Shown here: piece by piece, positions 1 to 64,000 of the stretch | Layout: every line of letters begins with the position of its first letter | Numbering within the stretch: position 1 is the stretch's first letter | Source of the DNA: an uncultured Isosphaeraceae bacterium | GTDB lineage: Bacteria; Planctomycetota; Planctomycetia; Isosphaerales; Isosphaeraceae | Direction: 5' to 3' | Assembly: GCA_945957605.1 (NCBI GenBank) | Contig: CAMFLR010000004.1 | Coordinates: 310,001-374,000, forward strand | DNA length: 64,000 nucleotides | Notes under the pieces: model-generated | The model's database searches: none | The model's input: only the letters and a program-made list of their open reading frames with translations | Told to the model about the DNA's origin: nothing | Position numbers and translations under genes: made by a program

Positions 1-220
1 AAAAATTGCCACTTTTGCTTCGCAGGAAGCGGCTTTGGAACAGTAGTGAGAATAGAAAAGCGTTTTCTTGGATCGATCGGAGTCTTTGCGTTTCGATCAT
101 TGCCCCTGATCGGCGCTGAATCGAGCGTCGGTTCATCTCGCTGATTTTTGTGTGCGCTTGATGTTGGACCTGGCTGAATGCCAGCAAGTACCAAATTTAA
201 CATGCGAGGGAGCGGCCACC

Positions 221-742
221 ATGCTCGAATCTCATCGCTCAAGCAGACGATCCGAGGTCAACCTTCAGATCAACCGTATCCTCATTTGGGTCGTAAAGAT
301 CCTGGCTTGGGGCACACTTTGTGGTGTGTCGGGCGCCATATTGGGCTTCGCCAACGGATTTCTCTGTGTCGAGCCCATCGATCCGCAAAAAATTGGGGAC
401 GATGACTGGTATACAGTCTTCGTGATCATCTATTCGCTTTTGGAAGGCATCATCGTGCTTTTTATAGGCGTCTACATGTCGCTGCGCGTTGAAGAGATTC
501 TGGCTCAATGGGTGTGCTTTGGATTCATGCTAGTGGGAGCCGTGATCGGCGGCGGCGTAGTCACTGCAATTGTTTGGAGTTTACGCCTTCGCTCGATCGA
601 AGTGGGCGAAGGCCAAGCTCTGATTGTTGCCATTCTGGCACAAATCATCGGGATTCTAATTGGAATGCGATTCGGCATTCGACTAAGCGAACGTGGTGCT
701 AGCTCGCGGACTAGTTTTTCGAGCGTTCGGTCTGATCCTTAA
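221..742 (+). CDS. Hypothetical four-helix membrane protein
   Basis: I do not recognise this family. The 173-residue product has four hydrophobic stretches separated by short loops, which suggests an inner-membrane protein with both termini on the same side. Its C-terminus is Ser/Arg-rich and polar. I chose the ATG at 221 because a GAGGGAG ribosome-binding site lies 8 bases upstream (206-212). A longer reading from 152 would add a Cys-containing leader without a Shine-Dalgarno. It stands alone and converges on the protease gene. No catalytic motif is visible, so no function is assigned. Confidence 0.6.
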   Translation: MLESHRSSRRSEVNLQINRILIWVVKILAWGTLCGVSGAILGFANGFLCVEPIDPQKIGDDDWYTVFVIIYSLLEGIIVLFIGVYMSLRVEEILAQWVCFGFMLVGAVIGGGVVTAIVWSLRLRSIEVGEGQALIVAILAQIIGILIGMRFGIRLSERGASSRTSFSSVRSDP

Positions 743-853
743 AGTGCAGATCGCTTATCAACGAAACAGCCGATCTGATTCGGAAGTCGTTTCCGATCGG
801 TTCCAAAGGATGGAGCACGCGAAAAGCGAGTTTCCGATCTGTGTTCGCCAATC

Positions 854-2257
854 TTATCGCCGTACCGAGCCACGATCCGCAGTCGCCTCGACCAGCGACA
901 TCCGCCCCTGGTGAATGTTGTTGCGACGCACAATGTAAAAGGGAAGCACCTGCGTTTGCACAACCTCAGGTTGGCGGAGCGTATAGACCACCGTGTCAGC
1001 GGTGATCGTTTCCCAGTGGCTCTTACCCACGTTTACGCCGACGAGGATATCGCCCTGCTGCACGTTTGCCCGGGCTGCGGGGCTATTGGGCGACACGTTC
1101 ACCACATATAGCCCACCGCGAAGTTGTGGCGAGGCCGTCGCAACGTACTGGGCCGAAACCGGCATCAGCTTCACGCCGAGCGACTTGAAGACCTGGTCGT
1201 TAGCGTCGGGCGCGGCGGCGGCGACGCTGGCGCGTGAGGCGGGCTTCAGGTCGAGATTCAATTCCGCCGGCTTGCCGCCGCGAACCAGGGCCACACTCGT
1301 CGGCTGGCCGGGGCGAATGTCGAGCAGGCCGCGTTCGATGTCGAGCGCGTTCGTCACAGAGACGTCGCCCACCCGTGTCAGTTGGTCGCCGATTTGCAGA
1401 CCCGCGTCAGCGGCAGGGCTACCGGCTTGCACGTCCTGGACAATCACCTTGCGGTCGTCGCCAGCCAAAACTTCGCTCGCGACCATTCCGTGCCAGGTAC
1501 CGGCGAGCCGCTTCGTGCTCAGCATTTCGGTCGCGACGCGCTTCACGTCGTCGATCGGCAATGCGAAGCCAATGCCCTGGGCTCCAGAACGCGTCGCGAC
1601 GTTGATGCCAACCAATTCACCATCGATGTTGATCAGCGGTCCACCGGAGTTGCCGGGGTTGATGCAGGCGTCGGTCTGGATCAGGTTGCGATAGATCTGG
1701 TCGTCGGAGAGCGTCACGTTGCGCTTGAGCGCGGAGACGATGCCGACGGAAACCGTGTTTTCATAGCCGAAGGCATTGCCGATCGTGATGACGGTTTCAC
1801 CGATCATCAGGTCGCTGGAGTTGCCGATCGGCACAGCGGCCAGGGGACGTCCCGCCTCGACTTTGATCAGGGCGAGGTCTGTTTCTTTATCCACCTGGAT
1901 GACTCGTGCCAGGTAGTTTGTGCCGTCGTTGAGGTGAACGTCGATCGTTTGCACCTTATCGACGACATGCTGATTCGTAAGGATGTAGCCGCGGGCGTCG
2001 ATGATCACGCCGCTGCCCATTCCGCTGACACGTGGGCGAGCCGTTTCTTCGCTCGAAAAGGGCCACCGGCTGGTTGAGCCGGCTTTCTTCTCGCTGGAGA
2101 TGTTAACGACACTCGCCTGCACACGCTGCACCGCTTTGACCACTGGCGTCCTACGCAACTCGCTCGCCCGGACCGACGGGGCAATCAGCGCCGCCATCGC
2201 CAGGCTTGCCAGAGTCACGAGGCAGAATCCGTCCCGTCGCGACATGGGCAGTGGCAC
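854..2257 (-). CDS. htrA: HtrA/Deg-family periplasmic serine protease with two PDZ domains
   Basis: This is a trypsin-like Deg protease that degrades or refolds misfolded envelope proteins. The 467-residue product starts with an export signal (hydrophobic residues 11-30 after SRRDGF). The protease domain shows the complete triad: His97 in TNQHVV, Asp127 in ETDLALIK and Ser204 in NPGNSGGPL. Two PDZ-like regions follow, around residues 260-340 (SPAADAGLQIGDQL) and 370-450 (SPAARANVQQGDIL). A second start at Met5 is possible. The SRR motif near the N-terminus could allow Tat export, but the general Sec route is equally likely. It is transcribed alone, leftward, from the 2258-2615 gap. The family assignment is very secure; the substrate is unknown. 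Confidence 0.95.
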   Translation of the reverse strand: MPLPMSRRDGFCLVTLASLAMAALIAPSVRASELRRTPVVKAVQRVQASVVNISSEKKAGSTSRWPFSSEETARPRVSGMGSGVIIDARGYILTNQHVVDKVQTIDVHLNDGTNYLARVIQVDKETDLALIKVEAGRPLAAVPIGNSSDLMIGETVITIGNAFGYENTVSVGIVSALKRNVTLSDDQIYRNLIQTDACINPGNSGGPLINIDGELVGINVATRSGAQGIGFALPIDDVKRVATEMLSTKRLAGTWHGMVASEVLAGDDRKVIVQDVQAGSPAADAGLQIGDQLTRVGDVSVTNALDIERGLLDIRPGQPTSVALVRGGKPAELNLDLKPASRASVAAAAPDANDQVFKSLGVKLMPVSAQYVATASPQLRGGLYVVNVSPNSPAARANVQQGDILVGVNVGKSHWETITADTVVYTLRQPEVVQTQVLPFYIVRRNNIHQGRMSLVEATADRGSVRR

Positions 2258-2615
2258 GATACAGCCCTCTTATTCGTTGTTCCTTGCCCGAAGCGTCCGG
2301 TTGGCGGCAATCCGTTCGCATCATCAGAACCGGGAAATCCTTCCCAGGCCTAACTAACGCGCTCGCCCCGTTTAAGCTTCGATGCTCTCGACGTCCTTTT
2401 CATTCGGTTACCCAAATACCCAGCTTAAGGCCTCTCCCCCACGAACCACCCGGCTTGCCCGCCTTTCCGAATGACCCAAAAACTCTTCCTAAATTGACAC
2501 AAAACCGACGTACGGTCGTAGCGATCGTGCCGGCGCGGTTGACAGACGCTCCGGAGATTTTTAGTTTCTGATGAACAAGTTGCGGAAGTTGTCCGAAGTC
2601 GAATGAGGCAGCGGG
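2258..2615. other. Divergent intergenic region
   Basis: This 358-base gap separates the divergent protease and TPR genes and must hold both promoters. A TTGACA hexamer is at 2494-2499 on the plus strand, but no good -10 follows at 16-18 bases, so I do not call a promoter. No convincing gene is seen. Confidence 0.4.
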
Positions 2616-2936
2616 ATGGCGGAAAAATCGGCAAAAAGGTTACGAATTGAAGCGAGCCTCGCGGAGGATCCTGGCGACACCTTTTTGCGCTACGGATTGG
2701 CCATGCTTTGCCTGAGTGAAGGTGACACCGACGAAGGCCGTACGCGATTGAAAGCGTTGATCGTCGACGTGCCCGACGAAGTGCCCGCTTACCAGCAGCT
2801 CGGCCAGTCGTTTATGACCAGCGGCGACGACGACGAGGCGAAGTCCTGGTTCCAGCAGGGGATTGCCAGAGCGAAGGCCAAGGGTGATTGGCACGCGGCT
2901 GGCGAGATGGAAGGCTTCTTGTCACAGATTGGCTGA
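2616..2936 (+). CDS. Small tetratricopeptide-repeat protein
   Basis: This 106-residue soluble protein has about two TPR-like helical hairpins. The signatures are DPGDTFLRYGLAMLCLSEGD and PAYQQLGQSFMTSGDDDEA. The Ala/Gly/Leu spacing is typical of TPR helices A and B. Such proteins are protein-protein adaptors. The start has a GAGG Shine-Dalgarno 7 bases upstream (2605-2608). It lies 37 bases ahead of the alcohol dehydrogenase gene in the same direction, so co-transcription is likely, though no functional link is evident. Confidence 0.75.
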   Translation: MAEKSAKRLRIEASLAEDPGDTFLRYGLAMLCLSEGDTDEGRTRLKALIVDVPDEVPAYQQLGQSFMTSGDDDEAKSWFQQGIARAKAKGDWHAAGEMEGFLSQIG

Positions 2937-2973
2937 CGGCATCGACTGCGATCGCCGAGGGTTTGGAGAACTG

Positions 2974-4110
2974 ATGGCGTCTCTTTTCACGTTCCCCAAC
3001 CGCATCCTGTTCGGCGAAGGTGCGATCTCTGAACTTCGGGCCGAAATCGCAAAACTCGGGATCGCTCGACCACTCGTCGTCACCGACCGGGGACTGGTTG
3101 CGTCAGGGCTCGTCTCAGACGTTTGCAAGCAACTCGACAACGCCTCGTTGTTCGACCGCGTGCAGCCCAACCCGACCGAGGAAGATGTTCTCCTCGGCCT
3201 CGATCGCTATCAGAACGCAAAGTGCGACGGGATCATCGGTTTGGGCGGCGGAAGTCCGATCGACACCGCCAAGGCGATCCGGCTTCTTGCGACTCATCCC
3301 GGAAAGTTGATCGACTACGACCTGACGACCGGCGGGGTAAACAAAATCACCGCCGACCTGCCTCCGATGGTCGCCATTCCAACGACTGCCGGCACCGGCT
3401 CCGAAGCGGGCCGCGGAACGCTGATCCAGCTTCCCCAGAACGGCCGCAAAACGATAGCGCTGAGTCCCTACCTTTTGCCATCACTGGCGATTTGCGACCC
3501 GAGTTTGATTGTCGGTCTGCCGCCCATGCTAACGGCTGGGACCGGGATGGATGCGTTTACGCATTGCATCGAGAGCTTTCTTTCGCCGACGTATCACCCG
3601 ATGTGCGATGGAATTGCGCTCGAAGGATTGAAGCATCTCGCCAAAGGGCTCGAGTCGAGCCTTACCGACGGCGGCAATTTGAACGCAAGGCGCGAGTGCA
3701 TGATGGGGGCCTTACTCGGCGGGATCAGCTTTCACAAGGGGCTGGGCGTCGTTCATTCGTTGTCACACGCGCTTGGCTCGGAGGGCAGGGCACATCACGG
3801 GACGCTAAACGCGATCCTTTTGCCACACGCCATTCGCTTCAATCGTCCCGCCGCTGAAGATCGACTCACGGCCATTGCATATGCCCTGGGAGTGGGACGT
3901 GGCGGCGACGCCGTCGGGCATTTGCTCGTACTTGTCGACCTGCTGCTCGGACATCTGCCACTGCCACGTAAGCTCAGAGATGTCAATGGGTTGAGGCACG
4001 ATCAGATTGGCCATTATGCGGTCCTGGCGATGCAGGACCATTGTCGTCTCACGAATCCGCGGCCGTGTTCGCGCGGCGACATGGAAGAGATCCTCGACCG
4101 CGCCTGGTAG
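2974..4110 (+). CDS. Iron-containing (group III) alcohol dehydrogenase
   Basis: This is an NAD(P)-dependent, divalent-metal alcohol dehydrogenase of the FucO/AdhB family, 378 residues long. Visible family features are the nucleotide-binding GLGGGSPIDTAKA, the PTTAGTGSE motif, and the metal ligands Asp (AICDPS), His (DAFTHCIESF), His (VHSLSHALG) and His (AHHGTLNA). The start at 2974 gives a normal N-terminus (MASLFTFPNRILFGEGAI). The frame stays open further upstream, but that stretch overlaps the TPR gene. Substrate is not predictable: family members act on lactaldehyde, propanediol, butanol or phosphonate intermediates. No auxiliary pathway gene is adjacent. Confidence 0.92.
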   Translation: MASLFTFPNRILFGEGAISELRAEIAKLGIARPLVVTDRGLVASGLVSDVCKQLDNASLFDRVQPNPTEEDVLLGLDRYQNAKCDGIIGLGGGSPIDTAKAIRLLATHPGKLIDYDLTTGGVNKITADLPPMVAIPTTAGTGSEAGRGTLIQLPQNGRKTIALSPYLLPSLAICDPSLIVGLPPMLTAGTGMDAFTHCIESFLSPTYHPMCDGIALEGLKHLAKGLESSLTDGGNLNARRECMMGALLGGISFHKGLGVVHSLSHALGSEGRAHHGTLNAILLPHAIRFNRPAAEDRLTAIAYALGVGRGGDAVGHLLVLVDLLLGHLPLPRKLRDVNGLRHDQIGHYAVLAMQDHCRLTNPRPCSRGDMEEILDRAW

Positions 4111-4262
4111 AAGATCACATCGAGGGATACGCTTGAGTGAGAGCAGCGGCTGTGGGTGGCCACTGGACATCGCGAAGGCTCTCTCTTAATTTTGTGATGG
4201 ATCAAAACGCGACCTGGAAGGCGAGGTCATGCCGGGCGCTGGGCTTTGGGGAGTTGCGGTCG

Positions 4263-5435
4263 ATGTCTGAGTCTGGACGGCGGATTTTGCTCGTCGATGA
4301 TAGCTCGACCATGCGCAGGATGATTTCCACGCTCCTGACCGATCAGGGGTACGAGGTAAAGACTGGCGTCGACGGCAACGACGGCTACGTCAAAGCCAAG
4401 GAAGAACCGATCCCCGAATTGATCCTCACCGACTTCGAAATGCCCGACCTCGACGGTCCGGGCCTCTGCCGCAAGCTAAAGGCTGACAAGGCAGTTTCGG
4501 CGATTCCCGTTTTGATGCTCACGACGCTTGGCGAGACGAAGAGCAAGGTCGAAGGTCTCGACGCCGGCGCTGATGATTACATTCAAAAGCCGAAGAGTCC
4601 GGGCGATATCGAAGAGCTTTTCGCCCGCATCCGCGCGCACTTCCGGCTCGCTGACATGAAGCGCGAGCTTGCCGAGCGCAACGCACTCCTCGAAGCCGCT
4701 CAGAAGAAGCTACACTTCGAACTTGAGCTTGCCCGCAAGGTGCAGCGTGCCCTCATGCCCCGTCCCCCGCGCCCTCGCGGGCTCGTCAAGGTGGCGGTGA
4801 AGTACACGCCTGCCAACCAGCTTGGTGGTGACGTTTACGACTTTTACCGGCTGGAATCAAACCGCCTCGGCGTGCTGGTGGCCGACGTCTCGGGTCACGG
4901 CGTGAATTCGGCGATGCTCTCCGGCATGGTGAAGGCACTCGCGGCCGGGTTGTCGATCGCGGTTCTCGAACCGGGTGAGCTTCTCGCAGGTCTCGACGTC
5001 GGACTCGAACAGTACTTTCCCGAAGGCTACTTCTGCACTGGCTTTTATCTCATCGCGGATGAGGAAACCGGACTGCTGCGCTACGCCGGTGTCGGCCACC
5101 CTCCAGCCATTATTGTCGGGCCCAATGGTACGCGCACGCTCGACTCGAATCCGGGTTTGCTCGGCGTCGGTATGGTCGACGGCACGGCCGGCGAGACGGA
5201 CCGGCTCGGGCCTGGTGAGTCGCTAATCATCTATACTGACGGCTTGCCCGACGCGATGGACCCATCTGACGTCCTGTTTGGCGAGGAACGGCTGAAGACT
5301 GTGCTCCAGTCGTATCACGGCGCAGATCCGGCGACCATTCTTGACGAGGTCGAGAAGGCCGTGAATAAGCATACGTTCCCGGGATCGGCCGCGGACGACA
5401 TCAATATGGTCGTGCTTCAGCATCCAATTCAATGA
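4263..5435 (+). CDS. Response regulator with PP2C-type SpoIIE phosphatase output (RsbU/RssB-like)
   Basis: This fusion has an N-terminal receiver domain (acidic pair Asp12-Asp13, phospho-acceptor Asp57 in LTDFEMPDLDG, Lys in QKPKSPGD). A helical linker (about residues 130-165) leads to a PP2C/SpoIIE serine phosphatase with GGDVYDFYRL, ADVSGHGVNSAM and YTDGLPDA metal-binding motifs. Proteins of this design dephosphorylate STAS-domain anti-sigma antagonists when the receiver is phosphorylated. The very next gene encodes a STAS protein, which supports that partnership. Start choice: ATG 4263 puts the receiver at the N-terminus and has GGGGAG upstream; the frame is open further upstream, with an in-frame ATG at 4197. 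No RsbW-type kinase is in the window, so the cognate anti-sigma factor must be elsewhere or absent. Confidence 0.93.
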   Translation: MSESGRRILLVDDSSTMRRMISTLLTDQGYEVKTGVDGNDGYVKAKEEPIPELILTDFEMPDLDGPGLCRKLKADKAVSAIPVLMLTTLGETKSKVEGLDAGADDYIQKPKSPGDIEELFARIRAHFRLADMKRELAERNALLEAAQKKLHFELELARKVQRALMPRPPRPRGLVKVAVKYTPANQLGGDVYDFYRLESNRLGVLVADVSGHGVNSAMLSGMVKALAAGLSIAVLEPGELLAGLDVGLEQYFPEGYFCTGFYLIADEETGLLRYAGVGHPPAIIVGPNGTRTLDSNPGLLGVGMVDGTAGETDRLGPGESLIIYTDGLPDAMDPSDVLFGEERLKTVLQSYHGADPATILDEVEKAVNKHTFPGSAADDINMVVLQHPIQ

Positions 5436-5551
5436 TGCACGCATCGTGAGACGGCGTTGTCGTGCAAATCTTCACACGGCAATTCTTTCCCAGCCGTCAC
5501 GGGCATGGTAAAATAGATCGAAGCTCGTAGATTCTCGAAGGTAGCGTCAAT

Positions 5552-5923
5552 TTGTGCGCTATCTTCCCTTTCTCGTCATTCGATCGCGAGTTGAGCGTGG
5601 CCGACCCCACCGAAGGGAACCTGGTCCAGCTCTCGGGCCCTGTTACGTTATATGAGTCGAACGAGATTCGCGAAACGTTACTCGCGGAGACGCGGGAAGA
5701 CGGAACGCTGACGCTCGACCTCGCAACGACGGGACCGTGGGATCTGGCTGGTCTGCAACTTCTGATTGCAACCGTCTTTACGGCCGCCAAGAACGGCAAT
5801 CCCGTGCGGTTCGTCGAGGTACCGAAGTCACTGGCCGAGATCGCCAATCGCGCGGGGCTTGCCGATTGGCTCAAGGGATTTACGGACTCCTATCACAATA
5901 ATCAGCCGCCTGAGTCTGCGTGA
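5552..5923 (+). CDS. STAS-domain protein (anti-sigma-factor antagonist-like)
   Basis: The product is a single STAS domain of about 110-123 residues. The core contains VQLSGPVTLYESNEIRETLL, a beta-strand LTLDLATT, and WDLAGLQLLIAT where SpoIIAA has its phosphorylatable Ser (the usual D-S-S/T is replaced by W-D-L-A-G). The missing obvious Ser means it may not be a standard kinase substrate; related STAS proteins in chemosensory operons show the same divergence. The start is uncertain: TTG 5552 has an AAGGTAG ribosome-binding site 7 bases upstream, while GTG 5597 would give a tighter domain. It sits between the PP2C regulator and a CheY-like receiver, so it probably works with both. Confidence 0.8.
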   Translation: MCAIFPFSSFDRELSVADPTEGNLVQLSGPVTLYESNEIRETLLAETREDGTLTLDLATTGPWDLAGLQLLIATVFTAAKNGNPVRFVEVPKSLAEIANRAGLADWLKGFTDSYHNNQPPESA

Positions 5924-5984
5924 GCTCCATGCAAGGGAATGGCGCGCATCAAAGCCCGATAGGGACGCGGGACACTGATGGCTT

Positions 5985-6350
5985 ATGGGTAAGACGATCC
6001 TCCACGCCGACGATAGCCCCTCGGTCCGCCGATGGGTGGCGGAACAGCTCGCCGATGACGAGCTCAAGGTCGTTTCGGTCGCCGACGGCGATCTTGCACT
6101 TCAGGCGATGCAGCAAAACTCGTTCGACCTGCTGCTCACCGATCTCGAAATGCCCAATCTCGACGGTCTTGCACTGGCCGACGCAGTGAGGCGCATGCCC
6201 GAATACCGTTTCCTCCCCATCTTGATCCTGTCGTCACGCAAACCCAACGAGATCGCCGCCGAGCGCAGGCAGCCCGTGACCGGGTGGATCGTCAAGCCGA
6301 TCGAACCCGATCAACTGAGGCGCTGGATCCGGCGATCGCTCCCGAGTTAG
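5985..6350 (+). CDS. Single-domain CheY-like response regulator
   Basis: This 121-residue stand-alone receiver keeps the phosphorylation site: acidic pair Asp9-Asp10, acceptor Asp53 in LLTDLEMPNLDG, the Ser-Ser of LILSSRKP at the Thr switch position and Lys in WIVKPIEP. There is no output domain. Its location just upstream of cheA makes it the natural phosphate acceptor of that kinase. With no flagellar genes nearby, its downstream partner could be the PP2C phosphatase branch rather than a motor. Confidence 0.92.
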   Translation: MGKTILHADDSPSVRRWVAEQLADDELKVVSVADGDLALQAMQQNSFDLLLTDLEMPNLDGLALADAVRRMPEYRFLPILILSSRKPNEIAAERRQPVTGWIVKPIEPDQLRRWIRRSLPS

Positions 6351-6505
6351 CCGCCAAAATCGGCAAAACCGTGATCAACGGGGAAATCTAGGCAAAAAGA
6401 TGGGGGAATTTCTGACCGACGAATTGAGTGCATTGATGTCTTAGGGTAGTTTTGAGAAGCCATCCCTTCTTGCGCGAGTTTCGATTCAAAAAGAGGTAGG
6501 CGGCC

Positions 6506-8773
6506 TTGGGCGTTGCGGACGACCGGTTCCTGCAAATGTTCTTCGAGGAAGCGCGCGAGCTGCTCCTCAGCCTTGAAGAAGGGCTGATGGAACTCGAACG
6601 CCGCCAAGGAGATCGCGCGCACCTCGACAAAACGTTCCGCGCTGCCCACAGCATCAAGGGTGCCGCCGCGATGGTCGGCCTCGGCGCGCTCGCCGAGTTT
6701 ACCCACGGCATCGAAGCAGTCCTCGATCGCATCCGGTCCGGAACGCTCGCCGTCGACTCCGACGTCATCAGCACGTTGCTCGACGCCCGCGATCATCTTT
6801 CGGTCGCCGTCGAGGCAGAAGCCGCGCGGTCACCAATCCCTTCTCCAGTCGAATTAAACCGACGCCTCACCGCTCTGCTGCGCGATCCCGCAGCCGCGCC
6901 TCCACCACCTCCGCCTGCCGCGCCTGCTGCTACACCCAAGAAAATCGAGCTCGATCTGCCGGCGGCGGAGATGCCTGCCGCCAAGCCGCCGCGTAAAAAG
7001 GCGGAGCGGAAGCCTCGTGCGAGTTCGCGTTCAAAAAAGCAGACGCCGGAATTGCCGCTGCCGGATTTCGGTGGGACGCGCTCGCCCGGCGTTGACTACT
7101 ACCGCGTCACGCTCAAGCCCGGCGCGGACATTCTCAAGCGCGGCGTGAACTTGCTGGGCGTGCTCGACGAGCTCCGCGATCTGGGGCCGACTCGGATCGC
7201 GACCGAACCTGGGCTGGTGCCTACGCTCGAGGAAATGGATCCCGAGCGGTGCTACCTGGCCTGGACCATCGAAGTCGAGTCGAACGAGCCCCGAGAAAGG
7301 CTCGACGACGTCTTCCTGTTCATCGCCGACGATAGCACGATCACGATCGAACGACATTCGACGAGCGAGCCGGCTGTCGAAACCGAGGTCGTTATCGAGC
7401 CCGCGCCCGAGCCGGCACCTGCCAAGCTCGCACCTACAGCGGCAAAAACACCGCCCGCTGCGGCGCCATTTCCTGTCGAAGAAAAGCCGGCTTCCAAGCC
7501 GCCCGAAATTGCCCCACCGGCCACGGCCCCCGCCGATAGCGGCAAGCAGCCCCCTCCGCGTCCACCCGTGAAGCAGGCCGCAGCCAGCCCGCCGCCGCCT
7601 CCGAAAGTCCCTGCGCGTATTCGCGTTGACGCTGGACAGCTCGACGACCTCGTCGGCCTCGCGGGCGAACTCGCCGTAATTTCGGATAACCTGCAAGGGT
7701 TGCGTGAGGTTGACGCGAATCAGCCTTGGGTGGTCACACTCGAAGCCCTCGATCGCGTCAGCCGGCTCATTCGCGACACCACGCTCGAACTCCGGATGGT
7801 GCCGGTTGAGGAGTTGTTCTCGCGCTTCCCGCGCGTCGTCCGCGACCTTGCCGACCGATTCGGCAAGGAGATCGAGCTGCGGGTGATCGGCCAGGAAACG
7901 CGGCTCGACCGGACGATTGTCGAGCGTCTCTCCGACCCGATGATCCACCTGATTCGAAACGCCGTCGACCACGCCCTCGAAACGCCTGAAGAACGGATGG
8001 CTGCCGGAAAGCCGCGTGCTGGACGAATTACGCTCTGGGCCGGTCATGAAGGCGACCGTGTTGCCTTGAGAATTCAGGACGACGGCCGGGGGCTCGACCG
8101 CGACCGGATCGTCAAACGCGGAATTGCTCGCGGACTTGTGCCGGTTGGAACGTCAGTCGACGACCCGCGTGTCGATACGCTCATTTTCGAGCCTGGATTC
8201 TCGACGCGCGATGAGGTGAGTGAACTTTCGGGACGAGGTGTCGGACTCGACGTCGTGCGCGACGCTGTGCGCGGCTTGCGAGGTAGCCTGGCGGTTGAAA
8301 GCCAGCCAGGCAAGGGGACATCGTTCATCTTCCGGCTGCCGCTCACGCTCGCGCTGATCGACGGTCTGCTCGTCGAGACGGGCGGCAATCGCTACGTTGT
8401 CCCTCTAGCGCAGGTCGAAGAGTGCGTGGCGCTCAACGGGACCAATCCCGCGCTCTCACGCGGCCGGCCATGTGTGGCGATTCGCGGCGAGCTTGTTCCG
8501 CTCGTTCAGCTTCGCGAACTCTTCCATGCCGAAGGGGCGCGGCCTAGCCGACAGGAATTGTTGCTCACACGACATGCGGGGCAACGTGTAGGCGTTGCAG
8601 TTGATCGACTTTTAGGACGTGTTCAAGCGGTGATACAAGCGCTTGGCGAAGGGTTAGGCAATCTCAATCGGTTTTCCGGCGCCACGATCCTGGGCGACGG
8701 CTCTGTTTCCTTGATCCTGGATCTGGCGGCGCTGGTGGCCGAGTCACGAGCCGCCGACAACCATGCCCACTAA
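6506..8773 (+). CDS. cheA: Chemotaxis-type histidine kinase CheA
   Basis: This is the central kinase of the chemosensory array (755 residues). Its order of parts is: HPt domain with phosphorylated His48 ([13 protein letters not shown]); a Pro/Ala/Lys-rich linker (about 130-190); a small module starting [12 protein letters not shown] (about 195-285); a second Pro/Ala linker; the dimerisation domain (about 370-435); an HATPase with N box [12 protein letters not shown] and G boxes DDGRGLD and GRGVGLDVV; and a C-terminal CheW-like domain. The start is TTG 6506, with GAGGT 8 bases upstream. The long proline-rich linkers are typical of CheA, where they tether mobile domains. It leads the block MCP-CheW-CheR-CheB. 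Confidence 0.96.
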
Positions 8774-8805
8774 CTTACCACCGGCGTGACGTCGGAGGCC
8801 ATTCG

Positions 8806-10692
8806 ATGAACATGACTCTCAGCAGAAAAATGACGCTCGCCTTCGTGGCGTTCGGCATCTTGCCGGCACTGGCGGTCGCTCTCGTCAACGTCATTAGCGT
8901 GCAGAGCCTGAAGGAGTGGCGTTCGAGTTCGCTGAGACGAGCCGCGGCGGCTGGCGCCGAGATTCTCGACCGCCAGTTCTACAAGAACGGCGCAGAGAAG
9001 CAGAATCCGGTACTGGCGTGGGACGACAACAAGCCCAAGGACGCGATTGTTGGGTTACTCGACAACCTCGTTCGCGACTATGACTTTCCCACAGCAGATG
9101 TCTACCTGGTTGCGAGCACCGCTGGATCGTCGTCCGGAAAGTCTGCGAATCAGGTCGTGTTCGCCAGACGCGAGCTGCATGGAGCAGCCAACGCGAATAG
9201 TGAGAAAATCCCGGGTGTGCTGTCAAAGGCCCAGGTCGAGCATAACGATTCGACTCCTTCGATCCTGAAGCAAGCCACGGCCGGATCAGGAGCTGCCGGC
9301 GTTCGCACGACTGTTGACGACGACAGCAATTCGACCGTTTTGGTTGCGTTCGCACCGCTCGACATGCAGGATCCCGCCGGATTGAAACCCGCGCTTTTCG
9401 TGGTGGCTCGACAGTCCGATGTTTACGCGCAGATCAGCAATCTACAGCTCACCACCGCCGTCATGTTCGCAGTTTTCGCGGCCATCACGATTTTCCTGGG
9501 CAACTGGCTCGGCAAGACGTTCGTGAGCCCCGTCAAGCACATCATGGAAATCACCCGGTCGCTCCAGGCCGGACACCTCGACCAGAAGACCGAAGTTGAG
9601 CGCAGCGACGAACTCGGCAAACTTGGCGAGCAGGTGAACTCCGTCATCACCAAGCTTGGCGACGTCGTCGGCCAGATTCGCGTCGCGACGGGCTCGGTTT
9701 CGACCGCCAGCCAGCAATTGAACGCCAGCGCTCAAGGCCTGTCGCAAGGCGCAACCGAGCAGGCCGGAACCTTGCAGGAAATCGCTTCGAGTCTGCAGTC
9801 GGTCGATGCCTCGGTCGCCCGTAACGCTCAGCATGCGAAGGAAACCGCAAAGACCGCCAACATGGCGAGCGCCCAGGCAGAAAAGGGCGGCGAGGCGGTG
9901 CAAGAAACCGTCAGCGCGATGCGGCAGATCGCACAAAAGATTACGATCGTCGAAGACATCGCCTATCAGACGAATTTGCTCGCACTAAACGCCGCAATCG
10001 AAGCGGCCCGCGCAGGAACTCAGGGCAAGGGGTTCGCGGTGGTTGCTGGCGAAGTGCGTAAGCTTGCCGAACGCAGTCAAGCAGCCGCGCAGCAGATCGG
10101 CGAGTTGGCGAAGTCGAGCGTCGACGTTGCCGAAAATGCCGGCCAACTGCTCGAACGGATCGTGCCGATGATTCGCGACACCTCGAGCCTCGTGCAGGAA
10201 ATCGCGGCGGCGTCGCAGGAACAAATGGCGGCGATCCGCGAGATCAATGTCGGCGTCAGCCAGCTTGACGAAGTGGTTCAACAGAACGCGGCAGCGAGCC
10301 ACGAACTCGCGGCGACTTCGGGCGACCTTGCCTCACAGTCGGCCACGCTGCAAGAACTCGTTGGCTTCTTCCAGTTCAGCGGTAGTGATGGTCATCGACA
10401 CGTGGTGACTCACCACGTTGTGGCGCCTCCGCCGATTGTGCCGGCAACGCCTCGTGCTCGCCGCTTGCCTCCTCCTCCGCCGCCGCCGATGCGTCCTCAA
10501 GGCCCTCCGCACGACGATCTCGGTGGTAGCGGCCATGGTGCGCCACTGAGCCCCAGGCCGTCGTCTCCTCCCTCGCACTCGGGTGGGCACGGCGGGGGAC
10601 ACGGTGGTCACCATGGCGGGCACGGTGGTCAGCATGGGGGCGGGGGAATTGTGGTAAATCTTGACGGCGACGACGATTTCGAACGGTTCTAA
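8806..10692 (+). CDS. Methyl-accepting chemotaxis protein with a His/Gly-rich C-terminal tail
   Basis: This is a 628-residue membrane chemoreceptor. Transmembrane helix 1 spans residues 9-31. A periplasmic sensor of about 180 residues follows, then TM2 (about 208-232), a HAMP domain, and a methyl-accepting coiled-coil with the conserved hairpin tip [19 protein letters not shown]. After the signalling domain comes an unusual tail of about 100 residues: a polyproline stretch, then repeated H-G-G units (for example [16 protein letters not shown]). There is no CheR-docking pentapeptide of the NWETF type; the protein ends DDDFERF. The tail could bind Ni, Zn or Cu. The sensor domain is not a family I can name. 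It lies 32 bases downstream of cheA. Confidence 0.95.
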
Positions 10693-10734
10693 CCGGGCCC
10701 GGCTGTGTAAGTTAACCGCTTTGTGGAGGCGGAC

Positions 10735-11238
10735 ATGATTGAGCTGCCAGGCGAAACCGAGCACGAAATTGAACGCACGCAGTCATACGTTATTTTCCAA
10801 CTCGGCGGAGAAGGTTATGCTCTTGAGGTCTCTCGGGTCCAAGAAGTGATCGATCTCGGTCATTTAACGCAGGTTCCAGGCGGTCCACGCTGGCTTAAAG
10901 GGGTGATCAACCTCCGAGGTCATGTCGTACCCGTTTGGGATTTGCGCATCCCGTTCGACCTGGCGGTGGATGCAAAACTCGGCCGCTCGCCGTGTGTTCT
11001 GATGGTGGAAACTCAACTCGCGAACGATATTCGGGTAAATGGCCTCCTGGTGGACCGCGTGTCTGACGTACTCGACTTCAATCCCGACGACGTGCAACCC
11101 GCACCTCCCCTCGGACTGGGAAAAGCGTCGCCCTTTGTACGGGGGTTGATCCGTCACCAGGAGCGGTTCTTGCTCGTACTCGACGTTGATCGCGTTTTCA
11201 CGGCTCTGGGAAGTTCGTTGACTGCTGGGGGAATCTGA
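10735..11238 (+). CDS. cheW: Chemotaxis coupling protein CheW
   Basis: This 167-residue single CheW domain (SH3-like) links the receptor to CheA. Typical segments are YVIFQLGGEGYALEVSRVQE, a GVINLRGHVVPVWDL signature and GLLVDRVSDVLDF. ATG 10735 is chosen because GGAGG (10725-10729) lies 5 bases upstream; a GTG at 10723 overlaps that Shine-Dalgarno. The stop is one base from the cheR start, indicating translational coupling. Confidence 0.95.
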   Translation: MIELPGETEHEIERTQSYVIFQLGGEGYALEVSRVQEVIDLGHLTQVPGGPRWLKGVINLRGHVVPVWDLRIPFDLAVDAKLGRSPCVLMVETQLANDIRVNGLLVDRVSDVLDFNPDDVQPAPPLGLGKASPFVRGLIRHQERFLLVLDVDRVFTALGSSLTAGGI

Positions 11239-11239
11239 A

Positions 11240-12109
11240 GTGCCGACGGACCCGCTCACTCCCGTGCCGCCCCCTCCGGCCGAGCCCGAGCCATGGTCGG
11301 AAGCCGACTTCACGCCGATTGTTTCCTTTCTGCGCAATCAGATCGGAATCTCGTTGGAGTCGCACCGCATGGGCTTGCTTCAGGCACGCCTGCGGTCGCG
11401 TCTACAGGCTCGAGGTTACCCCAGCTTCACCAGGTTCAACGAACGCGTTCTCAAGATCGATCCCAAGGGCCCCGGGATGCAGCTTCTGATTGACCTTAGC
11501 ACGGTCAATCACACCGCTTTTTTTCGCGAACCGGCCCACTTCACATTCATGGCCGAGCGGCTCGCTCCGCTTTTCAAAGACCCCAACGCAGGACCGATTC
11601 GGATCTGGTCGGCCGGTTGCTCGACCGGACAAGAACCATACTCAATGGCGATGGTGCTTGCAGAGTCGATCCCGAACTTCAACCCAACACGTGTGGAAAT
11701 CTGGGCGACCGACCTTTCGCTCGAAGTCGTCAAAGCCGCTGCGCGCGCTATTTATGGCACGAGAGAAGTGGCAGGCGTCTCGGCGTCTCGCCTAAAGCGG
11801 TTTTTCCTTCGGGGCAAAGGTCCGCGCGACGGTTCGTTCCGGATCGTGCCTGAAGTTCGTGACCTCGTGAAGTTCCGGCACCTCGACCTTCGCAGTTCGA
11901 GCTGGCCTTTGCCGAACGATTTTCACGTGATTTTCTGTCGAAACGTTTCGATTTACTTTGCTGAAGAAGAGCGGATGAATTTGCTCAACCGCCTGGCGCT
12001 CTACCTGCGCCCGAACGGTTGGCTCGCGATGGGGAATGGCGAAATCCTGCCGGCAGTGCCCGCCTCGCTCCGTAAGGTCGCGCCGTCGATCTATCGCAAA
12101 GAGGTGTAA
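11240..12109 (+). CDS. cheR: Chemoreceptor glutamate methyltransferase CheR
   Basis: The 289-residue enzyme transfers methyl groups from S-adenosylmethionine to receptor glutamates for adaptation. It has an N-terminal helical CheR domain (about residues 20-80) and a Rossmann methyltransferase with IWSAGCSTGQEPYSMAM as the SAM-binding motif. The segment FHVIFCRNVSIYF corresponds to the family CRNVLIYF motif. It starts at GTG 11240, immediately after the cheW stop. No TPR extension is present. Because the receptor lacks a C-terminal pentapeptide, CheR probably methylates without tethering. Confidence 0.96.
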   Translation: MPTDPLTPVPPPPAEPEPWSEADFTPIVSFLRNQIGISLESHRMGLLQARLRSRLQARGYPSFTRFNERVLKIDPKGPGMQLLIDLSTVNHTAFFREPAHFTFMAERLAPLFKDPNAGPIRIWSAGCSTGQEPYSMAMVLAESIPNFNPTRVEIWATDLSLEVVKAAARAIYGTREVAGVSASRLKRFFLRGKGPRDGSFRIVPEVRDLVKFRHLDLRSSSWPLPNDFHVIFCRNVSIYFAEEERMNLLNRLALYLRPNGWLAMGNGEILPAVPASLRKVAPSIYRKEV

Positions 12110-12114
12110 CGCGC

Positions 12115-13224
12115 ATGCCACTTGAGCGAAACGCGGGCGGAGCGAATCCCGGACAGCAAATCGAGGTTCTTGTCGTCGACGACAGTGCCGTCGTCCGGCA
12201 AAGCCTCAAGTCGATTATCGAATCCGACCCACGATTTCGCGTGACCATCGCTGCCGATCCCTACGAGGCGGTGGCGATCCTCAGCAAAAGCGTCCCCGGC
12301 GTAATCGTGCTCGACGTCGAAATGCCTCGCATGGACGGGCTAACGTTCCTGCGCAAGCTGATGGCGCAGCACCCGCTTCCCGTCGTGATGTGCACGAGCA
12401 TCGCCGACCGCGCCCTTTCAGCGCTCGAAATCGGCGCGATCGAAGTCATTCCCAAGCCCGACTGGCGTGACCCGGAAAAGATGGCGGCGTGGGGAGACGA
12501 TTTCCTGGAGAGCGTGCGCAATGCGGCTGGCGCTGCGAGAATTGCGGCACCAACAACCACGGCAAGTCCATCAAATCCCGCCGATGCAGTGCTGGCGCGA
12601 CGTGCCTACGTTCCGCGCGGTGGCCCTTCGGAACCGATCATTGCCATCGGCATTAGCACCGGCGGCGTTCAAACGATGCCGCAGGTGCTCAGCGGCTTTC
12701 CGCGAGATGCGCCCGGCATTTTGATCGTTCAACATATGCCGAAGGACTTCATTTCAGATTACGCCAAGCGGCTGAACGCGAATCCTCAGGTTCAGGTTGA
12801 AGTCGCCGTGGCAAAACAGCATGAGCCGCTACGTCCCGGCCGCGCGCTGGTTATCCCGGGCGAAATTCACGGATTGGTTCGCCGTACGGGCGCAGGGTAT
12901 CGCGTCGAACTCATCGAAGGGCCGCAGGTCAATCGCTTTCGACCGAGCGTCGACGTGCTCTTCCGTTCCTTCGCGCAGGCGGCTGGCCCGTATGCGGCCG
13001 GCATCATCTGCACGGGAATGGGAGACGACGGCGCCCGCGGCTTGCTCGAAATGCGCGAGGCCGGCGCTATGACTGTGGCTCAGGATAAGGCGACGAGCAT
13101 CGTCTTCGGCATGCCGCGTGAGGCTATTAGCCGTGGCGCGGCTAAGTTTGTTCATCCGGTCGATCGGATCGCACCGGCCGTCATGGCCTGGGTAGCGGGC
13201 ATGGACCCGGGAAGTCGGCACTGA
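12115..13224 (+). CDS. cheB: Chemotaxis methylesterase/glutamine deamidase CheB
   Basis: The 369-residue protein removes receptor methyl groups and is activated by CheA phosphorylation. The receiver domain has Asp22-Asp23 and acceptor Asp67 (IVLDVEMPRMDG). A linker runs from about 140 to 170. The esterase domain carries the catalytic triad Ser181 (GISTGGVQ), His207 (IVQHMP) and Asp304 (GMGDDGARGL). It ends the chemosensory block; a strong hairpin at 13230-13264 follows the stop codon. Confidence 0.97.
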   Translation: MPLERNAGGANPGQQIEVLVVDDSAVVRQSLKSIIESDPRFRVTIAADPYEAVAILSKSVPGVIVLDVEMPRMDGLTFLRKLMAQHPLPVVMCTSIADRALSALEIGAIEVIPKPDWRDPEKMAAWGDDFLESVRNAAGAARIAAPTTTASPSNPADAVLARRAYVPRGGPSEPIIAIGISTGGVQTMPQVLSGFPRDAPGILIVQHMPKDFISDYAKRLNANPQVQVEVAVAKQHEPLRPGRALVIPGEIHGLVRRTGAGYRVELIEGPQVNRFRPSVDVLFRSFAQAAGPYAAGIICTGMGDDGARGLLEMREAGAMTVAQDKATSIVFGMPREAISRGAAKFVHPVDRIAPAVMAWVAGMDPGSRH

Positions 13225-13229
13225 CTTCA

Positions 13230-13264
13230 CCGAGGTTTCGAGGCAAAACACCTCGAAACCTCGG
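13230..13264. terminator. Perfect 14-bp hairpin between convergent genes
   Basis: CCGAGGTTTCGAGG (13230-13243) and its exact reverse complement (13251-13264) flank a 7-base loop. It lies between the cheB stop and the 3' end of the DUF1559 gene. No T-run follows on either strand, so it is not a textbook intrinsic terminator. A role as a bidirectional barrier or RNA-stabilising end is likely. Confidence 0.6.
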
Positions 13265-13280
13265 GCTTCGGTCAAATCGG

Positions 13281-14315
13281 TCAGAACGAGTCAGCGCTGA
13301 TCACTTCGCCACCGCTGATCGAGCCGAGCGCGATCCACGTCTTCGCGGCGATCGAGCTCTTGATGAACCGCACCGAGCCGTCGGCCATCCCGACGTTGAC
13401 GCCGCCCGCGTGTTTGCTGCGCGAGCCGGCGAACGCCTGTTGATCGCTCGCACCCGGAACGCAGGGCAGACCGAAGCCGGGCTGGTTGACGCAGAACAGG
13501 CCAGGGGAGTTGTTCAGGTAGTCGCCAGGACCGCCTGTCGACTGATTGAGATAATCAATCTGGCCGTTTGGCGTGAAGCGCGTCATGAACGAGGCACCGC
13601 CCGGCACGGTTGACCACATGCAGCCGCGGATGTCGTTCGTTTCGCCCTGAAGCACTTCGCCAGTCAGCAAGCTATTGCTGGTACCGTCGGTGAAGTTGGC
13701 GATCGTGATGGGAGTGTGGCCGAACGCAGACTTGAGGTACTGCGCGCCATAGGTACCTTCGTTCGACTGCCCCCAGTTTGTGTTACCCCAGCACGCGGCA
13801 ATGTTGCCCTTCGTAAATATTGGGGCGCTCAGCGCACCGCCGGCGTAGCCAGGGTTCACCTGGAACGTCATCTGACGGTCCGAGGGGCACTGGAATGTCG
13901 AGATTTTCGTAAATGCGACGGTCGAATTCGCGAAGAACCCAAGGGGCAACGGGCTCGCGTTCCCTTCGCTACCAAGCGCGTAGTTAAAGGTATTCGCAAG
14001 GTTGCCCTGCTCGATGAACGGGAGCATGAGGACGAACCACGGCGTGTTCTGTGCAGCGAAGATGGTGGGGAAGTCGGTCGCGGGCTTGCCCGGACGCGGG
14101 CCGTAAATGCGGCCGACCGGGAGGCAACTGTTACCGGATTCGTAATTGTGAACCGCGAGACCAAGTTGCTTGATGTTGTTCACGCACTGAGCGCGACGGG
14201 CCGCTTCGCGAGCAGCCTGGACGGCCGGAAGCAAGAGGGCGATGAGAACCGCAATAATCGCGATTACTACGAGCAACTCAATGAGCGTGAATCCGCGCCT
14301 TGAACGCTGCGCCAT
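13281..14315 (-). CDS. DUF1559 prepilin-like surface/secreted protein
   Basis: This 344-residue protein belongs to the planctomycete-expanded DUF1559 family. The N-terminus has a type-IV-pilin-like class III signal: [19 protein letters not shown], cleaved after Gly, followed by [16 protein letters not shown]. The C-terminus has the family's H[15 protein letters not shown] motif. Such proteins are exported and assembled or anchored outside the membrane by a pseudopilin pathway; the exact role is unknown. GGAGG lies 7 bases upstream of the ATG. It is a single gene convergent with cheB. A second member lies at 40556. Confidence 0.95.
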
Positions 14316-14479
14316 GTGAAGCCTCCGTGTTTCAAGTGATCACCGGTCCTCGATGCGAACACATCGATTGAACTGCGCGCACTCCCCCCATTCGGTGAAT
14401 GCACGCGTAACCGGCACCCCGAAACGTCTCGATGAAAATCGAACAGGAATTGTTAACGAAATGAAAAGAGACCGCGACG

Positions 14480-14495
14480 CGCCCGACGTCGGGCG
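14480..14495. repeat. 16-bp perfect palindrome upstream of the DUF1559 gene
   Basis: CGCCCGACGTCGGGCG reads identically on both strands. It lies about 165 bases upstream of the DUF1559 start, in the gap before the FAD/Fe-S dehydrogenase 3' end. It could be an operator or a chance GC-rich palindrome. Confidence 0.35.
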
Positions 14496-14591
14496 TCCGG
14501 ATCTTTCCACACACTAACATGCTTGCGCGCGGGGTGACAGAGTCAAAATCAAAAAATCTTCGTGTTGTCGCAGATCGACATCACCGATGTA

Positions 14592-17510
14592 TCAGACCGA
14601 GTTGACACGCTCAGCCAGCAGCTCGATCGGGTGTTTTGGGGTTAACCCTGTTAACCCATGAATCTGCGATCGGCATGAGAATCCAGGCGCTGCGAGAGTT
14701 GCCGAAGGATCTGCCTTCATCGCCGGAATAATCACCCGTTCCGCCAGCGCTGTGCTCAGTTCGTAATGCCCATGTTCATATCCAAATGACCCGGCCATAC
14801 CGCAACAACCAGAATCAAGTTCCTTCACTTCAACGCCTGCCAACCGCTTGAGCGCGGCGAGTGTGTCACTCGTGCCGACAAGTGCTTTCTGCTGACAGTG
14901 GCCGTGAAGCAGCACGCGTTCCGACTGTTCGCGAACGGGCAAATGCGGCACGCGTTCGGGATCGGCGATGAACCGATCTACGAGCTGCGACATCGACGCG
15001 ACTGTCTCCGCATTGGCGCCCAGGCGAAGGTCGCGATACTCGTCAACGAATGTCAGAATGCAACTGGGTTCGAGGCCGAGAATCGGCACGCCAGCACGCG
15101 CAGGCCCTGCAAGTTTTGCGACGTTCTCACTCGCCAGTGCACGCCCGAGATCGAGCAGGCCCTTCGACATCGCCGGCCGGCCGCAACACTTGAGGCCCGC
15201 GAGTTCGACCCGATATCCAGCAGCTTCGAGAACGCGAACGGCGGCCTGTCCAATATTGGGATTGTTATATGTTGTAAAGCAATCATCGAGAAGAATCACG
15301 CGACCGCGCTCACCGGCGCGCGCGTCGACCGCATGCTTGCGAAACCAGGTCCGAAAGCTCCGAGGAGCGAACAAAGGCAAAGTTCTGCGGCGATCGACGC
15401 CTGCGAGCTTTTCGAGCAACCACTTCATTTCAGGACGATTGAGCGTCCAGTTCGCGAGCGGAGCCATCGCCGAACCAAGCGGGTTGAGACGATAGATATA
15501 GCTCATCAAAAGCGGACCGAGCGGAATCGGTTTTCCGCGATAGCTCTGGTAGAGCACCTCGGCCTTGAGTTTGGCCATATCAACATTTGATGGGCACTCG
15601 GTCTTGCACGCCTTGCACTGAAGGCAGAGGTCGAGCGCATCGTGAAGCGTTGGATTGTCGAGACCTTCGCCGCCGCCAATTGAGCCGGCCATGACGAGTC
15701 GCAAGACATTGGCACGGCCCCGCGTGGTGTGCTCTTCATCGCGCGTAATCATGTAGCTGGGGCACATCGTGCCGCCGCCCTCTTTGCGGCACGCCCCCAC
15801 ACCTGAACACATCTCGGTTGCTCGCGCGAATCCGCCCTGACTCGAAAAATCGAGGATCGTCTCTTCGGGTTCGTTCGCGTGATAGTCCGGGCTAATCCGC
15901 CAGTTCTCGTCGATCGGCTGAGTCGCGATCACCTTGCCGGGATTGAGCCGATGCGTCGGGTCGAACGCCTGCTTCACCTCTTCAAACGCGTGGTAAAGCT
16001 TGTCGCCAAACAGCTTGCGATTCCAGAGGCTGCGCGCGAGCCCATCACCATGCTCGCCACTCATCGCGCCGCCGAATTCGACGACGAGATCAGAAACTTG
16101 GCGTGCGATATCTTTGAGTGCTTCAACGCCGCCGGGTGTTTTGACGTTGAGCACCGGGCGAATGTGCAAGCAGCCGACATCGGCATGGCCATAACACGCG
16201 CCCTGCGTCCCGTGTCGCTCCATGATCTTCACGAAGCGATCGTAAAACGCCCACAACTTCTCGGGCGCGACGGCCGTATCTTCGACGAACGCAACCGGCT
16301 TGGCATCGCCGACCATTCCCATGAGAAGCGACAAGCCGGCCTTGCGCACTTTCCAGAAGTCGTCCTTCGCGGCAGCCGAAAGCGACTTGCGAACGCCAAG
16401 CACTCCCGGCGCGCCTTCAAACTTAGCCGCGAGCTCATTCGCGCGATCGGCAAGTTCAGCCTCGGAGTTCGCATAAAACTGCGCCGCCAGCACAGCGGCA
16501 GGACGGCCGGACGTGAAGTCGAGCCGTTTCGACAACTCCGGCTGCTTCGCGGCGAGATCGAGGATCATGCGGTCGAGCATTTCAACCGCAACAGGCCCCG
16601 TCGCGACGATTTCGCCCAGTCGCTCGAGCGCAGCGGGAATCGTCGCAAATGAGAGAATCACAAGCCCTTGCGCAGGCGGGATCGGCACGACTTTAAGATC
16701 AGCACCTGTGACGATTCCGAGCGATCCTTCAGCGCCGACGAGCAATCGCGCCAGGTTGAAGTTCCACTCCTCGGTTGGCCAGCCAACCGGCCGAACGGGC
16801 AAGCCGGGAACAAACTCATCAAGGTTGTATCCGCTCACCCGGCGCAAGATGTGGGGAAATCGCGCCGCGATCTCTGAGCGATTGGCCTCGACGATCTCGC
16901 GCACGCGACGATGAAGTTGTGCCGCGCGATCGCTTCCGCGACAAACGGCATCGAGCTCGCTCGGTGAAACTGGCCCGAATTTGGCCGTTGTGCCATCATC
17001 GAGAACCACATCGAGCGCATGGACGTGATCAACCACCTTACCATAGCGCAGCGAGCGAGCGCCGGCCGAGTTGTTACCAATCATCCCACCGAGTGTTGCG
17101 CGATCGCTCGTCGAGACGTCGGGGCCGTACATCAGACCGAACGAGCGGAGATGGGCGTTGAGACGGTCGAGCACGACTCCCGGCTCGACGCGCACGGTCA
17201 TCCGGTCGCGATCGACGACTCCGATTCGGTTGAGGTACTTCGAAAAGTCAATAACGATCGCTTCGCCGATCGTCTGACCCGAAAGACTTGTCGCCCCCCC
17301 GCGAGGCAGAATCGGCACGCCCTCTTCGGCGGCGATTCGTGCGGCAGTGGCGACGTCGGCCACGGTTCGCGGAATCACGACGCCGATCGGCTCGATCTGG
17401 TAGAGGCTGGCGTCGGTCGCGTACAGCCAACGAGACCCTTCGTCGAATCGAATCTCAGCGCCCGTTTCATTGGCCAGGCGGTCGCGCAGGCGAGGGGTCG
17501 TCGTGACCAT
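14592..17510 (-). CDS. Large FAD/Fe-S D-2-hydroxyacid dehydrogenase (GlcD-GlcF fusion, YdiJ/Dld-like)
   Basis: The 972-residue single chain joins what are separate GlcD and GlcF proteins elsewhere. An N-terminal FAD-binding type 4 (vanillyl-alcohol-oxidase) domain has PILPRGGATSLSGQTIG and TLGGMIGNNSAGARSLRYG. An FAD-oxidase C-terminal domain runs to about residue 535. Two ferredoxin-type clusters follow (GACRKEGGGTMCP and CLQCKACKTECPSN). Two cysteine-rich CCG domains finish it (GLKCCGRPAMSKG and DSGCCGMAGSFGYE). Related enzymes oxidise D-lactate, D-2-hydroxyglutarate or glycolate and pass electrons to the quinone pool or a flavoprotein; the substrate here cannot be read. It is divergent from the NADH-input module at 17850, a suggestive redox neighbourhood. 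Confidence 0.93.
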   Translation of the reverse strand: MVTTTPRLRDRLANETGAEIRFDEGSRWLYATDASLYQIEPIGVVIPRTVADVATAARIAAEEGVPILPRGGATSLSGQTIGEAIVIDFSKYLNRIGVVDRDRMTVRVEPGVVLDRLNAHLRSFGLMYGPDVSTSDRATLGGMIGNNSAGARSLRYGKVVDHVHALDVVLDDGTTAKFGPVSPSELDAVCRGSDRAAQLHRRVREIVEANRSEIAARFPHILRRVSGYNLDEFVPGLPVRPVGWPTEEWNFNLARLLVGAEGSLGIVTGADLKVVPIPPAQGLVILSFATIPAALERLGEIVATGPVAVEMLDRMILDLAAKQPELSKRLDFTSGRPAAVLAAQFYANSEAELADRANELAAKFEGAPGVLGVRKSLSAAAKDDFWKVRKAGLSLLMGMVGDAKPVAFVEDTAVAPEKLWAFYDRFVKIMERHGTQGACYGHADVGCLHIRPVLNVKTPGGVEALKDIARQVSDLVVEFGGAMSGEHGDGLARSLWNRKLFGDKLYHAFEEVKQAFDPTHRLNPGKVIATQPIDENWRISPDYHANEPEETILDFSSQGGFARATEMCSGVGACRKEGGGTMCPSYMITRDEEHTTRGRANVLRLVMAGSIGGGEGLDNPTLHDALDLCLQCKACKTECPSNVDMAKLKAEVLYQSYRGKPIPLGPLLMSYIYRLNPLGSAMAPLANWTLNRPEMKWLLEKLAGVDRRRTLPLFAPRSFRTWFRKHAVDARAGERGRVILLDDCFTTYNNPNIGQAAVRVLEAAGYRVELAGLKCCGRPAMSKGLLDLGRALASENVAKLAGPARAGVPILGLEPSCILTFVDEYRDLRLGANAETVASMSQLVDRFIADPERVPHLPVREQSERVLLHGHCQQKALVGTSDTLAALKRLAGVEVKELDSGCCGMAGSFGYEHGHYELSTALAERVIIPAMKADPSATLAAPGFSCRSQIHGLTGLTPKHPIELLAERVNSV

Positions 17511-17749
17511 CGTCAGTCTCGGTCCTTCGTGCCAGATGGTGCTCGATCAATGGGAGTCGTCGCGCGGTAAGCTCGTACCGCCGCGCCGTGCATCCTAAGG
17601 AAAGCCGGCCGCCTCTCGCCACTCCTTTTCACCCGCTCCGAACGGTCGACAATAACCGTCCAACCGAACGCTTTAAATCAATTCTACCCAGAATACGCAA
17701 ATCTCCGATATTTTCTTGCCTAACTTCCCCAAGCGGGCAGGGCGGTCAA

Positions 17750-17778
17750 TTGACATCGGCTTTCTGCCGACTTACTGT
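17750..17778 (+). promoter_or_regulatory. Sigma-70-type promoter of the NuoEF-like operon
   Basis: Consensus -35 TTGACA (17750-17755), a 17-base spacer and -10 TACTGT (17773-17778). It predicts transcription from about 17785. That places the TTG at 17781 at or before the transcript start and supports ATG 17850 as the true translation start. Confidence 0.55.
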
Positions 17779-17849
17779 CTTTGAATCAAGTCGATATCTG
17801 GACGGCCGGACGGGTATCATGCGCCCGCCCTTACCTCGGTGAAAAAGTT

Positions 17850-19547
17850 ATGATTGTCCAGCGGTTAGGCGAGATCCAGCACAAGTTTGGCTATCTCCCC
17901 GATGACGAGCTGAAGGCCCTTTCGAAGCGTATCGGTGAACCGCTGCACCGGTTGCATGAAGTGGCCAGCTTTTTCCCGCACTTCCGGCTCAAGCCCGGTC
18001 CCAAAGTGAGCATCCACGTTTGCCGCGACATGGCCTGCCACCTTGCCGGCGCGCCAGCGCTCCATTCGGCCATGGAAGGCGTGGCGAGCGAGTTCGGCGG
18101 CAAGCAGCAGGTCGAGGTAAAAGGCGTGTCGTGCCTGGGTCAGTGCGATCACGCACCTGCTGCCTGCGTCAACGATTACGTCTACTGGGATAAGTCGCCG
18201 CAGCAGTTGCGCAGCTATGTGGAGCTTGGGCTCTCTAACGAACCCTTGCCACGCCAGCACGCCGGTGAAGACCGCCTCCCTTGGAAAATCGACCCTTATT
18301 TTGGCCGCGAAGTCACCTACGACGCGATTAAGCGCTTTGTCGATACTCGCGACGCCGACGGCATCATCAAGTCGCTCGAAACCTCGACGCTTAAAGGAAT
18401 GGGCGGCGCCCGCTTCCCAACCTTCCGCAAGTGGGCAAGCGTCCGGGGCGCTCCGAGCCCGGTAAAATATGCAGTCGTCAACGGTGACGAAAGCGAACCC
18501 GGCACGTTCAAGGATCGTGAGCTTCTTCGTCGCGCACCGCACCTTGTGGTCGAAGGCGTGATCCTTTCGGGACTAGTCACCGGTGCCAAGCAAGGCTGGA
18601 TCTACATTCGCCACGAATTCGAGGAAGAAATCGAAGCCGTGCGTCGAGAAATCCAGCGAGCGGTCGCACATGGTGCTTGCGGTTCAAAGATTTATGGCTC
18701 GGAGCTCGAGTTCGATCTCGACGTCTTCGTCAGCCCTGGCGGCTACATTTGCGGTGAGGAATCGGCCCTTATCGAGGCAATGGAAGACAAGCGTGCCGAA
18801 CCGCGCAACAAGCCACCATTCATGGTCTATAGCGGCCTCTACGGCCGGCCGACTGTGATGAACAACGTCGAAACGATGAGCTGGGTGCCGTCCATTTTGC
18901 TTAACGGTGCCGAATGGTATCGCGACGCTGGCGTGAACGGATCGACCGGGATGTGGTTCATTTCGGTGAGCGGAGACGTCAATCGGCCGGGTGTCTACGA
19001 GATCCCCTTCGGCCTGACCGTCGGCGAGATGATTGATGACCTCTGCCAGGGGATGAAGCCAGGCAAGACCTTCAAGGCGATTGCTCCATCCGGTCCGTCC
19101 GGCGGAGTGCTCCCCCACTTCATCCCACGCGACAGACTTCCGGAGCGGTTCGCTTCGACGTTGCCTGCGGATGCAACAGGATACGACGTCCGCCAGCTTC
19201 CGCTCGATCCCGCCAAGCTGGGACAGCTCGACAACATGCTCGGCGCGGCGATTGTGATCGTCGGCAGCGGGGCGAACATGGTCGATTTTGCGCGAAACCT
19301 TGTCGAGTTTTACGCGAACGAGTCGTGCGGTAAGTGCGTGCCATGCCGGCTTGGGTCGCATAAACTGGCCGAGATGATCGCCACGATGATGAAGGGTAAT
19401 TATCCGCGTTCTAATCTGAAGACAATCGACGAGCTCGCACGAACGATGATGATTACATCGATTTGCGGCCTCGGAATGGTTGCGCCCAACCCGATCGCGA
19501 CCGTGATGAAGTATTTTCCTGAGGAAATCGAGCCGTATCTCGCCTGA
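17850..19547 (+). CDS. NuoE-NuoF fusion: NADH-binding diaphorase subunit
   Basis: This 565-residue protein oxidises NADH with FMN and feeds Fe-S clusters, as in complex I, NAD-reducing hydrogenases and formate dehydrogenases. The N-terminal NuoE-like thioredoxin fold has the [2Fe-2S] ligands Cys58, Cys63, Cys95 and Cys99 (CRDMAC and SCLGQC). The NuoF part has a GMGGARFPTFRKW flavin/NADH loop (glycine-rich loop slightly altered), VNGDESEPGTFKDRELL, and the [4Fe-4S] motif SCGKCVPCRLG. ATG 17850 has GGTGA 7 bases upstream and fits the promoter; a TTG at 17781 is the alternative. The next gene, 47 bases on, supplies the Fe-S chain. No membrane Nuo subunits are here, so it is not respiratory complex I itself. 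Confidence 0.93.
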   Translation: MIVQRLGEIQHKFGYLPDDELKALSKRIGEPLHRLHEVASFFPHFRLKPGPKVSIHVCRDMACHLAGAPALHSAMEGVASEFGGKQQVEVKGVSCLGQCDHAPAACVNDYVYWDKSPQQLRSYVELGLSNEPLPRQHAGEDRLPWKIDPYFGREVTYDAIKRFVDTRDADGIIKSLETSTLKGMGGARFPTFRKWASVRGAPSPVKYAVVNGDESEPGTFKDRELLRRAPHLVVEGVILSGLVTGAKQGWIYIRHEFEEEIEAVRREIQRAVAHGACGSKIYGSELEFDLDVFVSPGGYICGEESALIEAMEDKRAEPRNKPPFMVYSGLYGRPTVMNNVETMSWVPSILLNGAEWYRDAGVNGSTGMWFISVSGDVNRPGVYEIPFGLTVGEMIDDLCQGMKPGKTFKAIAPSGPSGGVLPHFIPRDRLPERFASTLPADATGYDVRQLPLDPAKLGQLDNMLGAAIVIVGSGANMVDFARNLVEFYANESCGKCVPCRLGSHKLAEMIATMMKGNYPRSNLKTIDELARTMMITSICGLGMVAPNPIATVMKYFPEEIEPYLA

Positions 19548-19594
19548 GCGATGCGGATTCAGGCCTGACCACGCGAAGCGGAGCGCCTCTGGCA

Positions 19595-22009
19595 ATGCAA
19601 ATCACCGACGACCTCGTACAGTTTGTTTACGAAGGCCGGACGCTCGCCGTGCCGACGCCCCTGCGCGACCGGCTCAATCAGCCGATGATCACCATCAAAA
19701 TCGATGGTGAATCGGTGGAAGTGCCGCAGGCCACGCTGAAGAAAGACGAAAACGGTCGGTATATCAAAGACGCCGACGGCAACCCCGTCCTCCGCGAAAC
19801 CACCATCTACGACGCTGCGCTTTTGCTCGCGGAAAAGACCGGGCATAACCCGATTCCTTTGCTCTGCCACCGCGAACATTTGACGCCGGTCGCGGTCTGC
19901 CGCGTTTGTGTTGTCGACATCGACCCCAACGGCCGCGCCAAGCTCGCGCCGGCCTGTCAGCGGCAGGTCGAGAAGGGGATGGAAGTTCGCACCAAGGACA
20001 CGAGCGAACGTGTGCGCGAGGCGGTTGCCTTGCTCACCGAAATGCTCATGGCCGACCATCCCAGCCCGTGCGCGAAGCACGCTGCGAGCAAGGATTGCGA
20101 ACTCGAACTGCTTGCCGAGGAAATGAACCGCACCACGTCGCGCTTCCCCAAGCGTGCAACCGGCGGCGAAGACCGCCCGCGCGACGACTCGTCGGTCGTG
20201 ATTGCGGTCGATCACTCGGCCTGCATCATGTGCGATCGTTGCGTCCGCGGTTGCAACGAGATCCGCAACAATCAAGTCATCGGCCGCATGAACAAGGGGT
20301 ACACAGCGCGGATTGCGTTCGACCTCAACGAGAACATGGGCCTGTCGAACTGCGTGTCGTGCGGCGAGTGCATGGTTTCTTGCCCGACCGGTGCGCTCAC
20401 AAATCGTGCGACGGTTTTCGATTCGATCAAGGACAAGAAGGCGTTCAAGGGATCCGAGGTTGTCCACGCCGACGATCTGGTCAAACTGCCGCTCTTCGAC
20501 GGCGTTTCGCACGCCTTCTTGCGATTCAACGAAGGGGCCGTTGTCCGCCGCCACTTCAAGAACGGCGAGATCATTTGCCGCGAAGGCGATTTCGGCTCGA
20601 CCGCCTATTACATCGAAGACGGCAAGGTTGATATCTACCTCGCCACGTCGTTCAACCACGTCAAGAGCCGCAAAGGCAAGGGCGCTGGGTTGCTCGGCGG
20701 CCTGATCAACCGCTTCCGCTCCGAACTGGTGACGCGTAAGCAAGAGCCGCGTGAAGAAGAAAATTACGATAAATACATTCATATCGATGCGCCCGTGTCG
20801 CTCGAATATGAAAAGCCGATCGCCGAACTCGTTAAAGGCGATATCTTCGGCGAAATGACCTGCATGAACAGCTACCCACGCTCTGCCACAGTTCGCGCCA
20901 AGGGCGACGTGACCGTGCTGGAAATGCAGCGAAACGTACTCTACATCCTCCAGCGCAGCAAAAAATCGAAGAAGATGCTCGACGACCGCTACCGGGCGCG
21001 AGCGATCGACAACCATCTTCGCAGCGTCGACATCTTCGCGGATGTCGCCGAGTCTCCCGCCGAGTTTGAGCGGTTCGTCACGCGGTTGCGTCCACAGGTT
21101 GATCTGTACCGTTACAACAACGGCGACACGATCTTCAACCAAGGGGACCTCGCCGACGCCTTCTATCTCGTGCGTTCCGGCTTTGTCAAAGTGACGCAAA
21201 AGCACATGGGTGCCGACCACGTGCTTAACTACGTCGGTCCCGGAGGGTACATCGGCGAAATTGGCCTTTTGACCGGTTTCCCCGAGATTCAAAAGACCGG
21301 TGTTGCCGCCGGCCGTCGTACCGCGACATGTACCGCGCTTGACCACGTCGACCTCGTGCGCATCTCGGCCGAGGCATTCCAAGGTCTGCTCGACGACTTC
21401 CCGGCGTTCCGCAACAAGGTCATCGCAACCGCGTCGAAGCGCCTCGAGGACAACGCCCGAGCACTTCACGAACTCGAGAATTCGTCGCTCGCACAATTCC
21501 TCGACCAGGGGCTGATGAACGCGACGAGCCTGCTTGTGCTCGACCTCGAAAAATGCACCCGTTGCGACGAGTGCACCAAGGCCTGTTCCGACGCCCACGA
21601 TGGCGTGACCCGTCTCATCCGCGAAGGGTTGCGGTACGACAAGTTCCTGGTCGCCAGCAGTTGCCGGTCGTGCCTCGACCCGTACTGTCTCGTAGGTTGC
21701 CCGGTGGGTGCAATTGGCCGTTCCAAGTCGCGTGAAATCATCATCAAGGATACCTGCATCGGCTGCGGCAAGTGCGCTGACAATTGCCCGTATGGCAATA
21801 TCAACATGCACTCGCTGCCTGCCCAGATGAAGGCCGATCCAGCGCATCCTGACAAATTGATTCCGGTCATCCAGCAAAAAGCGACGTCGTGCGACCTATG
21901 CCGCGAGCTCGACGGTCAGCCCAGTTGCGTCTATGCCTGCCCGCACGACGCAGCGCACCGAATGACCGGCCACGAACTGCTCGACCTCGTCCGGCTCGGC
22001 CCAGGCTGA
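19595..22009 (+). CDS. NuoG-like Fe-S protein with two cyclic-nucleotide-binding domains and a ferredoxin tail
   Basis: I know of no standard complex with this 804-residue architecture. In order: a [2Fe-2S] domain (Cys91, 102, 105, 121); a His-Cys cluster segment where the usual H-x3-C-x2-C-x5-C reads H155, C159, H162, C168; two [4Fe-4S] motifs (CIMCDRCVRGC and CVSCGECMVSC); a first cNMP-binding domain (about 310-450) with FGEMTCMNSYPRSATV; a second (about 475-610) with GEIGLLTG and RRTATC; and a four-cluster HybA/NrfC-like ferredoxin domain (CTRCDECTKAC, CRSCLDPYCLVGC, CIGCGKCADNC, CDLCRELDGQPSC with CPHDAA). Electrons from the NuoEF protein could flow through it under nucleotide control. 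No catalytic (molybdopterin or hydrogenase) domain is present, so the acceptor is unknown. Confidence 0.9.
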   Translation: MQITDDLVQFVYEGRTLAVPTPLRDRLNQPMITIKIDGESVEVPQATLKKDENGRYIKDADGNPVLRETTIYDAALLLAEKTGHNPIPLLCHREHLTPVAVCRVCVVDIDPNGRAKLAPACQRQVEKGMEVRTKDTSERVREAVALLTEMLMADHPSPCAKHAASKDCELELLAEEMNRTTSRFPKRATGGEDRPRDDSSVVIAVDHSACIMCDRCVRGCNEIRNNQVIGRMNKGYTARIAFDLNENMGLSNCVSCGECMVSCPTGALTNRATVFDSIKDKKAFKGSEVVHADDLVKLPLFDGVSHAFLRFNEGAVVRRHFKNGEIICREGDFGSTAYYIEDGKVDIYLATSFNHVKSRKGKGAGLLGGLINRFRSELVTRKQEPREEENYDKYIHIDAPVSLEYEKPIAELVKGDIFGEMTCMNSYPRSATVRAKGDVTVLEMQRNVLYILQRSKKSKKMLDDRYRARAIDNHLRSVDIFADVAESPAEFERFVTRLRPQVDLYRYNNGDTIFNQGDLADAFYLVRSGFVKVTQKHMGADHVLNYVGPGGYIGEIGLLTGFPEIQKTGVAAGRRTATCTALDHVDLVRISAEAFQGLLDDFPAFRNKVIATASKRLEDNARALHELENSSLAQFLDQGLMNATSLLVLDLEKCTRCDECTKACSDAHDGVTRLIREGLRYDKFLVASSCRSCLDPYCLVGCPVGAIGRSKSREIIIKDTCIGCGKCADNCPYGNINMHSLPAQMKADPAHPDKLIPVIQQKATSCDLCRELDGQPSCVYACPHDAAHRMTGHELLDLVRLGPG

Positions 22010-22139
22010 TTGTCCTGATTCCGAGCTGTCATAAATCCGCAGCGAAGGGTTGACGAACCCGACACCTTGCTTTACACTACAAAGCGAAGGGCAGGAATGG
22101 CCCGGAAGCCGTCTCTGGTCCTCGTCAGAGTGAGGCGAC

Positions 22140-22769
22140 ATGGAGTTACACGAAGCCCTGGCGCAGATTGCCGAAATTCGCCGGACGATGGCGAGAACCC
22201 AGGTTTTCCGGGGTTATCGCGCCGTTCCAGTGGCCTTTTCGGGGCTGCTCGCATGCGGAGCGTCGATTTACCAGGCCTTCTGGATCCGTGATCCGGTCGG
22301 GCAGCTTGATAGCTACCTGGCGCTCTGGGTATCGGCAGCGTTTGCGAGTGCGTTGGCGGCCGGTGTCGGCATGATCTGGCGAGCGAAGCACGCGCCTTTG
22401 GGTTCGTGGTCACGCGAGATCACGATCCTGGCGGTTGAGCAGTTTGCGCCTTGCGTTGTCGCGGGCGGGTTGTTGACGATCGTCGTCGCCCGTTCTGCTG
22501 AGTCGTCGCTCTGGATGCTACCGGGACTCTGGTCCATTCTCTTTAGCCTCGGGGTCTTCGCCTCGCGCAGGCTATTGCCGCGGCCGATCACAGCGGTGGC
22601 GGTGTTTTACCTTGTGGCTGGGTTGCTCTGCCTGATCGTTGCCCGCGGGCCCCACGCGTTGTCACCCTGGGCGATGGGTATTCCCTTCGGCATTGGCCAG
22701 TTCTTTGCGGCGGCCGTGCTTTACGGAACCTTGGAACGTCATCATGGCGATCAAGAAACCAGCATCTGA
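22140..22769 (+). CDS. Hypothetical polytopic membrane protein
   Basis: The 209-residue product has a short amphipathic N-terminus (LAQIAEIRRTMART) and about six predicted transmembrane helices. I do not recognise a family or any catalytic residue. GAGG lies at 22132-22135, 4 bases before the ATG. Its last 26 bases overlap the downstream winged-helix regulator gene, so the two are translationally coupled. The arrangement resembles the common pairing of a small membrane protein with a DNA-binding regulator, and the regulator may control this gene. Confidence 0.75.
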   Translation: MELHEALAQIAEIRRTMARTQVFRGYRAVPVAFSGLLACGASIYQAFWIRDPVGQLDSYLALWVSAAFASALAAGVGMIWRAKHAPLGSWSREITILAVEQFAPCVVAGGLLTIVVARSAESSLWMLPGLWSILFSLGVFASRRLLPRPITAVAVFYLVAGLLCLIVARGPHALSPWAMGIPFGIGQFFAAAVLYGTLERHHGDQETSI

Positions 22770-23157
22770 CGCGAAAGGCCAGGAGCCCCACTCCGGCCGG
22801 TTCGCATACGACGGCCTGGAACGCACCTTTCACGAAAAGGCGCGGCTCGGCATCCTCACGTCGCTGGTCGCACATCCCAAGGGGTTGATCTTTTCCGACC
22901 TCAAGGACCTCTGTGCGCTCACCGACGGCAACCTGAGCCGTCACCTGCAGGTGTTGCACGAAGCCGGCCTCGTCGAGGTCTGGAAGGGATACCAGCACAA
23001 CCGGCCTCAGACTCTTTGCCGTCTGACAGAAGATGGTCGTACGCGATTCCTCGAATACATCACCGTGCTCGAAAACGTCGTCGGCGACGCTCTCGCCGCG
23101 TCAAAGTCGGAAACTCCGTCCCTTGGTGCGCCTGCTGATGGCTGGTCTCCGGCGTAA
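22744..23157 (+). CDS. Winged-helix transcriptional regulator
   Basis: The 137-residue protein carries one winged helix-turn-helix. RLGILTSLVAHPKGLIFSDL forms the first helices, TDGNLSRHLQVLHEAGLVEV the recognition helix, and KGYQHNRPQTLCRLTEDGR the wing. It matches the MarR/ArsR-like HTH_34 type often encoded beside a membrane protein. The start ATG 22744 lies inside the upstream gene; an earlier in-frame GTG/ATG reading gives a Trp/Pro-rich leader without sense. A strong intrinsic terminator overlaps its stop codon. Ligand and targets are unknown. Confidence 0.85.
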   Translation: MAIKKPASDAKGQEPHSGRFAYDGLERTFHEKARLGILTSLVAHPKGLIFSDLKDLCALTDGNLSRHLQVLHEAGLVEVWKGYQHNRPQTLCRLTEDGRTRFLEYITVLENVVGDALAASKSETPSLGAPADGWSPA

Positions 23158-23183
23158 TATTTTGCCAGACCAGCCCTTTTTTT
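23140..23183 (+). terminator. Intrinsic terminator after the regulator gene
   Basis: GGCTGGTCT (23140-23148) pairs perfectly with AGACCAGCC (23167-23175), with extra GGC/GCC pairing inside the loop. It is followed directly by C and seven Ts (23177-23183). The stem overlaps the stop codon region of the winged-helix gene. Confidence 0.85.
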
Positions 23184-23249
23184 GTATTCTATCTTTGTAA
23201 AGCAGAGTTCACTAAGGCGTCAAGTTATCAATAGCCAAGGATAGTCTCG

Positions 23250-24122
23250 ATGCGAGTGATCCGAGCGGAGGTTTTGGGGATGTGTTTCGGCGTGCGCGAT
23301 GCACTTCGCGCCATCGAACGCGTTGAGGAACCCGAGGTCGTCACGATTCACGGCGAACTCGTCCACAACGAGGTCGTGCTTCGTCAACTCGACGACCGCG
23401 GCTTCAATTCCGTCGACGAGTCGAACCGCAACGCTGTTCCTCAAACCTCACATGTGCTGATCACCGCGCACGGCGTCAGCGACCGCGAGCGCGGGCGTCT
23501 CGAAGCCTCTGGCCTCAAGCTCATCGATACAACCTGCCCACTCGTCCGCCGCGCGCACGCCGCAGCACTTCAGCTCCGCGACGAAGGACGACACGTCATC
23601 GTCGTCGGCAAGCCGAGTCACGTCGAGGTCCGAGGATTGGTCGACGATTTGCCGAGCTATTCGATCGTCGAGCGTGCATGCGACGTCGAGTCTTATCCGC
23701 ACGATCGCCTGGGTATCATCGCGCAAACGACAAGCATCGATCAAACCGTCGACCAGATTCGCGCGGCGATCATCGCCCAAAACCCAAATGCGGACATCCG
23801 CTTCATCGACACGGTTTGCCTACCCACGAAAGATCACCAGCGCTCGCTCGAACGGCTCATCGACGAGGTCGACGCGATCGTCGTCGTCGGTGGCCGCAAC
23901 TCGAACAATACGCGAGCTCTGGCCGAGCGGGCCCGCGAGCGCGGCCGCCCCGCACTTCACGTGCAGGACGAATCCGAGCTCGACATCGACTGGTTCCACC
24001 CCGAGTGGACCGTCGGCCTGACCGCAGGCACATCAACGCTCGACACGACGATCGACGCAGTTCACAACGCCTTGACCGCGTTGGCCGAGCGCCTGGAGCC
24101 AGCGCTCCAGAACGCCCGGTAA
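23250..24122 (+). CDS. ispH: 4-hydroxy-3-methylbut-2-enyl diphosphate reductase
   Basis: IspH (LytB) catalyses the last step of the MEP pathway, making IPP and DMAPP with a [4Fe-4S] cluster. The three cluster cysteines are in GMCFGVRDA, DTTCPLVRRAH and DTVCLPTKDHQ. Substrate-binding motifs are HGELVHN, TAHGVSDRE, GGRNSNNTRAL and GLTAGTSTLD. The usual GHPEV-x-G segment reads KPSHVEVRG, keeping the His and Glu. This is a divergent member of normal length (290 residues). AAGGA lies 9 bases before the ATG. It follows the terminator at 23140-23183, so it has its own promoter. It converges on the next gene with only 15 bases between. Confidence 0.93.
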   Translation: MRVIRAEVLGMCFGVRDALRAIERVEEPEVVTIHGELVHNEVVLRQLDDRGFNSVDESNRNAVPQTSHVLITAHGVSDRERGRLEASGLKLIDTTCPLVRRAHAAALQLRDEGRHVIVVGKPSHVEVRGLVDDLPSYSIVERACDVESYPHDRLGIIAQTTSIDQTVDQIRAAIIAQNPNADIRFIDTVCLPTKDHQRSLERLIDEVDAIVVVGGRNSNNTRALAERARERGRPALHVQDESELDIDWFHPEWTVGLTAGTSTLDTTIDAVHNALTALAERLEPALQNAR

Positions 24123-24137
24123 CGCGTCAAAAATCGC

Positions 24138-27100
24138 TCAGCGTTTGATCAGGCCTTTTGGCGCCCCCGGAATCGGCGCGGCGGCCGAGTCGGTCGGCGG
24201 TTTGTCGAGTGCCAGGAACGAGAACAGGTCGATCAGTTCCTGCGGCTTGAGCTGCTTTTCGAGATCTTCGGGCATCAGCGAAAGCGGGCTGACCTTGATC
24301 TCGTCGACATTCTCGCGTGGGATGATCTCAAGCTTTCCGCCCTGCAGCTTGAGCACAATGCGCGTCGGTGAGTTTTCGGCCTGCAAGCCCGTTAGCACGC
24401 GACCGTCCTTCGTCGCAACGCTCGTCGCCTGGAACGCTTCACCAATCACGAGACTCGGGTCGAAGACGTTCGAGAGCATTTGATCGAACGAACCACGGCC
24501 ATTCGACGTGATATCGGGGCCGACATCCTGCCCCTCGCCATAAATCTTGTGGCACTGGCCGCACACGTTTTTGAACACGACCGCGCCCGCGGCAGGGTTA
24601 CCTTGCGCGGTGCCCAGCGAGTTCTTCATCGTGGCGATCACGCCTTCGCGCTGAGGGTTACGTCCCTCGCGCACGCTGCCCCAAATCGCCTTGGCACTCT
24701 TGGCGAGTTCGGCATCGCGGCTGGCGAGCAGCTTGCGCACTTGCGTGAGATTGACGGTGTCCTTCGAGATCGATTTCGACTCGATCGCTTTCAGCAGCGT
24801 TTTGCTCCAAACGGGCCGCTGCGTGAGTAGTTCGATCGCACGCGGCTTGAGTTCGGGCTCGAGCGCAGCGAATTGTGCGAGTACGAAGCTCGCGATCTCG
24901 GGCTGCGTCAATTTCCCGAGCGACGCGATCACCTGGCCCCGGAAATCGGCCGAATTCGCCTTCTTGTCGAGAAGCACGGCTTCAGCCGGCTCAAGAATGT
25001 TCTGGCCGGTATTCGCGAGCAAGTTGAGGGCAAGAATTCGCTGTGCATCGGGCAGGGCGGGTTTGATGAAAAACTCGCGAACAAGCAGTAACGACTCGGC
25101 ATCGTTCCAGGCTCCCGCCAGCAGCACAGCCTCGAACCGAAGCCCAGCGTCAGAATCGCGCGCAGCGACTTCTTTCAGAACGCCGCGAATCCGATCACCG
25201 AGTTCGCCGCTCTCCTTCGGCTTGATCTCTCCCGAGCCAATCGCCTCGCGAATCGTGGCCAGCGAACGGCGAAGTGCATCGACAACGACCGGATTCTTCC
25301 CGCCGCGCGCCAGGTATTGCACGAGCAGAACGGCAGTTTCATCGTCGCGAGTGCCCCCACGCACCACTCGTTCCACCACGCGCGGAATCAATAGCGTTTG
25401 ATTTGGCGTCGCAGCGGGTTCGCCATTGCCCAGGCCCATCACGAACTGAGCGACATTGCGCGGATCGTTGAAATCGGCGAGCAAATTCCGCCAAACGATT
25501 CGCGGGATCAGAATGTCGTCGCCTGCGTTGTTCAATGCGGAAAGCAGCAAGGGAACTTGCTCAATGCCTTCAACCTTGTTCGCAACAGTCGCAACCTGAA
25601 GCACAACATCGCGACTTGGATCACTTACCAATTCAAGCAGCTTGGTGCGAACTTCAGGCGTCACCTTTCGCATATTGCCGGCAGCCCGCACACCCCAGGC
25701 GCGAACCGTCGGATCGTTGTTTGCGAGCAAACCAAGATGGAACACGGGTTCGAGATCGCCGGCGCCCACAATCGTCCAGAGCGCGTGCAGACGAGTTTTT
25801 CGTGATGCGTTCGTGTCGAACACGAGAGACTGAAGTTTGGCGATCGTTTCAGGCTTGTTCCGCTCGCGCAGCAGACGCTGGGCAAGATCGCGATAGAACA
25901 CATTCGGGCTCGCGAGCCGCGCAATCAGTTGATCGTCAGTTTCCTTCGACAAATCAAAGCTTTGCGCCCTTGGCGTATCCTTATACCGGACGCGGTAAAG
26001 CCGACCTTTGAGACGGTCAATCCCCGCGGGATCACGATTCGCATCCTGATAGCAGTGGTAGCGATCGTACCAGTCGAGAATGTACATCGAGCCATCCGGC
26101 CCCGTCTTTTGCACGACCGGCATGAACCAGGAATCATTCGCGGTGAGGAAGTCGGGATACTTGATGCCCTGATAAGTCGATCCGTTGCGATTCAAACCAT
26201 CGACATTGATGCATCCGCCGTGAATATTACCCATGTAGAGTTTTTCACGATATTCGGCAGGATAAGCATCACTATCAAAGAAATGAATACCGCAGTAAGC
26301 AGCCTTCTGGTGCTTGTAGTCGACGATCGACTCGATTTTCCAGGTGAACGGAGGGTAGGGGCCCCCCTGGCGGTGGTAGTAGCCGGTTTCCACGAGATGC
26401 CAGAGATGATCGATCACGCAGGCGGAGAGAAACGCCGAACCTTCCTGATTCCATGCAACGCCCCAGGGGTTGCTGGTCCCTTCTGCAAACAACTCGAATT
26501 CGCGGGTCTTGGGATGAATCCGAAACAGGGCCGCCGTGAAGTCGTATTTCTTGCCGCGATAGTTCACGACCGACCGATTGAACACCCCATTCAGGCCGTA
26601 GAGCCAGCCGTCCGGCCCCCAGGTCAGCGAGTTGGGTAGCTCGTGCGTGTCGTCGCGCCCAAACCCGGTGACGACGACCTCGGTTTTATCAGCCTTGCCG
26701 TCGCCGTCGGTGTCTTGCAGGAACAGGATGTCGGGCGCGTTTGCAACCCACACACCGCCGCTGCCAACAGCAATTCCTGAAGGAATGTTCAAACCTTCAG
26801 CAAAGATGGTGAACTTGTCCATCTTGCCGTCGCCGTCGGTATCTTCGAGCACCTTCACGCGGTCGCGACCTTTGCCGGGTGCGCGCCTGGGGTATTCGAG
26901 GCTTTCGGTCACCCACACGCGGCCTTTTTCGTCGAACGTCATCGCCACGGGGTTGACGAGGTTCGGCTCGGCGGCGACAACTTCAACAGAGAAGCCCGGC
27001 GGCACCGTCATCGCCTTCGCAGCTTCTTCCGGCGATTTCGCTGGATTCGGTGGACGATCCTGATTGTGCGGAATCTGCTCTTTCTGCTGCGCACTCGCCG

Positions 27101-27158
27101 CGCCACCGAACAGGAACCACGAAACGCAAAGCAACGCTGCAAGCCGCCAAACCTTCAT
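24138..27158 (-). CDS. PVC-type membrane-bound dehydrogenase with HEAT repeats and C-terminal cytochrome c
   Basis: The 1006-residue secreted protein is a planctomycete hallmark. A signal peptide (residues 1-23) precedes a beta-propeller of the sorbosone/glucose-dehydrogenase type, with EKGRVWVTESLEYPRR, LEDTDGDGKMDKFTIF, FLQDTDGDGKADK and PDGSMYILDWYDRYH. The middle third (about 430-800) is alpha-helical HEAT-like repeats. A cytochrome c domain with CGQCHKIYGEGQDVGPDIT and the family tail PEDLEKQLKPQELIDLFSFL close it. It probably oxidises a sugar or alcohol in the periplasm and passes electrons to its own heme. GGGAGAA sits 6 bases before the ATG. The substrate is not known. Confidence 0.94.
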   Translation of the reverse strand: MKVWRLAALLCVSWFLFGGAASAQQKEQIPHNQDRPPNPAKSPEEAAKAMTVPPGFSVEVVAAEPNLVNPVAMTFDEKGRVWVTESLEYPRRAPGKGRDRVKVLEDTDGDGKMDKFTIFAEGLNIPSGIAVGSGGVWVANAPDILFLQDTDGDGKADKTEVVVTGFGRDDTHELPNSLTWGPDGWLYGLNGVFNRSVVNYRGKKYDFTAALFRIHPKTREFELFAEGTSNPWGVAWNQEGSAFLSACVIDHLWHLVETGYYHRQGGPYPPFTWKIESIVDYKHQKAAYCGIHFFDSDAYPAEYREKLYMGNIHGGCINVDGLNRNGSTYQGIKYPDFLTANDSWFMPVVQKTGPDGSMYILDWYDRYHCYQDANRDPAGIDRLKGRLYRVRYKDTPRAQSFDLSKETDDQLIARLASPNVFYRDLAQRLLRERNKPETIAKLQSLVFDTNASRKTRLHALWTIVGAGDLEPVFHLGLLANNDPTVRAWGVRAAGNMRKVTPEVRTKLLELVSDPSRDVVLQVATVANKVEGIEQVPLLLSALNNAGDDILIPRIVWRNLLADFNDPRNVAQFVMGLGNGEPAATPNQTLLIPRVVERVVRGGTRDDETAVLLVQYLARGGKNPVVVDALRRSLATIREAIGSGEIKPKESGELGDRIRGVLKEVAARDSDAGLRFEAVLLAGAWNDAESLLLVREFFIKPALPDAQRILALNLLANTGQNILEPAEAVLLDKKANSADFRGQVIASLGKLTQPEIASFVLAQFAALEPELKPRAIELLTQRPVWSKTLLKAIESKSISKDTVNLTQVRKLLASRDAELAKSAKAIWGSVREGRNPQREGVIATMKNSLGTAQGNPAAGAVVFKNVCGQCHKIYGEGQDVGPDITSNGRGSFDQMLSNVFDPSLVIGEAFQATSVATKDGRVLTGLQAENSPTRIVLKLQGGKLEIIPRENVDEIKVSPLSLMPEDLEKQLKPQELIDLFSFLALDKPPTDSAAAPIPGAPKGLIKR

Positions 27159-27285
27159 CGTCGTTCTCCCGACCCCTTCCTCTCGGATTCCCTGCCGTTC
27201 GATGAGTATTTAGAGGCTCGGAGAAAAACGCAAGCCGTTGCCGACTCTGACGCCCTTCCTCACCTCACATGGAAGACGCAATCTT

Positions 27286-27885
27286 ATGTCGAATTCTCCT
27301 TCCTTACCGAGCGCACCGCCCCCGTGGCGAACCGCCCTCGACCTCGCGTTGAACGAGACCGCAAGCGACCCCGCCTCGCGATTTCTTAGCCTCGCGACGA
27401 TCGGCCTCGACGGCTATCCATCGAATCGCACGCTCGTTTTTCGCGGATTTCTCGACGACACGAACGACCTTCTGCTCGCGACCGACGCGCGTAGTCAAAA
27501 GATCAGCGAGATCCTTCGCAACCAGAATTGCGAGGCCTGCTGGTACTTCGCCGCGCGTCGCTTGCAATTCCGAGTTCGCGGAAAGTTGCAAGTGATCGAC
27601 GGCTCCAACCGGGCAATGGGCCAGGTGCGAATCGATATGTGGCGCGAGCTTTCTGAGGCCGCGCGCCATCAGTTCGCCTGGCCGGCCCCCGGCGCAGAAC
27701 GGACTGGCAAACCCACGACGGCGACAAACATCACGATCAGCGAACTGACGCCGCTTCCGCCGTTTTTCGTTCTGGCACTTCAGCCGTCGCGGGTTGACGT
27801 GCTCAACATCAACTTCGAGCCACACCGCCGTGTCGTACACGAACGAGCGGGCGAGACGTGGAAGTCGACGCACATCAACCCATAA
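27286..27885 (+). CDS. Pyridoxamine 5'-phosphate oxidase-like flavoprotein
   Basis: The 199-residue split-barrel protein resembles the Alr4036/PNPOx family. The N-terminal half shows RFLSLATIGLDGYPSNRTLV and FRGF (FMN phosphate site). The core has LATDARSQKISEI and NQNCEACWYFAARRLQFRVRG. The C-terminus contains the PNPOx-like VDVLNINFEPHRRVVHER. ATG 27286 is preferred: GGAAGA lies about 10 bases upstream and the domain begins normally. Family members bind FMN or F420; whether this one acts in vitamin B6 salvage is unproven. It converges on the glucosidase gene with 10 bases between. Confidence 0.85.
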   Translation: MSNSPSLPSAPPPWRTALDLALNETASDPASRFLSLATIGLDGYPSNRTLVFRGFLDDTNDLLLATDARSQKISEILRNQNCEACWYFAARRLQFRVRGKLQVIDGSNRAMGQVRIDMWRELSEAARHQFAWPAPGAERTGKPTTATNITISELTPLPPFFVLALQPSRVDVLNINFEPHRRVVHERAGETWKSTHINP

Positions 27886-27895
27886 ACGCCAGGAA

Positions 27896-30559
<2,664 letters not shown>

Positions 30560-30628
30560 CGCGATGTTACCTCGGCTGGCAGGCGGGATAGTCTTGGTGG
30601 CGTTTAGAGGGGGAAACTCGGCATTTAA

Positions 30629-31609
30629 TCAAAGACGCCGAGCATAATTCGCCGCGCCGATGAGCGGGGCCTTGGGATTGATCGCGACTGCGACCCGCAT
30701 TCCTTCCAGCACGGGTTGAAGCCGTCCCTTCGCCAGGAACGACTTCATGAATCCGCCGCGTTTGAGCACCTTCATGATCTTCGGTGCCACGCCACCGCCA
30801 ACGTACACCGAGCGCGCCACACACTTGAGCGCCAGATTGCCCGCCTCGGCGCCGTAGATCGACGCGAAGAGTTCGAGCGTCGCCGTGCAAAGCGGGTCGT
30901 GCTCGTCGATGCCAAACTTCGTGATTGTTGCGTTCTTGTCGCCGGTCTCAAGTGCCTGGGCGACTTCGGGCGACTCGGGATAATGGCCACGATCGCGCAA
31001 GAACGAGTAGACGTGATGAAATCCTGGTCCTGAAATCACGCGCTCATAGCTAACGTGCGGACCAAACTTCTCGCGGCTATATTGAACGAGTTCGTCTTCA
31101 AGTGGATTCTGAGGCGCGAGGTCGCAGTGGCCGCCTTCCGACGCCACTGGATGAAAATGCTCACCATCGTAGTAGAGGAACGCTTCGCCAAGGCCGGTCC
31201 CCGCAGCGATAACGGCGACGTTGCCATCATGATGCGGTTCGACGCCTGCGTTGAGCACCTCCATCTCGTCGGGCGTGAGGAAGAGCATGCCGTAGGCGGC
31301 GGCTTCGAGGTCGTTGAGCAGCTTGACGCGGCGGGTTTTGAGATGCGCGGCGAGCTTCGTTTCGATGAGGTGCCAGGGAAGGTTCGTGGTCCGGCATTCG
31401 CCGTCGATCACCGGTCCGGCGACGCCGAAACAGGCGGAACTGAGCGACTCGCACGGGTGTGTGGCGGCGAACTGGTCGAGAATCGCCTCGAACGTCGCGG
31501 AGCCGCGGCTCGGGAACGTTTCTTCACCAACTTGATTCAGGCCATTTTCAGTCGGCTCGAACAACGCGAGCACGGTTTTCGTCCCACCAATGTCGCCCGC
31601 CAGGAACAT
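30629..31609 (-). CDS. glk: Glucokinase
   Basis: The 326-residue enzyme phosphorylates glucose with ATP. It belongs to the bacterial Glk family (not ROK): the ATP-binding start is LAGDIGGTKTVLALFEP, followed by FGVAGPVIDGECRTTNLPW, KLLNDLEAAAYG with the catalytic Asp, AAGTGLGEAFL and SEGGHCDLAP with sugar-binding Glu/His. The C-terminal half has YVGGGVAPKI. GAGGAT lies 7 bases upstream. Together with zwf, gnd and tkt it commits glucose to the oxidative pentose phosphate pathway. Confidence 0.95.
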   Translation of the reverse strand: MFLAGDIGGTKTVLALFEPTENGLNQVGEETFPSRGSATFEAILDQFAATHPCESLSSACFGVAGPVIDGECRTTNLPWHLIETKLAAHLKTRRVKLLNDLEAAAYGMLFLTPDEMEVLNAGVEPHHDGNVAVIAAGTGLGEAFLYYDGEHFHPVASEGGHCDLAPQNPLEDELVQYSREKFGPHVSYERVISGPGFHHVYSFLRDRGHYPESPEVAQALETGDKNATITKFGIDEHDPLCTATLELFASIYGAEAGNLALKCVARSVYVGGGVAPKIMKVLKRGGFMKSFLAKGRLQPVLEGMRVAVAINPKAPLIGAANYARRL

Positions 31610-31739
31610 GGGATAATCCTCAATCCGCAGTCAAAAGGGTAGGGGAACCGTTGTTGTTCGAGTAGCGTCCGGAGATAGCATAGCACGCAGGCAACGTGGC
31701 GATCGAGCATTCACACGCGCATCTACACGCCGTGATTTG

Positions 31740-32851
31740 TCAATGAATGCTCGCCTGAACCAGAACGTGCGCAGCCTTGACCATCTCGCGAAAAATGTTG
31801 TCGGGTTCGCGGTCGGAAAGCTGCTTCGCCACCATTTCCACGAGGCTTTGAGCCGGCTCCGAAAGCGTGCGAGGTTCTGCGCCCGCCTCTTCCGGCTGCA
31901 CGGCCAGTCTGCCGTCGCCCGTCGAGGTAAAGTCGAGCGAGCCGAGTTCACCGCACGCCGCACAGGCGATTTTCACGCGACGAATTTCTGCAGCGCCTTC
32001 TTCAAGGCGATCCAACCTCAGTCGCACCGTGCCGTGCTCGGGCCGCTCGAATTGAAAGCCGATCTCACTGCCTTTTTTGAACTTCGTCGCCTGGATTTTC
32101 CAGTCGAGCCGGGATGCGAGCCACGCGCCGATTTGCCACGCCTGTGTCACCGCGTGCGGACCGTGCTCGATGAGCACTTCCGAAATGGTATCGAGCGCAC
32201 CGGGATGGACCGCCGGTGAAAGCTCCTGAGAGATCAGCCGCAGCCAGTATTTGAGACGGCGCCAGTTAAGGTCGGACGCGACGCGCCAGCGACCACCTTC
32301 GCCTTCGCGCTCGAAGCGGCTCAGCCACGCTGAAGTTGCCGCCATACCGCGATGCGGGTCGGCCCAGCCGAGGCTGTCGTAAATCAGTTGCTGAGCTGAT
32401 TCGCAGAGATCGTCGAGCACAGGACCAGCAAACGGCGGCGGCGTGCGCGACGCCCACCAGACGTTCGTCGGTAGATCGCCAATTAAGAGCGCGCGAACCG
32501 CGAATGGCAAATGATCGGCGCCGTGCGGACCGCCGCGCAACGTGACTTGCTCGGCCGCCATGCGCGAACCTGCCCCCGCACGCCGCACTTGAACAGTCGC
32601 TCGCACGTCATTCGAGGATGACGAATCGTTGGCAACGAGCAAAAACACACGTGCCGGATGAACCGACACGATCTGCGGAATCGACGCCTCAACTTCCTGG
32701 AGATGCGATTCGTCGTCGCAATAGATGACAAGATTGGACATCCGAGCGCGATACATCGGCGCGGACGTCGGATCGTGCAGTTCGCGCAGCCCTTCGGTCA
32801 ACTGGCGATCGACGGCCGAAAGCGGTACATCAACCGGCGCGGTGGCGTCGA

Positions 32852-32855
<4 letters not shown>
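31740..32855 (-). CDS. opcA: Glucose-6-phosphate dehydrogenase assembly protein OpcA-like
   Basis: OpcA is an accessory subunit that activates or assembles Zwf in cyanobacteria and actinobacteria. This 371-residue protein has the family-like block NLVIYCDDESHLQEVEASIPQ, SVHPARVFLLV, VTLRGGPHGADHLPFAVRAL, LIGDLPTNVWWASRTPP and LSWRRL-type elements (DLNWRRLKYW). The start is ATG 32855, overlapping the zwf stop as ATGA, with GGAGG 5 bases upstream; a GTG at 32867 would overlap that Shine-Dalgarno. The tight coupling to zwf fits a stoichiometric partner. Confidence 0.9.
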
Positions 32856-34474
<1,619 letters not shown>

Positions 34475-34581
34475 GGCGAGACTCCGTCGCGTTGACGTTG
34501 TAGGAGCCAGCACGGGACGGACGAGAATCCGCCCGCCCCGCGTGATGAACTCTATCGCGGATTGCGGCCCGCGCCGAGACT

Positions 34582-35568
34582 TTAGTTCCCGGCCGGACGC
34601 TCAACGTGTCCGCCAAACTTGTGCCGCATCGCCGACAAAACCTTCTCGGCGAAGGTGTGCTGCTGGCGCGAACGGAAGCGGGCGTAGAGCGAAGCCGACA
34701 GCGTTTCGCAAGGAACCGCTTCTTCGATGGCCGCCATGATCGTCCAGCGCCCTTCGCCCGAATCCTGCACGAAACCGGTGTAGTTATCAAGCGAGGGATT
34801 CTCGATCAGCGCCATCGCCGTCAGGTCGAGCAACCACGAGCCGACGACGCTACCACGCCGCCATACTTCGGCGATTTCGGGCAGGTCGAACGTGTAACGA
34901 TGTTCTTTGGCGACTTCTTCCGAATTCGCCGAGCGGAAGATGTCGAACCCTTCGGCATAAGCCTGCATCAGGCCGTATTCGATGCCGTTGTGCACCATCT
35001 TGACGAAGTGCCCAGCGCCCGAAGGGCCGCAGTGCAAGTAACCCTGTTCGGCCGTGCCACCCTTGTCGGCAGGACGACCGGGAGTACGTCCCACGTCACC
35101 CATGCCAGGGGCCAACGTGCTGAGGATCGGGTCGATGCGCTTCACAGCGTCATCGGGACCGCCGATCATCATGCAATAGCCGCGTTCGATGCCCCAGATA
35201 CCACCCGAGGTTCCGACATCGACGTAATTGATGCCCTTGCTCTTGAGCTGACCAGCGCGACGGACGTCATCCTTGAAGTAGGAATTACCGCCGTCGATGA
35301 TCGTGTCGCCCGATTCCATCAGTGCTGCGAGGCCGTTAACCGTGTCTTCGGTCGGAGCGCCGCAGGGCACCATAACCCACGCGGCACGCGGCTTGGTAAG
35401 CAGCTTGACGAACTCTTCGAGCGTGGTCGCGCCTTTCGCCCCTTCAGCAACGAGGCCCTTAACCGCCTCGGCGCTTCGGTCAAAAACGACGCACTCGTGG
35501 CCCGCTTTCATCAAGCGGCGGACCATGTTGCCGCCCATACGTCCAAGGCCGATCATTCCTAGTTGCAC
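34582..35568 (-). CDS. gnd: 6-phosphogluconate dehydrogenase, decarboxylating (short GndA/YqeC type)
   Basis: The 328-residue protein is the shorter, NAD-preferring form. It has the Rossmann motif [21 protein letters not shown], the substrate loop [20 protein letters not shown], and the catalytic [20 protein letters not shown] (Lys and Asn). The C-terminal helical region is about 140 residues, shorter than in classic Gnd. GTG 35568 is the chosen start because AGAGGAG lies 7 bases upstream. It makes ribulose-5-phosphate for the transketolase encoded just upstream. No separate 6-phosphogluconolactonase gene is seen. Confidence 0.95.
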
Positions 35569-35619
35569 TTGCGACTCTCCTCTGCAGAGGTGATGAGACG
35601 TGACGTGGTGGGGGAATCG

Positions 35620-35648
35620 TCGCGCCCGGCACACAACGCCGGGCGCGA
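35620..35648 (-). promoter_or_regulatory. GC-rich hairpin between tkt and gnd
   Basis: An 11-bp perfect stem (35620-35630 with 35638-35648, TCGCGCCCGGC and its complement) encloses a 7-base loop. It lies in the transcript between tkt and gnd and has no U-run. It may partially terminate, block exonucleases or separate expression levels. Confidence 0.5.
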
Positions 35649-35670
35649 GACGCGTCGAAGCGCTTCTGAA

Positions 35671-37734
35671 TTAGGCCTTCGATGCGGCGAGCAAGGCGCG
35701 AGCGGCTTCGACCACCTTGTCGGGGGTGAAACCGAACTTCGATTGCAGTTCCTTGAGCGGAGCCGAGGCACCGAAGGTGTGCATGCCGATCACCTTGCCC
35801 TTGGCACCAACATAGTGCGCCCAGGCGAAAGTTGAGGCCTGCTCAACCGCGAGACGAGCCGTCACCGCGCTCGGCAGAACCGACTCGCGATACGCTTCGT
35901 CCTGGTGGTCGAACAGTTCCCAGCTCGGCAGGCTGACGACGCGAACCTTCACGCCTTCCTTCGAGAGAACCTCGTACGCCGACACGCAAAGCTGCACTTC
36001 GCTGCCGGTGCCGATGAGAATCAAGTCCGGCTTGCCACCTTCGGCGTCGGCCATGATGTAGCCGCCGCGAACAAGGTTGCTCGCCGACGCATACTTGGTG
36101 CGGTCAAACGTGGGAATCGGTTGACGCGTCGCAATGATCGCCACCGGTTCGTGCTTGAGCTTGATCGTGTACTTCCACGCTTCGGCCATTTCGTTCGCGT
36201 CGGCCGGACGCAACGTGACGAAGCCAGGAATCGACCGCAGCGATGCGAGTTGCTCGATCGGCTGGTGTGTCGGGCCATCTTCGCCCACGCCGATCGAATC
36301 GTGCGTGAACACATGAATGGTGGGCACTTCCATGATCGCGCTCAAACGAAGCGCCGGCTTGGCGTAATCGCTGAAGATCAAGAAGCCCGAGCCGAAGGGA
36401 CGAACCTTCGAGAGCGACATGCCGTTCAAAACAGCAGCCATCGCGTGTTCGCGAATACCGAAGTGGAAGTTGCGCCCACCGTACGTCGCGGCTTCGAAAT
36501 CACCCGCGCCCTCGAACGTGAGGCGGGTCTTCGTCGACGGAGCGAGGTCGGCCGAACCACCGATGATCCACGGCAGATTCTTGGCGATCGCGTTGAGCAC
36601 CTTGCCCGAAGCGTCGCGGCCGGCCATGCCCTTGGGATCGGCCGGGAACTCGGGGATATCCTTGTCCCAGCCATCGGGCAAATCGCGGCGCTGGATGCGC
36701 TCGAGCTGATCCGCGAGGTCGGGGTGCGACTTGCGATACTCTTCGAGCAGCTTGTACCAGGCTTCGCGGGCCGATTTGCCGCGAGCACCGATGCCCGACT
36801 GGAAGTGGTCATACACGCCGTTGGGAACGTGGAACTTCTCGTCGGGCCAGCCGTAGACTTCCTTCGTCAGTTTGATTTCGTTTTCGCCCAGCGGTTCGCC
36901 GTGCGCGCCGTGAGTATCGGCCTTGTTGGGCGAGCCCCAGCCGATGATCGACTTCACGACGATGAACGTCGGCTTGTCGGTCGTCTTCTTGAAGTTGTCG
37001 AGCGCCTTCTGAAGCGCGGCGGTGTCGTTGGCGTCTTCGACATGCAGAACGTTCCAGCCATAGGCTTCGAATCGCTTGCCGGTGTCTTCACTGAAGGCAA
37101 GGTCGGTATGACCTTCGATCGTGATGCGGTTGCTGTCGTAGATCCAGCAGAGGTTCGAGAGCTTCAGGTGACCGGCCAGCGAGGCGGCTTCACCCGAGAT
37201 CCCTTCCATCATGTCGCCGTCGCCGCACAGCGTGTAGACACGGTAGTCAACCATGTCGAAGCCTGGCTTGTTGTAGTGGGCTCCGAGCCACTTGCCGGCG
37301 ATCGCGATGCCGACGCTATTGGCACAACCCTGGCCGAGCGGGCCGGTGGTAGTTTCAATGCCCGAGGTCCAGTGATATTCAGGATGGCCCGGGCACTTGC
37401 TATCGAGCTGGCGGAACTTCTTGATCGAGTCGAGCGTGACAGCGGGCTCGCCTTCGATCGTGTACTTCGTCGTGACCGACTTCACGCCAGTGAGATGCAG
37501 AATCGAATAGAGCAGCATCGACGCGTGGCCGATCGACAGCACGAACCGGTCGCGGTTCGGCCAGATGGGATCGGCGGGGTCGAAGTTAAGAAGCTTTTGC
37601 CAGATGGTGTAAACCACGGGAGCCATCGACATCGGCGTGCCGGGGTGCCCCGAATTCGCGGCCTGAACCGCGTCCATGGACAGCGTGCGAATCGTGTTGA
37701 TGCTCAGCGTTTCTAGGTCGTTGGTGCCACTCAT
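35671..37734 (-). CDS. tkt: Transketolase
   Basis: The 687-residue thiamine-diphosphate enzyme exchanges two-carbon units between pentose and hexose phosphates. Family motifs include AANSGHPGTPMSMAPVVY, the ThDP/Mg motif GDGDMMEGISGEAASLAGHL, DSNRITIEGHTDLAFSED and the Pyr-domain THDSIGVGEDGPTHQPIEQL. ATG 37734 gives the usual N-terminus (METLSINTIRTLSMD-like). It is the first gene of the leftward sugar-metabolism block (tkt-gnd-zwf-opcA-glk-glucosidase). The promoter should be in the 37735-37994 gap; I could not pick one with confidence. Confidence 0.97.
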   Translation of the reverse strand: MSGTNDLETLSINTIRTLSMDAVQAANSGHPGTPMSMAPVVYTIWQKLLNFDPADPIWPNRDRFVLSIGHASMLLYSILHLTGVKSVTTKYTIEGEPAVTLDSIKKFRQLDSKCPGHPEYHWTSGIETTTGPLGQGCANSVGIAIAGKWLGAHYNKPGFDMVDYRVYTLCGDGDMMEGISGEAASLAGHLKLSNLCWIYDSNRITIEGHTDLAFSEDTGKRFEAYGWNVLHVEDANDTAALQKALDNFKKTTDKPTFIVVKSIIGWGSPNKADTHGAHGEPLGENEIKLTKEVYGWPDEKFHVPNGVYDHFQSGIGARGKSAREAWYKLLEEYRKSHPDLADQLERIQRRDLPDGWDKDIPEFPADPKGMAGRDASGKVLNAIAKNLPWIIGGSADLAPSTKTRLTFEGAGDFEAATYGGRNFHFGIREHAMAAVLNGMSLSKVRPFGSGFLIFSDYAKPALRLSAIMEVPTIHVFTHDSIGVGEDGPTHQPIEQLASLRSIPGFVTLRPADANEMAEAWKYTIKLKHEPVAIIATRQPIPTFDRTKYASASNLVRGGYIMADAEGGKPDLILIGTGSEVQLCVSAYEVLSKEGVKVRVVSLPSWELFDHQDEAYRESVLPSAVTARLAVEQASTFAWAHYVGAKGKVIGMHTFGASAPLKELQSKFGFTPDKVVEAARALLAASKA

Positions 37735-37994
37735 TCGTGTGCTCTCCGAGGTCGTTTGGTGTCCCAATCTTGCCGTTATCCAGGGATATCGCACTCTCGT
37801 GGCCGGCTTCCGTTCGCGCCGGGAACACACGAGCAATATTCGTTCACAAGGCCAATCGACGCCACCCGCGCGGTCACGTCGCGCTAACTTGCCGCAGATC
37901 CATACGCGCTCGGCGGCGTATTGTCACAAAAACGAAGTGGTTCGATGCGGACCTATCCTTACCGATCTGCCGAAAATCGCAAGCACCAAGATTT

Positions 37995-39386
37995 TCAAGG
38001 ATGATATCCCCGGGGCGAATCGGTCGACTCGGGAAACCCGAGCGTTGCGCGAAGCTTTTCCGATTCCTTCGCCGTGGCAGGATCGATCGATTTGCCGGTG
38101 ATATCTGCATACGCGTCCGCCAGCGCAGTTGCCGCCAGCGACCGAGCGGCCGCGTCGTCCCAGTTCAGTGGTTTGGCTGTCGAATCAAGAAAGACGTGCA
38201 GCAGTGATTCAACCTTGGCCGCATCAAACTTGAATGCAGTCGTGTTCGACTTCCACGTGTTCATGAGCTTGGATGCCTCATCCGCGAGCGCAGCGACGCG
38301 TTCGGGATCGGGCAGAGGTCGCATCATCTCAACTCTCAACTTGCCGAGGGAGGCAATCACCTCGTCGTTGCCGGATGCGTTCGCGAGGGCAGAGGTCGTC
38401 GGCAACGTGAAAGTGCCCCAGGGGAGTGTTCCCGGTGGACGATGTCCCAGATTTACCTGTCGCCAGCTTGGGTTCGCAAGTTCGTGGTGGCAGGAGAAGC
38501 AGTCGTATTCGGTGAATTCGGGCCAGGGGGCGTGACCCGCCTTGGCGTTCGTCGCCCGCGTCTTCAAAAGATCGACATTGGCCGAAACGGTCGTTACCTG
38601 ACCGATTGCCCAGGCCTTGGCGTGGAAGTCGTCGGCCTTGACCTTGGCGTCGGGCTTTTCAAAAGGTTCTTGCCAGTGACGCGGAAGCGACCTTTGATAG
38701 GCGGCAAGCTCGAAGATGAGGCGAGGGTGCCCCGCGGCGATCAGGTCGTGGTTCACTTCCTTGGTCGAATCACCGACATGGCACGTTACGCACAGCTTTG
38801 CACGGACGGGAAGTTCGACGAGTGAACGATAACCGTACTTCGCCTTGTCGGTCTTCGAGTCGGTCCATTCCTTCGTCAAGTGAGGCTCGAGCCACGCGGA
38901 GGCTGGACCGTGGCATGTCTCGCAATCGACGCCGGCGGCGAAATCATTCTTGCCGGCCTTGATGTCGGCCGCAGTCGGTTCTCCGCCAATCGAGTGGCAG
39001 TCGAGGCAAAGTTTGGCCTGATGCGCCGGCTTGCCGCCAAGGTCCTTGGAGAGCAATTTGGCGATGCGGACGGAGCGCGGATTAAGAAGGACGTCGTAGG
39101 CGCGGGAATGGGGGTCGAAGGACGCCCAGGTGGTCGCCTCGCCGCCTTTCAAATAAAGCTTACCGTGCTGAGCGTCGGTCGCGCCGACAGCGCCGTGGCA
39201 GCCTCGCGCGACGCATGAATCACTTCCGATACGACGGATGGAATCGGCCGGAATTGCGGTGGTTTTTACAGTGGGTGGAGCGATATCCGGCTGCGCGTGA
39301 CTATCCATGCCACGAAGCGCAAGAACCACAGGCACAAGACTTAAGCCGACTCCGATCGACCGCCAGACGTGATTCGGCCGAGACAT
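37995..39386 (-). CDS. Secreted pentaheme cytochrome c with one atypical CX4CH site
   Basis: The 463-residue protein has a signal peptide (to about residue 31) and five heme-binding motifs. The first is CVARGCH (residues 58-64), a CX4CH spacing. The others are canonical: CLDCH, CETCH, CVTCH and CFSCH. The order and His-rich spacers (DAQHGKLY, DPHSRAYDVLL, AAGHPRLIFEL) resemble the cytochrome c554/multiheme family of planctomycetes and nitrifiers. It probably carries electrons in the periplasm. The last 130 residues are helical with no heme. GAGGTGG precedes the ATG. The redox partner is not evident from neighbours. Confidence 0.88.
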   Translation of the reverse strand: MSRPNHVWRSIGVGLSLVPVVLALRGMDSHAQPDIAPPTVKTTAIPADSIRRIGSDSCVARGCHGAVGATDAQHGKLYLKGGEATTWASFDPHSRAYDVLLNPRSVRIAKLLSKDLGGKPAHQAKLCLDCHSIGGEPTAADIKAGKNDFAAGVDCETCHGPASAWLEPHLTKEWTDSKTDKAKYGYRSLVELPVRAKLCVTCHVGDSTKEVNHDLIAAGHPRLIFELAAYQRSLPRHWQEPFEKPDAKVKADDFHAKAWAIGQVTTVSANVDLLKTRATNAKAGHAPWPEFTEYDCFSCHHELANPSWRQVNLGHRPPGTLPWGTFTLPTTSALANASGNDEVIASLGKLRVEMMRPLPDPERVAALADEASKLMNTWKSNTTAFKFDAAKVESLLHVFLDSTAKPLNWDDAAARSLAATALADAYADITGKSIDPATAKESEKLRATLGFPESTDSPRGYHP

Positions 39387-39527
39387 AAACCCACACCACC
39401 TCAGTTTGAGTGGACTATCGCGTGATATGGCGACACGGTTAAACTGCCAGACAATCCTAGGAGACGCAAGAGGCTACTTTTCGTAAACGCCTGATATTCT
39501 CCATTTTGTCGCGAGGCTGAGCCGACC

Positions 39528-40454
39528 GTGGTCGATCTGAGCGTTCGTTTGGGTCGGATTGTATTGAAGAATCCGATTTTGGTGGCTTCCGGTACGTTTG
39601 GTTACGTCCGCGAAATGACGCCGTTCATCAATATTTCGAACCTGGGCGGAGTGATCCCCAAAACGGTGACGATGCGTCCCCGCGCTGGCAATCCAACTCC
39701 GCGCACCGTTGAAACCGCGTCCGGGTTGCTCAACGCGATCGGCCTGGACAACGACGGCATCGACCACTTCCGCCATGCCCATCTGCCTTACCTTAGAACC
39801 GTTGGCACAGCCGTGATCGCAAATATCGCCGGCGAAGACGAAGACGGCTTCGTCGCGATGACCGCAATGCTTAACGAAGAGCCCGGGCTTACCGCCGTCG
39901 AGCTCAATCTTTCATGCCCGAATGTAAGTCACGGACTCGATTTGGGAATCGATCCCAACGCCGTCGAACGGGTCGTCAAGCGTTGTCGCGAAGCCGGGCC
40001 GCTACCCATCATCGCGAAACTTACGCCCAACGTAACGAACATCGTCGATATCGCACGCGCCGCTCATGCAGGTGGAGCAGATGCCGTGAGCCTCGTGAAC
40101 ACGTTTCGCGGGCTCGCCGTCGACTGGAAACGTCGCCGCCCGATTCTCTCGTTTGATATGGGTGGATTGAGCGGCCCGGCGATCAAGCCGCTCGCGCTTC
40201 GAGCCGTCTGGGAAGTCGGCCGCGCGTTGCCCGACCTGGCGATCATGGGAATTGGCGGAATCGCGAACGTTTCAGATGCGCTCGAATTCATCGTCGCGGG
40301 GGCATCGGCCGTACAAGTGGGCACTTCAACATTTATGGACCCGAGCGTATCTGGGCGGATCGTTGACGAACTATCGCAAACGCTCGACGAAGCGAAGGTC
40401 AGCAGTGTGAAAGAGCTAGTTGGCACATTGCAGTCAAACCGCACTCCCAACTAA
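39528..40454 (+). CDS. pyrD: Dihydroorotate dehydrogenase, class 1B-like
   Basis: The 308-residue FMN enzyme oxidises dihydroorotate to orotate in pyrimidine synthesis. It has [56 protein letters not shown] with the catalytic Cys of class 1 enzymes, and [16 protein letters not shown] with GIGGI. Class 1B members normally pair with PyrK; no pyrK gene is in the window. The start is GTG 39528 with GAGG 11 bases upstream. It is divergent from the cytochrome gene and followed by a long hairpin at 40479-40524. Confidence 0.95.
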
Positions 40455-40478
40455 GAAAAGCACGGTTCGAAATGCACG

Positions 40479-40524
40479 GGGCACGTACCGAACACGTTGA
40501 TTAATACGTGTTCGGGCCGTGCCC
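40479..40524. terminator. Two-part hairpin between convergent pyrD and DUF1559 genes
   Basis: GGGCACG (40479-40485) and CCGAACACG (40488-40496) pair with CGTGTTCGG (40507-40515) and CGTGCCC (40518-40524). This makes 16 base pairs with a small internal loop and a 10-base AT-rich apex. No long T-run follows. Its place between convergent genes suits a bidirectional 3' end. Confidence 0.6.
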
Positions 40525-40555
40525 GAGCTTCCTTCAAAGCGAGACGAGCAGTCGA

Positions 40556-41629
40556 TCAATAAGCGTCGGCCGAGATCGTTTCGTTGAGCGACCGCGTTCC
40601 GAGAGCCCACCAGGTGGGATAGCTGATCGAGTTCTTGATGAACTTGACGCTACCATCGCTCATCAGCACGTTCACACCACCGGAGTGGTTGCTGTTCGCA
40701 AGAACGTAGTGAGCGTGTTCAGCCTGCTGGCAGCAGTCCATACGGCAAGCGCTGAAGATCGCACCGTTGGGCGTGATCGCCGTGTTGAACAGCGAGTAGC
40801 CCATCGCACCGGTACCCCAGTGGTTGCCCTTACCCTGGCCACTACCGTTGTTGGGGTTGCTGCGGAACTGCTGGGCGCAAACCGCGATATCCGCCTGCAC
40901 GCCGGCGATGGCGTTCGTCGCTGCCGAGAGGCTCGTGACGTTGACGGTTGCGGCGGCACCGGAGTTCGGCGAAGAAACGTTGCCGGTCGAATTGCCGGGC
41001 AGAGCACCCGGAATCAAGTTACCGACGAGACCCTCCGAAAACGCGATGGTGTTCGAGGTACCGTCGGTGATTTCAGCGATCGAGCTACCGCGGAGGTAGC
41101 CGAAGACGCCCGTGCTATTGATCGCGGCGCTGTTGCAGCAATTGTAGGTGGTGGTACCCACGCTCGCGAAATAGCTGTTGATGTTGTTCTTGCCCGCGTT
41201 ACCGTCGGAGGGGCAAAGGAACGAGTTGATCTTCGTGTTGTAGACAGTCAGGTTGGTGAAGTAACCAACCGGCTGATTGGTCCACGCCGGAGCCAAGCTA
41301 AAGTTCACCGCGTTATAAAGGGCGGTTTGCTCCAAGAAATTGAGCATAAGGGCGTGAGCGCTCCAGGAATCCCAAGCCGGCGTACCGGTGTTGGCATTTC
41401 CAAGCGCATACGGAGCCTGTGTCGAGCCCAGCGGGAACGAGTTGACCGACGAGTGGTAGTTGTGCATGGCCAACCCGATTTGCTTCAGGTTGTTCACGCA
41501 CTGTGAACGACGAGCGGCTTCGCGCGCTGCCTGAACGGCAGGGAGAAGCAAAGCGATCAAGACGGCGATGATCGCAATGACCACCAGCAGCTCGATCAAG
41601 GTAAATCCGCGACGATTGGCGATTCTCAT
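40556..41629 (-). CDS. DUF1559 prepilin-like protein (second copy)
   Basis: The 357-residue protein has the class III signal [35 protein letters not shown] and the C-terminal motif [19 protein letters not shown]. Several Asn/Gly/Ser-rich stretches and cysteines in the middle suggest an extracellular, disulfide-bearing fold. ATG 41629 fits the conserved N-terminus; a longer reading to 41662 is less likely. A small lipoprotein gene lies 170 bases upstream in the same direction, a pairing commonly seen with this family. Function is unknown. Confidence 0.93.
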
Positions 41630-41799
41630 CAAACCCCCTTCAATTAGAATCGAAACCGACACCGAACTGAGTCAGTATGACAGAAAACGACGAGAAGCTC
41701 GGCTCAGCTAGGAAGGAAAATGCAAGTGGTTAATCGGTTGCTGGGCGCAAATTCCCAATTCAATTTAAGAATTCGGCGTCGCAGCGATTCGATCAATAA

Positions 41800-42039
41800 T
41801 TACTTGGCGGGAGCCGGGGCAGGGGCCGGAGCGGGGGTCGAGGCACCCTTCGCCGGAGCAGCACCCTTCTTCATGAAGTTGGCCATGTCGTTGGTGGCCG
41901 TGATCTGTCCTTCAGTCGGTTTGACTTGCGTGCCAGTCTTGTTGGCACCATCATCGCATCCGAGGATCGAGGCGGCTGTGACGACAACAACGAATGAGGC
42001 ACGCAGTTTCGAGGCCAGGGACGCGCGAACACCAGCCAT
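41800..42039 (-). CDS. Small lipoprotein
   Basis: The 79-residue product has a signal peptide with lipobox SILGC (Cys28 lipidated), then DDGANKTG and a C-terminal Ala-Pro repeat (PAPAPAPAPAK). It has no recognisable domain. The tail likely spans or associates with the envelope. ATG 42039 gives the proper signal; an upstream in-frame start lengthens it with a Trp/Phe-rich stretch. It is upstream of the DUF1559 gene and probably co-transcribed. Confidence 0.75.
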   Translation of the reverse strand: MAGVRASLASKLRASFVVVVTAASILGCDDGANKTGTQVKPTEGQITATNDMANFMKKGAAPAKGASTPAPAPAPAPAK

Positions 42040-42104
42040 GGTTTGGCTCCACCACAAAAAGTTGAAAACCTGAGACGAGCGATAGGGTTGGGGGGATTTC
42101 ACTC

Positions 42105-42133
42105 ACCATATGACAACAGCGTCGTCGCTACAA
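42105..42133 (-). promoter_or_regulatory. Candidate promoter for the lipoprotein-DUF1559 pair
   Basis: Read on the minus strand: -35 TTGTAG (42133-42128), a 17-base spacer and -10 TATGGT (42110-42105). The start would be near 42098, about 60 bases before the lipoprotein ATG. Confidence 0.4.
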
Positions 42134-42211
42134 GGCTGGCCCGTCTGTTGATCATTTTTTTGTTAAAAGAATCCATCACATCAAGCAATTTCCCACTTCA
42201 CCTTCTCTCTA

Positions 42212-42904
42212 TCAGACCGGCTCACGACGGACTCGATGTAGTGTTCCGCGAATTCGGCCGAGTTCATCGGAATTCACTTCAAGTGGCTCTGTTTTGTAGG
42301 TGAGTGAATACTTTGCAAGTTGGGCAGGAAAATCCTCTGCAGCCACGCGATAAGGGTCAGCGATCCATGCTTCGCCGTCGTCGGCGAGCATCGCGGCGAG
42401 CGTTTTCGCAACCAGCGGCACCAATCGGCGCTCGTAAAGCACATCGGCCGCGATGATAAGCCGGAAGCGCTCGTCGGGCGGTTCGTTCCAGTCGAGTTTG
42501 ACGGTTTCGAGCCGAGAAGGATCGAAGCCATTTTCCGCTGCGCTTCGACGAACGAACTCGAACGGCGCGGCGTCATAATCGGTAAATCGCACGCGCAATC
42601 CACGTGCGAGCCCGATCAATCCCGCCACCCCTAACCCGCAACCAAGCTCGAGTGCTTGCTCGCCCTGCCACGTGTGGCGTGAAATCACCTCGGCAAGCAG
42701 AAACGTCCCGGGCCAAAGATAGGCCCAGTATGGCATGTAATCGCCCACACGATTCAACTCGGCAACGCGCGAATCGTCGAGCATCCGATCCGGCTCTGCC
42801 GGCCGCACAAGCCGCAAACTCTCGGTTCCCACCTGAATCACATCAACGCGAACTGGCCCCTGATACTCCGTCTGCAACCGTGCCCCCTTCAAATTGTGAA
42901 ACAA
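42212..42904 (-). CDS. Class I SAM-dependent methyltransferase (METTL/ETFB-lysine methyltransferase-like)
   Basis: The 221-230-residue enzyme has the SAM-binding motif ALELGCGLGVAGLIGLARG, the acidic TDYDAAP after strand 2, and the post-motif LIIAADVLYERRLVP. These resemble the Methyltransf_16 group, which methylates protein lysines. The start is uncertain: TTG 42904 has no Shine-Dalgarno, while TTG 42877 has AGGGGG 6-7 bases upstream and still precedes the domain. The longer frame ends 25 bases from the divergent iron-gene promoter. The substrate protein is unknown. Confidence 0.8.
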   Translation of the reverse strand: MFHNLKGARLQTEYQGPVRVDVIQVGTESLRLVRPAEPDRMLDDSRVAELNRVGDYMPYWAYLWPGTFLLAEVISRHTWQGEQALELGCGLGVAGLIGLARGLRVRFTDYDAAPFEFVRRSAAENGFDPSRLETVKLDWNEPPDERFRLIIAADVLYERRLVPLVAKTLAAMLADDGEAWIADPYRVAAEDFPAQLAKYSLTYKTEPLEVNSDELGRIRGTLHRVRREPV

Positions 42905-42929
42905 GACATAAGATCGTGTGAGAAATTCT

Positions 42930-42958
42930 TTGACGCCGCTGTGTGCGCTGCATATACT
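42930..42958 (+). promoter_or_regulatory. Near-consensus promoter of the iron-uptake operon
   Basis: -35 TTGACG (42930-42935), exactly 17 bases, then -10 TATACT (42953-42958). Each hexamer has five of six consensus bases. The start should fall near 42965, immediately before the palindromic operator. Confidence 0.75.
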
Positions 42959-42966
42959 AAGGCTAA

Positions 42967-42983
42967 TTGAGATTGAATCTCAA
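42967..42983. promoter_or_regulatory. Fur-family-like operator (perfect 8-1-8 inverted repeat)
   Basis: TTGAGATTGAATCTCAA is a perfect inverted repeat around a central G. Its inner 15 bases, TGAGATT-G-AATCTCA, have the 7-1-7 architecture of Fur boxes (TGATAATNATTATCA), matching 10 of the 14 specified positions. It overlaps the predicted transcription start, where a bound repressor would block RNA polymerase. The downstream genes encode iron uptake, which fits iron-dependent repression. Confidence 0.65.
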
Positions 42984-43003
42984 CTGCAGCTTCGACTCAA
43001 CGC

Positions 43004-45244
43004 ATGCCTCGACCGACCTTCCTGCGGGTTCTGACCATGCCCCAAGGCACCAGTCTCTGGCTTTCCCTCAGTGTTTCGATGGCGTTCTTGCTGGGTTCCT
43101 CGCCGTCGCAGGCGGGTGATGTCCAGGGACGTATCGAAATGCCTGCCACCTGCTCGCCGACGATTAGCCCGGCGGTTGTCAGCCTTGAACCGCTGACCGC
43201 CAGCCCAGCCAAGCCGTCGTCCGAGCCGGCTCGGATCGCCATCATTAACCAGCGCGGGCTTCAATTCGACCCACGCGTGCAGGCGATCGAGGTCGGGCAG
43301 ACCGTCACCTTTACTAATGAAGACAACGAAACGCACAACGTCCATATCTTGACGCCAGGCGCACCGCTGAACCAGAGCATGGCGCGGGGCCAGTCTGTCA
43401 AATATGTCGCCGATAAGCCCGGTCTCCTCCGCATCGTTTGCGACGTCCACAGCCATATGCGGTCGTTCGTCGTCGTCAGCCCGTCGCCTTACTATGCGGT
43501 CTGCCGTGCCGACGGCCTCTTCCGCCTCAACGACGTTCCGGTCGGCAAGTACCGCCTGCATGTCTGGCACGAGATGGGGCAGGAAGTCGTCAAGGAAATT
43601 GAAGTCAAGAATTCCGAAGCACTTGCACTGGGAAAGATTTCAGTCGAAGCGTATCCAGTCGTAAAAACAGGTCCGGCTGCGCCTGTGCGCCCCTGGTCGG
43701 AAGTCATCGACCGTATCGGTATCTTGCTTGGCGAGTCGCGCGTGGCTGTCGCCAAAACTGGCGGATTTGCACGGGCTCGCAAATTCGCTGACGACGCCTA
43801 CTTTGAAGAGTTTGAAGGCTCCGATATGGAGACGGCCGTCCGCCGCTATCTTGGCTACAAGAAAGCTGGTGAGATCGAAGGTCATTTCCGAGGATATCGC
43901 AGCCTTGCCCGCGAGGTTTCGGAAGGCAAGTCGCCAGTGAGCAAGATGGCCGACCGTTCTCGCGAGCTTCTCCTCGCGCTCTACACGGCTGCGCAAGACC
44001 TCAACCGCCTCGGTGTGACCGATCGCACCTCGATCGATTCGGCGGCGACAGTTTCAGACCTCGAAGAAACCGCAGTGGATCTCGACGCTCAAAAGCTCGC
44101 TCTCAACACAGCATTCGCCTCCGTGGCGCGGTTGGCCGATTCCGGCCAGGTCGATGACGCCGCATCCTCAATGACGAGTGCCTATTTCGACGCATTCGAG
44201 CCGCTCGAACGTCGCTTGGCCGCACGTCGACCGCAGGAAATTCGGCCACTTGAAGCGCGGTTCAGCTCGATTCGTGGGCGCATCGGCGAAGGGCTGAAGG
44301 GCGAGGAACTTCAAGAATCGCTCGCCTCCCTTGAGCGCGAAGTTGCCGACGCAATCAGCCGCAGCCAGTCGGGCGGAACGTTTGGCACGGCCTTCTTTGC
44401 CTCGCTCGTGACGATTCTCCGCGAAGGCGTCGAAGTGATCCTTCTACTGACGATGCTGATCTCGCTCGTCGCCAAAACCGGTCAACCGCGGGCTCTCGCT
44501 GCGATCCGTCTCGGCGTCATCGGCGCCGCGGTTGCGAGCGTGGTAACCGCGCTCGGTCTCAACCTGCTTGTCGCCTCGGCCCAGGGCAGGGCACGCGAGC
44601 AAATCGAAGGCTGGGTGCTGATGCTCGCCTCGGGCGTGCTGTTCTATGTGAGCTACTGGCTGATCTCGCAGACCGAATCGAAGCGCTGGACCGACTTCCT
44701 CAAGGAACAGGTCAAGCGTGGCGTTGCGATGGGCGGCTTCGGCACGCTCGGACTCACTGCGTTCCTCGCGGTTTACCGTGAAGGGGCCGAAACGGCGCTG
44801 ATGTACCAGGGATTGATCGCCGGTCAGGCGGGATCGAAGCTCGGACTTTTCGGCGTGCTCGCCGGTCTGGGCGTTGGACTCGCGGCGCTCACGGTGATTT
44901 ACCGTGTCATCCGCACCACCAGCGTGAAATTGCCGCTCCGCACCTTCTTCAAGGTCACCGGGTTCGTGCTCTTTGGCATGGCGATTGTTTTCGCGGGCAA
45001 TGGTGTGTTCGAGCTTCAATCGGCGGGTCTGCTCAAGGTGACGCCCGTCACGTGGCTGGGCACAGGTTTGCCGTTGCTCGGCATTCATCCCAACCTGCAG
45101 TCGCTCATGGTTCAGGCACTTCTGTTCGGTGGAGCGGTTGTCGCCTTCATGGTGCTGGCACAAGGGGAAACAGTCCCGGCGGGCATCAGGCCAATGCAAA
45201 GCCCAAGCAGCGAAGACGCACCGCGAGCCGTGGTTTCGGTCTGA
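43004..45244 (+). CDS. FTR1-family iron permease with fused N-terminal cupredoxin domain (FetM-like)
   Basis: The 746-residue protein has a signal peptide, then a plastocyanin-like domain (about 75-160). In that domain type-1 copper ligands match amicyanin spacing: His111 in THNVH, Cys146, His149 and Met152 in CDVHSHM. A short beta domain (about 165-220), a periplasmic helical domain (about 230-455) and an FTR1 permease with about seven transmembrane helices follow. The permease has REGVE (473-477) and REGAE (592-596), the paired iron-translocation motifs of Ftr1/EfeU. A copper site beside the permease could oxidise or hand over Fe(II) before transport, echoing yeast Fet3-Ftr1 in one chain. 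ATG 43004 or ATG 43037 could be the start. A P19-family gene follows. Confidence 0.9.
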   Translation: MPRPTFLRVLTMPQGTSLWLSLSVSMAFLLGSSPSQAGDVQGRIEMPATCSPTISPAVVSLEPLTASPAKPSSEPARIAIINQRGLQFDPRVQAIEVGQTVTFTNEDNETHNVHILTPGAPLNQSMARGQSVKYVADKPGLLRIVCDVHSHMRSFVVVSPSPYYAVCRADGLFRLNDVPVGKYRLHVWHEMGQEVVKEIEVKNSEALALGKISVEAYPVVKTGPAAPVRPWSEVIDRIGILLGESRVAVAKTGGFARARKFADDAYFEEFEGSDMETAVRRYLGYKKAGEIEGHFRGYRSLAREVSEGKSPVSKMADRSRELLLALYTAAQDLNRLGVTDRTSIDSAATVSDLEETAVDLDAQKLALNTAFASVARLADSGQVDDAASSMTSAYFDAFEPLERRLAARRPQEIRPLEARFSSIRGRIGEGLKGEELQESLASLEREVADAISRSQSGGTFGTAFFASLVTILREGVEVILLLTMLISLVAKTGQPRALAAIRLGVIGAAVASVVTALGLNLLVASAQGRAREQIEGWVLMLASGVLFYVSYWLISQTESKRWTDFLKEQVKRGVAMGGFGTLGLTAFLAVYREGAETALMYQGLIAGQAGSKLGLFGVLAGLGVGLAALTVIYRVIRTTSVKLPLRTFFKVTGFVLFGMAIVFAGNGVFELQSAGLLKVTPVTWLGTGLPLLGIHPNLQSLMVQALLFGGAVVAFMVLAQGETVPAGIRPMQSPSSEDAPRAVVSV

Positions 45245-45327
45245 ATGTGAACGTCGAGTCAGGTCAAGACACGCCAAATTTCATCTTGAAGTGTTGATTC
45301 CTCGCGAATCCAGGGATGTCAGGTGAT

Positions 45328-45930
45328 ATGAATAAAGCCAAGGTCGGGCCGATCGTTACGGCCCTGATCGTCGTTGGCGTCGCGGTGATCTTCATGCTAA
45401 ACCGCGAGTCTGCGCCCACCAAACCCGCTTCATCAGGTCCAACGAAAGCGGCTGCCAAGGGCGAGGAAACCGCCGGCAAGACAAAGAATTTCGAGCATCC
45501 GATCGGCGACGAGGTGATCAAGAATCACATCCAGGTCGCGGCTGTTTGGCTCGATGCCGTGGGAATGGCCGGAATGCCAACGCCCGGGAACGACATCATC
45601 CACGTCGAAGCCGATATTCACGCGACCGCCGAGAATCCCAACGGATTCGCCAAGGATGAATTCGTCCCTTACCTCAAGGTGAAGTACAAGGTCATCGACG
45701 CCAAGTCGGAAAAGACCTTGCAGGAAGGCGAATTCGTGCCAATGGTCGCCGCCGACGGTTTGCATTACGGCGCGAACATTTCCAAGCCCGGTCCTGGATC
45801 GTATCGCCTCGAATATCAGATCGAGCCCCCTTCAGCCGGTGGACTCGGCCGCCATAGCGACCCTGCAACAGGCGTCGCGCCCTGGTGGGAGCCATTCACA
45901 GCCACCTTCGACTGGGTGATGGAACCCTGA
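45328..45930 (+). CDS. P19/Tp34-family periplasmic iron-binding protein (FetP-like)
   Basis: The 200-residue protein has one N-terminal membrane helix (IVTALIVVGVAVIFML) and a P19-type domain. Family landmarks are FEHPIGDEVIKNHIQVAAVW, GMAGMPTPGNDIIHVEADIH with metal-binding Met/His/Glu, EFVPMVAADGLHYGANI and GVAPWWEPF. In E. coli FetMP and Campylobacter P19 systems such proteins bind Cu and Fe and feed an FTR1 permease. It lies 83 bases after the permease gene and before a strong terminator, so both form one operon. A second ATG at 45316 is possible. Confidence 0.9.
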   Translation: MNKAKVGPIVTALIVVGVAVIFMLNRESAPTKPASSGPTKAAAKGEETAGKTKNFEHPIGDEVIKNHIQVAAVWLDAVGMAGMPTPGNDIIHVEADIHATAENPNGFAKDEFVPYLKVKYKVIDAKSEKTLQEGEFVPMVAADGLHYGANISKPGPGSYRLEYQIEPPSAGGLGRHSDPATGVAPWWEPFTATFDWVMEP

Positions 45931-45964
45931 TCGTTCGCGCCAGAAGACAAACGGAAATCACTAG

Positions 45965-46006
45965 CGGCTCGAGTTCCTTAAAAAGAACTCGGGCCGTAAC
46001 TTTTTT
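45965..46006 (+). terminator. Intrinsic terminator of the iron operon
   Basis: CGGCTCGAGTTC (45965-45976) pairs with GAACTCGGGCCG (45985-45996), with one wobble. The loop is AT-rich and six Ts follow at 46001-46006. It separates the iron operon from the di-heme oxidoreductase gene. Confidence 0.9.
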
Positions 46007-46151
46007 GCGCGTGCGATCATCTCGACAAGCAATGTCGCTTTTCCACATCTCTCGCGGTGAGACGATGTTTTTGCGGGCCAGACTTGTCCCCCGTGTCGCT
46101 GACTTCGCGTTCTGATCTTGGATGAGTGGCATCGTGCGTGAGTGAAGCAGG

Positions 46152-46175
46152 AAACTCCAGGCGCGCGTGGAGTTT
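46152..46175 (+). promoter_or_regulatory. Leader hairpin upstream of the di-heme oxidoreductase
   Basis: AAACTCCA (46152-46159) and TGGAGTTT (46168-46175) form a perfect 8-bp stem with a GC loop, about 60 bases before the ATG at 46237. The rest of the 306-base gap 45931-46236 holds the terminator at 45965 and no gene that I can support. Confidence 0.4.
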
Positions 46176-46236
46176 GGCTCACTGACGTAGTGCCATGCCT
46201 GTGCGTCACATCTCCGATCTCAAGGCGAGGTGAATC

Positions 46237-47460
46237 ATGTCGCGAAAATTGTTGACTGTGTCGTGTTGCGCGCTGTTCGTGGTGTGCCTTACCGTTCAAT
46301 CACATGGACAGGCGGGCAGGCCGCCCGCTCCCCAGCCTCCGCAGCCACCACCGCCACCACTGGGGCGACTTGGAACTCCTTTACCAACGCTGAACAAAGC
46401 GGAATTGGCGCGGTTCAACGCAGGTTTGTCTGTATTCAACGAAGTGCACGACGTCGCGGCCGGCCTTGGCCCTGTCTTTAACGACAACGCCTGTGCGGCC
46501 TGTCATACGGATGGTGGCATTGGCGGCGGTAGCCCGCGCCTGGTCACACGTTTCGGCCGAGTCGTTGACGGTCAATTCGACGCCATGACCGAGTTCGGCG
46601 GCTCGCTCATTCAGGTGAAAGGGATTGGCAAGCTCGGCACCACAACCTTCGTCGGCGAGGTCGTGCCCAAGCAAGCAACGATCGTCGCCCAGCGCAGGAC
46701 GACGCCGCTTTTCGGTCTTGGCTTTGTCGACAACATTCCCGACACCATCTTCCATCAAATCGCCGACCATCAGATGCTCGTGAATCCCACAATCGCCGGT
46801 CGTGTGAACGTGGTGTTCGACACCGTGAGCGGGCAGCAGCGTGTCGGGCGATTCGGCTGGAAATGCCAGCAAGCGACGCTTCACTCGTTCGCGGGCGACG
46901 CCTATCTCAACGAGATGGGAATCACCACGCCGTTGTTTCCCGCTGAAAACTGCCCGCAAGGCAACTGCGCCCTGCTCAACACGCGGGGCCTCCCGCCCGA
47001 GCCTAACGAGCCCGACAACAACGATCTTTTTGCCCTCGCCGACTTCATGGCGTTCCTCGCTCCACCTCAAGCCCGGCCAAATCAGCAGACCGCGGCCGGA
47101 GCAACAATCTTCGCCCAGATCGGCTGTGCAGATTGCCATCTGCCGATTCTCCAAACGGGCCCAAACACCTCGGCTGCGTTCAATCAGGTCGTCTTCACGC
47201 CATACTCCGACTTTCTTCTGCATGACATGGGCACGCTTGGCGATGGCATCGTTCAGAGCGGCGCCGGCGCTCGCGAAATGCGAACCGCTCCTCTCTGGGG
47301 CCTCAGCCAGGTCACACGCTACTTGCACGACGGCCGCGCCACCAATCTTCCCGACGCAATCACCGCCCACGATGGCCAAGGGCGCGCCGCCGCTAAACGG
47401 TTCAGCGGACTGGCGAAACCCCAGCGCGATCAGCTTGTCTTGTTCCTAAATTCTCTTTGA
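46237..47460 (+). CDS. Di-heme oxidoreductase (DUF1111/thiol oxidoreductase-like cytochrome c)
   Basis: The 407-residue protein has a signal peptide (1-25), a Pro-rich linker (29-45) and two c-type heme sites: CAACH (86-90) and CADCH about 300 residues in. Between them lie VTRFGRVVDGQFDAMTEFGG, FGRFGWK-like GRFGWKCQQATLHSF and the C-terminal APLWGLSQVTRYLHDGRA, all family features of DHOR proteins. It probably acts in the periplasm as a peroxidase-like or thiol-oxidising electron carrier. It follows the iron operon but behind a terminator, so linkage to iron uptake is only positional. Confidence 0.9.
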   Translation: MSRKLLTVSCCALFVVCLTVQSHGQAGRPPAPQPPQPPPPPLGRLGTPLPTLNKAELARFNAGLSVFNEVHDVAAGLGPVFNDNACAACHTDGGIGGGSPRLVTRFGRVVDGQFDAMTEFGGSLIQVKGIGKLGTTTFVGEVVPKQATIVAQRRTTPLFGLGFVDNIPDTIFHQIADHQMLVNPTIAGRVNVVFDTVSGQQRVGRFGWKCQQATLHSFAGDAYLNEMGITTPLFPAENCPQGNCALLNTRGLPPEPNEPDNNDLFALADFMAFLAPPQARPNQQTAAGATIFAQIGCADCHLPILQTGPNTSAAFNQVVFTPYSDFLLHDMGTLGDGIVQSGAGAREMRTAPLWGLSQVTRYLHDGRATNLPDAITAHDGQGRAAAKRFSGLAKPQRDQLVLFLNSL

Positions 47461-47491
47461 AGTCGATCGTCCTAAAAAAAGCCTGCCCAGG

Positions 47492-47549
47492 TTGCTCCGG
47501 CCGAAGTATGATGTCGCACACACTCTCCGCGGCACTTCGACCGGAGCAA
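47492..47549 (+). promoter_or_regulatory. Hairpin that can sequester the inositol-oxygenase Shine-Dalgarno
   Basis: Bases 47492-47506 pair with 47535-47549 in 14 of 15 positions, around a 28-base loop that can itself fold (GTCGC/GCGGC). The 3' arm contains GGAG (47543-47546), the ribosome-binding site of the gene starting at 47556. Pairing would hide it. The structure has no U-run, so it is not an obvious terminator. Confidence 0.55.
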
Positions 47550-47555
47550 TAGCTC

Positions 47556-48392
47556 ATGAACGCCCCAAATCCGAGCACACCGCTCGCCGACCTTGACGAG
47601 TGGGAACTCGCCCACACGCAAAAAGATAAGGATTTCCGCAACTATGGCGACGGCGTCGCCGATCGCGTGCGCAGCTTCTATCGCGCGAATCACCACAATC
47701 AAACTGTCGACTTCGTCCGCGCCAAGAAGGCCGACTTTCTTGCGCTGAACCGCCGCCAGATGAGTATCTGGGAGGCGATGGAGTTCCTCAACACCCTCGT
47801 CGACGAGAGCGACCCCGACACCGAGCTGTCACAGATCCAGCACCTGATGCAAACGGCCGAAGCAATTCGGGCCGACGGCCACCCGCGCTGGTTCATTCTC
47901 ACCGGCCTGATTCACGACCTCGGCAAGATCCTCTGCCTCTGGAACGAACCCCAGTGGGCCGTCGTGGGCGACACTTTTCCCGTCGGCTGCGCTTTCTCGG
48001 ACAAGATTGTCTTTTCCGAGTTCTTCGCCGACAATCCCGACCGCCAGAATCCCGCGTATCAGTCGAAATACGGCGTTTACAAGGAAGGAATTGGCCTCGA
48101 CTCGGTCGAGCTTTCCTGGGGACACGACGAATATCTCTACCACGTCGTGAAGGATCACCTGCCGGAAGAGGGGCTGGCGATGATCCGCTATCACTCCTGC
48201 TATCCGATTCACCACGAAGGCGAATACTCGTATCTGCTCAACGATCACGACCGCCATCTCATGAGCTGGGTCCGCACGTTCAACCCGTACGACCTCTACT
48301 CAAAGGGGCAGGCGCCGCCCGACGTCGCGGCACTCACGCCTTACTATCAAGACCTGATCGCCGAGTTCTTCCCGCCCGTGCTTTCGTGGTGA
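47556..48392 (+). CDS. Myo-inositol oxygenase
   Basis: MIOX cleaves myo-inositol to D-glucuronate with O2 at a diiron site; the fold is an HD-domain variant. The 278-residue protein aligns with animal and plant MIOX: RQMSIWEAMEFLNTLVDESD, ETAEAIR-like MQTAEAIRADG, LTGLIHDLGKIL with His-Asp ligands, VVGDTFPVGCAF, SWGHDEYLYHVVKDH and MIRYHSCYPIHHEGEYSYL. All four His and two Asp ligands appear kept. Length is similar to the mammalian enzyme. Its Shine-Dalgarno lies in a hairpin. No glucuronate or inositol pathway gene is adjacent. Confidence 0.96.
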   Translation: MNAPNPSTPLADLDEWELAHTQKDKDFRNYGDGVADRVRSFYRANHHNQTVDFVRAKKADFLALNRRQMSIWEAMEFLNTLVDESDPDTELSQIQHLMQTAEAIRADGHPRWFILTGLIHDLGKILCLWNEPQWAVVGDTFPVGCAFSDKIVFSEFFADNPDRQNPAYQSKYGVYKEGIGLDSVELSWGHDEYLYHVVKDHLPEEGLAMIRYHSCYPIHHEGEYSYLLNDHDRHLMSWVRTFNPYDLYSKGQAPPDVAALTPYYQDLIAEFFPPVLSW

Positions 48393-48398
48393 CGGCGA

Positions 48399-49895
48399 TC
48401 AGAGCCGCGTGATTTCAAATACGTGATAACCCCACGGGGGCATGTCGAGGTACAGCCCCCTCGCGCCGATATCGCTACCGTCGCGATCGTAAACGGCGGT
48501 GCCGGTCAGGTCGGTGAATCGCAGCATCGCATGCGGCAAGTGCTCGTGGAATTCGCGAGCGTAGCACTGCCCCCAGCGATCGCTGAAGTTCACCACCACG
48601 AGAATCGGATTCATCCCCGGCGCGCACCAACTCCACGCGATAAACTGCTCGCACGAGTCGTTCCCCCACCACGCCGGATTGCAACCGACGAGCGCGAACG
48701 TCCCGGTCCGGAAAATCGGCCGGTCGACAACCGGCATCAATCGATTGTAAAACGCCGCAATCTCGCCGTTCGCCGACTCATTGAGCCTGCGCGAGAGGTG
48801 ATTATTCGCGCGATGTGTCCGGCCTTCAAACTGTCCTTCATGGAAAAACCGCAGGCCAGGGATCAGGTACGTTAGAATCGCCGCGGACTCGTATTCTGGT
48901 CCAGGCCACACGGCAAGGGCGCGCGGTTCATCGTGATTCTCGAGAAACCGCGCCGACTTCGCCTGGAAATGGGCATCGGCGCAAAAATGGCCTCGAATCG
49001 CGCGCACATCGCGATCGCGCACGCCGTCATAAAGGCGTTTGTCGTAGGTGAAGTCGAAGCCTTCACCCATCAACGGCCATTCGAGGTCCCAATAAACCTC
49101 GGCCATGAAGAGAAAGTCGGGCCGAACCGATTTCACCGCGCGAATCGCCTTCGCCCAGAACGGCTCGACCGTGTGTCCCTGAGGTGAATATTGCCCCCAA
49201 ATCCGGGCGACCTGCTCGGGTAGTTCGAGCATTGCCATGTCGCACCTTAGTCCATCGCACCGGGTGGCGAGGTCGGCGATGATCCCCGCCATCGCAGTCC
49301 GAAGACCGGGATGGCGATAGTCGAGCTGGATCGTGTCGGCCCAGCCGGGAAAATAAGGATCGCGGCCGTGCGCGAAAATGCGATCTCCTGAGGCGGTTTT
49401 CCTGCGTATATAATTCTGAGGCTCGCGCTGAAGTGCTTCTTCGGTTCCTGCCATAAGGAATTCGGGATGTTCGTCCACCCACGGGTGATCGAGCGCAACG
49501 TGATTCGGCACGAAATCGAGAAAGAGGCCAATTCCGCGCGACTTCAAACGCTGCCGCAGCCGCGCCAAAGCCGCCTCGCCGCCAAAATCGGGATGCGCTT
49601 CGTACTTCCGAATGGCGAAGGGAGAGCCGCAGATATCGTCGTCGGTAAAATCAGCCAGGTCTTGCCGGTAGCCTTCTCGCCAGTCCGACTGCGTGCGCGA
49701 GACCTCGCGGCCCATCGGTCCGGTCGTCCAGACTCCAAGCATCCAGACGTAATCAAATCCCTTGGCGGCAATCGCGTCGAGGTAGGCGTCAGGGATGTCG
49801 TCGAACGCCGCTTTCCGGCCCAGTTGAGTGCCGAGTTCGCGAAGCACAACCCGGGTGTTGATCTCGTACAAGCTCCGGTGCGCGACGGTCGACAT
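48399..49895 (-). CDS. GH13 alpha-amylase-family glycoside hydrolase/transferase
   Basis: The 498-residue TIM-barrel enzyme has GH13 regions: I, FLDFVPNHVALDHPW; II, DGLRCDMAMLEL with the nucleophile Asp; III, LFMAEVYWDLEW with the acid Glu; IV, FLENHDEPRAL with the transition-state Asp. A C-terminal beta domain (about 410-498) ends it. There is no signal peptide, so the action is cytoplasmic. It could be an alpha-glucosidase, a glucan-acting enzyme or a sugar-transferring enzyme. It converges on the inositol oxygenase gene with six bases between. Confidence 0.9.
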   Translation of the reverse strand: MSTVAHRSLYEINTRVVLRELGTQLGRKAAFDDIPDAYLDAIAAKGFDYVWMLGVWTTGPMGREVSRTQSDWREGYRQDLADFTDDDICGSPFAIRKYEAHPDFGGEAALARLRQRLKSRGIGLFLDFVPNHVALDHPWVDEHPEFLMAGTEEALQREPQNYIRRKTASGDRIFAHGRDPYFPGWADTIQLDYRHPGLRTAMAGIIADLATRCDGLRCDMAMLELPEQVARIWGQYSPQGHTVEPFWAKAIRAVKSVRPDFLFMAEVYWDLEWPLMGEGFDFTYDKRLYDGVRDRDVRAIRGHFCADAHFQAKSARFLENHDEPRALAVWPGPEYESAAILTYLIPGLRFFHEGQFEGRTHRANNHLSRRLNESANGEIAAFYNRLMPVVDRPIFRTGTFALVGCNPAWWGNDSCEQFIAWSWCAPGMNPILVVVNFSDRWGQCYAREFHEHLPHAMLRFTDLTGTAVYDRDGSDIGARGLYLDMPPWGYHVFEITRL

Positions 49896-50119
49896 GAAAG
49901 GACTCTCGCGTTGATTAATGACTCGGCAGGCTTCTCTAACTTCATGCTAACCGGAGAGCCGAACCGAACCAAGGCCGCGGATTTCTCTCTGCACGCTGAC
50001 AATCACGCGTCGACCGCGCCTTTACGGCGGCTTCACGCGCGGTTAGCCTGGAATGTACCATTCTCGCCTCGCGCCGGGTGGCTTCGGCGGTTCTTTGTTC
50101 CAACCCAGGAGACCAGGTC

Positions 50120-50392
50120 GTGGCACAAGCCATTGTCGATCCCAGCGAACTCCGCCGCTTTGCCCAGAACCTGAAAACGTTCAACAACGAGCTGTCGAAC
50201 CGGATGGCCATGCTTCATGGCCAGCTTGTCGGCCTCTCGCAAACCTGGCGCGACCGCGAGCAGGAGAAGTTCACCGAGGAATTCGAGCAAACGATGGTCG
50301 TGATCGGCCGGTTCGTCGAGGCGACTAATCAGCATATTCCCTTCCTGCTCCGCAAGGCCGAGCGCGTTGAAGAATATCTCCAGCAGCGCTAA
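50120..50392 (+). CDS. WXG100-like small helical protein
   Basis: The 90-residue protein is two helices joined at a central turn. The turn carries W43-R-D45 with F51 (SQTWRDREQEKF) in place of the W-x-G motif of ESAT-6/CFP-10 proteins. Helix 1 (LRRFAQNLKTFNNELSNRMA) and helix 2 have heptad-like hydrophobic spacing, and there is no signal peptide. Length and design fit the WXG100 superfamily. GTG 50120 has GGAG 8 bases upstream. It is the first of four co-directional genes ending in an FtsK/EccC-like ATPase, the setting of type VII secretion substrates. It could be a structural partner rather than a secreted effector. Confidence 0.75.
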   Translation: MAQAIVDPSELRRFAQNLKTFNNELSNRMAMLHGQLVGLSQTWRDREQEKFTEEFEQTMVVIGRFVEATNQHIPFLLRKAERVEEYLQQR

Positions 50393-50437
50393 GGCTGAGG
50401 TGACGTTGGCGATGTCATTCCGTCGGGAGAGTCGAGC

Positions 50438-50935
50438 ATGAGCGAAGCCGCCAAGGTGACGTCGGTTGAGGCGCTCCAAGTATTTCGAGACGCACTCGCG
50501 AACTTTACCGAGGAAGCGAAACACGCGCTCATCGCCACGCAAATGGAAAATCGCCGCGCGCTTGACTGGCTCAACAACCGCCAGCGGCTCTACTGGAACG
50601 AGGAACTGAAGCGCCGTCGCGAAAAGCACGCGATGGCGCTTACCGAACTGCACCGGGTGAAACTCCAGGCCAAGCCCGGCAGCGCGGTGAAGGACTCCGA
50701 CCAGAAAGAAGCTGTTCGAGTCTCGCTCGTGCGCGTGCGCGAAGCTGAGACAAAGGTGGAAACCGTGAAAAAATGGGGACCTCCCCTCCAGCACGCGATC
50801 GACGAATACGTCGGCTCGGCAAACGGGCTCGATGGCATGCTCAATGGCGACGTTTTGCACGCCCTCGGCTTGCTCGAACGCATGATCATCGCACTCGAAG
50901 AATACCTCCGGCTCTCGGCCCCGCCGACATCCTGA
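50438..50935 (+). CDS. Helical hypothetical protein of the WXG/FtsK locus
   Basis: I do not recognise a family. The 165-residue product is almost entirely alpha-helical and charged, with a coiled-coil-like RLYWNEELKRRREKHAMALT and a second helical half around a Pro-Pro bend (KKWGPPLQHAIDEYVGSANG). There is no signal or membrane segment. GGGAGA lies 7 bases before the ATG. It lies 46 bases after the WXG100-like gene and 27 bases before the third gene, so co-expression is likely. It may be a chaperone or a fusion-length substrate for the ATPase system. Confidence 0.8.
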   Translation: MSEAAKVTSVEALQVFRDALANFTEEAKHALIATQMENRRALDWLNNRQRLYWNEELKRRREKHAMALTELHRVKLQAKPGSAVKDSDQKEAVRVSLVRVREAETKVETVKKWGPPLQHAIDEYVGSANGLDGMLNGDVLHALGLLERMIIALEEYLRLSAPPTS

Positions 50936-50961
50936 CATCTTGCGAACGCGAGGAAGAAACA

Positions 50962-51165
50962 ATGGAAGGCGCTACGAAGCTGAATTACGCGATCAAGACT
51001 CTGCGACGTCACTGGGATGAGGTTTCTCCCTACTGGCAAGACGCTGTTCGTGACGATTTCGAAGCGCGGCACATCGACCCGCTCGTTGTGAAGGTGAATG
51101 CGACGGTGCGCGGAATGAACAAACTCGAAGAAGTTTTAATTCGTATGAAGCGTGAATGTTCGTGA
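50962..51165 (+). CDS. Small helical protein related to the WXG100-like partner
   Basis: The 67-residue protein has a central W25-Q-D27 and F33 (SPYWQDAVRDDFEARHIDPL). The W-x-D-x5-F pattern is identical in spacing to that of the 90-residue protein encoded at 50120. This suggests the two are distant paralogues or a heterodimer. Helix 1 (KLNYAIKTLRRHWDEV) is shorter than in classic WXG100 proteins. It ends with Cys-Ser. A GAGGAAG ribosome-binding site precedes ATG 50962. No signal peptide. Confidence 0.72.
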   Translation: MEGATKLNYAIKTLRRHWDEVSPYWQDAVRDDFEARHIDPLVVKVNATVRGMNKLEEVLIRMKRECS

Positions 51166-51334
51166 GAGGCCGGGATTCACGTAGATATGTTTGCGGGGGC
51201 GTGATGTTCCCGTGACACTTCTTCGACGAATCGCCATCGACTGGCGAACTTGATCGTCCTCGCCCTCTCACATCGCACAGTACGGAAACACCAGGCGACG
51301 TTTGCCGCCTTAGAACTGGAAGGTCGCGTGTTCC

Positions 51335-54300
51335 ATGTCCGAGTCTTCGCTGATCGAGCGTGAAATCAAGGTGCTGCAAGACCTCTCGCGCAACGCCGCC
51401 GAGCGGGCAGCGGGTGAGGCCAAGCTCACCGGCGAACTTGCTGCGCGCACGGCAGCCATCGACGCAGAGCACCAGACTGCGCGCAAGGATATCATCGCCC
51501 GAGCCCAGAAGACATTGCGCGACCTCGAACGCGTCGCTGAAGCAGAAAAAGCAGCAATTGTAAAAGAATCGCAAACCCAGACCGCGAAGATTCAGGCCGA
51601 ATACGAAACCGTCGTCAAGACATTCAAGCAGCAGTACATCACGGAAATCGCCAAGTCGAAGAAGAACTTTGACGAAACCAAATGGCAGTCCGACGCAGTC
51701 CGCGAATCGGGCCGCGAATCTGCCAAGAAGGCCCACGAACTGGACCAACGCGCCCACGCAAACGAGGTTCAGGCACGCACGCTCGTAGAGACCGAAGCGA
51801 ACGGCCTGCTCGATCAATATCGCAAGTACATCGTCCAGCCCACAGCCGCGCCCGAAGCAGTCGAACAACCCGCGCCGCCGGCCGGCGTTGATCCTCGCCC
51901 CGACATGCAAGAGTCGATCAAGACGATCGACGATCATATCAACGCAATTTACAAGCTAAACACACTCAAAACTCTTCGCATTGACACTTTCATCTTCCTT
52001 ACGGTCTTCCTGATTGGTGGAATGGCGGCACTGGGTTGGTTTCAATTCGGCTATCCCATTGGAGTCATCGCTGGTGGCGTTATCGGCATCGGGCTAGTCG
52101 TTGGTCTGCGAATCTGGCTCACGTCGATGGCTCGCAAGAAGATGACGGCCATCGCGATTCCGCTTCGTGCAGAACTTGCCAAATCGATCGTATTGACCGA
52201 CGCTTCCGCCGCCTTCATTGCGGAGACATTCCGCAAGCGCAATGAGGAGGTCGACCAGCGCCGCGAGAACGAGATCAAGAAGCTCGAGGAAACGACCAAT
52301 AAGCGGGTTGCCTGGGCCGAAACTCGACGCGATACCGAACGCAAACGCGCCGAGGAACTCTATCCGGCGCAACTCACTGAACTCGCTCGTCTGAGCAAGG
52401 AATCGCTCAAAACCGCCGAGGATACGTCCGCCGCCAAGATCGCCGAAACACGCGCGGCGTTTGATGACAAACTCAAAAAGCTCGACGCCGAATTCGAAGC
52501 GAAGTCGAAGCAACACGCGAATATCGTCGCCGAACAATGGAATCAAGTTTCGGGACGATGGACAAGCGAATCAACAGAATTAAAAAATGAAATTGCGTCG
52601 ATTCACAGCGAGAACGATCGCCTGTTCCAGGATTGGCGAAACGGCTGGGCTAGTTGGAATCCGCCACAGGTTCCTCCTCCGGTGATCCGCTTTGGGTCAG
52701 TCCTGATTCAGCCGAGCACGCTGCCGCACGGCATCCCGAACGACGATCGCCTCAAACCAGTCGCCCCCGACGATTTCAAGCTCCCCGCGTTGCTCGACCT
52801 TCGTGAAAAAGGCTCGCTGCTACTGAGGGCAGGGGAAGGCGGTCGCGACGAGGCCGTCAATCTGCTTCAAGCCGTGATGCTCCGCATGCTGACCTCGATT
52901 CCGCCGAGCAAGGTGCGGTTCACGATCATTGACCCTGTCGGCCTGGGCCGCGGCTTCGCGTCGTTCATGCACCTCGCCGACTTCGACGAACTGATCGTCA
53001 ACCATCGAATCTGGACCGACTCCGCGCAGATCGAGCAGCGGCTGAAAGACCTCACCGACCACATGGAGAACGTCATTCAGTCGTATCTCCGCAACGACTA
53101 CGCGACGATCGAGGAATACAACGCCCAGGCCGGCGAAGTGTCCGAACCGTATCGCGTGCTGGTGGTCGCCAACTTCCCGCACGGCTTCAACGATAACGCA
53201 ATGAAGCTACTCACAAGCATCGTAAACAGCGGCGCGCGGTGCGGCGTACACTGCCTCATCAGCGTTGACGGCCGCCAGCCGATGCCGTTCGGCTTCAACT
53301 TGAAGGACCTCGAACCGAGTTCACAGGTGCTCATCTGGCGCGAAGATAAATATGTTTGGCGCAACCAGACATTTGAATCATTCCCGCTCGCGCTCGATAC
53401 TCCTGCCGCGCCCGACGCGATCACCAAGATCCTCCTCGAAGTCGGCAAGATCTCGAAGGAAGCCCGACGCGTCGAGGTGCCATTCGATGTCATCGCGCCG
53501 GCAAAAGAAAACTGGTGGACGCAAGACAGCCGCTCGGGGATCGACGTCCCCCTCGGCCGCGCCGGCGCCACGAAGCTCCAGCATCTCAAGCTAGGCCGAG
53601 GCACATCTCAGCACGTCCTCATCGCCGGCAAAACCGGCTCGGGCAAATCGACACTGCTGCACGCTCTGATCACAAACGCCGCGCTTCGATACAGCCCGAA
53701 AGAAGTCGAACTTTATCTCATCGACTTCAAGAAAGGCGTCGAGTTCAAGACGTACGCAACGCACAATCTCGCGCACGCCCGTGTCGTCGCGATCGAGAGC
53801 GAACGAGAGTTCGGCATCAGCGTGCTTCAGCGGCTTGATGCAGAATTGAAAGTTCGCGGCGAAAAATACCGCGTGGCTGGAGCGCAGGACGTCGCAAGTT
53901 ACCGCGCAGCTCGTCCCGATGAAGACCTGCCGCGTATGCTGCTTGTCATCGACGAATTCCAGGAATTTTTCATCGAAGACGACAAGCTCGCGCAGGAAGC
54001 CTCGCTCCTCCTCGACCGCCTCGTCCGCCAGGGCCGTGCGTTCGGCATTCACGTCCACCTCGGATCGCAAACCCTTAGCGGTGCCTACAGCCTCGCTCGT
54101 TCGACACTCGGCCAGATGGCCGTCCGCGTCGCGCTTCAGTGTAGCGAGTCGGACGCGCATCTGATTCTGTCCGAAGAAAACTCAGCCGCGCGACTCCTCT
54201 CTCGACCAGGCGAAGCGATCTACAACGACGCAAACGGCCTGATGGAAGGGAACCACGTCTTCCAGGTTGTCTGGCTCGGCGATTCGCAACGCGAGCAGTA

Positions 54301-55348
54301 TTTGAAAGATCTCGCGCAGCTCACCGTCGCCCGCGGCCTTCAACCCGCGGTCAAGCAAATCGTCTTCGAAGGCGACGCTCCCGCCGTCCTTCGAACGAAC
54401 TTGCTCCTCGAACAACTCGTCAGCCCGCCCACCTGGCCCGAGCTACCCCGCTCCGTGCCGGCCTGGCTGGGTGACGCAATCGCCATCAAGGATCCAACCT
54501 CGGCGACGTTCCAGCCTCAGAGCGGTAGTCACTTGCTGCTGATCGGTCAGCAGGAAGAATCTGCGATCGGCGTGCTTACTGCATCGCTACTGAGCCTTGC
54601 GGCCCGGTACGAACCGCACACTGCGAACGGTGCGCGTTTCGTCCTGTTCGATGGCACGCCATCCGACTCACCATTCGCCGGCAAGCTCGCACGTCTCGCC
54701 GATGTGCTGCCGCATCCGTTCGTGATCGGTACGCATCGGACTCTACCCACACTCATCGGCGAGATTGCGGACGAAGTCGATCGGCGCCGGAACGACGATC
54801 CTGCCGAACAACCGGCAATCTATCTCGTCGTCATGGACCTCACCCGCTTCCGCGACCTGCGCAAGAGCGAGGACGATTTCGGGTCGTACGGTGGCTTCGG
54901 GTCGAGCGACAAGCCAGCCAGCCCCTCGAAGCAATTTGTCACGATTCTCCGCGAAGGTCCGGCGGTCAACGTCCACGTCATCGCCTGGTGCGATACGACC
55001 GCGAACCTCAACCGCACGTTCGATCGCCAGGGCCTCGGCGAGTTCGAGATGCGCATCCTGTTCCAGATGAGCACGAACGACTCGAGCCAGTTGATCGACT
55101 CGCCGGCGGCCGGCCGGCTCGGAACCAACCGCGCCTTGTTCTTCAGCGAGGAAGAAGGCCGGCTCGAGAAATTCCGTCCCTATGGAATTCCCGAAGACAC
55201 CGACCTGGCCCACTACAAGGCCTACTTCGACGCCAAGCCGCATCGCGACCCGCCGCCCCCCGTGGAGCGGCCGGTGCGCGACATGGATAATGACGATCCG
55301 CTCGAAGAGAAATCACTCTTCGGCGACGCCTCGGGCGTCACGCCTTGA
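51335..55348 (+). CDS. Coiled-coil FtsK/EccC-like ATPase with two membrane helices
   Basis: The 1337-residue protein starts with a long coiled coil (about 5-185). Two transmembrane helices (about 217-236 and 242-262) and a second coiled coil (about 265-430) follow. The C-terminal half has three ATPase-like modules. The first (about 475-680) has a degenerate P-loop region (LLRAGEGGRDEA). The second has an intact Walker A, GKTGSGKS (765-772), Walker B MLLVIDEF with Asp873-Glu874 and FtsK-like GSQTLSGAYS. The third (about 1050-1320) has a degenerate GQQEESAIG. In mycobacterial and Bacillus EccC/EssC the chain also carries several FtsK domains, some inactive. This would energise export of the WXG-like partners. 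No other ESX component is present. Confidence 0.9.
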   Translation: MSESSLIEREIKVLQDLSRNAAERAAGEAKLTGELAARTAAIDAEHQTARKDIIARAQKTLRDLERVAEAEKAAIVKESQTQTAKIQAEYETVVKTFKQQYITEIAKSKKNFDETKWQSDAVRESGRESAKKAHELDQRAHANEVQARTLVETEANGLLDQYRKYIVQPTAAPEAVEQPAPPAGVDPRPDMQESIKTIDDHINAIYKLNTLKTLRIDTFIFLTVFLIGGMAALGWFQFGYPIGVIAGGVIGIGLVVGLRIWLTSMARKKMTAIAIPLRAELAKSIVLTDASAAFIAETFRKRNEEVDQRRENEIKKLEETTNKRVAWAETRRDTERKRAEELYPAQLTELARLSKESLKTAEDTSAAKIAETRAAFDDKLKKLDAEFEAKSKQHANIVAEQWNQVSGRWTSESTELKNEIASIHSENDRLFQDWRNGWASWNPPQVPPPVIRFGSVLIQPSTLPHGIPNDDRLKPVAPDDFKLPALLDLREKGSLLLRAGEGGRDEAVNLLQAVMLRMLTSIPPSKVRFTIIDPVGLGRGFASFMHLADFDELIVNHRIWTDSAQIEQRLKDLTDHMENVIQSYLRNDYATIEEYNAQAGEVSEPYRVLVVANFPHGFNDNAMKLLTSIVNSGARCGVHCLISVDGRQPMPFGFNLKDLEPSSQVLIWREDKYVWRNQTFESFPLALDTPAAPDAITKILLEVGKISKEARRVEVPFDVIAPAKENWWTQDSRSGIDVPLGRAGATKLQHLKLGRGTSQHVLIAGKTGSGKSTLLHALITNAALRYSPKEVELYLIDFKKGVEFKTYATHNLAHARVVAIESEREFGISVLQRLDAELKVRGEKYRVAGAQDVASYRAARPDEDLPRMLLVIDEFQEFFIEDDKLAQEASLLLDRLVRQGRAFGIHVHLGSQTLSGAYSLARSTLGQMAVRVALQCSESDAHLILSEENSAARLLSRPGEAIYNDANGLMEGNHVFQVVWLGDSQREQYLKDLAQLTVARGLQPAVKQIVFEGDAPAVLRTNLLLEQLVSPPTWPELPRSVPAWLGDAIAIKDPTSATFQPQSGSHLLLIGQQEESAIGVLTASLLSLAARYEPHTANGARFVLFDGTPSDSPFAGKLARLADVLPHPFVIGTHRTLPTLIGEIADEVDRRRNDDPAEQPAIYLVVMDLTRFRDLRKSEDDFGSYGGFGSSDKPASPSKQFVTILREGPAVNVHVIAWCDTTANLNRTFDRQGLGEFEMRILFQMSTNDSSQLIDSPAAGRLGTNRALFFSEEEGRLEKFRPYGIPEDTDLAHYKAYFDAKPHRDPPPPVERPVRDMDNDDPLEEKSLFGDASGVTP

Positions 55349-56471
55349 TGTAAATCTTGTTGCGGTGCAGCAGGTAAACCACCAGATAGCAGATCGTCAC
55401 GATCAAAAGAGCCCATGCCAGCGACGCGTTGGCGGGGCTCAGGTTCGGCTTTAAAACGTGGTCGAAGATCCAAGTCCGTGCTGAAACGGCCGACTCGCTA
55501 TCGCTCCATTTCGCCGCGAGTCCGCGCGCGACGAACGCCGCCAGAACATAGGCTGCAATCGCATTCGTGCCGAAGATTGCGAACGGCTTCGACCAGCAAC
55601 GAAATCCCTTTAGATCGATCAGCCAGTAGCAGGCGCCGAGGGTCAATAAGCCCAGTCCAGCCGTGAGCATGACGAACGAACTTGTCCACAATGCCTTGTT
55701 GATCGGAAAGAAGGCACTCCAGACCCAGCCGGCCAGCAAGCTAATCCAGCCGACAGCGAGAATGCCAGCGACGATCTCGAACTTATCGCGGCCAGAGCGA
55801 ATCCAGCGTCCCGCCAAAACGCCGATCAGCGTCGTCGCCAATGCAGGAAGCGTGCTCAAAATCCCTTCGGGATCGTACTCAACCTTGTATGTGTGCCCGG
55901 CAAGAACGGTGCGATCGACCCACGATGGCAGCGAACCTTGCTTGCTCAGGTCACCCGCAAATCCGCCGGGCGCCGCTATAAACATCAGCGCCGCAAAGTA
56001 ACCTACGAGCAACACAACAACCGCCCACAGCTTGCCGCGAATCCCCAGAATCAGGTCGAGCAAGGAAGCAAATAAGTAGCAAAGCGCGATGCGTTGGAGC
56101 ACGCCGGGGATGCGGATGTGGCTCCAGTTGTAGTTGGGGAAGCCATTGAGAATAATCCCCAGCCCGAAGATGACAATTGCACGTCGAAGGATTCGAAACA
56201 GCAGACCGAGGACGCCCGTTCCGCCTTCCGTGCGCTGGCCGAGCGAAAACGGAATCGCCACGCCGACGATCAGCAGGAAGAACGGAAATACGAGGTCGGT
56301 GGGAGTCCAGCCGTCCCACTCCGCGTGCCGCAACGGCGGATACGAATTGCCGCCGCCGTTGTTGACGAGAATCATCCCGGCAATCGTCAGGCCACGAAAC
56401 ACGTCGAGAGATTGCAGCCGCACCTTGGGCTGAACAGGCTCGCTCGGCGTAAGATCGGTCGCTTCGGTCAT
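55338..56471 (-). CDS. Heparan-glucosaminide acetyltransferase-like membrane protein (DUF5009/acyltransferase family)
   Basis: The 377-residue polytopic protein has the family start RLQSLDVFRGLTIAGMILVN, TPTDLVFPFFLLIVGVAIPF and GVLQRIALCYLFASLLDLIL, then about nine or ten helices. Related proteins (HGSNAT, YeiB-like) move acyl groups across a membrane to sugars. The bacterial acceptor is unknown. Its last 11 bases overlap the convergent end of the FtsK-like gene. GAGG lies 8 bases before the ATG. Confidence 0.88.
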   Translation of the reverse strand: MTEATDLTPSEPVQPKVRLQSLDVFRGLTIAGMILVNNGGGNSYPPLRHAEWDGWTPTDLVFPFFLLIVGVAIPFSLGQRTEGGTGVLGLLFRILRRAIVIFGLGIILNGFPNYNWSHIRIPGVLQRIALCYLFASLLDLILGIRGKLWAVVVLLVGYFAALMFIAAPGGFAGDLSKQGSLPSWVDRTVLAGHTYKVEYDPEGILSTLPALATTLIGVLAGRWIRSGRDKFEIVAGILAVGWISLLAGWVWSAFFPINKALWTSSFVMLTAGLGLLTLGACYWLIDLKGFRCWSKPFAIFGTNAIAAYVLAAFVARGLAAKWSDSESAVSARTWIFDHVLKPNLSPANASLAWALLIVTICYLVVYLLHRNKIYIKA

Positions 56472-56587
56472 ATCTGCGCCTCATCTGGTCGTTCAATCCC
56501 GCCAACACTCTGGCAAGTTGTTCGCCCAGATTCAAGCGCCCGATCCGCCGCACGAGCCCAGCTTCAAGCCATCAATCCACACCCAGC

Positions 56588-56986
56588 CTACTTGGCGGGC
56601 GCGGCCTCTTGCTCAATGCTCAGTTCGCACTCGAGCAGGTCTCCCGCATGTCGATGATGAACCTGCACCATCTTCGACATCTTGACCTTGCCGTCGATCG
56701 TTTTGAACTTCTCCGAGAGTACAGCAGGATCCGACTCCCAGCCCTGTCGAAGCCGGGGATGATGCTGCATCTTCGTCATCACCAGATACGAAGAATGGTG
56801 CGGCATGTTCCTCAGGCCCGAATCGCGCGCATCGACGCGGCGATAATAAAGGACTTCCTCTGGAGCCCGAATTTCAGTCGGCGTCGCTCCAAAGGGATGG
56901 CCAGGATCGGTATCGGTATCGGCGTCCACGCCAAGGAGATCCGGATAGGCAATCCAGGCATAACCGTGCACGATTTTCTGAGACAC
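56588..56986 (-). CDS. Small hypothetical soluble protein
   Basis: I do not recognise this 132-residue protein. It is His-, Met- and Lys-rich (PHHSSYLVMTKMQHHPRLRQ, KVKMSKMVQVHHRHAGD) and ends AAPAK. GTG 56986 has a strong GGAGG (56996-57000) 9 bases upstream, which decides in favour of this strand over the overlapping plus-strand frame. No membrane helix or known domain is visible. Confidence 0.65.
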   Translation of the reverse strand: MSQKIVHGYAWIAYPDLLGVDADTDTDPGHPFGATPTEIRAPEEVLYYRRVDARDSGLRNMPHHSSYLVMTKMQHHPRLRQGWESDPAVLSEKFKTIDGKVKMSKMVQVHHRHAGDLLECELSIEQEAAPAK

Positions 56987-57633
56987 GACCGTCGACCTCC
57001 CCGAGATTGAAGAAATCGTTCGGCAATCTTCTCGGCACGACCCGAGTTTCGCGCTAGTCGCGCACCAATGATCGTGGCATCAACAAACGGCACAGTCAAG
57101 AATCACGGCAAACATTTTCATCATTATTGTGCAGCAAACACCCTTGTGTGCGTGATTGTTAAATGTCTGGATATAGCGATTGATTTGCGATTATGCGAAT
57201 CACATGAGCAATCGCTCCTATCCGATCCGCCCGTTCCTTCCCTTGCTGCGCACAAGCACACCGATGCAGCCCCATCGTGTTCAACAGCCGGAGTCCCAAA
57301 CCACTCGAATTCCAGAGCTTAAAGAACGGGCGTTTCAACGCAAACAGCTCCAGAGCAATAAGTTACAACACCCAACGCAATAAGCCGGAATCGCAATCCA
57401 GATCGTACGCTGAGTGACTCTTGCCGCGGAATTCGTGCACGTTTGCAGGAAGGTGATTGACTCCCTGGTGCCGATTTGTAGGATAGAAGGGTCAGACCTG
57501 CCCTGCGTCGTCCCTGTCGAGACGCCTCACCTGGTTGGTTCCGAGCTGTCGGACCGGCCATATTCCCACATATGACATCGTTCGCTCCTCGGATTTGGGT
57601 CGACGTTCAGGCGTCGCCGGGACCGTTCGCGCC
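56987..57633. other. Intergenic region without a supported gene
   Basis: This 647-base region lies between the divergent small genes. It is AT-richer than its neighbours (57090-57400) and contains several short open frames, none with a family motif or good ribosome-binding site. It must hold the promoters of both flanking genes. I see no RNA gene or repeat. Confidence 0.5.
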
Positions 57634-57939
57634 ATGATTGAGTTTTCAACCGTGCTGCGAACCTTTGCCCTCGCGACCGATCCGCGCGTCTGGTTCATTC
57701 TCCTCGTGCTTGGAGCGGCGGTCTTTGGGAGGGCCGGTTTCTTTCGTTCCCGCTGGTTCAATCTGATCAAGCCGTGGCGTAACCGGCCCGCGTCGCAATC
57801 GACCGCAGCCAGTGCCAGGCCTGAAGTGAAACACCCGCTTCGCGACCCGCTTTTTATCTTTTTGCTCGTGATCGCAACGTCGGCCGTCGTCGCGTGGATC
57901 GTCATGAGCTGGACTGTCGGGTCGCAACGCAGCCACTAA
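57634..57939 (+). CDS. Hypothetical two-helix membrane protein
   Basis: The 101-residue product has two predicted transmembrane helices (PRVWFILLVLGAAVFGRAGF and PLFIFLLVIATSAVVAWIVM) around a cytoplasmic Arg/Pro-rich loop. No family is recognised. It lies just ahead of two Tat-type genes in the same direction, so a role near the Tat pathway is possible but unproven. ATG 57634 avoids a Cys/Arg-rich leader present in the longer reading. The ribosome-binding site is weak. Confidence 0.6.
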   Translation: MIEFSTVLRTFALATDPRVWFILLVLGAAVFGRAGFFRSRWFNLIKPWRNRPASQSTAASARPEVKHPLRDPLFIFLLVIATSAVVAWIVMSWTVGSQRSH

Positions 57940-57996
57940 ATCACGCTCGAACTCGTTCTCCGATCACATCGACCTCTGAACTGCCAGGAGCCCCAC

Positions 57997-58206
57997 ATGC
58001 TATTCGCCTTCGGTATGCCCGGCCCCACCGAGATGCTCATCATCGGCGCCATCGCGCTGCTCGTCTTCGGCAATCGCCTCCCGAGCGTCGCCCGTTCCCT
58101 CGGCAAGAGCATGACCGAATTCAAGAAGGGCGTCGCGGGCATCGAGGACGATATCGACGCCGCTGTGACGGCCGACAAGAAGCCGCCGACGCAGCAAGAA
58201 GTCTGA
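57997..58206 (+). CDS. tatA: TatA/E-family twin-arginine translocase subunit
   Basis: The 69-residue protein has one N-terminal helix, MPGPTEMLIIGAIALLVFGN, then the hinge RLPSVARSLGKSMTEFKKGV and an acidic tail. It is the membrane pore-forming subunit for folded proteins with RR signals. AGGAG lies 6 bases before the ATG. A related gene follows at 58351; no tatC is in the window. Confidence 0.92.
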   Translation: MLFAFGMPGPTEMLIIGAIALLVFGNRLPSVARSLGKSMTEFKKGVAGIEDDIDAAVTADKKPPTQQEV

Positions 58207-58249
58207 GCTCAACCGCTTACTTCTCCTCTCAAAATCGCGAATCGCAGGT

Positions 58250-58274
58250 CCCGCTTGTGTGATAGTCAAGCGGG
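58250..58274 (+). promoter_or_regulatory. Hairpin between the two Tat genes
   Basis: CCCGCTTG (58250-58257) and CAAGCGGG (58267-58274) form an 8-bp perfect stem with a 9-base loop. No T-run follows. It may separate the expression of the two genes. Confidence 0.4.
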
Positions 58275-58350
58275 GCAGGCGACGGAGTTTCGTTGCTCGC
58301 ACTGAAACGTGCAGCGCGTGAAGATTCATGCATTGCGAACGGAGCGATCG

Positions 58351-58653
58351 ATGTTTCCCAACCTGAATCCATTTGAAATGATGGTCGTGCTTGGGGTCGC
58401 GGTTTTGCTGTTCGGCAAACGGCTCCCCGAAGTCGGCCGAACGCTGGGCCGTGGGATTATCGAGTTCAAGAAGGGAATCCGCGGCGTGGAAGAAGAGTTC
58501 CGCGCGGCGACTTCCGATACGAACCACCAACTCGACCTGCCAAGCCACTACACGCCGAGCGAGACATATGAACCGTCGGTCCCCAAGTTCGAAGCCCCCG
58601 AGGTTTCAGCCGTTCCGACGATGGAATACGAGCCGCACTCTTCGACCGACTGA
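58351..58653 (+). CDS. TatA/B-family protein with extended acidic tail
   Basis: The 100-residue protein has the same plan as the upstream gene: NLNPFEMMVVLGVAVLLFGK, RLPEVGRTLGRGIIEFKKGI, and a longer, Glu/Pro/Ser-rich tail (about 50 residues). The FKKGIRGVEEEF amphipathic helix and long tail recall TatB, but sequence alone cannot separate TatA from TatB here. ATG 58351 has GGAG 7 bases upstream. A tRNA gene starts 65 bases after its stop. Confidence 0.88.
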   Translation: MFPNLNPFEMMVVLGVAVLLFGKRLPEVGRTLGRGIIEFKKGIRGVEEEFRAATSDTNHQLDLPSHYTPSETYEPSVPKFEAPEVSAVPTMEYEPHSSTD

Positions 58654-58717
58654 TCTCGCGAACCTGGGCGATGGATCTTGCATCCACGTCCAGGGGACGC
58701 TAGAATCCCTGAGGTCC

Positions 58718-58791
58718 GGGCGATTGGCTCAGTTGGTTAGAGCACCGTCTTCACACGGCGGGGGTCGCTGGTTCGAATCCAGCATCGCCCA
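58718..58791 (+). tRNA. tRNA-Val (anticodon CAC)
   Basis: The 74-base gene folds into a full cloverleaf: acceptor GGGCGAT/ATCGCCC, D-stem GCTC/GAGC, anticodon stem CCGTC/GGCGG, loop TTCACAC with anticodon CAC at 58752-58754, and T-stem GCTGG/CCAGC around TTCGAAT. It decodes GUG. The 3' CCA is not encoded; the discriminator is A58791. Confidence 0.96.
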
Positions 58792-59491
58792 TTATTGTCA
58801 TTCGCGAAGCCGCAATGGCTTGCACTTGCTGCCGATGATTGGCAGTGCTGCGTAGGAGCATCGGAAGATCCGGTAATATGCCGGATACCTTTGATGCGCT
58901 CCTGATTGGTGAGCAAGTGATCGCTGGTACGCTCTTCACAAGAGGAATGCCTGCGTCGACTGTACGCGGACGCGGCGCGTTTGTCTCGACGTCGCGTTTG
59001 GCATTCGCCGATGGTTTGAACCCGCGCACGTTGCTGCCACGGTCTAAACCGACCGGCTGAGCACTTTTCGGTCGGCGAGGTTTGTTTTCCTCTCAGCTTG
59101 AATTGAGACGAACGTCGCGCGAGTGATGTACCTCAAAGCGCTGCACGGACACTGGTCGATGGGCTACGATGCCATCCGCCGCCGTTGTGTCTTCCTCCAC
59201 GCTGCGAAGAAGCGTTCATTCAGCCGCGTCTCGCGGACGCCACTTCGCCCCATTAATGTTGCGTGGAGCAATACAGATCCATATGTAAACCAACTTAAAA
59301 GTCTGTAACCTTATGTTCGTTCACCCCGGCCCGCCGACTAATCTGGTCGCACGAATCAATCGCACAGCGAATTCGTCCTCTTCAAAAACATCGCCTGGTC
59401 GATTCCCAATGATTCCTGAAATTCCGGTCGCATTCTGCCTGCCCCGTTCCTCTATCTAGGTGTAAATGAAATCGTGGCGGGGAGGGAGCCC
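58792..59491. other. Gene-poor region after the tRNA
   Basis: About 700 bases between the tRNA and the sigma-factor gene lack a convincing coding region. Short open frames at 58839-59060 and 59123-59308 have no recognisable motif or good ribosome-binding site. No integrase, repeat of the tRNA 3' end or insertion element was found. It must include the sigma operon promoter. Confidence 0.5.
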
Positions 59492-60031
59492 ATGAAGGCA
59501 GATGCAGACATCGTTCGTGCTGTGCTTCGTGGCGACCGGGAGGCATTCGCCGCTCTGGTCACGCGGTACGAACGCGCAGTCTGGGCGACGACATGGCGTG
59601 TTCTGCGAGACCATCACGCCGCGTCAGACGCAGGGCAGGAAGCGTTCCTCCAGGCGTTTCATCGTCTCGGTGATCTTCGTCTACCCGAACGCTTCGGCGT
59701 CTGGGTGCTGCGCATTGCTCGGCACGAAGCGATTCGTCTGGCACGCCGAAAATCGCAGAAACGCAACGGTTCACTTGATGAGCCCGACGCAATCGCCTTC
59801 ACGTGTCATGACGCCTCGACAAATCAAATGACCGACGACGCTGAAGGCCTGCTCACGGCCGTGGCTCGACTTCCTGAGCATGAGCGCGTCGTCGTCGTTC
59901 TCCACTACCTCGAAGGTCACAGCGTGACCGAGATTGCCGCGATGCTTGAGAGGCCGGTCGGAACGGTCACCAAGCAACTCTCACGCGCGATCGGGCGGTT
60001 GCGAATCAAAACGAAAGGGGTGCTCGAATGA
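59492..60031 (+). CDS. ECF-type RNA polymerase sigma factor
   Basis: The 179-residue protein has sigma region 2 (DREAFAALVTRYERAVWATT, DAGQEAFLQAFHRL, FGVWVLRIARHEAIRLAR) and region 4 (LPEHERVVVVLHYLEGHSVT, EIAAMLERPVGTVTKQLSRA). It belongs to the extracytoplasmic-function group. ATG 59492 has GGAGGGAG directly upstream. The stop overlaps the next gene's ATG (ATGA), so the two are co-translated; the partner is a membrane-anchored protein that may act as anti-sigma factor. Confidence 0.95.
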   Translation: MKADADIVRAVLRGDREAFAALVTRYERAVWATTWRVLRDHHAASDAGQEAFLQAFHRLGDLRLPERFGVWVLRIARHEAIRLARRKSQKRNGSLDEPDAIAFTCHDASTNQMTDDAEGLLTAVARLPEHERVVVVLHYLEGHSVTEIAAMLERPVGTVTKQLSRAIGRLRIKTKGVLE

Positions 60032-61620
60032 GGTCGCCGGATGATCTGGAAGATCGCATGGCCGAGCTTCGCGATGCGTGGCCGATCGGTTCAATGGTCG
60101 ACGACGTTATGATTCGAATCGAGGGCAGGGCAGCCGTCCAGCGACACAGACGCCGCCGCACACTGACGTTAGGATTATCCCTATCGGGTCTCGCTGCCGC
60201 GGCTGTGCTTGCAATGATCCTCTTCATGAACCACCCGAAGACGCTTCTGGCCGCGGTGCTGGAAGGCCTCGATCGCGCACAATCAGCCCACATTACCGAC
60301 ACAATGTGGAACGACCAGAACACCACTTTTCAGACCGAAATCTGGTACCGTCGCGGCGAGGGCCTTCGCATGGAATCGCCCGAGCAGGTCATCGTGCAGG
60401 ATGGAAAAATTCAGTGGTCCTGGTCGAGAGGCCCTGGCATCACCGAGCCGGTCGTGCACCGTCAGCGCTGGCCAGGATTCTTCACGCTGGGCTTCTTTGT
60501 GAATCTGGCGTTGCCGGATTTCCAGGTCGATTGGGCGCGATTCCGAACTCCCGGACTCGACCGTGCGGTGGATGGGCGGCTGTGTCGTGGTTACACGCTT
60601 TCGCTGGCCGAATTGGAGAAAACGCCAGACGGCGTGAAGGCCGCCGATAACCTGGATCGCCGCGTCCTGATTCTGGCCGAAACCGGCGGCCGCATTGACC
60701 TCGTCACGTTCGAGCGACGTTCTGCAGGTGGTGCCTGGAAGCGGGAGCGTGAGATTCACATCGAATACGACGCGTCTGTTGCGCCAAAAAAAGTCGCGAC
60801 CCAGTTCCCAGCTGGAGTTCGTATCGTCGATTGCGATCAGGTTTTCCAGAGCCTTTATCCGATTGAGAAAGCACTGCACCGCGTTGAGTTGGGCGGTCTG
60901 ATGTTGGCAGTGCACGACGTCCAGCCGATGAAGGATCGCGAAGGATTTTATGTCGTCTCGTCCGTCCGCGGCACCCCCGAGTTCCTGAAGCAATACCCCC
61001 CGCGCACTCGCCCCTTTAACGCTGAGATCTCGTTTCTCGACGTCGCGTCGCAGCCGATGACGAACCGAATGTGGGGAGCGAAATATGACATCATTGGCCT
61101 TGGAGAGGCGAACCGCGACGGCGTGGAGTATCGCTGGTGGGTGGTCATCCCTCGACGCCTATTTCAGATGAAAGACGGCAAGCGAGTGTACGAGCCCGAC
61201 AGCAACCACGCGTGGACACCCAGCGAACCCGGCCGGCTCGACGACCTGGAAGGCAAAGCACGAGTACCACTCGCGGCGTTCTACCTCGACGACAAGCACC
61301 GCGACGCTCGAGGTGTGCAGGAACAGGTATCGACCTGGGCCGTCGTGCCGGTCCCGCCGGATCGTCCGGCCGCGACGTGGGAACAGGTCACCGCACGGGT
61401 CCGTCACGATGTGTTGATCATGGGCACCGGCGACGTGGGACATCTGTATGGTGTCCCGGCCGATGCCAAGCCCGATCCGATCATGGGCCGCAGCCTTACG
61501 AGCTTCCTGCCTGACCAGATCTCTGAAGCCGACTTTACAGCAGCAGTGCGACGCGGTCTCGACGACATGCGACAACACGACGAGATCAGGCCGGCCGAAG
61601 CAGCGATGCCGATTCGCTGA
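60028..61620 (+). CDS. Membrane-anchored sigma-factor partner, unknown family
   Basis: The 530-residue protein has a short cytoplasmic N-terminus (about 48 residues), one transmembrane helix (TLGLSLSGLAAAAVLAMILF) and a long extracytoplasmic domain. The first half of that domain (LLAAVLEGLDRAQSAHITDT, EIWYRRGEGLRMESPEQVIV) resembles lipoprotein-carrier/outer-membrane-sensor folds found in planctomycete ECF partners. The rest has no recognisable motif. ATGA coupling to the sigma gene suggests an anti-sigma or sensor function. A zinc-binding HxxxCxxC motif is absent. Confidence 0.85.
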   Translation: MRSPDDLEDRMAELRDAWPIGSMVDDVMIRIEGRAAVQRHRRRRTLTLGLSLSGLAAAAVLAMILFMNHPKTLLAAVLEGLDRAQSAHITDTMWNDQNTTFQTEIWYRRGEGLRMESPEQVIVQDGKIQWSWSRGPGITEPVVHRQRWPGFFTLGFFVNLALPDFQVDWARFRTPGLDRAVDGRLCRGYTLSLAELEKTPDGVKAADNLDRRVLILAETGGRIDLVTFERRSAGGAWKREREIHIEYDASVAPKKVATQFPAGVRIVDCDQVFQSLYPIEKALHRVELGGLMLAVHDVQPMKDREGFYVVSSVRGTPEFLKQYPPRTRPFNAEISFLDVASQPMTNRMWGAKYDIIGLGEANRDGVEYRWWVVIPRRLFQMKDGKRVYEPDSNHAWTPSEPGRLDDLEGKARVPLAAFYLDDKHRDARGVQEQVSTWAVVPVPPDRPAATWEQVTARVRHDVLIMGTGDVGHLYGVPADAKPDPIMGRSLTSFLPDQISEADFTAAVRRGLDDMRQHDEIRPAEAAMPIR

Positions 61621-61695
61621 GGCCCATTTCGCGACGTCGACAGAACTAGACGCGGTTCATTTCGCAAGCCTCATTGAGCGACCGCGAAATGGGCC
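61621..61695 (+). repeat. 13-bp perfect inverted repeat after the sigma operon
   Basis: GGCCCATTTCGCG (61621-61633), starting right after the stop codon, and its exact complement (61683-61695) flank 49 bases. They could form a long hairpin or a protein-binding pair. The inner segment contains another CATTTCGC. Confidence 0.5.
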
Positions 61696-62145
61696 GCGTC
61701 GACTCTTCTCGAGTTTTAGCCGATCGCAAGCAGAAAGCCCGCTTACGAAATTAAATCGGTTCGGAGGAACGACTTGATGTCGGCGCATCCGCAAACGACT
61801 CGACAATCGCCTGGTGATTCAATCACACAGCAAGAAAAACGTTGAACCTCTCGTCGATCGTAACTTTCCTAGCGGCCACGCGCAATTGACAGGCACAATC
61901 ACGGCGACACGATTGCAAATATATTGGTTTATGGACGAGGTCATATACTCGCCGAAATCATGTGGCACTTTAGATCACAACTCATGCATATACACATATT
62001 TAATCATTGCGATCCCGCATAACATTAGAGTTCAACGATTACTTTGTAACTTCTTTTTTTTCGCGGAGGATGATTCACTTCGAGGCAAATCGTTTGCACA
62101 CGAGCGGTCGGATTGCGAGCTTCAATCGACTAGGGCTATCTTGTT
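61696..62145. other. AT-rich intergenic region
   Basis: This 450-base tract between the sigma-operon repeat and the thioredoxin-like gene 3' end becomes markedly AT-rich at 61910-62080. One 22-codon frame (61777-61845) has GGAGG 9 bases upstream but no other support. No RNA or longer gene is seen. Confidence 0.45.
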
Positions 62146-63291
62146 TCAGTTCCTTCTTAGCAATTCGGGAATCATCGTTTCGAGCTTGCCTCGCGCATAA
62201 ATCGAGTGCAAGTTGCCCTTTTGGTCGATCACGTAAATCCTCGGAATCCCACTCTCTACAAGCGCGAACCTTGACCTATCCTGTGCAGAGCCGTCAGCGA
62301 GAAAGTACTGTGGCCAGCGAACGTCATTCGCAGCCACAAACGCCTCGAGCTTTGCGAGCCCCTGTTCGGTCTGTCGATCCAGGCTTATGCCGATGAACTC
62401 GACACCGCGCAGATGATACTGGTCGTACAGCCGCTTCAGCCTCGGCATTTCCTCAAGGCATGGGCCGCACCATGTCGCCCAAAAATCGACAACTACAACC
62501 TTGCCGCGCAGGTCGGCGATATTGATCCGCTTGCCAGTCGTCACGTCGTCGAATTCAAACGCAAATGGCTTGCCCACGCCTGCGAGTTTCGCAAGAAGGG
62601 ATTCGGCCTGCGCCGCGAACGAACTCGTGGGATAGTCGCCAATTACCCGAAACAGTAAAGCGGATTGTTGGTCCGAATCTCGGAGACGGCGCGCAAGCCG
62701 AAACAGCAAGTCCGCCCCGCGATTGTCGTTCGGCGCCAGCCGAATGAACTCATCGATAGCCGGAAGACTGCTGAGCGAAGGAGGCCACGATTCGAGCCCA
62801 ACTTCCGCTTTCCAATACACAACTTCGACCTTGGTTCTCTCATTCCTGGTACCCACAAGCACAGCATTCATCTCATCACTGAGTTGTCTGAACCAAGGCA
62901 GGGCAGCCTCCTCAGAAATGCGCTTTATGTCCGCGCCGGCCTTCCGAAGAGTGCGTATCGATTCACTGCGTTTGTCAATCACCTGCAAAATTTGAGAACG
63001 CCAGATATCACCCAACAGCTCCGGTAGACGATCGTTCTCCGGGTCAGTCTTTAGAAGCTCGCGCACAAGCACCGCTTTTCGACGATGGACCTCATCAACT
63101 CTGGCGGCAAATTCAGCGATTAATCTCTTATCCTTGAGTGCTTCCTCACTAGGCCGAGGCGGAAACGATATCTTGTCGATCTCGGCCAAGATCGCGCTCG
63201 CTTGCCGCCCATCGGCACCGGCAATCTCGGGTCTAGAACTAACAAGTCCGATGAAAAGCGCGAAGCATGCTATCGAATTCGCCTTGCTCAT
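62146..63291 (-). CDS. Secreted TlpA-like thioredoxin-domain protein
   Basis: The 381-residue protein has a signal peptide (MSKANSIACFALFIGLVSSR), a long helical region (about 25-240) and a C-terminal AhpC/TlpA thioredoxin fold with KVVVVDFWATWCGPCLEEMP (redox CGPC), EFIGISLDRQ and the cis-Pro SGIPRIYVID. It likely reduces disulfides or acts in cytochrome c maturation outside the cytoplasm. ATG 63291 gives a proper signal; the longer reading to 63357 adds charged residues. AAAGGACGG precedes the ATG. Confidence 0.85.
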   Translation of the reverse strand: MSKANSIACFALFIGLVSSRPEIAGADGRQASAILAEIDKISFPPRPSEEALKDKRLIAEFAARVDEVHRRKAVLVRELLKTDPENDRLPELLGDIWRSQILQVIDKRSESIRTLRKAGADIKRISEEAALPWFRQLSDEMNAVLVGTRNERTKVEVVYWKAEVGLESWPPSLSSLPAIDEFIRLAPNDNRGADLLFRLARRLRDSDQQSALLFRVIGDYPTSSFAAQAESLLAKLAGVGKPFAFEFDDVTTGKRINIADLRGKVVVVDFWATWCGPCLEEMPRLKRLYDQYHLRGVEFIGISLDRQTEQGLAKLEAFVAANDVRWPQYFLADGSAQDRSRFALVESGIPRIYVIDQKGNLHSIYARGKLETMIPELLRRN

Positions 63292-63478
63292 CCTGGACCG
63301 TCCTTTATCGAAACGCACAAATCGAAATATTTCCGGATAATCTCCTATTTGTTCCATAAGTTTGCTCTCTTAAACGTCGCCGGGCAAGAACCATTTTTGA
63401 GACAATGAGCGGCAATGTCCGCCGGTCTCGACCTTGGCAAAATGGATCGCATTAGCTGACCATTCTCGACACGAGGCC

Positions 63479-64000
63479 ATGATGCTCTCGCTGCTGATTA
63501 CCTTGCTCACCCTCCGATGCGTCGATGCGAAATCCGAAGACGCGTTCGCTCAACGTGGCTATTACATCACGTTCATGCGGATGCCGACTTACGACCTGGC
63601 CGACTGGAAAAAGATTGTGGACGGTATTCACGACGACGGCGGCAACACGCTGCTACTCTGGGTCGCTGGAGCATTTCGATCGCCGAAATTCCCGATAACG
63701 TGGCGATACAACGCCGATCACGAGAATATCCGCCAAGACTTCGTTCGGGCTTTGATCGACCACGCTCATTCGAAGGGGATCAAGGTGCTCCTTGGCTTTA
63801 CTCCGTTCGGATATGACGGCGTGAACCAGTACTCATTGGAGCATACGAACCTTAAAGCAATTGGCAAGGACGGCAAACCGGTGCAACCCTTCGGCATTGG
63901 CTGCTGGGGTTTTAATCTTTGTCCGTCGAAGCCTGAGTCGCAGCGGTTTATGCTCGAGTATACGCGTGAAATGGTGTTCGATTTTTATCCGAACGCCGAC
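63479..64000 (+). CDS. TIM-barrel glycoside-hydrolase-like protein (3' end beyond the window)
   Basis: The frame is open from ATG 63479 to the window edge (174 codons seen). A signal peptide (MMLSLLITLLTLRCVDA) is followed by barrel strands: RGYYITFMRMPTYDLADWKK, DGGNTLLLWVAGAF, DHAHSKGIKVLLGFTPFGYD and GCWGFNLCPSKPESQRFML. The fold resembles putative glycosidases of the GHL/hydrolase-barrel type; catalytic residues are not in the visible part. GAGG lies just upstream. The C-terminus lies outside the window. Confidence 0.7.
   Translation, partial: MMLSLLITLLTLRCVDAKSEDAFAQRGYYITFMRMPTYDLADWKKIVDGIHDDGGNTLLLWVAGAFRSPKFPITWRYNADHENIRQDFVRALIDHAHSKGIKVLLGFTPFGYDGVNQYSLEHTNLKAIGKDGKPVQPFGIGCWGFNLCPSKPESQRFMLEYTREMVFDFYPNAD

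Follow-up and report, generated by a model that had tools for sequence, protein, structure and literature searches.

The 64,000-nucleotide window (the whole stretch of DNA analysed), from an uncultured Isosphaeraceae bacterium, contains two forward-strand genes for a predicted iron–sulfur relay. The first (17850..19547, + strand) encodes a NuoE–NuoF fusion, an NADH diaphorase to which its matches in Pfam and NCBIfam, together with its Cys positions, assign FMN, one [2Fe-2S] cluster and one N3-type [4Fe-4S] cluster. The first possible start of its ORF is TTG 17781; ATG 17850, further in, is the likely start, judged from the resulting length of 565 aa versus 564 aa in the closest relative. Pfam models 2Fe-2S_thioredx, Complex1_51K, SLBB and NADH_4Fe-4S matched the protein, and the NuoE [2Fe-2S] ligands (Cys 58, 63, 95 and 99) and the NuoF N3-type ligands (Cys 493, 496, 499 and 539; numbering from ATG 17850) are all there. 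The FMN/NADH fold and both ligand sets are those of NuoEF/HoxF-type diaphorases. Among the PDB relatives (formate dehydrogenase beta, HydB and NuoF), formate dehydrogenase beta aligns end-to-end. In 48/48 well-flanked full-length loci the NuoEF gene adjoins, on the same strand, the gene for an 804-aa chain.

This chain (19595..22009, + strand) consists of a NuoG/HoxU-like arm, two cyclic-nucleotide-binding domains (CNB-A and CNB-B) and a four-cluster ferredoxin, with Pfam matches to Fer2_4, Fer4_9, cNMP_binding (E 3e-35; two domains, covered by three matched stretches) and Fer4 clusters. A preliminary description, made from the letters of the window, had placed a NuoE–NuoF diaphorase before one chain with NuoG-type clusters, two cNMP domains and a four-cluster ferredoxin; Pfam matches and Cys positions bear out both its coordinates and its layout. 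The [2Fe-2S] domain of the arm (19799..19996, + strand; residues 69–134; Fer2_4) has C91, C102, C105 and C121, each present in 87/87 aligned sequences, and the eight Cys of its two [4Fe-4S] clusters (20219..20395, + strand; residues 209–267; Fer4_9) are likewise all 87/87. The His/Cys N5 site (H155, C159, H162 and C168) is degenerate, with C159 and C168 retained in only 58/87 members, so that only one [2Fe-2S] and two [4Fe-4S] can be counted as secure clusters of the NuoG-type arm. The HybA-like ferredoxin domain (21515..21964, + strand; residues 641–790; Fer4 models) has 16 Cys in four CxxCxxCxxxC-type motifs, as in HybA/HycB-type ferredoxins, and these Cys (at 654–664, 690–702, 721–731 and 766–782) are essentially invariant across the 87 sequences. 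Its relatives in PDB and NCBIfam are HycB/HydN-like. The search for the same architecture proposed in the preliminary description yielded 87 aligned full-length members, mainly from Planctomycetota and Acidobacteriota; because the architecture is kept at 46–70% identity across most of ~800 aa in 80 loci, a chance origin is excluded.

Both NuoEF, with its FMN and clusters, and the N-terminal NuoG arm, with [2Fe-2S] and two [4Fe-4S], resemble the diaphorase arms of NAD-dependent formate dehydrogenase, HoxEFU, HydABC and complex I (NuoEFG); formate dehydrogenase alpha is matched at 30–38% identity and Z about 19. Unlike those systems, the chain lacks a catalytic molybdenum/tungsten, hydrogenase or quinone module and instead has two CNB domains, the HybA-like ferredoxin and the degenerate N5. 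We also considered NuoG of complex I itself. Its arm is matched, though with a degenerate N5, and what follows is CNB–CNB–ferredoxin, not a molybdopterin-type C-terminal domain; a complex I fragment was rejected, as both architecture and partners are different.

The two CNB domains are predicted to have the CNB fold and show the phosphate-binding cassette Glu and Arg of the cNMP-binding family (PF00027). CNB-A (20459..20974, + strand; residues about 289–460) has its cassette at 20840..20902 (DIFGEMTCMNSYPRSATVRAK), where G419, E420, R429 and A431 are each 87/87; the cassette that the preliminary description had seen in the first domain, with E420 and R429, is thus kept throughout, and its residues are retained even in the most distant core relatives. 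In CNB-B (20975..21469, + strand; residues about 461–625; cassette at 21242..21340), the cNMP-contact residues are Glu555 (87/87) and Arg575 (83/87), and the predicted fold aligns with PKG II CNB-B with cGMP over 145 residues (Z 19.3). The cNMP-binding residues are therefore conserved in orthologues, and a general lack of them, which the preliminary description had named as evidence against cyclic-nucleotide sensing, was not seen. The best PDB sequence and fold matches of the tandem are PKA/PKG and the CRP family, and the FGE...PRSATV-type cassettes resemble those of the PKA regulatory subunit, PKG and CRP, in tandem as in PKA/PKG. In contrast to PKA, PKG and CRP, the output of the chain is a redox relay rather than a kinase or DNA-binding domain, and a ~50-residue insertion in CNB-A, which also has two conserved Cys (328 and 423), sets it further apart from them.

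A conserved third gene, which the preliminary description had proposed to look for, encodes a cytochrome-b-like membrane protein, and a decahaem cytochrome c comes with it. The membrane protein has five helices and four invariant His in a dihaem b pattern: H85, H99, H296 and H310 (L010 numbering) are invariant in 35 sequences and form two pairs with a spacing of 14, one on helix 3 and one on helix 5 (78–100 and 260–317 in the structure model). Two His pairs on two helices are also the arrangement of the NOX/ferric-reductase type and, as in NOX, SpNOX and ferric reductases, would suit two haems b across the membrane; unlike NOX and SpNOX, the protein has five helices, not six, and no fused flavin domain. 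Foldseek gave no match below E 0.001, and a profile search against PDB sequences gave none. The structural alignment with SpNOX (Z 7.5, 139 residues) has a score that generic helical matches also reach, so the likeness seen in the model is only suggestive; matches to the TorS and McpS sensor-domain folds (Z 8–9) are probably generic helical ones and were set aside. Because there is no significant fold match, it is from the His pattern and the neighbours that we infer haem content and thus a dihaem-b-like protein. The ferredoxin of the chain is like HybA, HycB and HydN in its 16 Cys and four [4Fe-4S] and matches HydN, HycB3 and DmsB, but differs from them in being fused behind CNB domains and in having this five-helix dihaem-b-like protein as membrane partner; none of the conserved neighbours was recognised as a HybB/NrfD or DmsC gene.

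The decahaem cytochrome c is anchored and matches MtrC/C7-type models. Together with the membrane protein gene it adjoins the chain gene in 42/48 well-flanked loci. A query-by-query search of the window's own genome for partner genes located the same pair 43 kb upstream of the window genes, not adjacent to them. Across 45 genomes of the family, and with unlinked cases included, the decahaem gene is present in 22/24 module carriers and 0/21 non-carriers. A tetrahaem cytochrome c gene (c554-like; four CxxCH; Cytochrome_C554) adjoins the module in 38/48 well-flanked loci, and the window gene at 37995..39386 (− strand), homologous to this tetrahaem cluster, is a probable periplasmic partner. An outer-membrane barrel gene occurs in 13/48 loci and a 9- to 10-haem gene in 14/48; neither was recognised next to the window genes or next to the cytochrome pair of the same genome. 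A c7 gene, whose product matches ExtM in part (E 3e-25), is present in only part of the loci and was not found beside the window genes. Two further candidates lie next to the gene pair in the window, an FAD/Fe-S dehydrogenase (14592..17510) and a membrane protein plus winged-helix gene (22140..23157). The closest relative (L004 = G402) is the only one in which they recur, and they were rejected as module parts.

These partners bear on how the electrons would travel. HydABC, Nfn-ABC and NiFe-HydABCSL, some of which bifurcate, have subunits similar to the NuoEF and NuoG-like parts, and the preliminary description had offered bifurcation as one reading of its NADH-input relay with cyclic-nucleotide sensing. 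A bifurcating or confurcating complex is very improbable here: the neighbourhood clusters contain no recurrent hydrogenase, Nfn-like or second flavin subunit, and what accompanies the genes constantly are membrane b and multihaem c cytochromes, which indicates linear transmembrane transfer. The remainder of that earlier reading, the NADH-input relay with its putative sensing function, is well backed by the domain content, by the invariance of the binding residues and by the cyclases encoded nearby.

We consider it fairly probable that the module forms an NADH-driven transmembrane electron line to multihaem cytochromes that is gated by a cyclic nucleotide. The proposal is based on which domains are present, on the conservation of cofactor and ligand residues, on gene linkage and co-occurrence, and on the proximity of cyclases. 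Within such a transmembrane NADH:cytochrome c line, the two window genes would encode the cytoplasmic half, in which the FMN of NuoEF would oxidise NADH and electrons would pass through the NuoEF clusters, the NuoG-like clusters and the joint of the two cNMP-binding domains to the HybA-like ferredoxin. On assembly of the complex, the ferredoxin would dock on the five-helix membrane protein, which would be loaded with two haems b at His85/His99 and His296/His310 and pass electrons to the anchored decahaem cytochrome c and then to the tetrahaem cytochrome c; where a genome also encodes a larger multihaem protein and a barrel in the outer membrane, these may be further acceptors. Electrons from intracellular NADH thus probably go via the membrane haem protein to multihaem proteins outside. 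Multihaem conduits and diaphorases are able to run both ways, and a core form of the module exists without any NADH part, sometimes fused to FHA, so the chain is not always started by NADH. Both points would fit the reverse direction, electron uptake from outside through periplasmic multihaem cytochromes, b protein and ferredoxin to NAD+. We regard such uptake as improbable: inward flow to NAD+ would be uphill in redox potential and opposed by the inside-negative membrane potential, and beside the module no gene was recognised whose product would oxidise an external donor.

The outward line would also give a reason for a gate, because flow via haems b with no protons pumped would cost the cell both NADH and membrane potential. 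A cyclic nucleotide bound to CNB-A, and in most cases to CNB-B too, may alter the geometry of the joint, such that the relay conducts in one ligand state only; the ligand, presumably of the cAMP/cGMP type, would be supplied by class III cyclases, often encoded nearby. Such cyclases, of three architectures, adjoin the module in 11 distinct loci, and the window's own genome has an orthologue of the neighbouring type. The paired sensor domains could switch the electron line on or off. Alternatively, the electron line may hold while the CNB domains are spacers, dimerisation platforms or constitutive ligand holders, with no ligand-operated gate. CNB folds that do not bind cyclic nucleotides are common across the wider family, the CNB-B Glu is lost in L107–L109 and most loci have no cyclase inside the fetched flanks. 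A mere spacer would not need the CNB-A cassette that is invariant in two phyla and in core-only relatives, and the adjoining cyclases of three architectures also speak for a gate; we therefore consider the ungated alternative unlikely, but a more serious contender than reverse flow.

In the Ext cluster, too, a b cytochrome of the inner membrane is found together with multihaem cytochromes and a barrel of the outer membrane (PMC5877670), and in the loci that have a barrel gene the module resembles Ext/Mtr-type conduits in this respect. The Ext b cytochrome is of the bc type, with a Rieske protein (PMC5877670), and the input here differs from Ext in being an NADH diaphorase with CNB domains. A search of the open-access literature found no paper describing the NuoEF plus NuoG-arm–CNB–CNB–ferredoxin layout, in agreement with the preliminary description, which knew of no such complex; this electron-transfer machine, widespread in bacteria, is apparently undescribed so far. 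The chances are about even that it represents a class of respiratory-type chain gated directly by a cyclic nucleotide, in which a PKG/PKA-like tandem is the joint of an Fe-S relay and one cNMP–ferredoxin–cytochrome core accepts inputs that can be exchanged for one another (an NADH arm, an FHA domain or none of the two).

Cyclic nucleotides are known to act on bacterial metabolism chiefly via transcription factors such as CRP and via a few enzymes such as acetyltransferases. If the proposed gating is real, a second messenger would act on redox flow by a new route, the direct control of an electron-transfer chain by a cyclic nucleotide. The two phyla in which the module is found are large ones of soils and sediments and are poorly understood; the module gives a testable account of how electrons from NADH may reach multihaem cytochromes in both, possibly outside the cell.

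The two genes lie on the forward strand, 47 bp apart, and encode a NuoE–NuoF fusion (NuoEF; 17850..19547) and an 804-amino-acid single chain (19595..22009) joining a NuoG/HoxU-like arm, two cNMP-binding domains (CNB-A and CNB-B) and a HybA-like ferredoxin, as the preliminary description had it, coordinates included. NuoEF aligned with formate dehydrogenase beta over almost its full length and contains the cluster cysteines of both NuoE and the N3 site. In the long chain, the [2Fe–2S] cysteines (91, 102, 105 and 121), the eight cysteines for two [4Fe–4S] clusters and the 16 of the C-terminal four-cluster domain are kept in virtually every one of the 87 aligned sequences; the N5-type site of the NuoG-like arm is degenerate. 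The NuoG arm of the predicted chain (pLDDT 76.5, pTM 0.69) superposed on formate dehydrogenase alpha with a Z score of 19.6. The literature and solved-structure searches returned no described complex with this layout. Upstream, a FAD-linked oxidase/Fe–S protein (YdiJ/GlpC-like, 14592..17510) diverges from NuoEF across a common upstream region, also in the closest relative (L004); farther upstream of NuoEF is a chemosensory cluster (6506..13224) with a CheA-type kinase (Hpt-HATPase-CheW) and further CheW- and response-regulator-like ORFs.

This layout is widespread. A single scan across species-representative genomes yielded 179 relatives; the best 80 of these, kept as loci, mostly showed chain-wide coverage at 46–70% identity, and Planctomycetota and Acidobacteriota supplied most of them. 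Of 392 genomes sampled evenly across the window's phylum, 27 matched at E 1e-60 or better, and so did 20 of the 45 genomes of the family Isosphaeraceae. Tautonia sociabilis appears to belong to this family, as the genome of L011 and family genome G436 show an identical match. Both sensor domains appear competent as putative cyclic-nucleotide binders. In CNB-A, Gly419, Glu420, Arg429 and Ala431 are kept in 87/87 aligned sequences, a set biased in part by the use of the motif FGEMTCMN itself as one of six scan patterns; the Glu and Arg were also present in relatives from a whole-length search, as far as the most distant. In CNB-B, Glu555 is present in 87/87 sequences and Arg575 in 83/87; three of the most distant relatives from the whole-length search (L107–L109) have lost this Glu. 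The closest solved structures by sequence were the regulatory tandems of PKG and PKA, and predicted CNB-B superposed on cGMP-bound PKG II CNB-B with a Z score of 19.3. Cysteines 328 and 423 of CNB-A (20459..20974) are kept in 86/87 and 85/87 sequences, though no cluster is expected there; a redox role is possible.

Among 48 full-length loci flanked by 6 kb or more on each side, the long chain neighbours NuoEF in all 48, a membrane protein of roughly 300–330 amino acids in 42, an N-terminally anchored decahaem cytochrome c in 42 and a tetrahaem cytochrome c in 38; a 9- to 10-haem LVIVD protein partly similar to ExtM (14/48) and an outer-membrane barrel gene (13/48) are less frequent. The membrane-protein gene adjoins the decahaem gene on the same strand in 90 of the 96 loci that hold it. 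In a confident model of this five-helix, dihaem-b-like protein ("cytochrome b"), helices 3 and 5 each carry a pair of the four invariant His, spaced 14 apart, an arrangement compatible with a stack of two haems across the membrane; a resemblance of the modelled fold to SpNOX is suggestive only.

In the window's own genome the linkage is looser and the module parts are retained: the membrane-protein and decahaem pair lies 43 kb upstream of NuoEF (C4:281803-284485), and the tetrahaem gene (37995..39386) is inside the window, adjoining transketolase as in locus L006. Oxidative pentose phosphate genes (G6PDH, OpcA-type, 6PGDH and transketolase) stand beside this cytochrome gene (whole span 30629..39386), and the transketolase–tetrahaem neighbourhood recurs in L006 and L011. 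Farther on, an FTR1-type iron permease fusion (43004..45244) is near a di-haem oxidoreductase/peroxidase-like protein (46237..47460; whole span 43004..47460).

In the 45 genomes of the family, presence of the partners tracks that of the module. Each partner was present in 18 of the 20 first-pass carriers versus 4 of the 25 others; the two carriers without partners are 64% (G429) and 81% (G407) complete, and one genome (G405) has both module halves, 1.67 Mb apart. The four decahaem-bearing exceptions hold a diverged cNMP–ferredoxin core. Two such chains, of 1140 (G404, L161:3289-6711) and 1129 amino acids (G431, L162:1902-5291), lie between cytochrome genes; their CNB region and ferredoxin domain both contain long insertions. 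With diverged cores counted, decahaem was found in 22/24 carriers versus 0/21 and cytochrome b in 21/24 versus 1/21, the relaxed core query having covered only part of the non-carriers. These genome-level tables take in related, non-independent genomes; by genus, with first-pass carriers only, partner co-occurrence gave P = 0.002 and 0.008.

At 16 loci, fetched with wide flanks, the cNMP–cNMP–ferredoxin core occurs without the NuoG arm and without NuoEF. Cytochrome b is present in 10 and decahaem in 9 of the 11 well-flanked ones, and therefore the constant unit is the cNMP tandem, ferredoxin, b protein and decahaem, so the CNB domains belong to the core and are not accessory. In some core chains (L103 and L109) an FHA domain takes the place of the NADH arm; with FHA or no NADH arm, electron or signal input therefore varies.

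In Planctomycetota and Acidobacteriota alike, the flanking sequence fetched around the module included class III cyclase genes, at 11 distinct loci in all; their architectures were FHA-GAF, CHASE2 or short. At the density seen in the window's own genome (about ten genes in 8.8 Mb), chance would account for roughly 0.02–0.04 per locus. An orthologue of the neighbouring type (41% identity) is on another contig of that genome. These cyclases retain their metal-binding Asp and N..R motif. L069 has a canonical base-selecting pair; in most Planctomycetota copies (L080, L023, L028, L059, L021, L015 and, in the window's genome, C7:112997-114754) the two residues are swapped (D...K for K...D), which makes the product of these copies uncertain.

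Most likely, electrons would pass from NADH through FMN and the Fe–S chain, across the cNMP joint, to the four-cluster ferredoxin, and from there through haems b to decahaem c and further cytochromes. The protein families imply the steps as far as the ferredoxin; its contact with the b protein, the loading of haems, the direction of flow and any gating are inferred. Electron bifurcation, which had been raised as one role, was unsupported; cyclic-nucleotide gating of electron transfer is an attractive possibility. If electrons flowed outward via haems b and no protons were translocated, the cost in NADH and membrane potential would make tight control reasonable.
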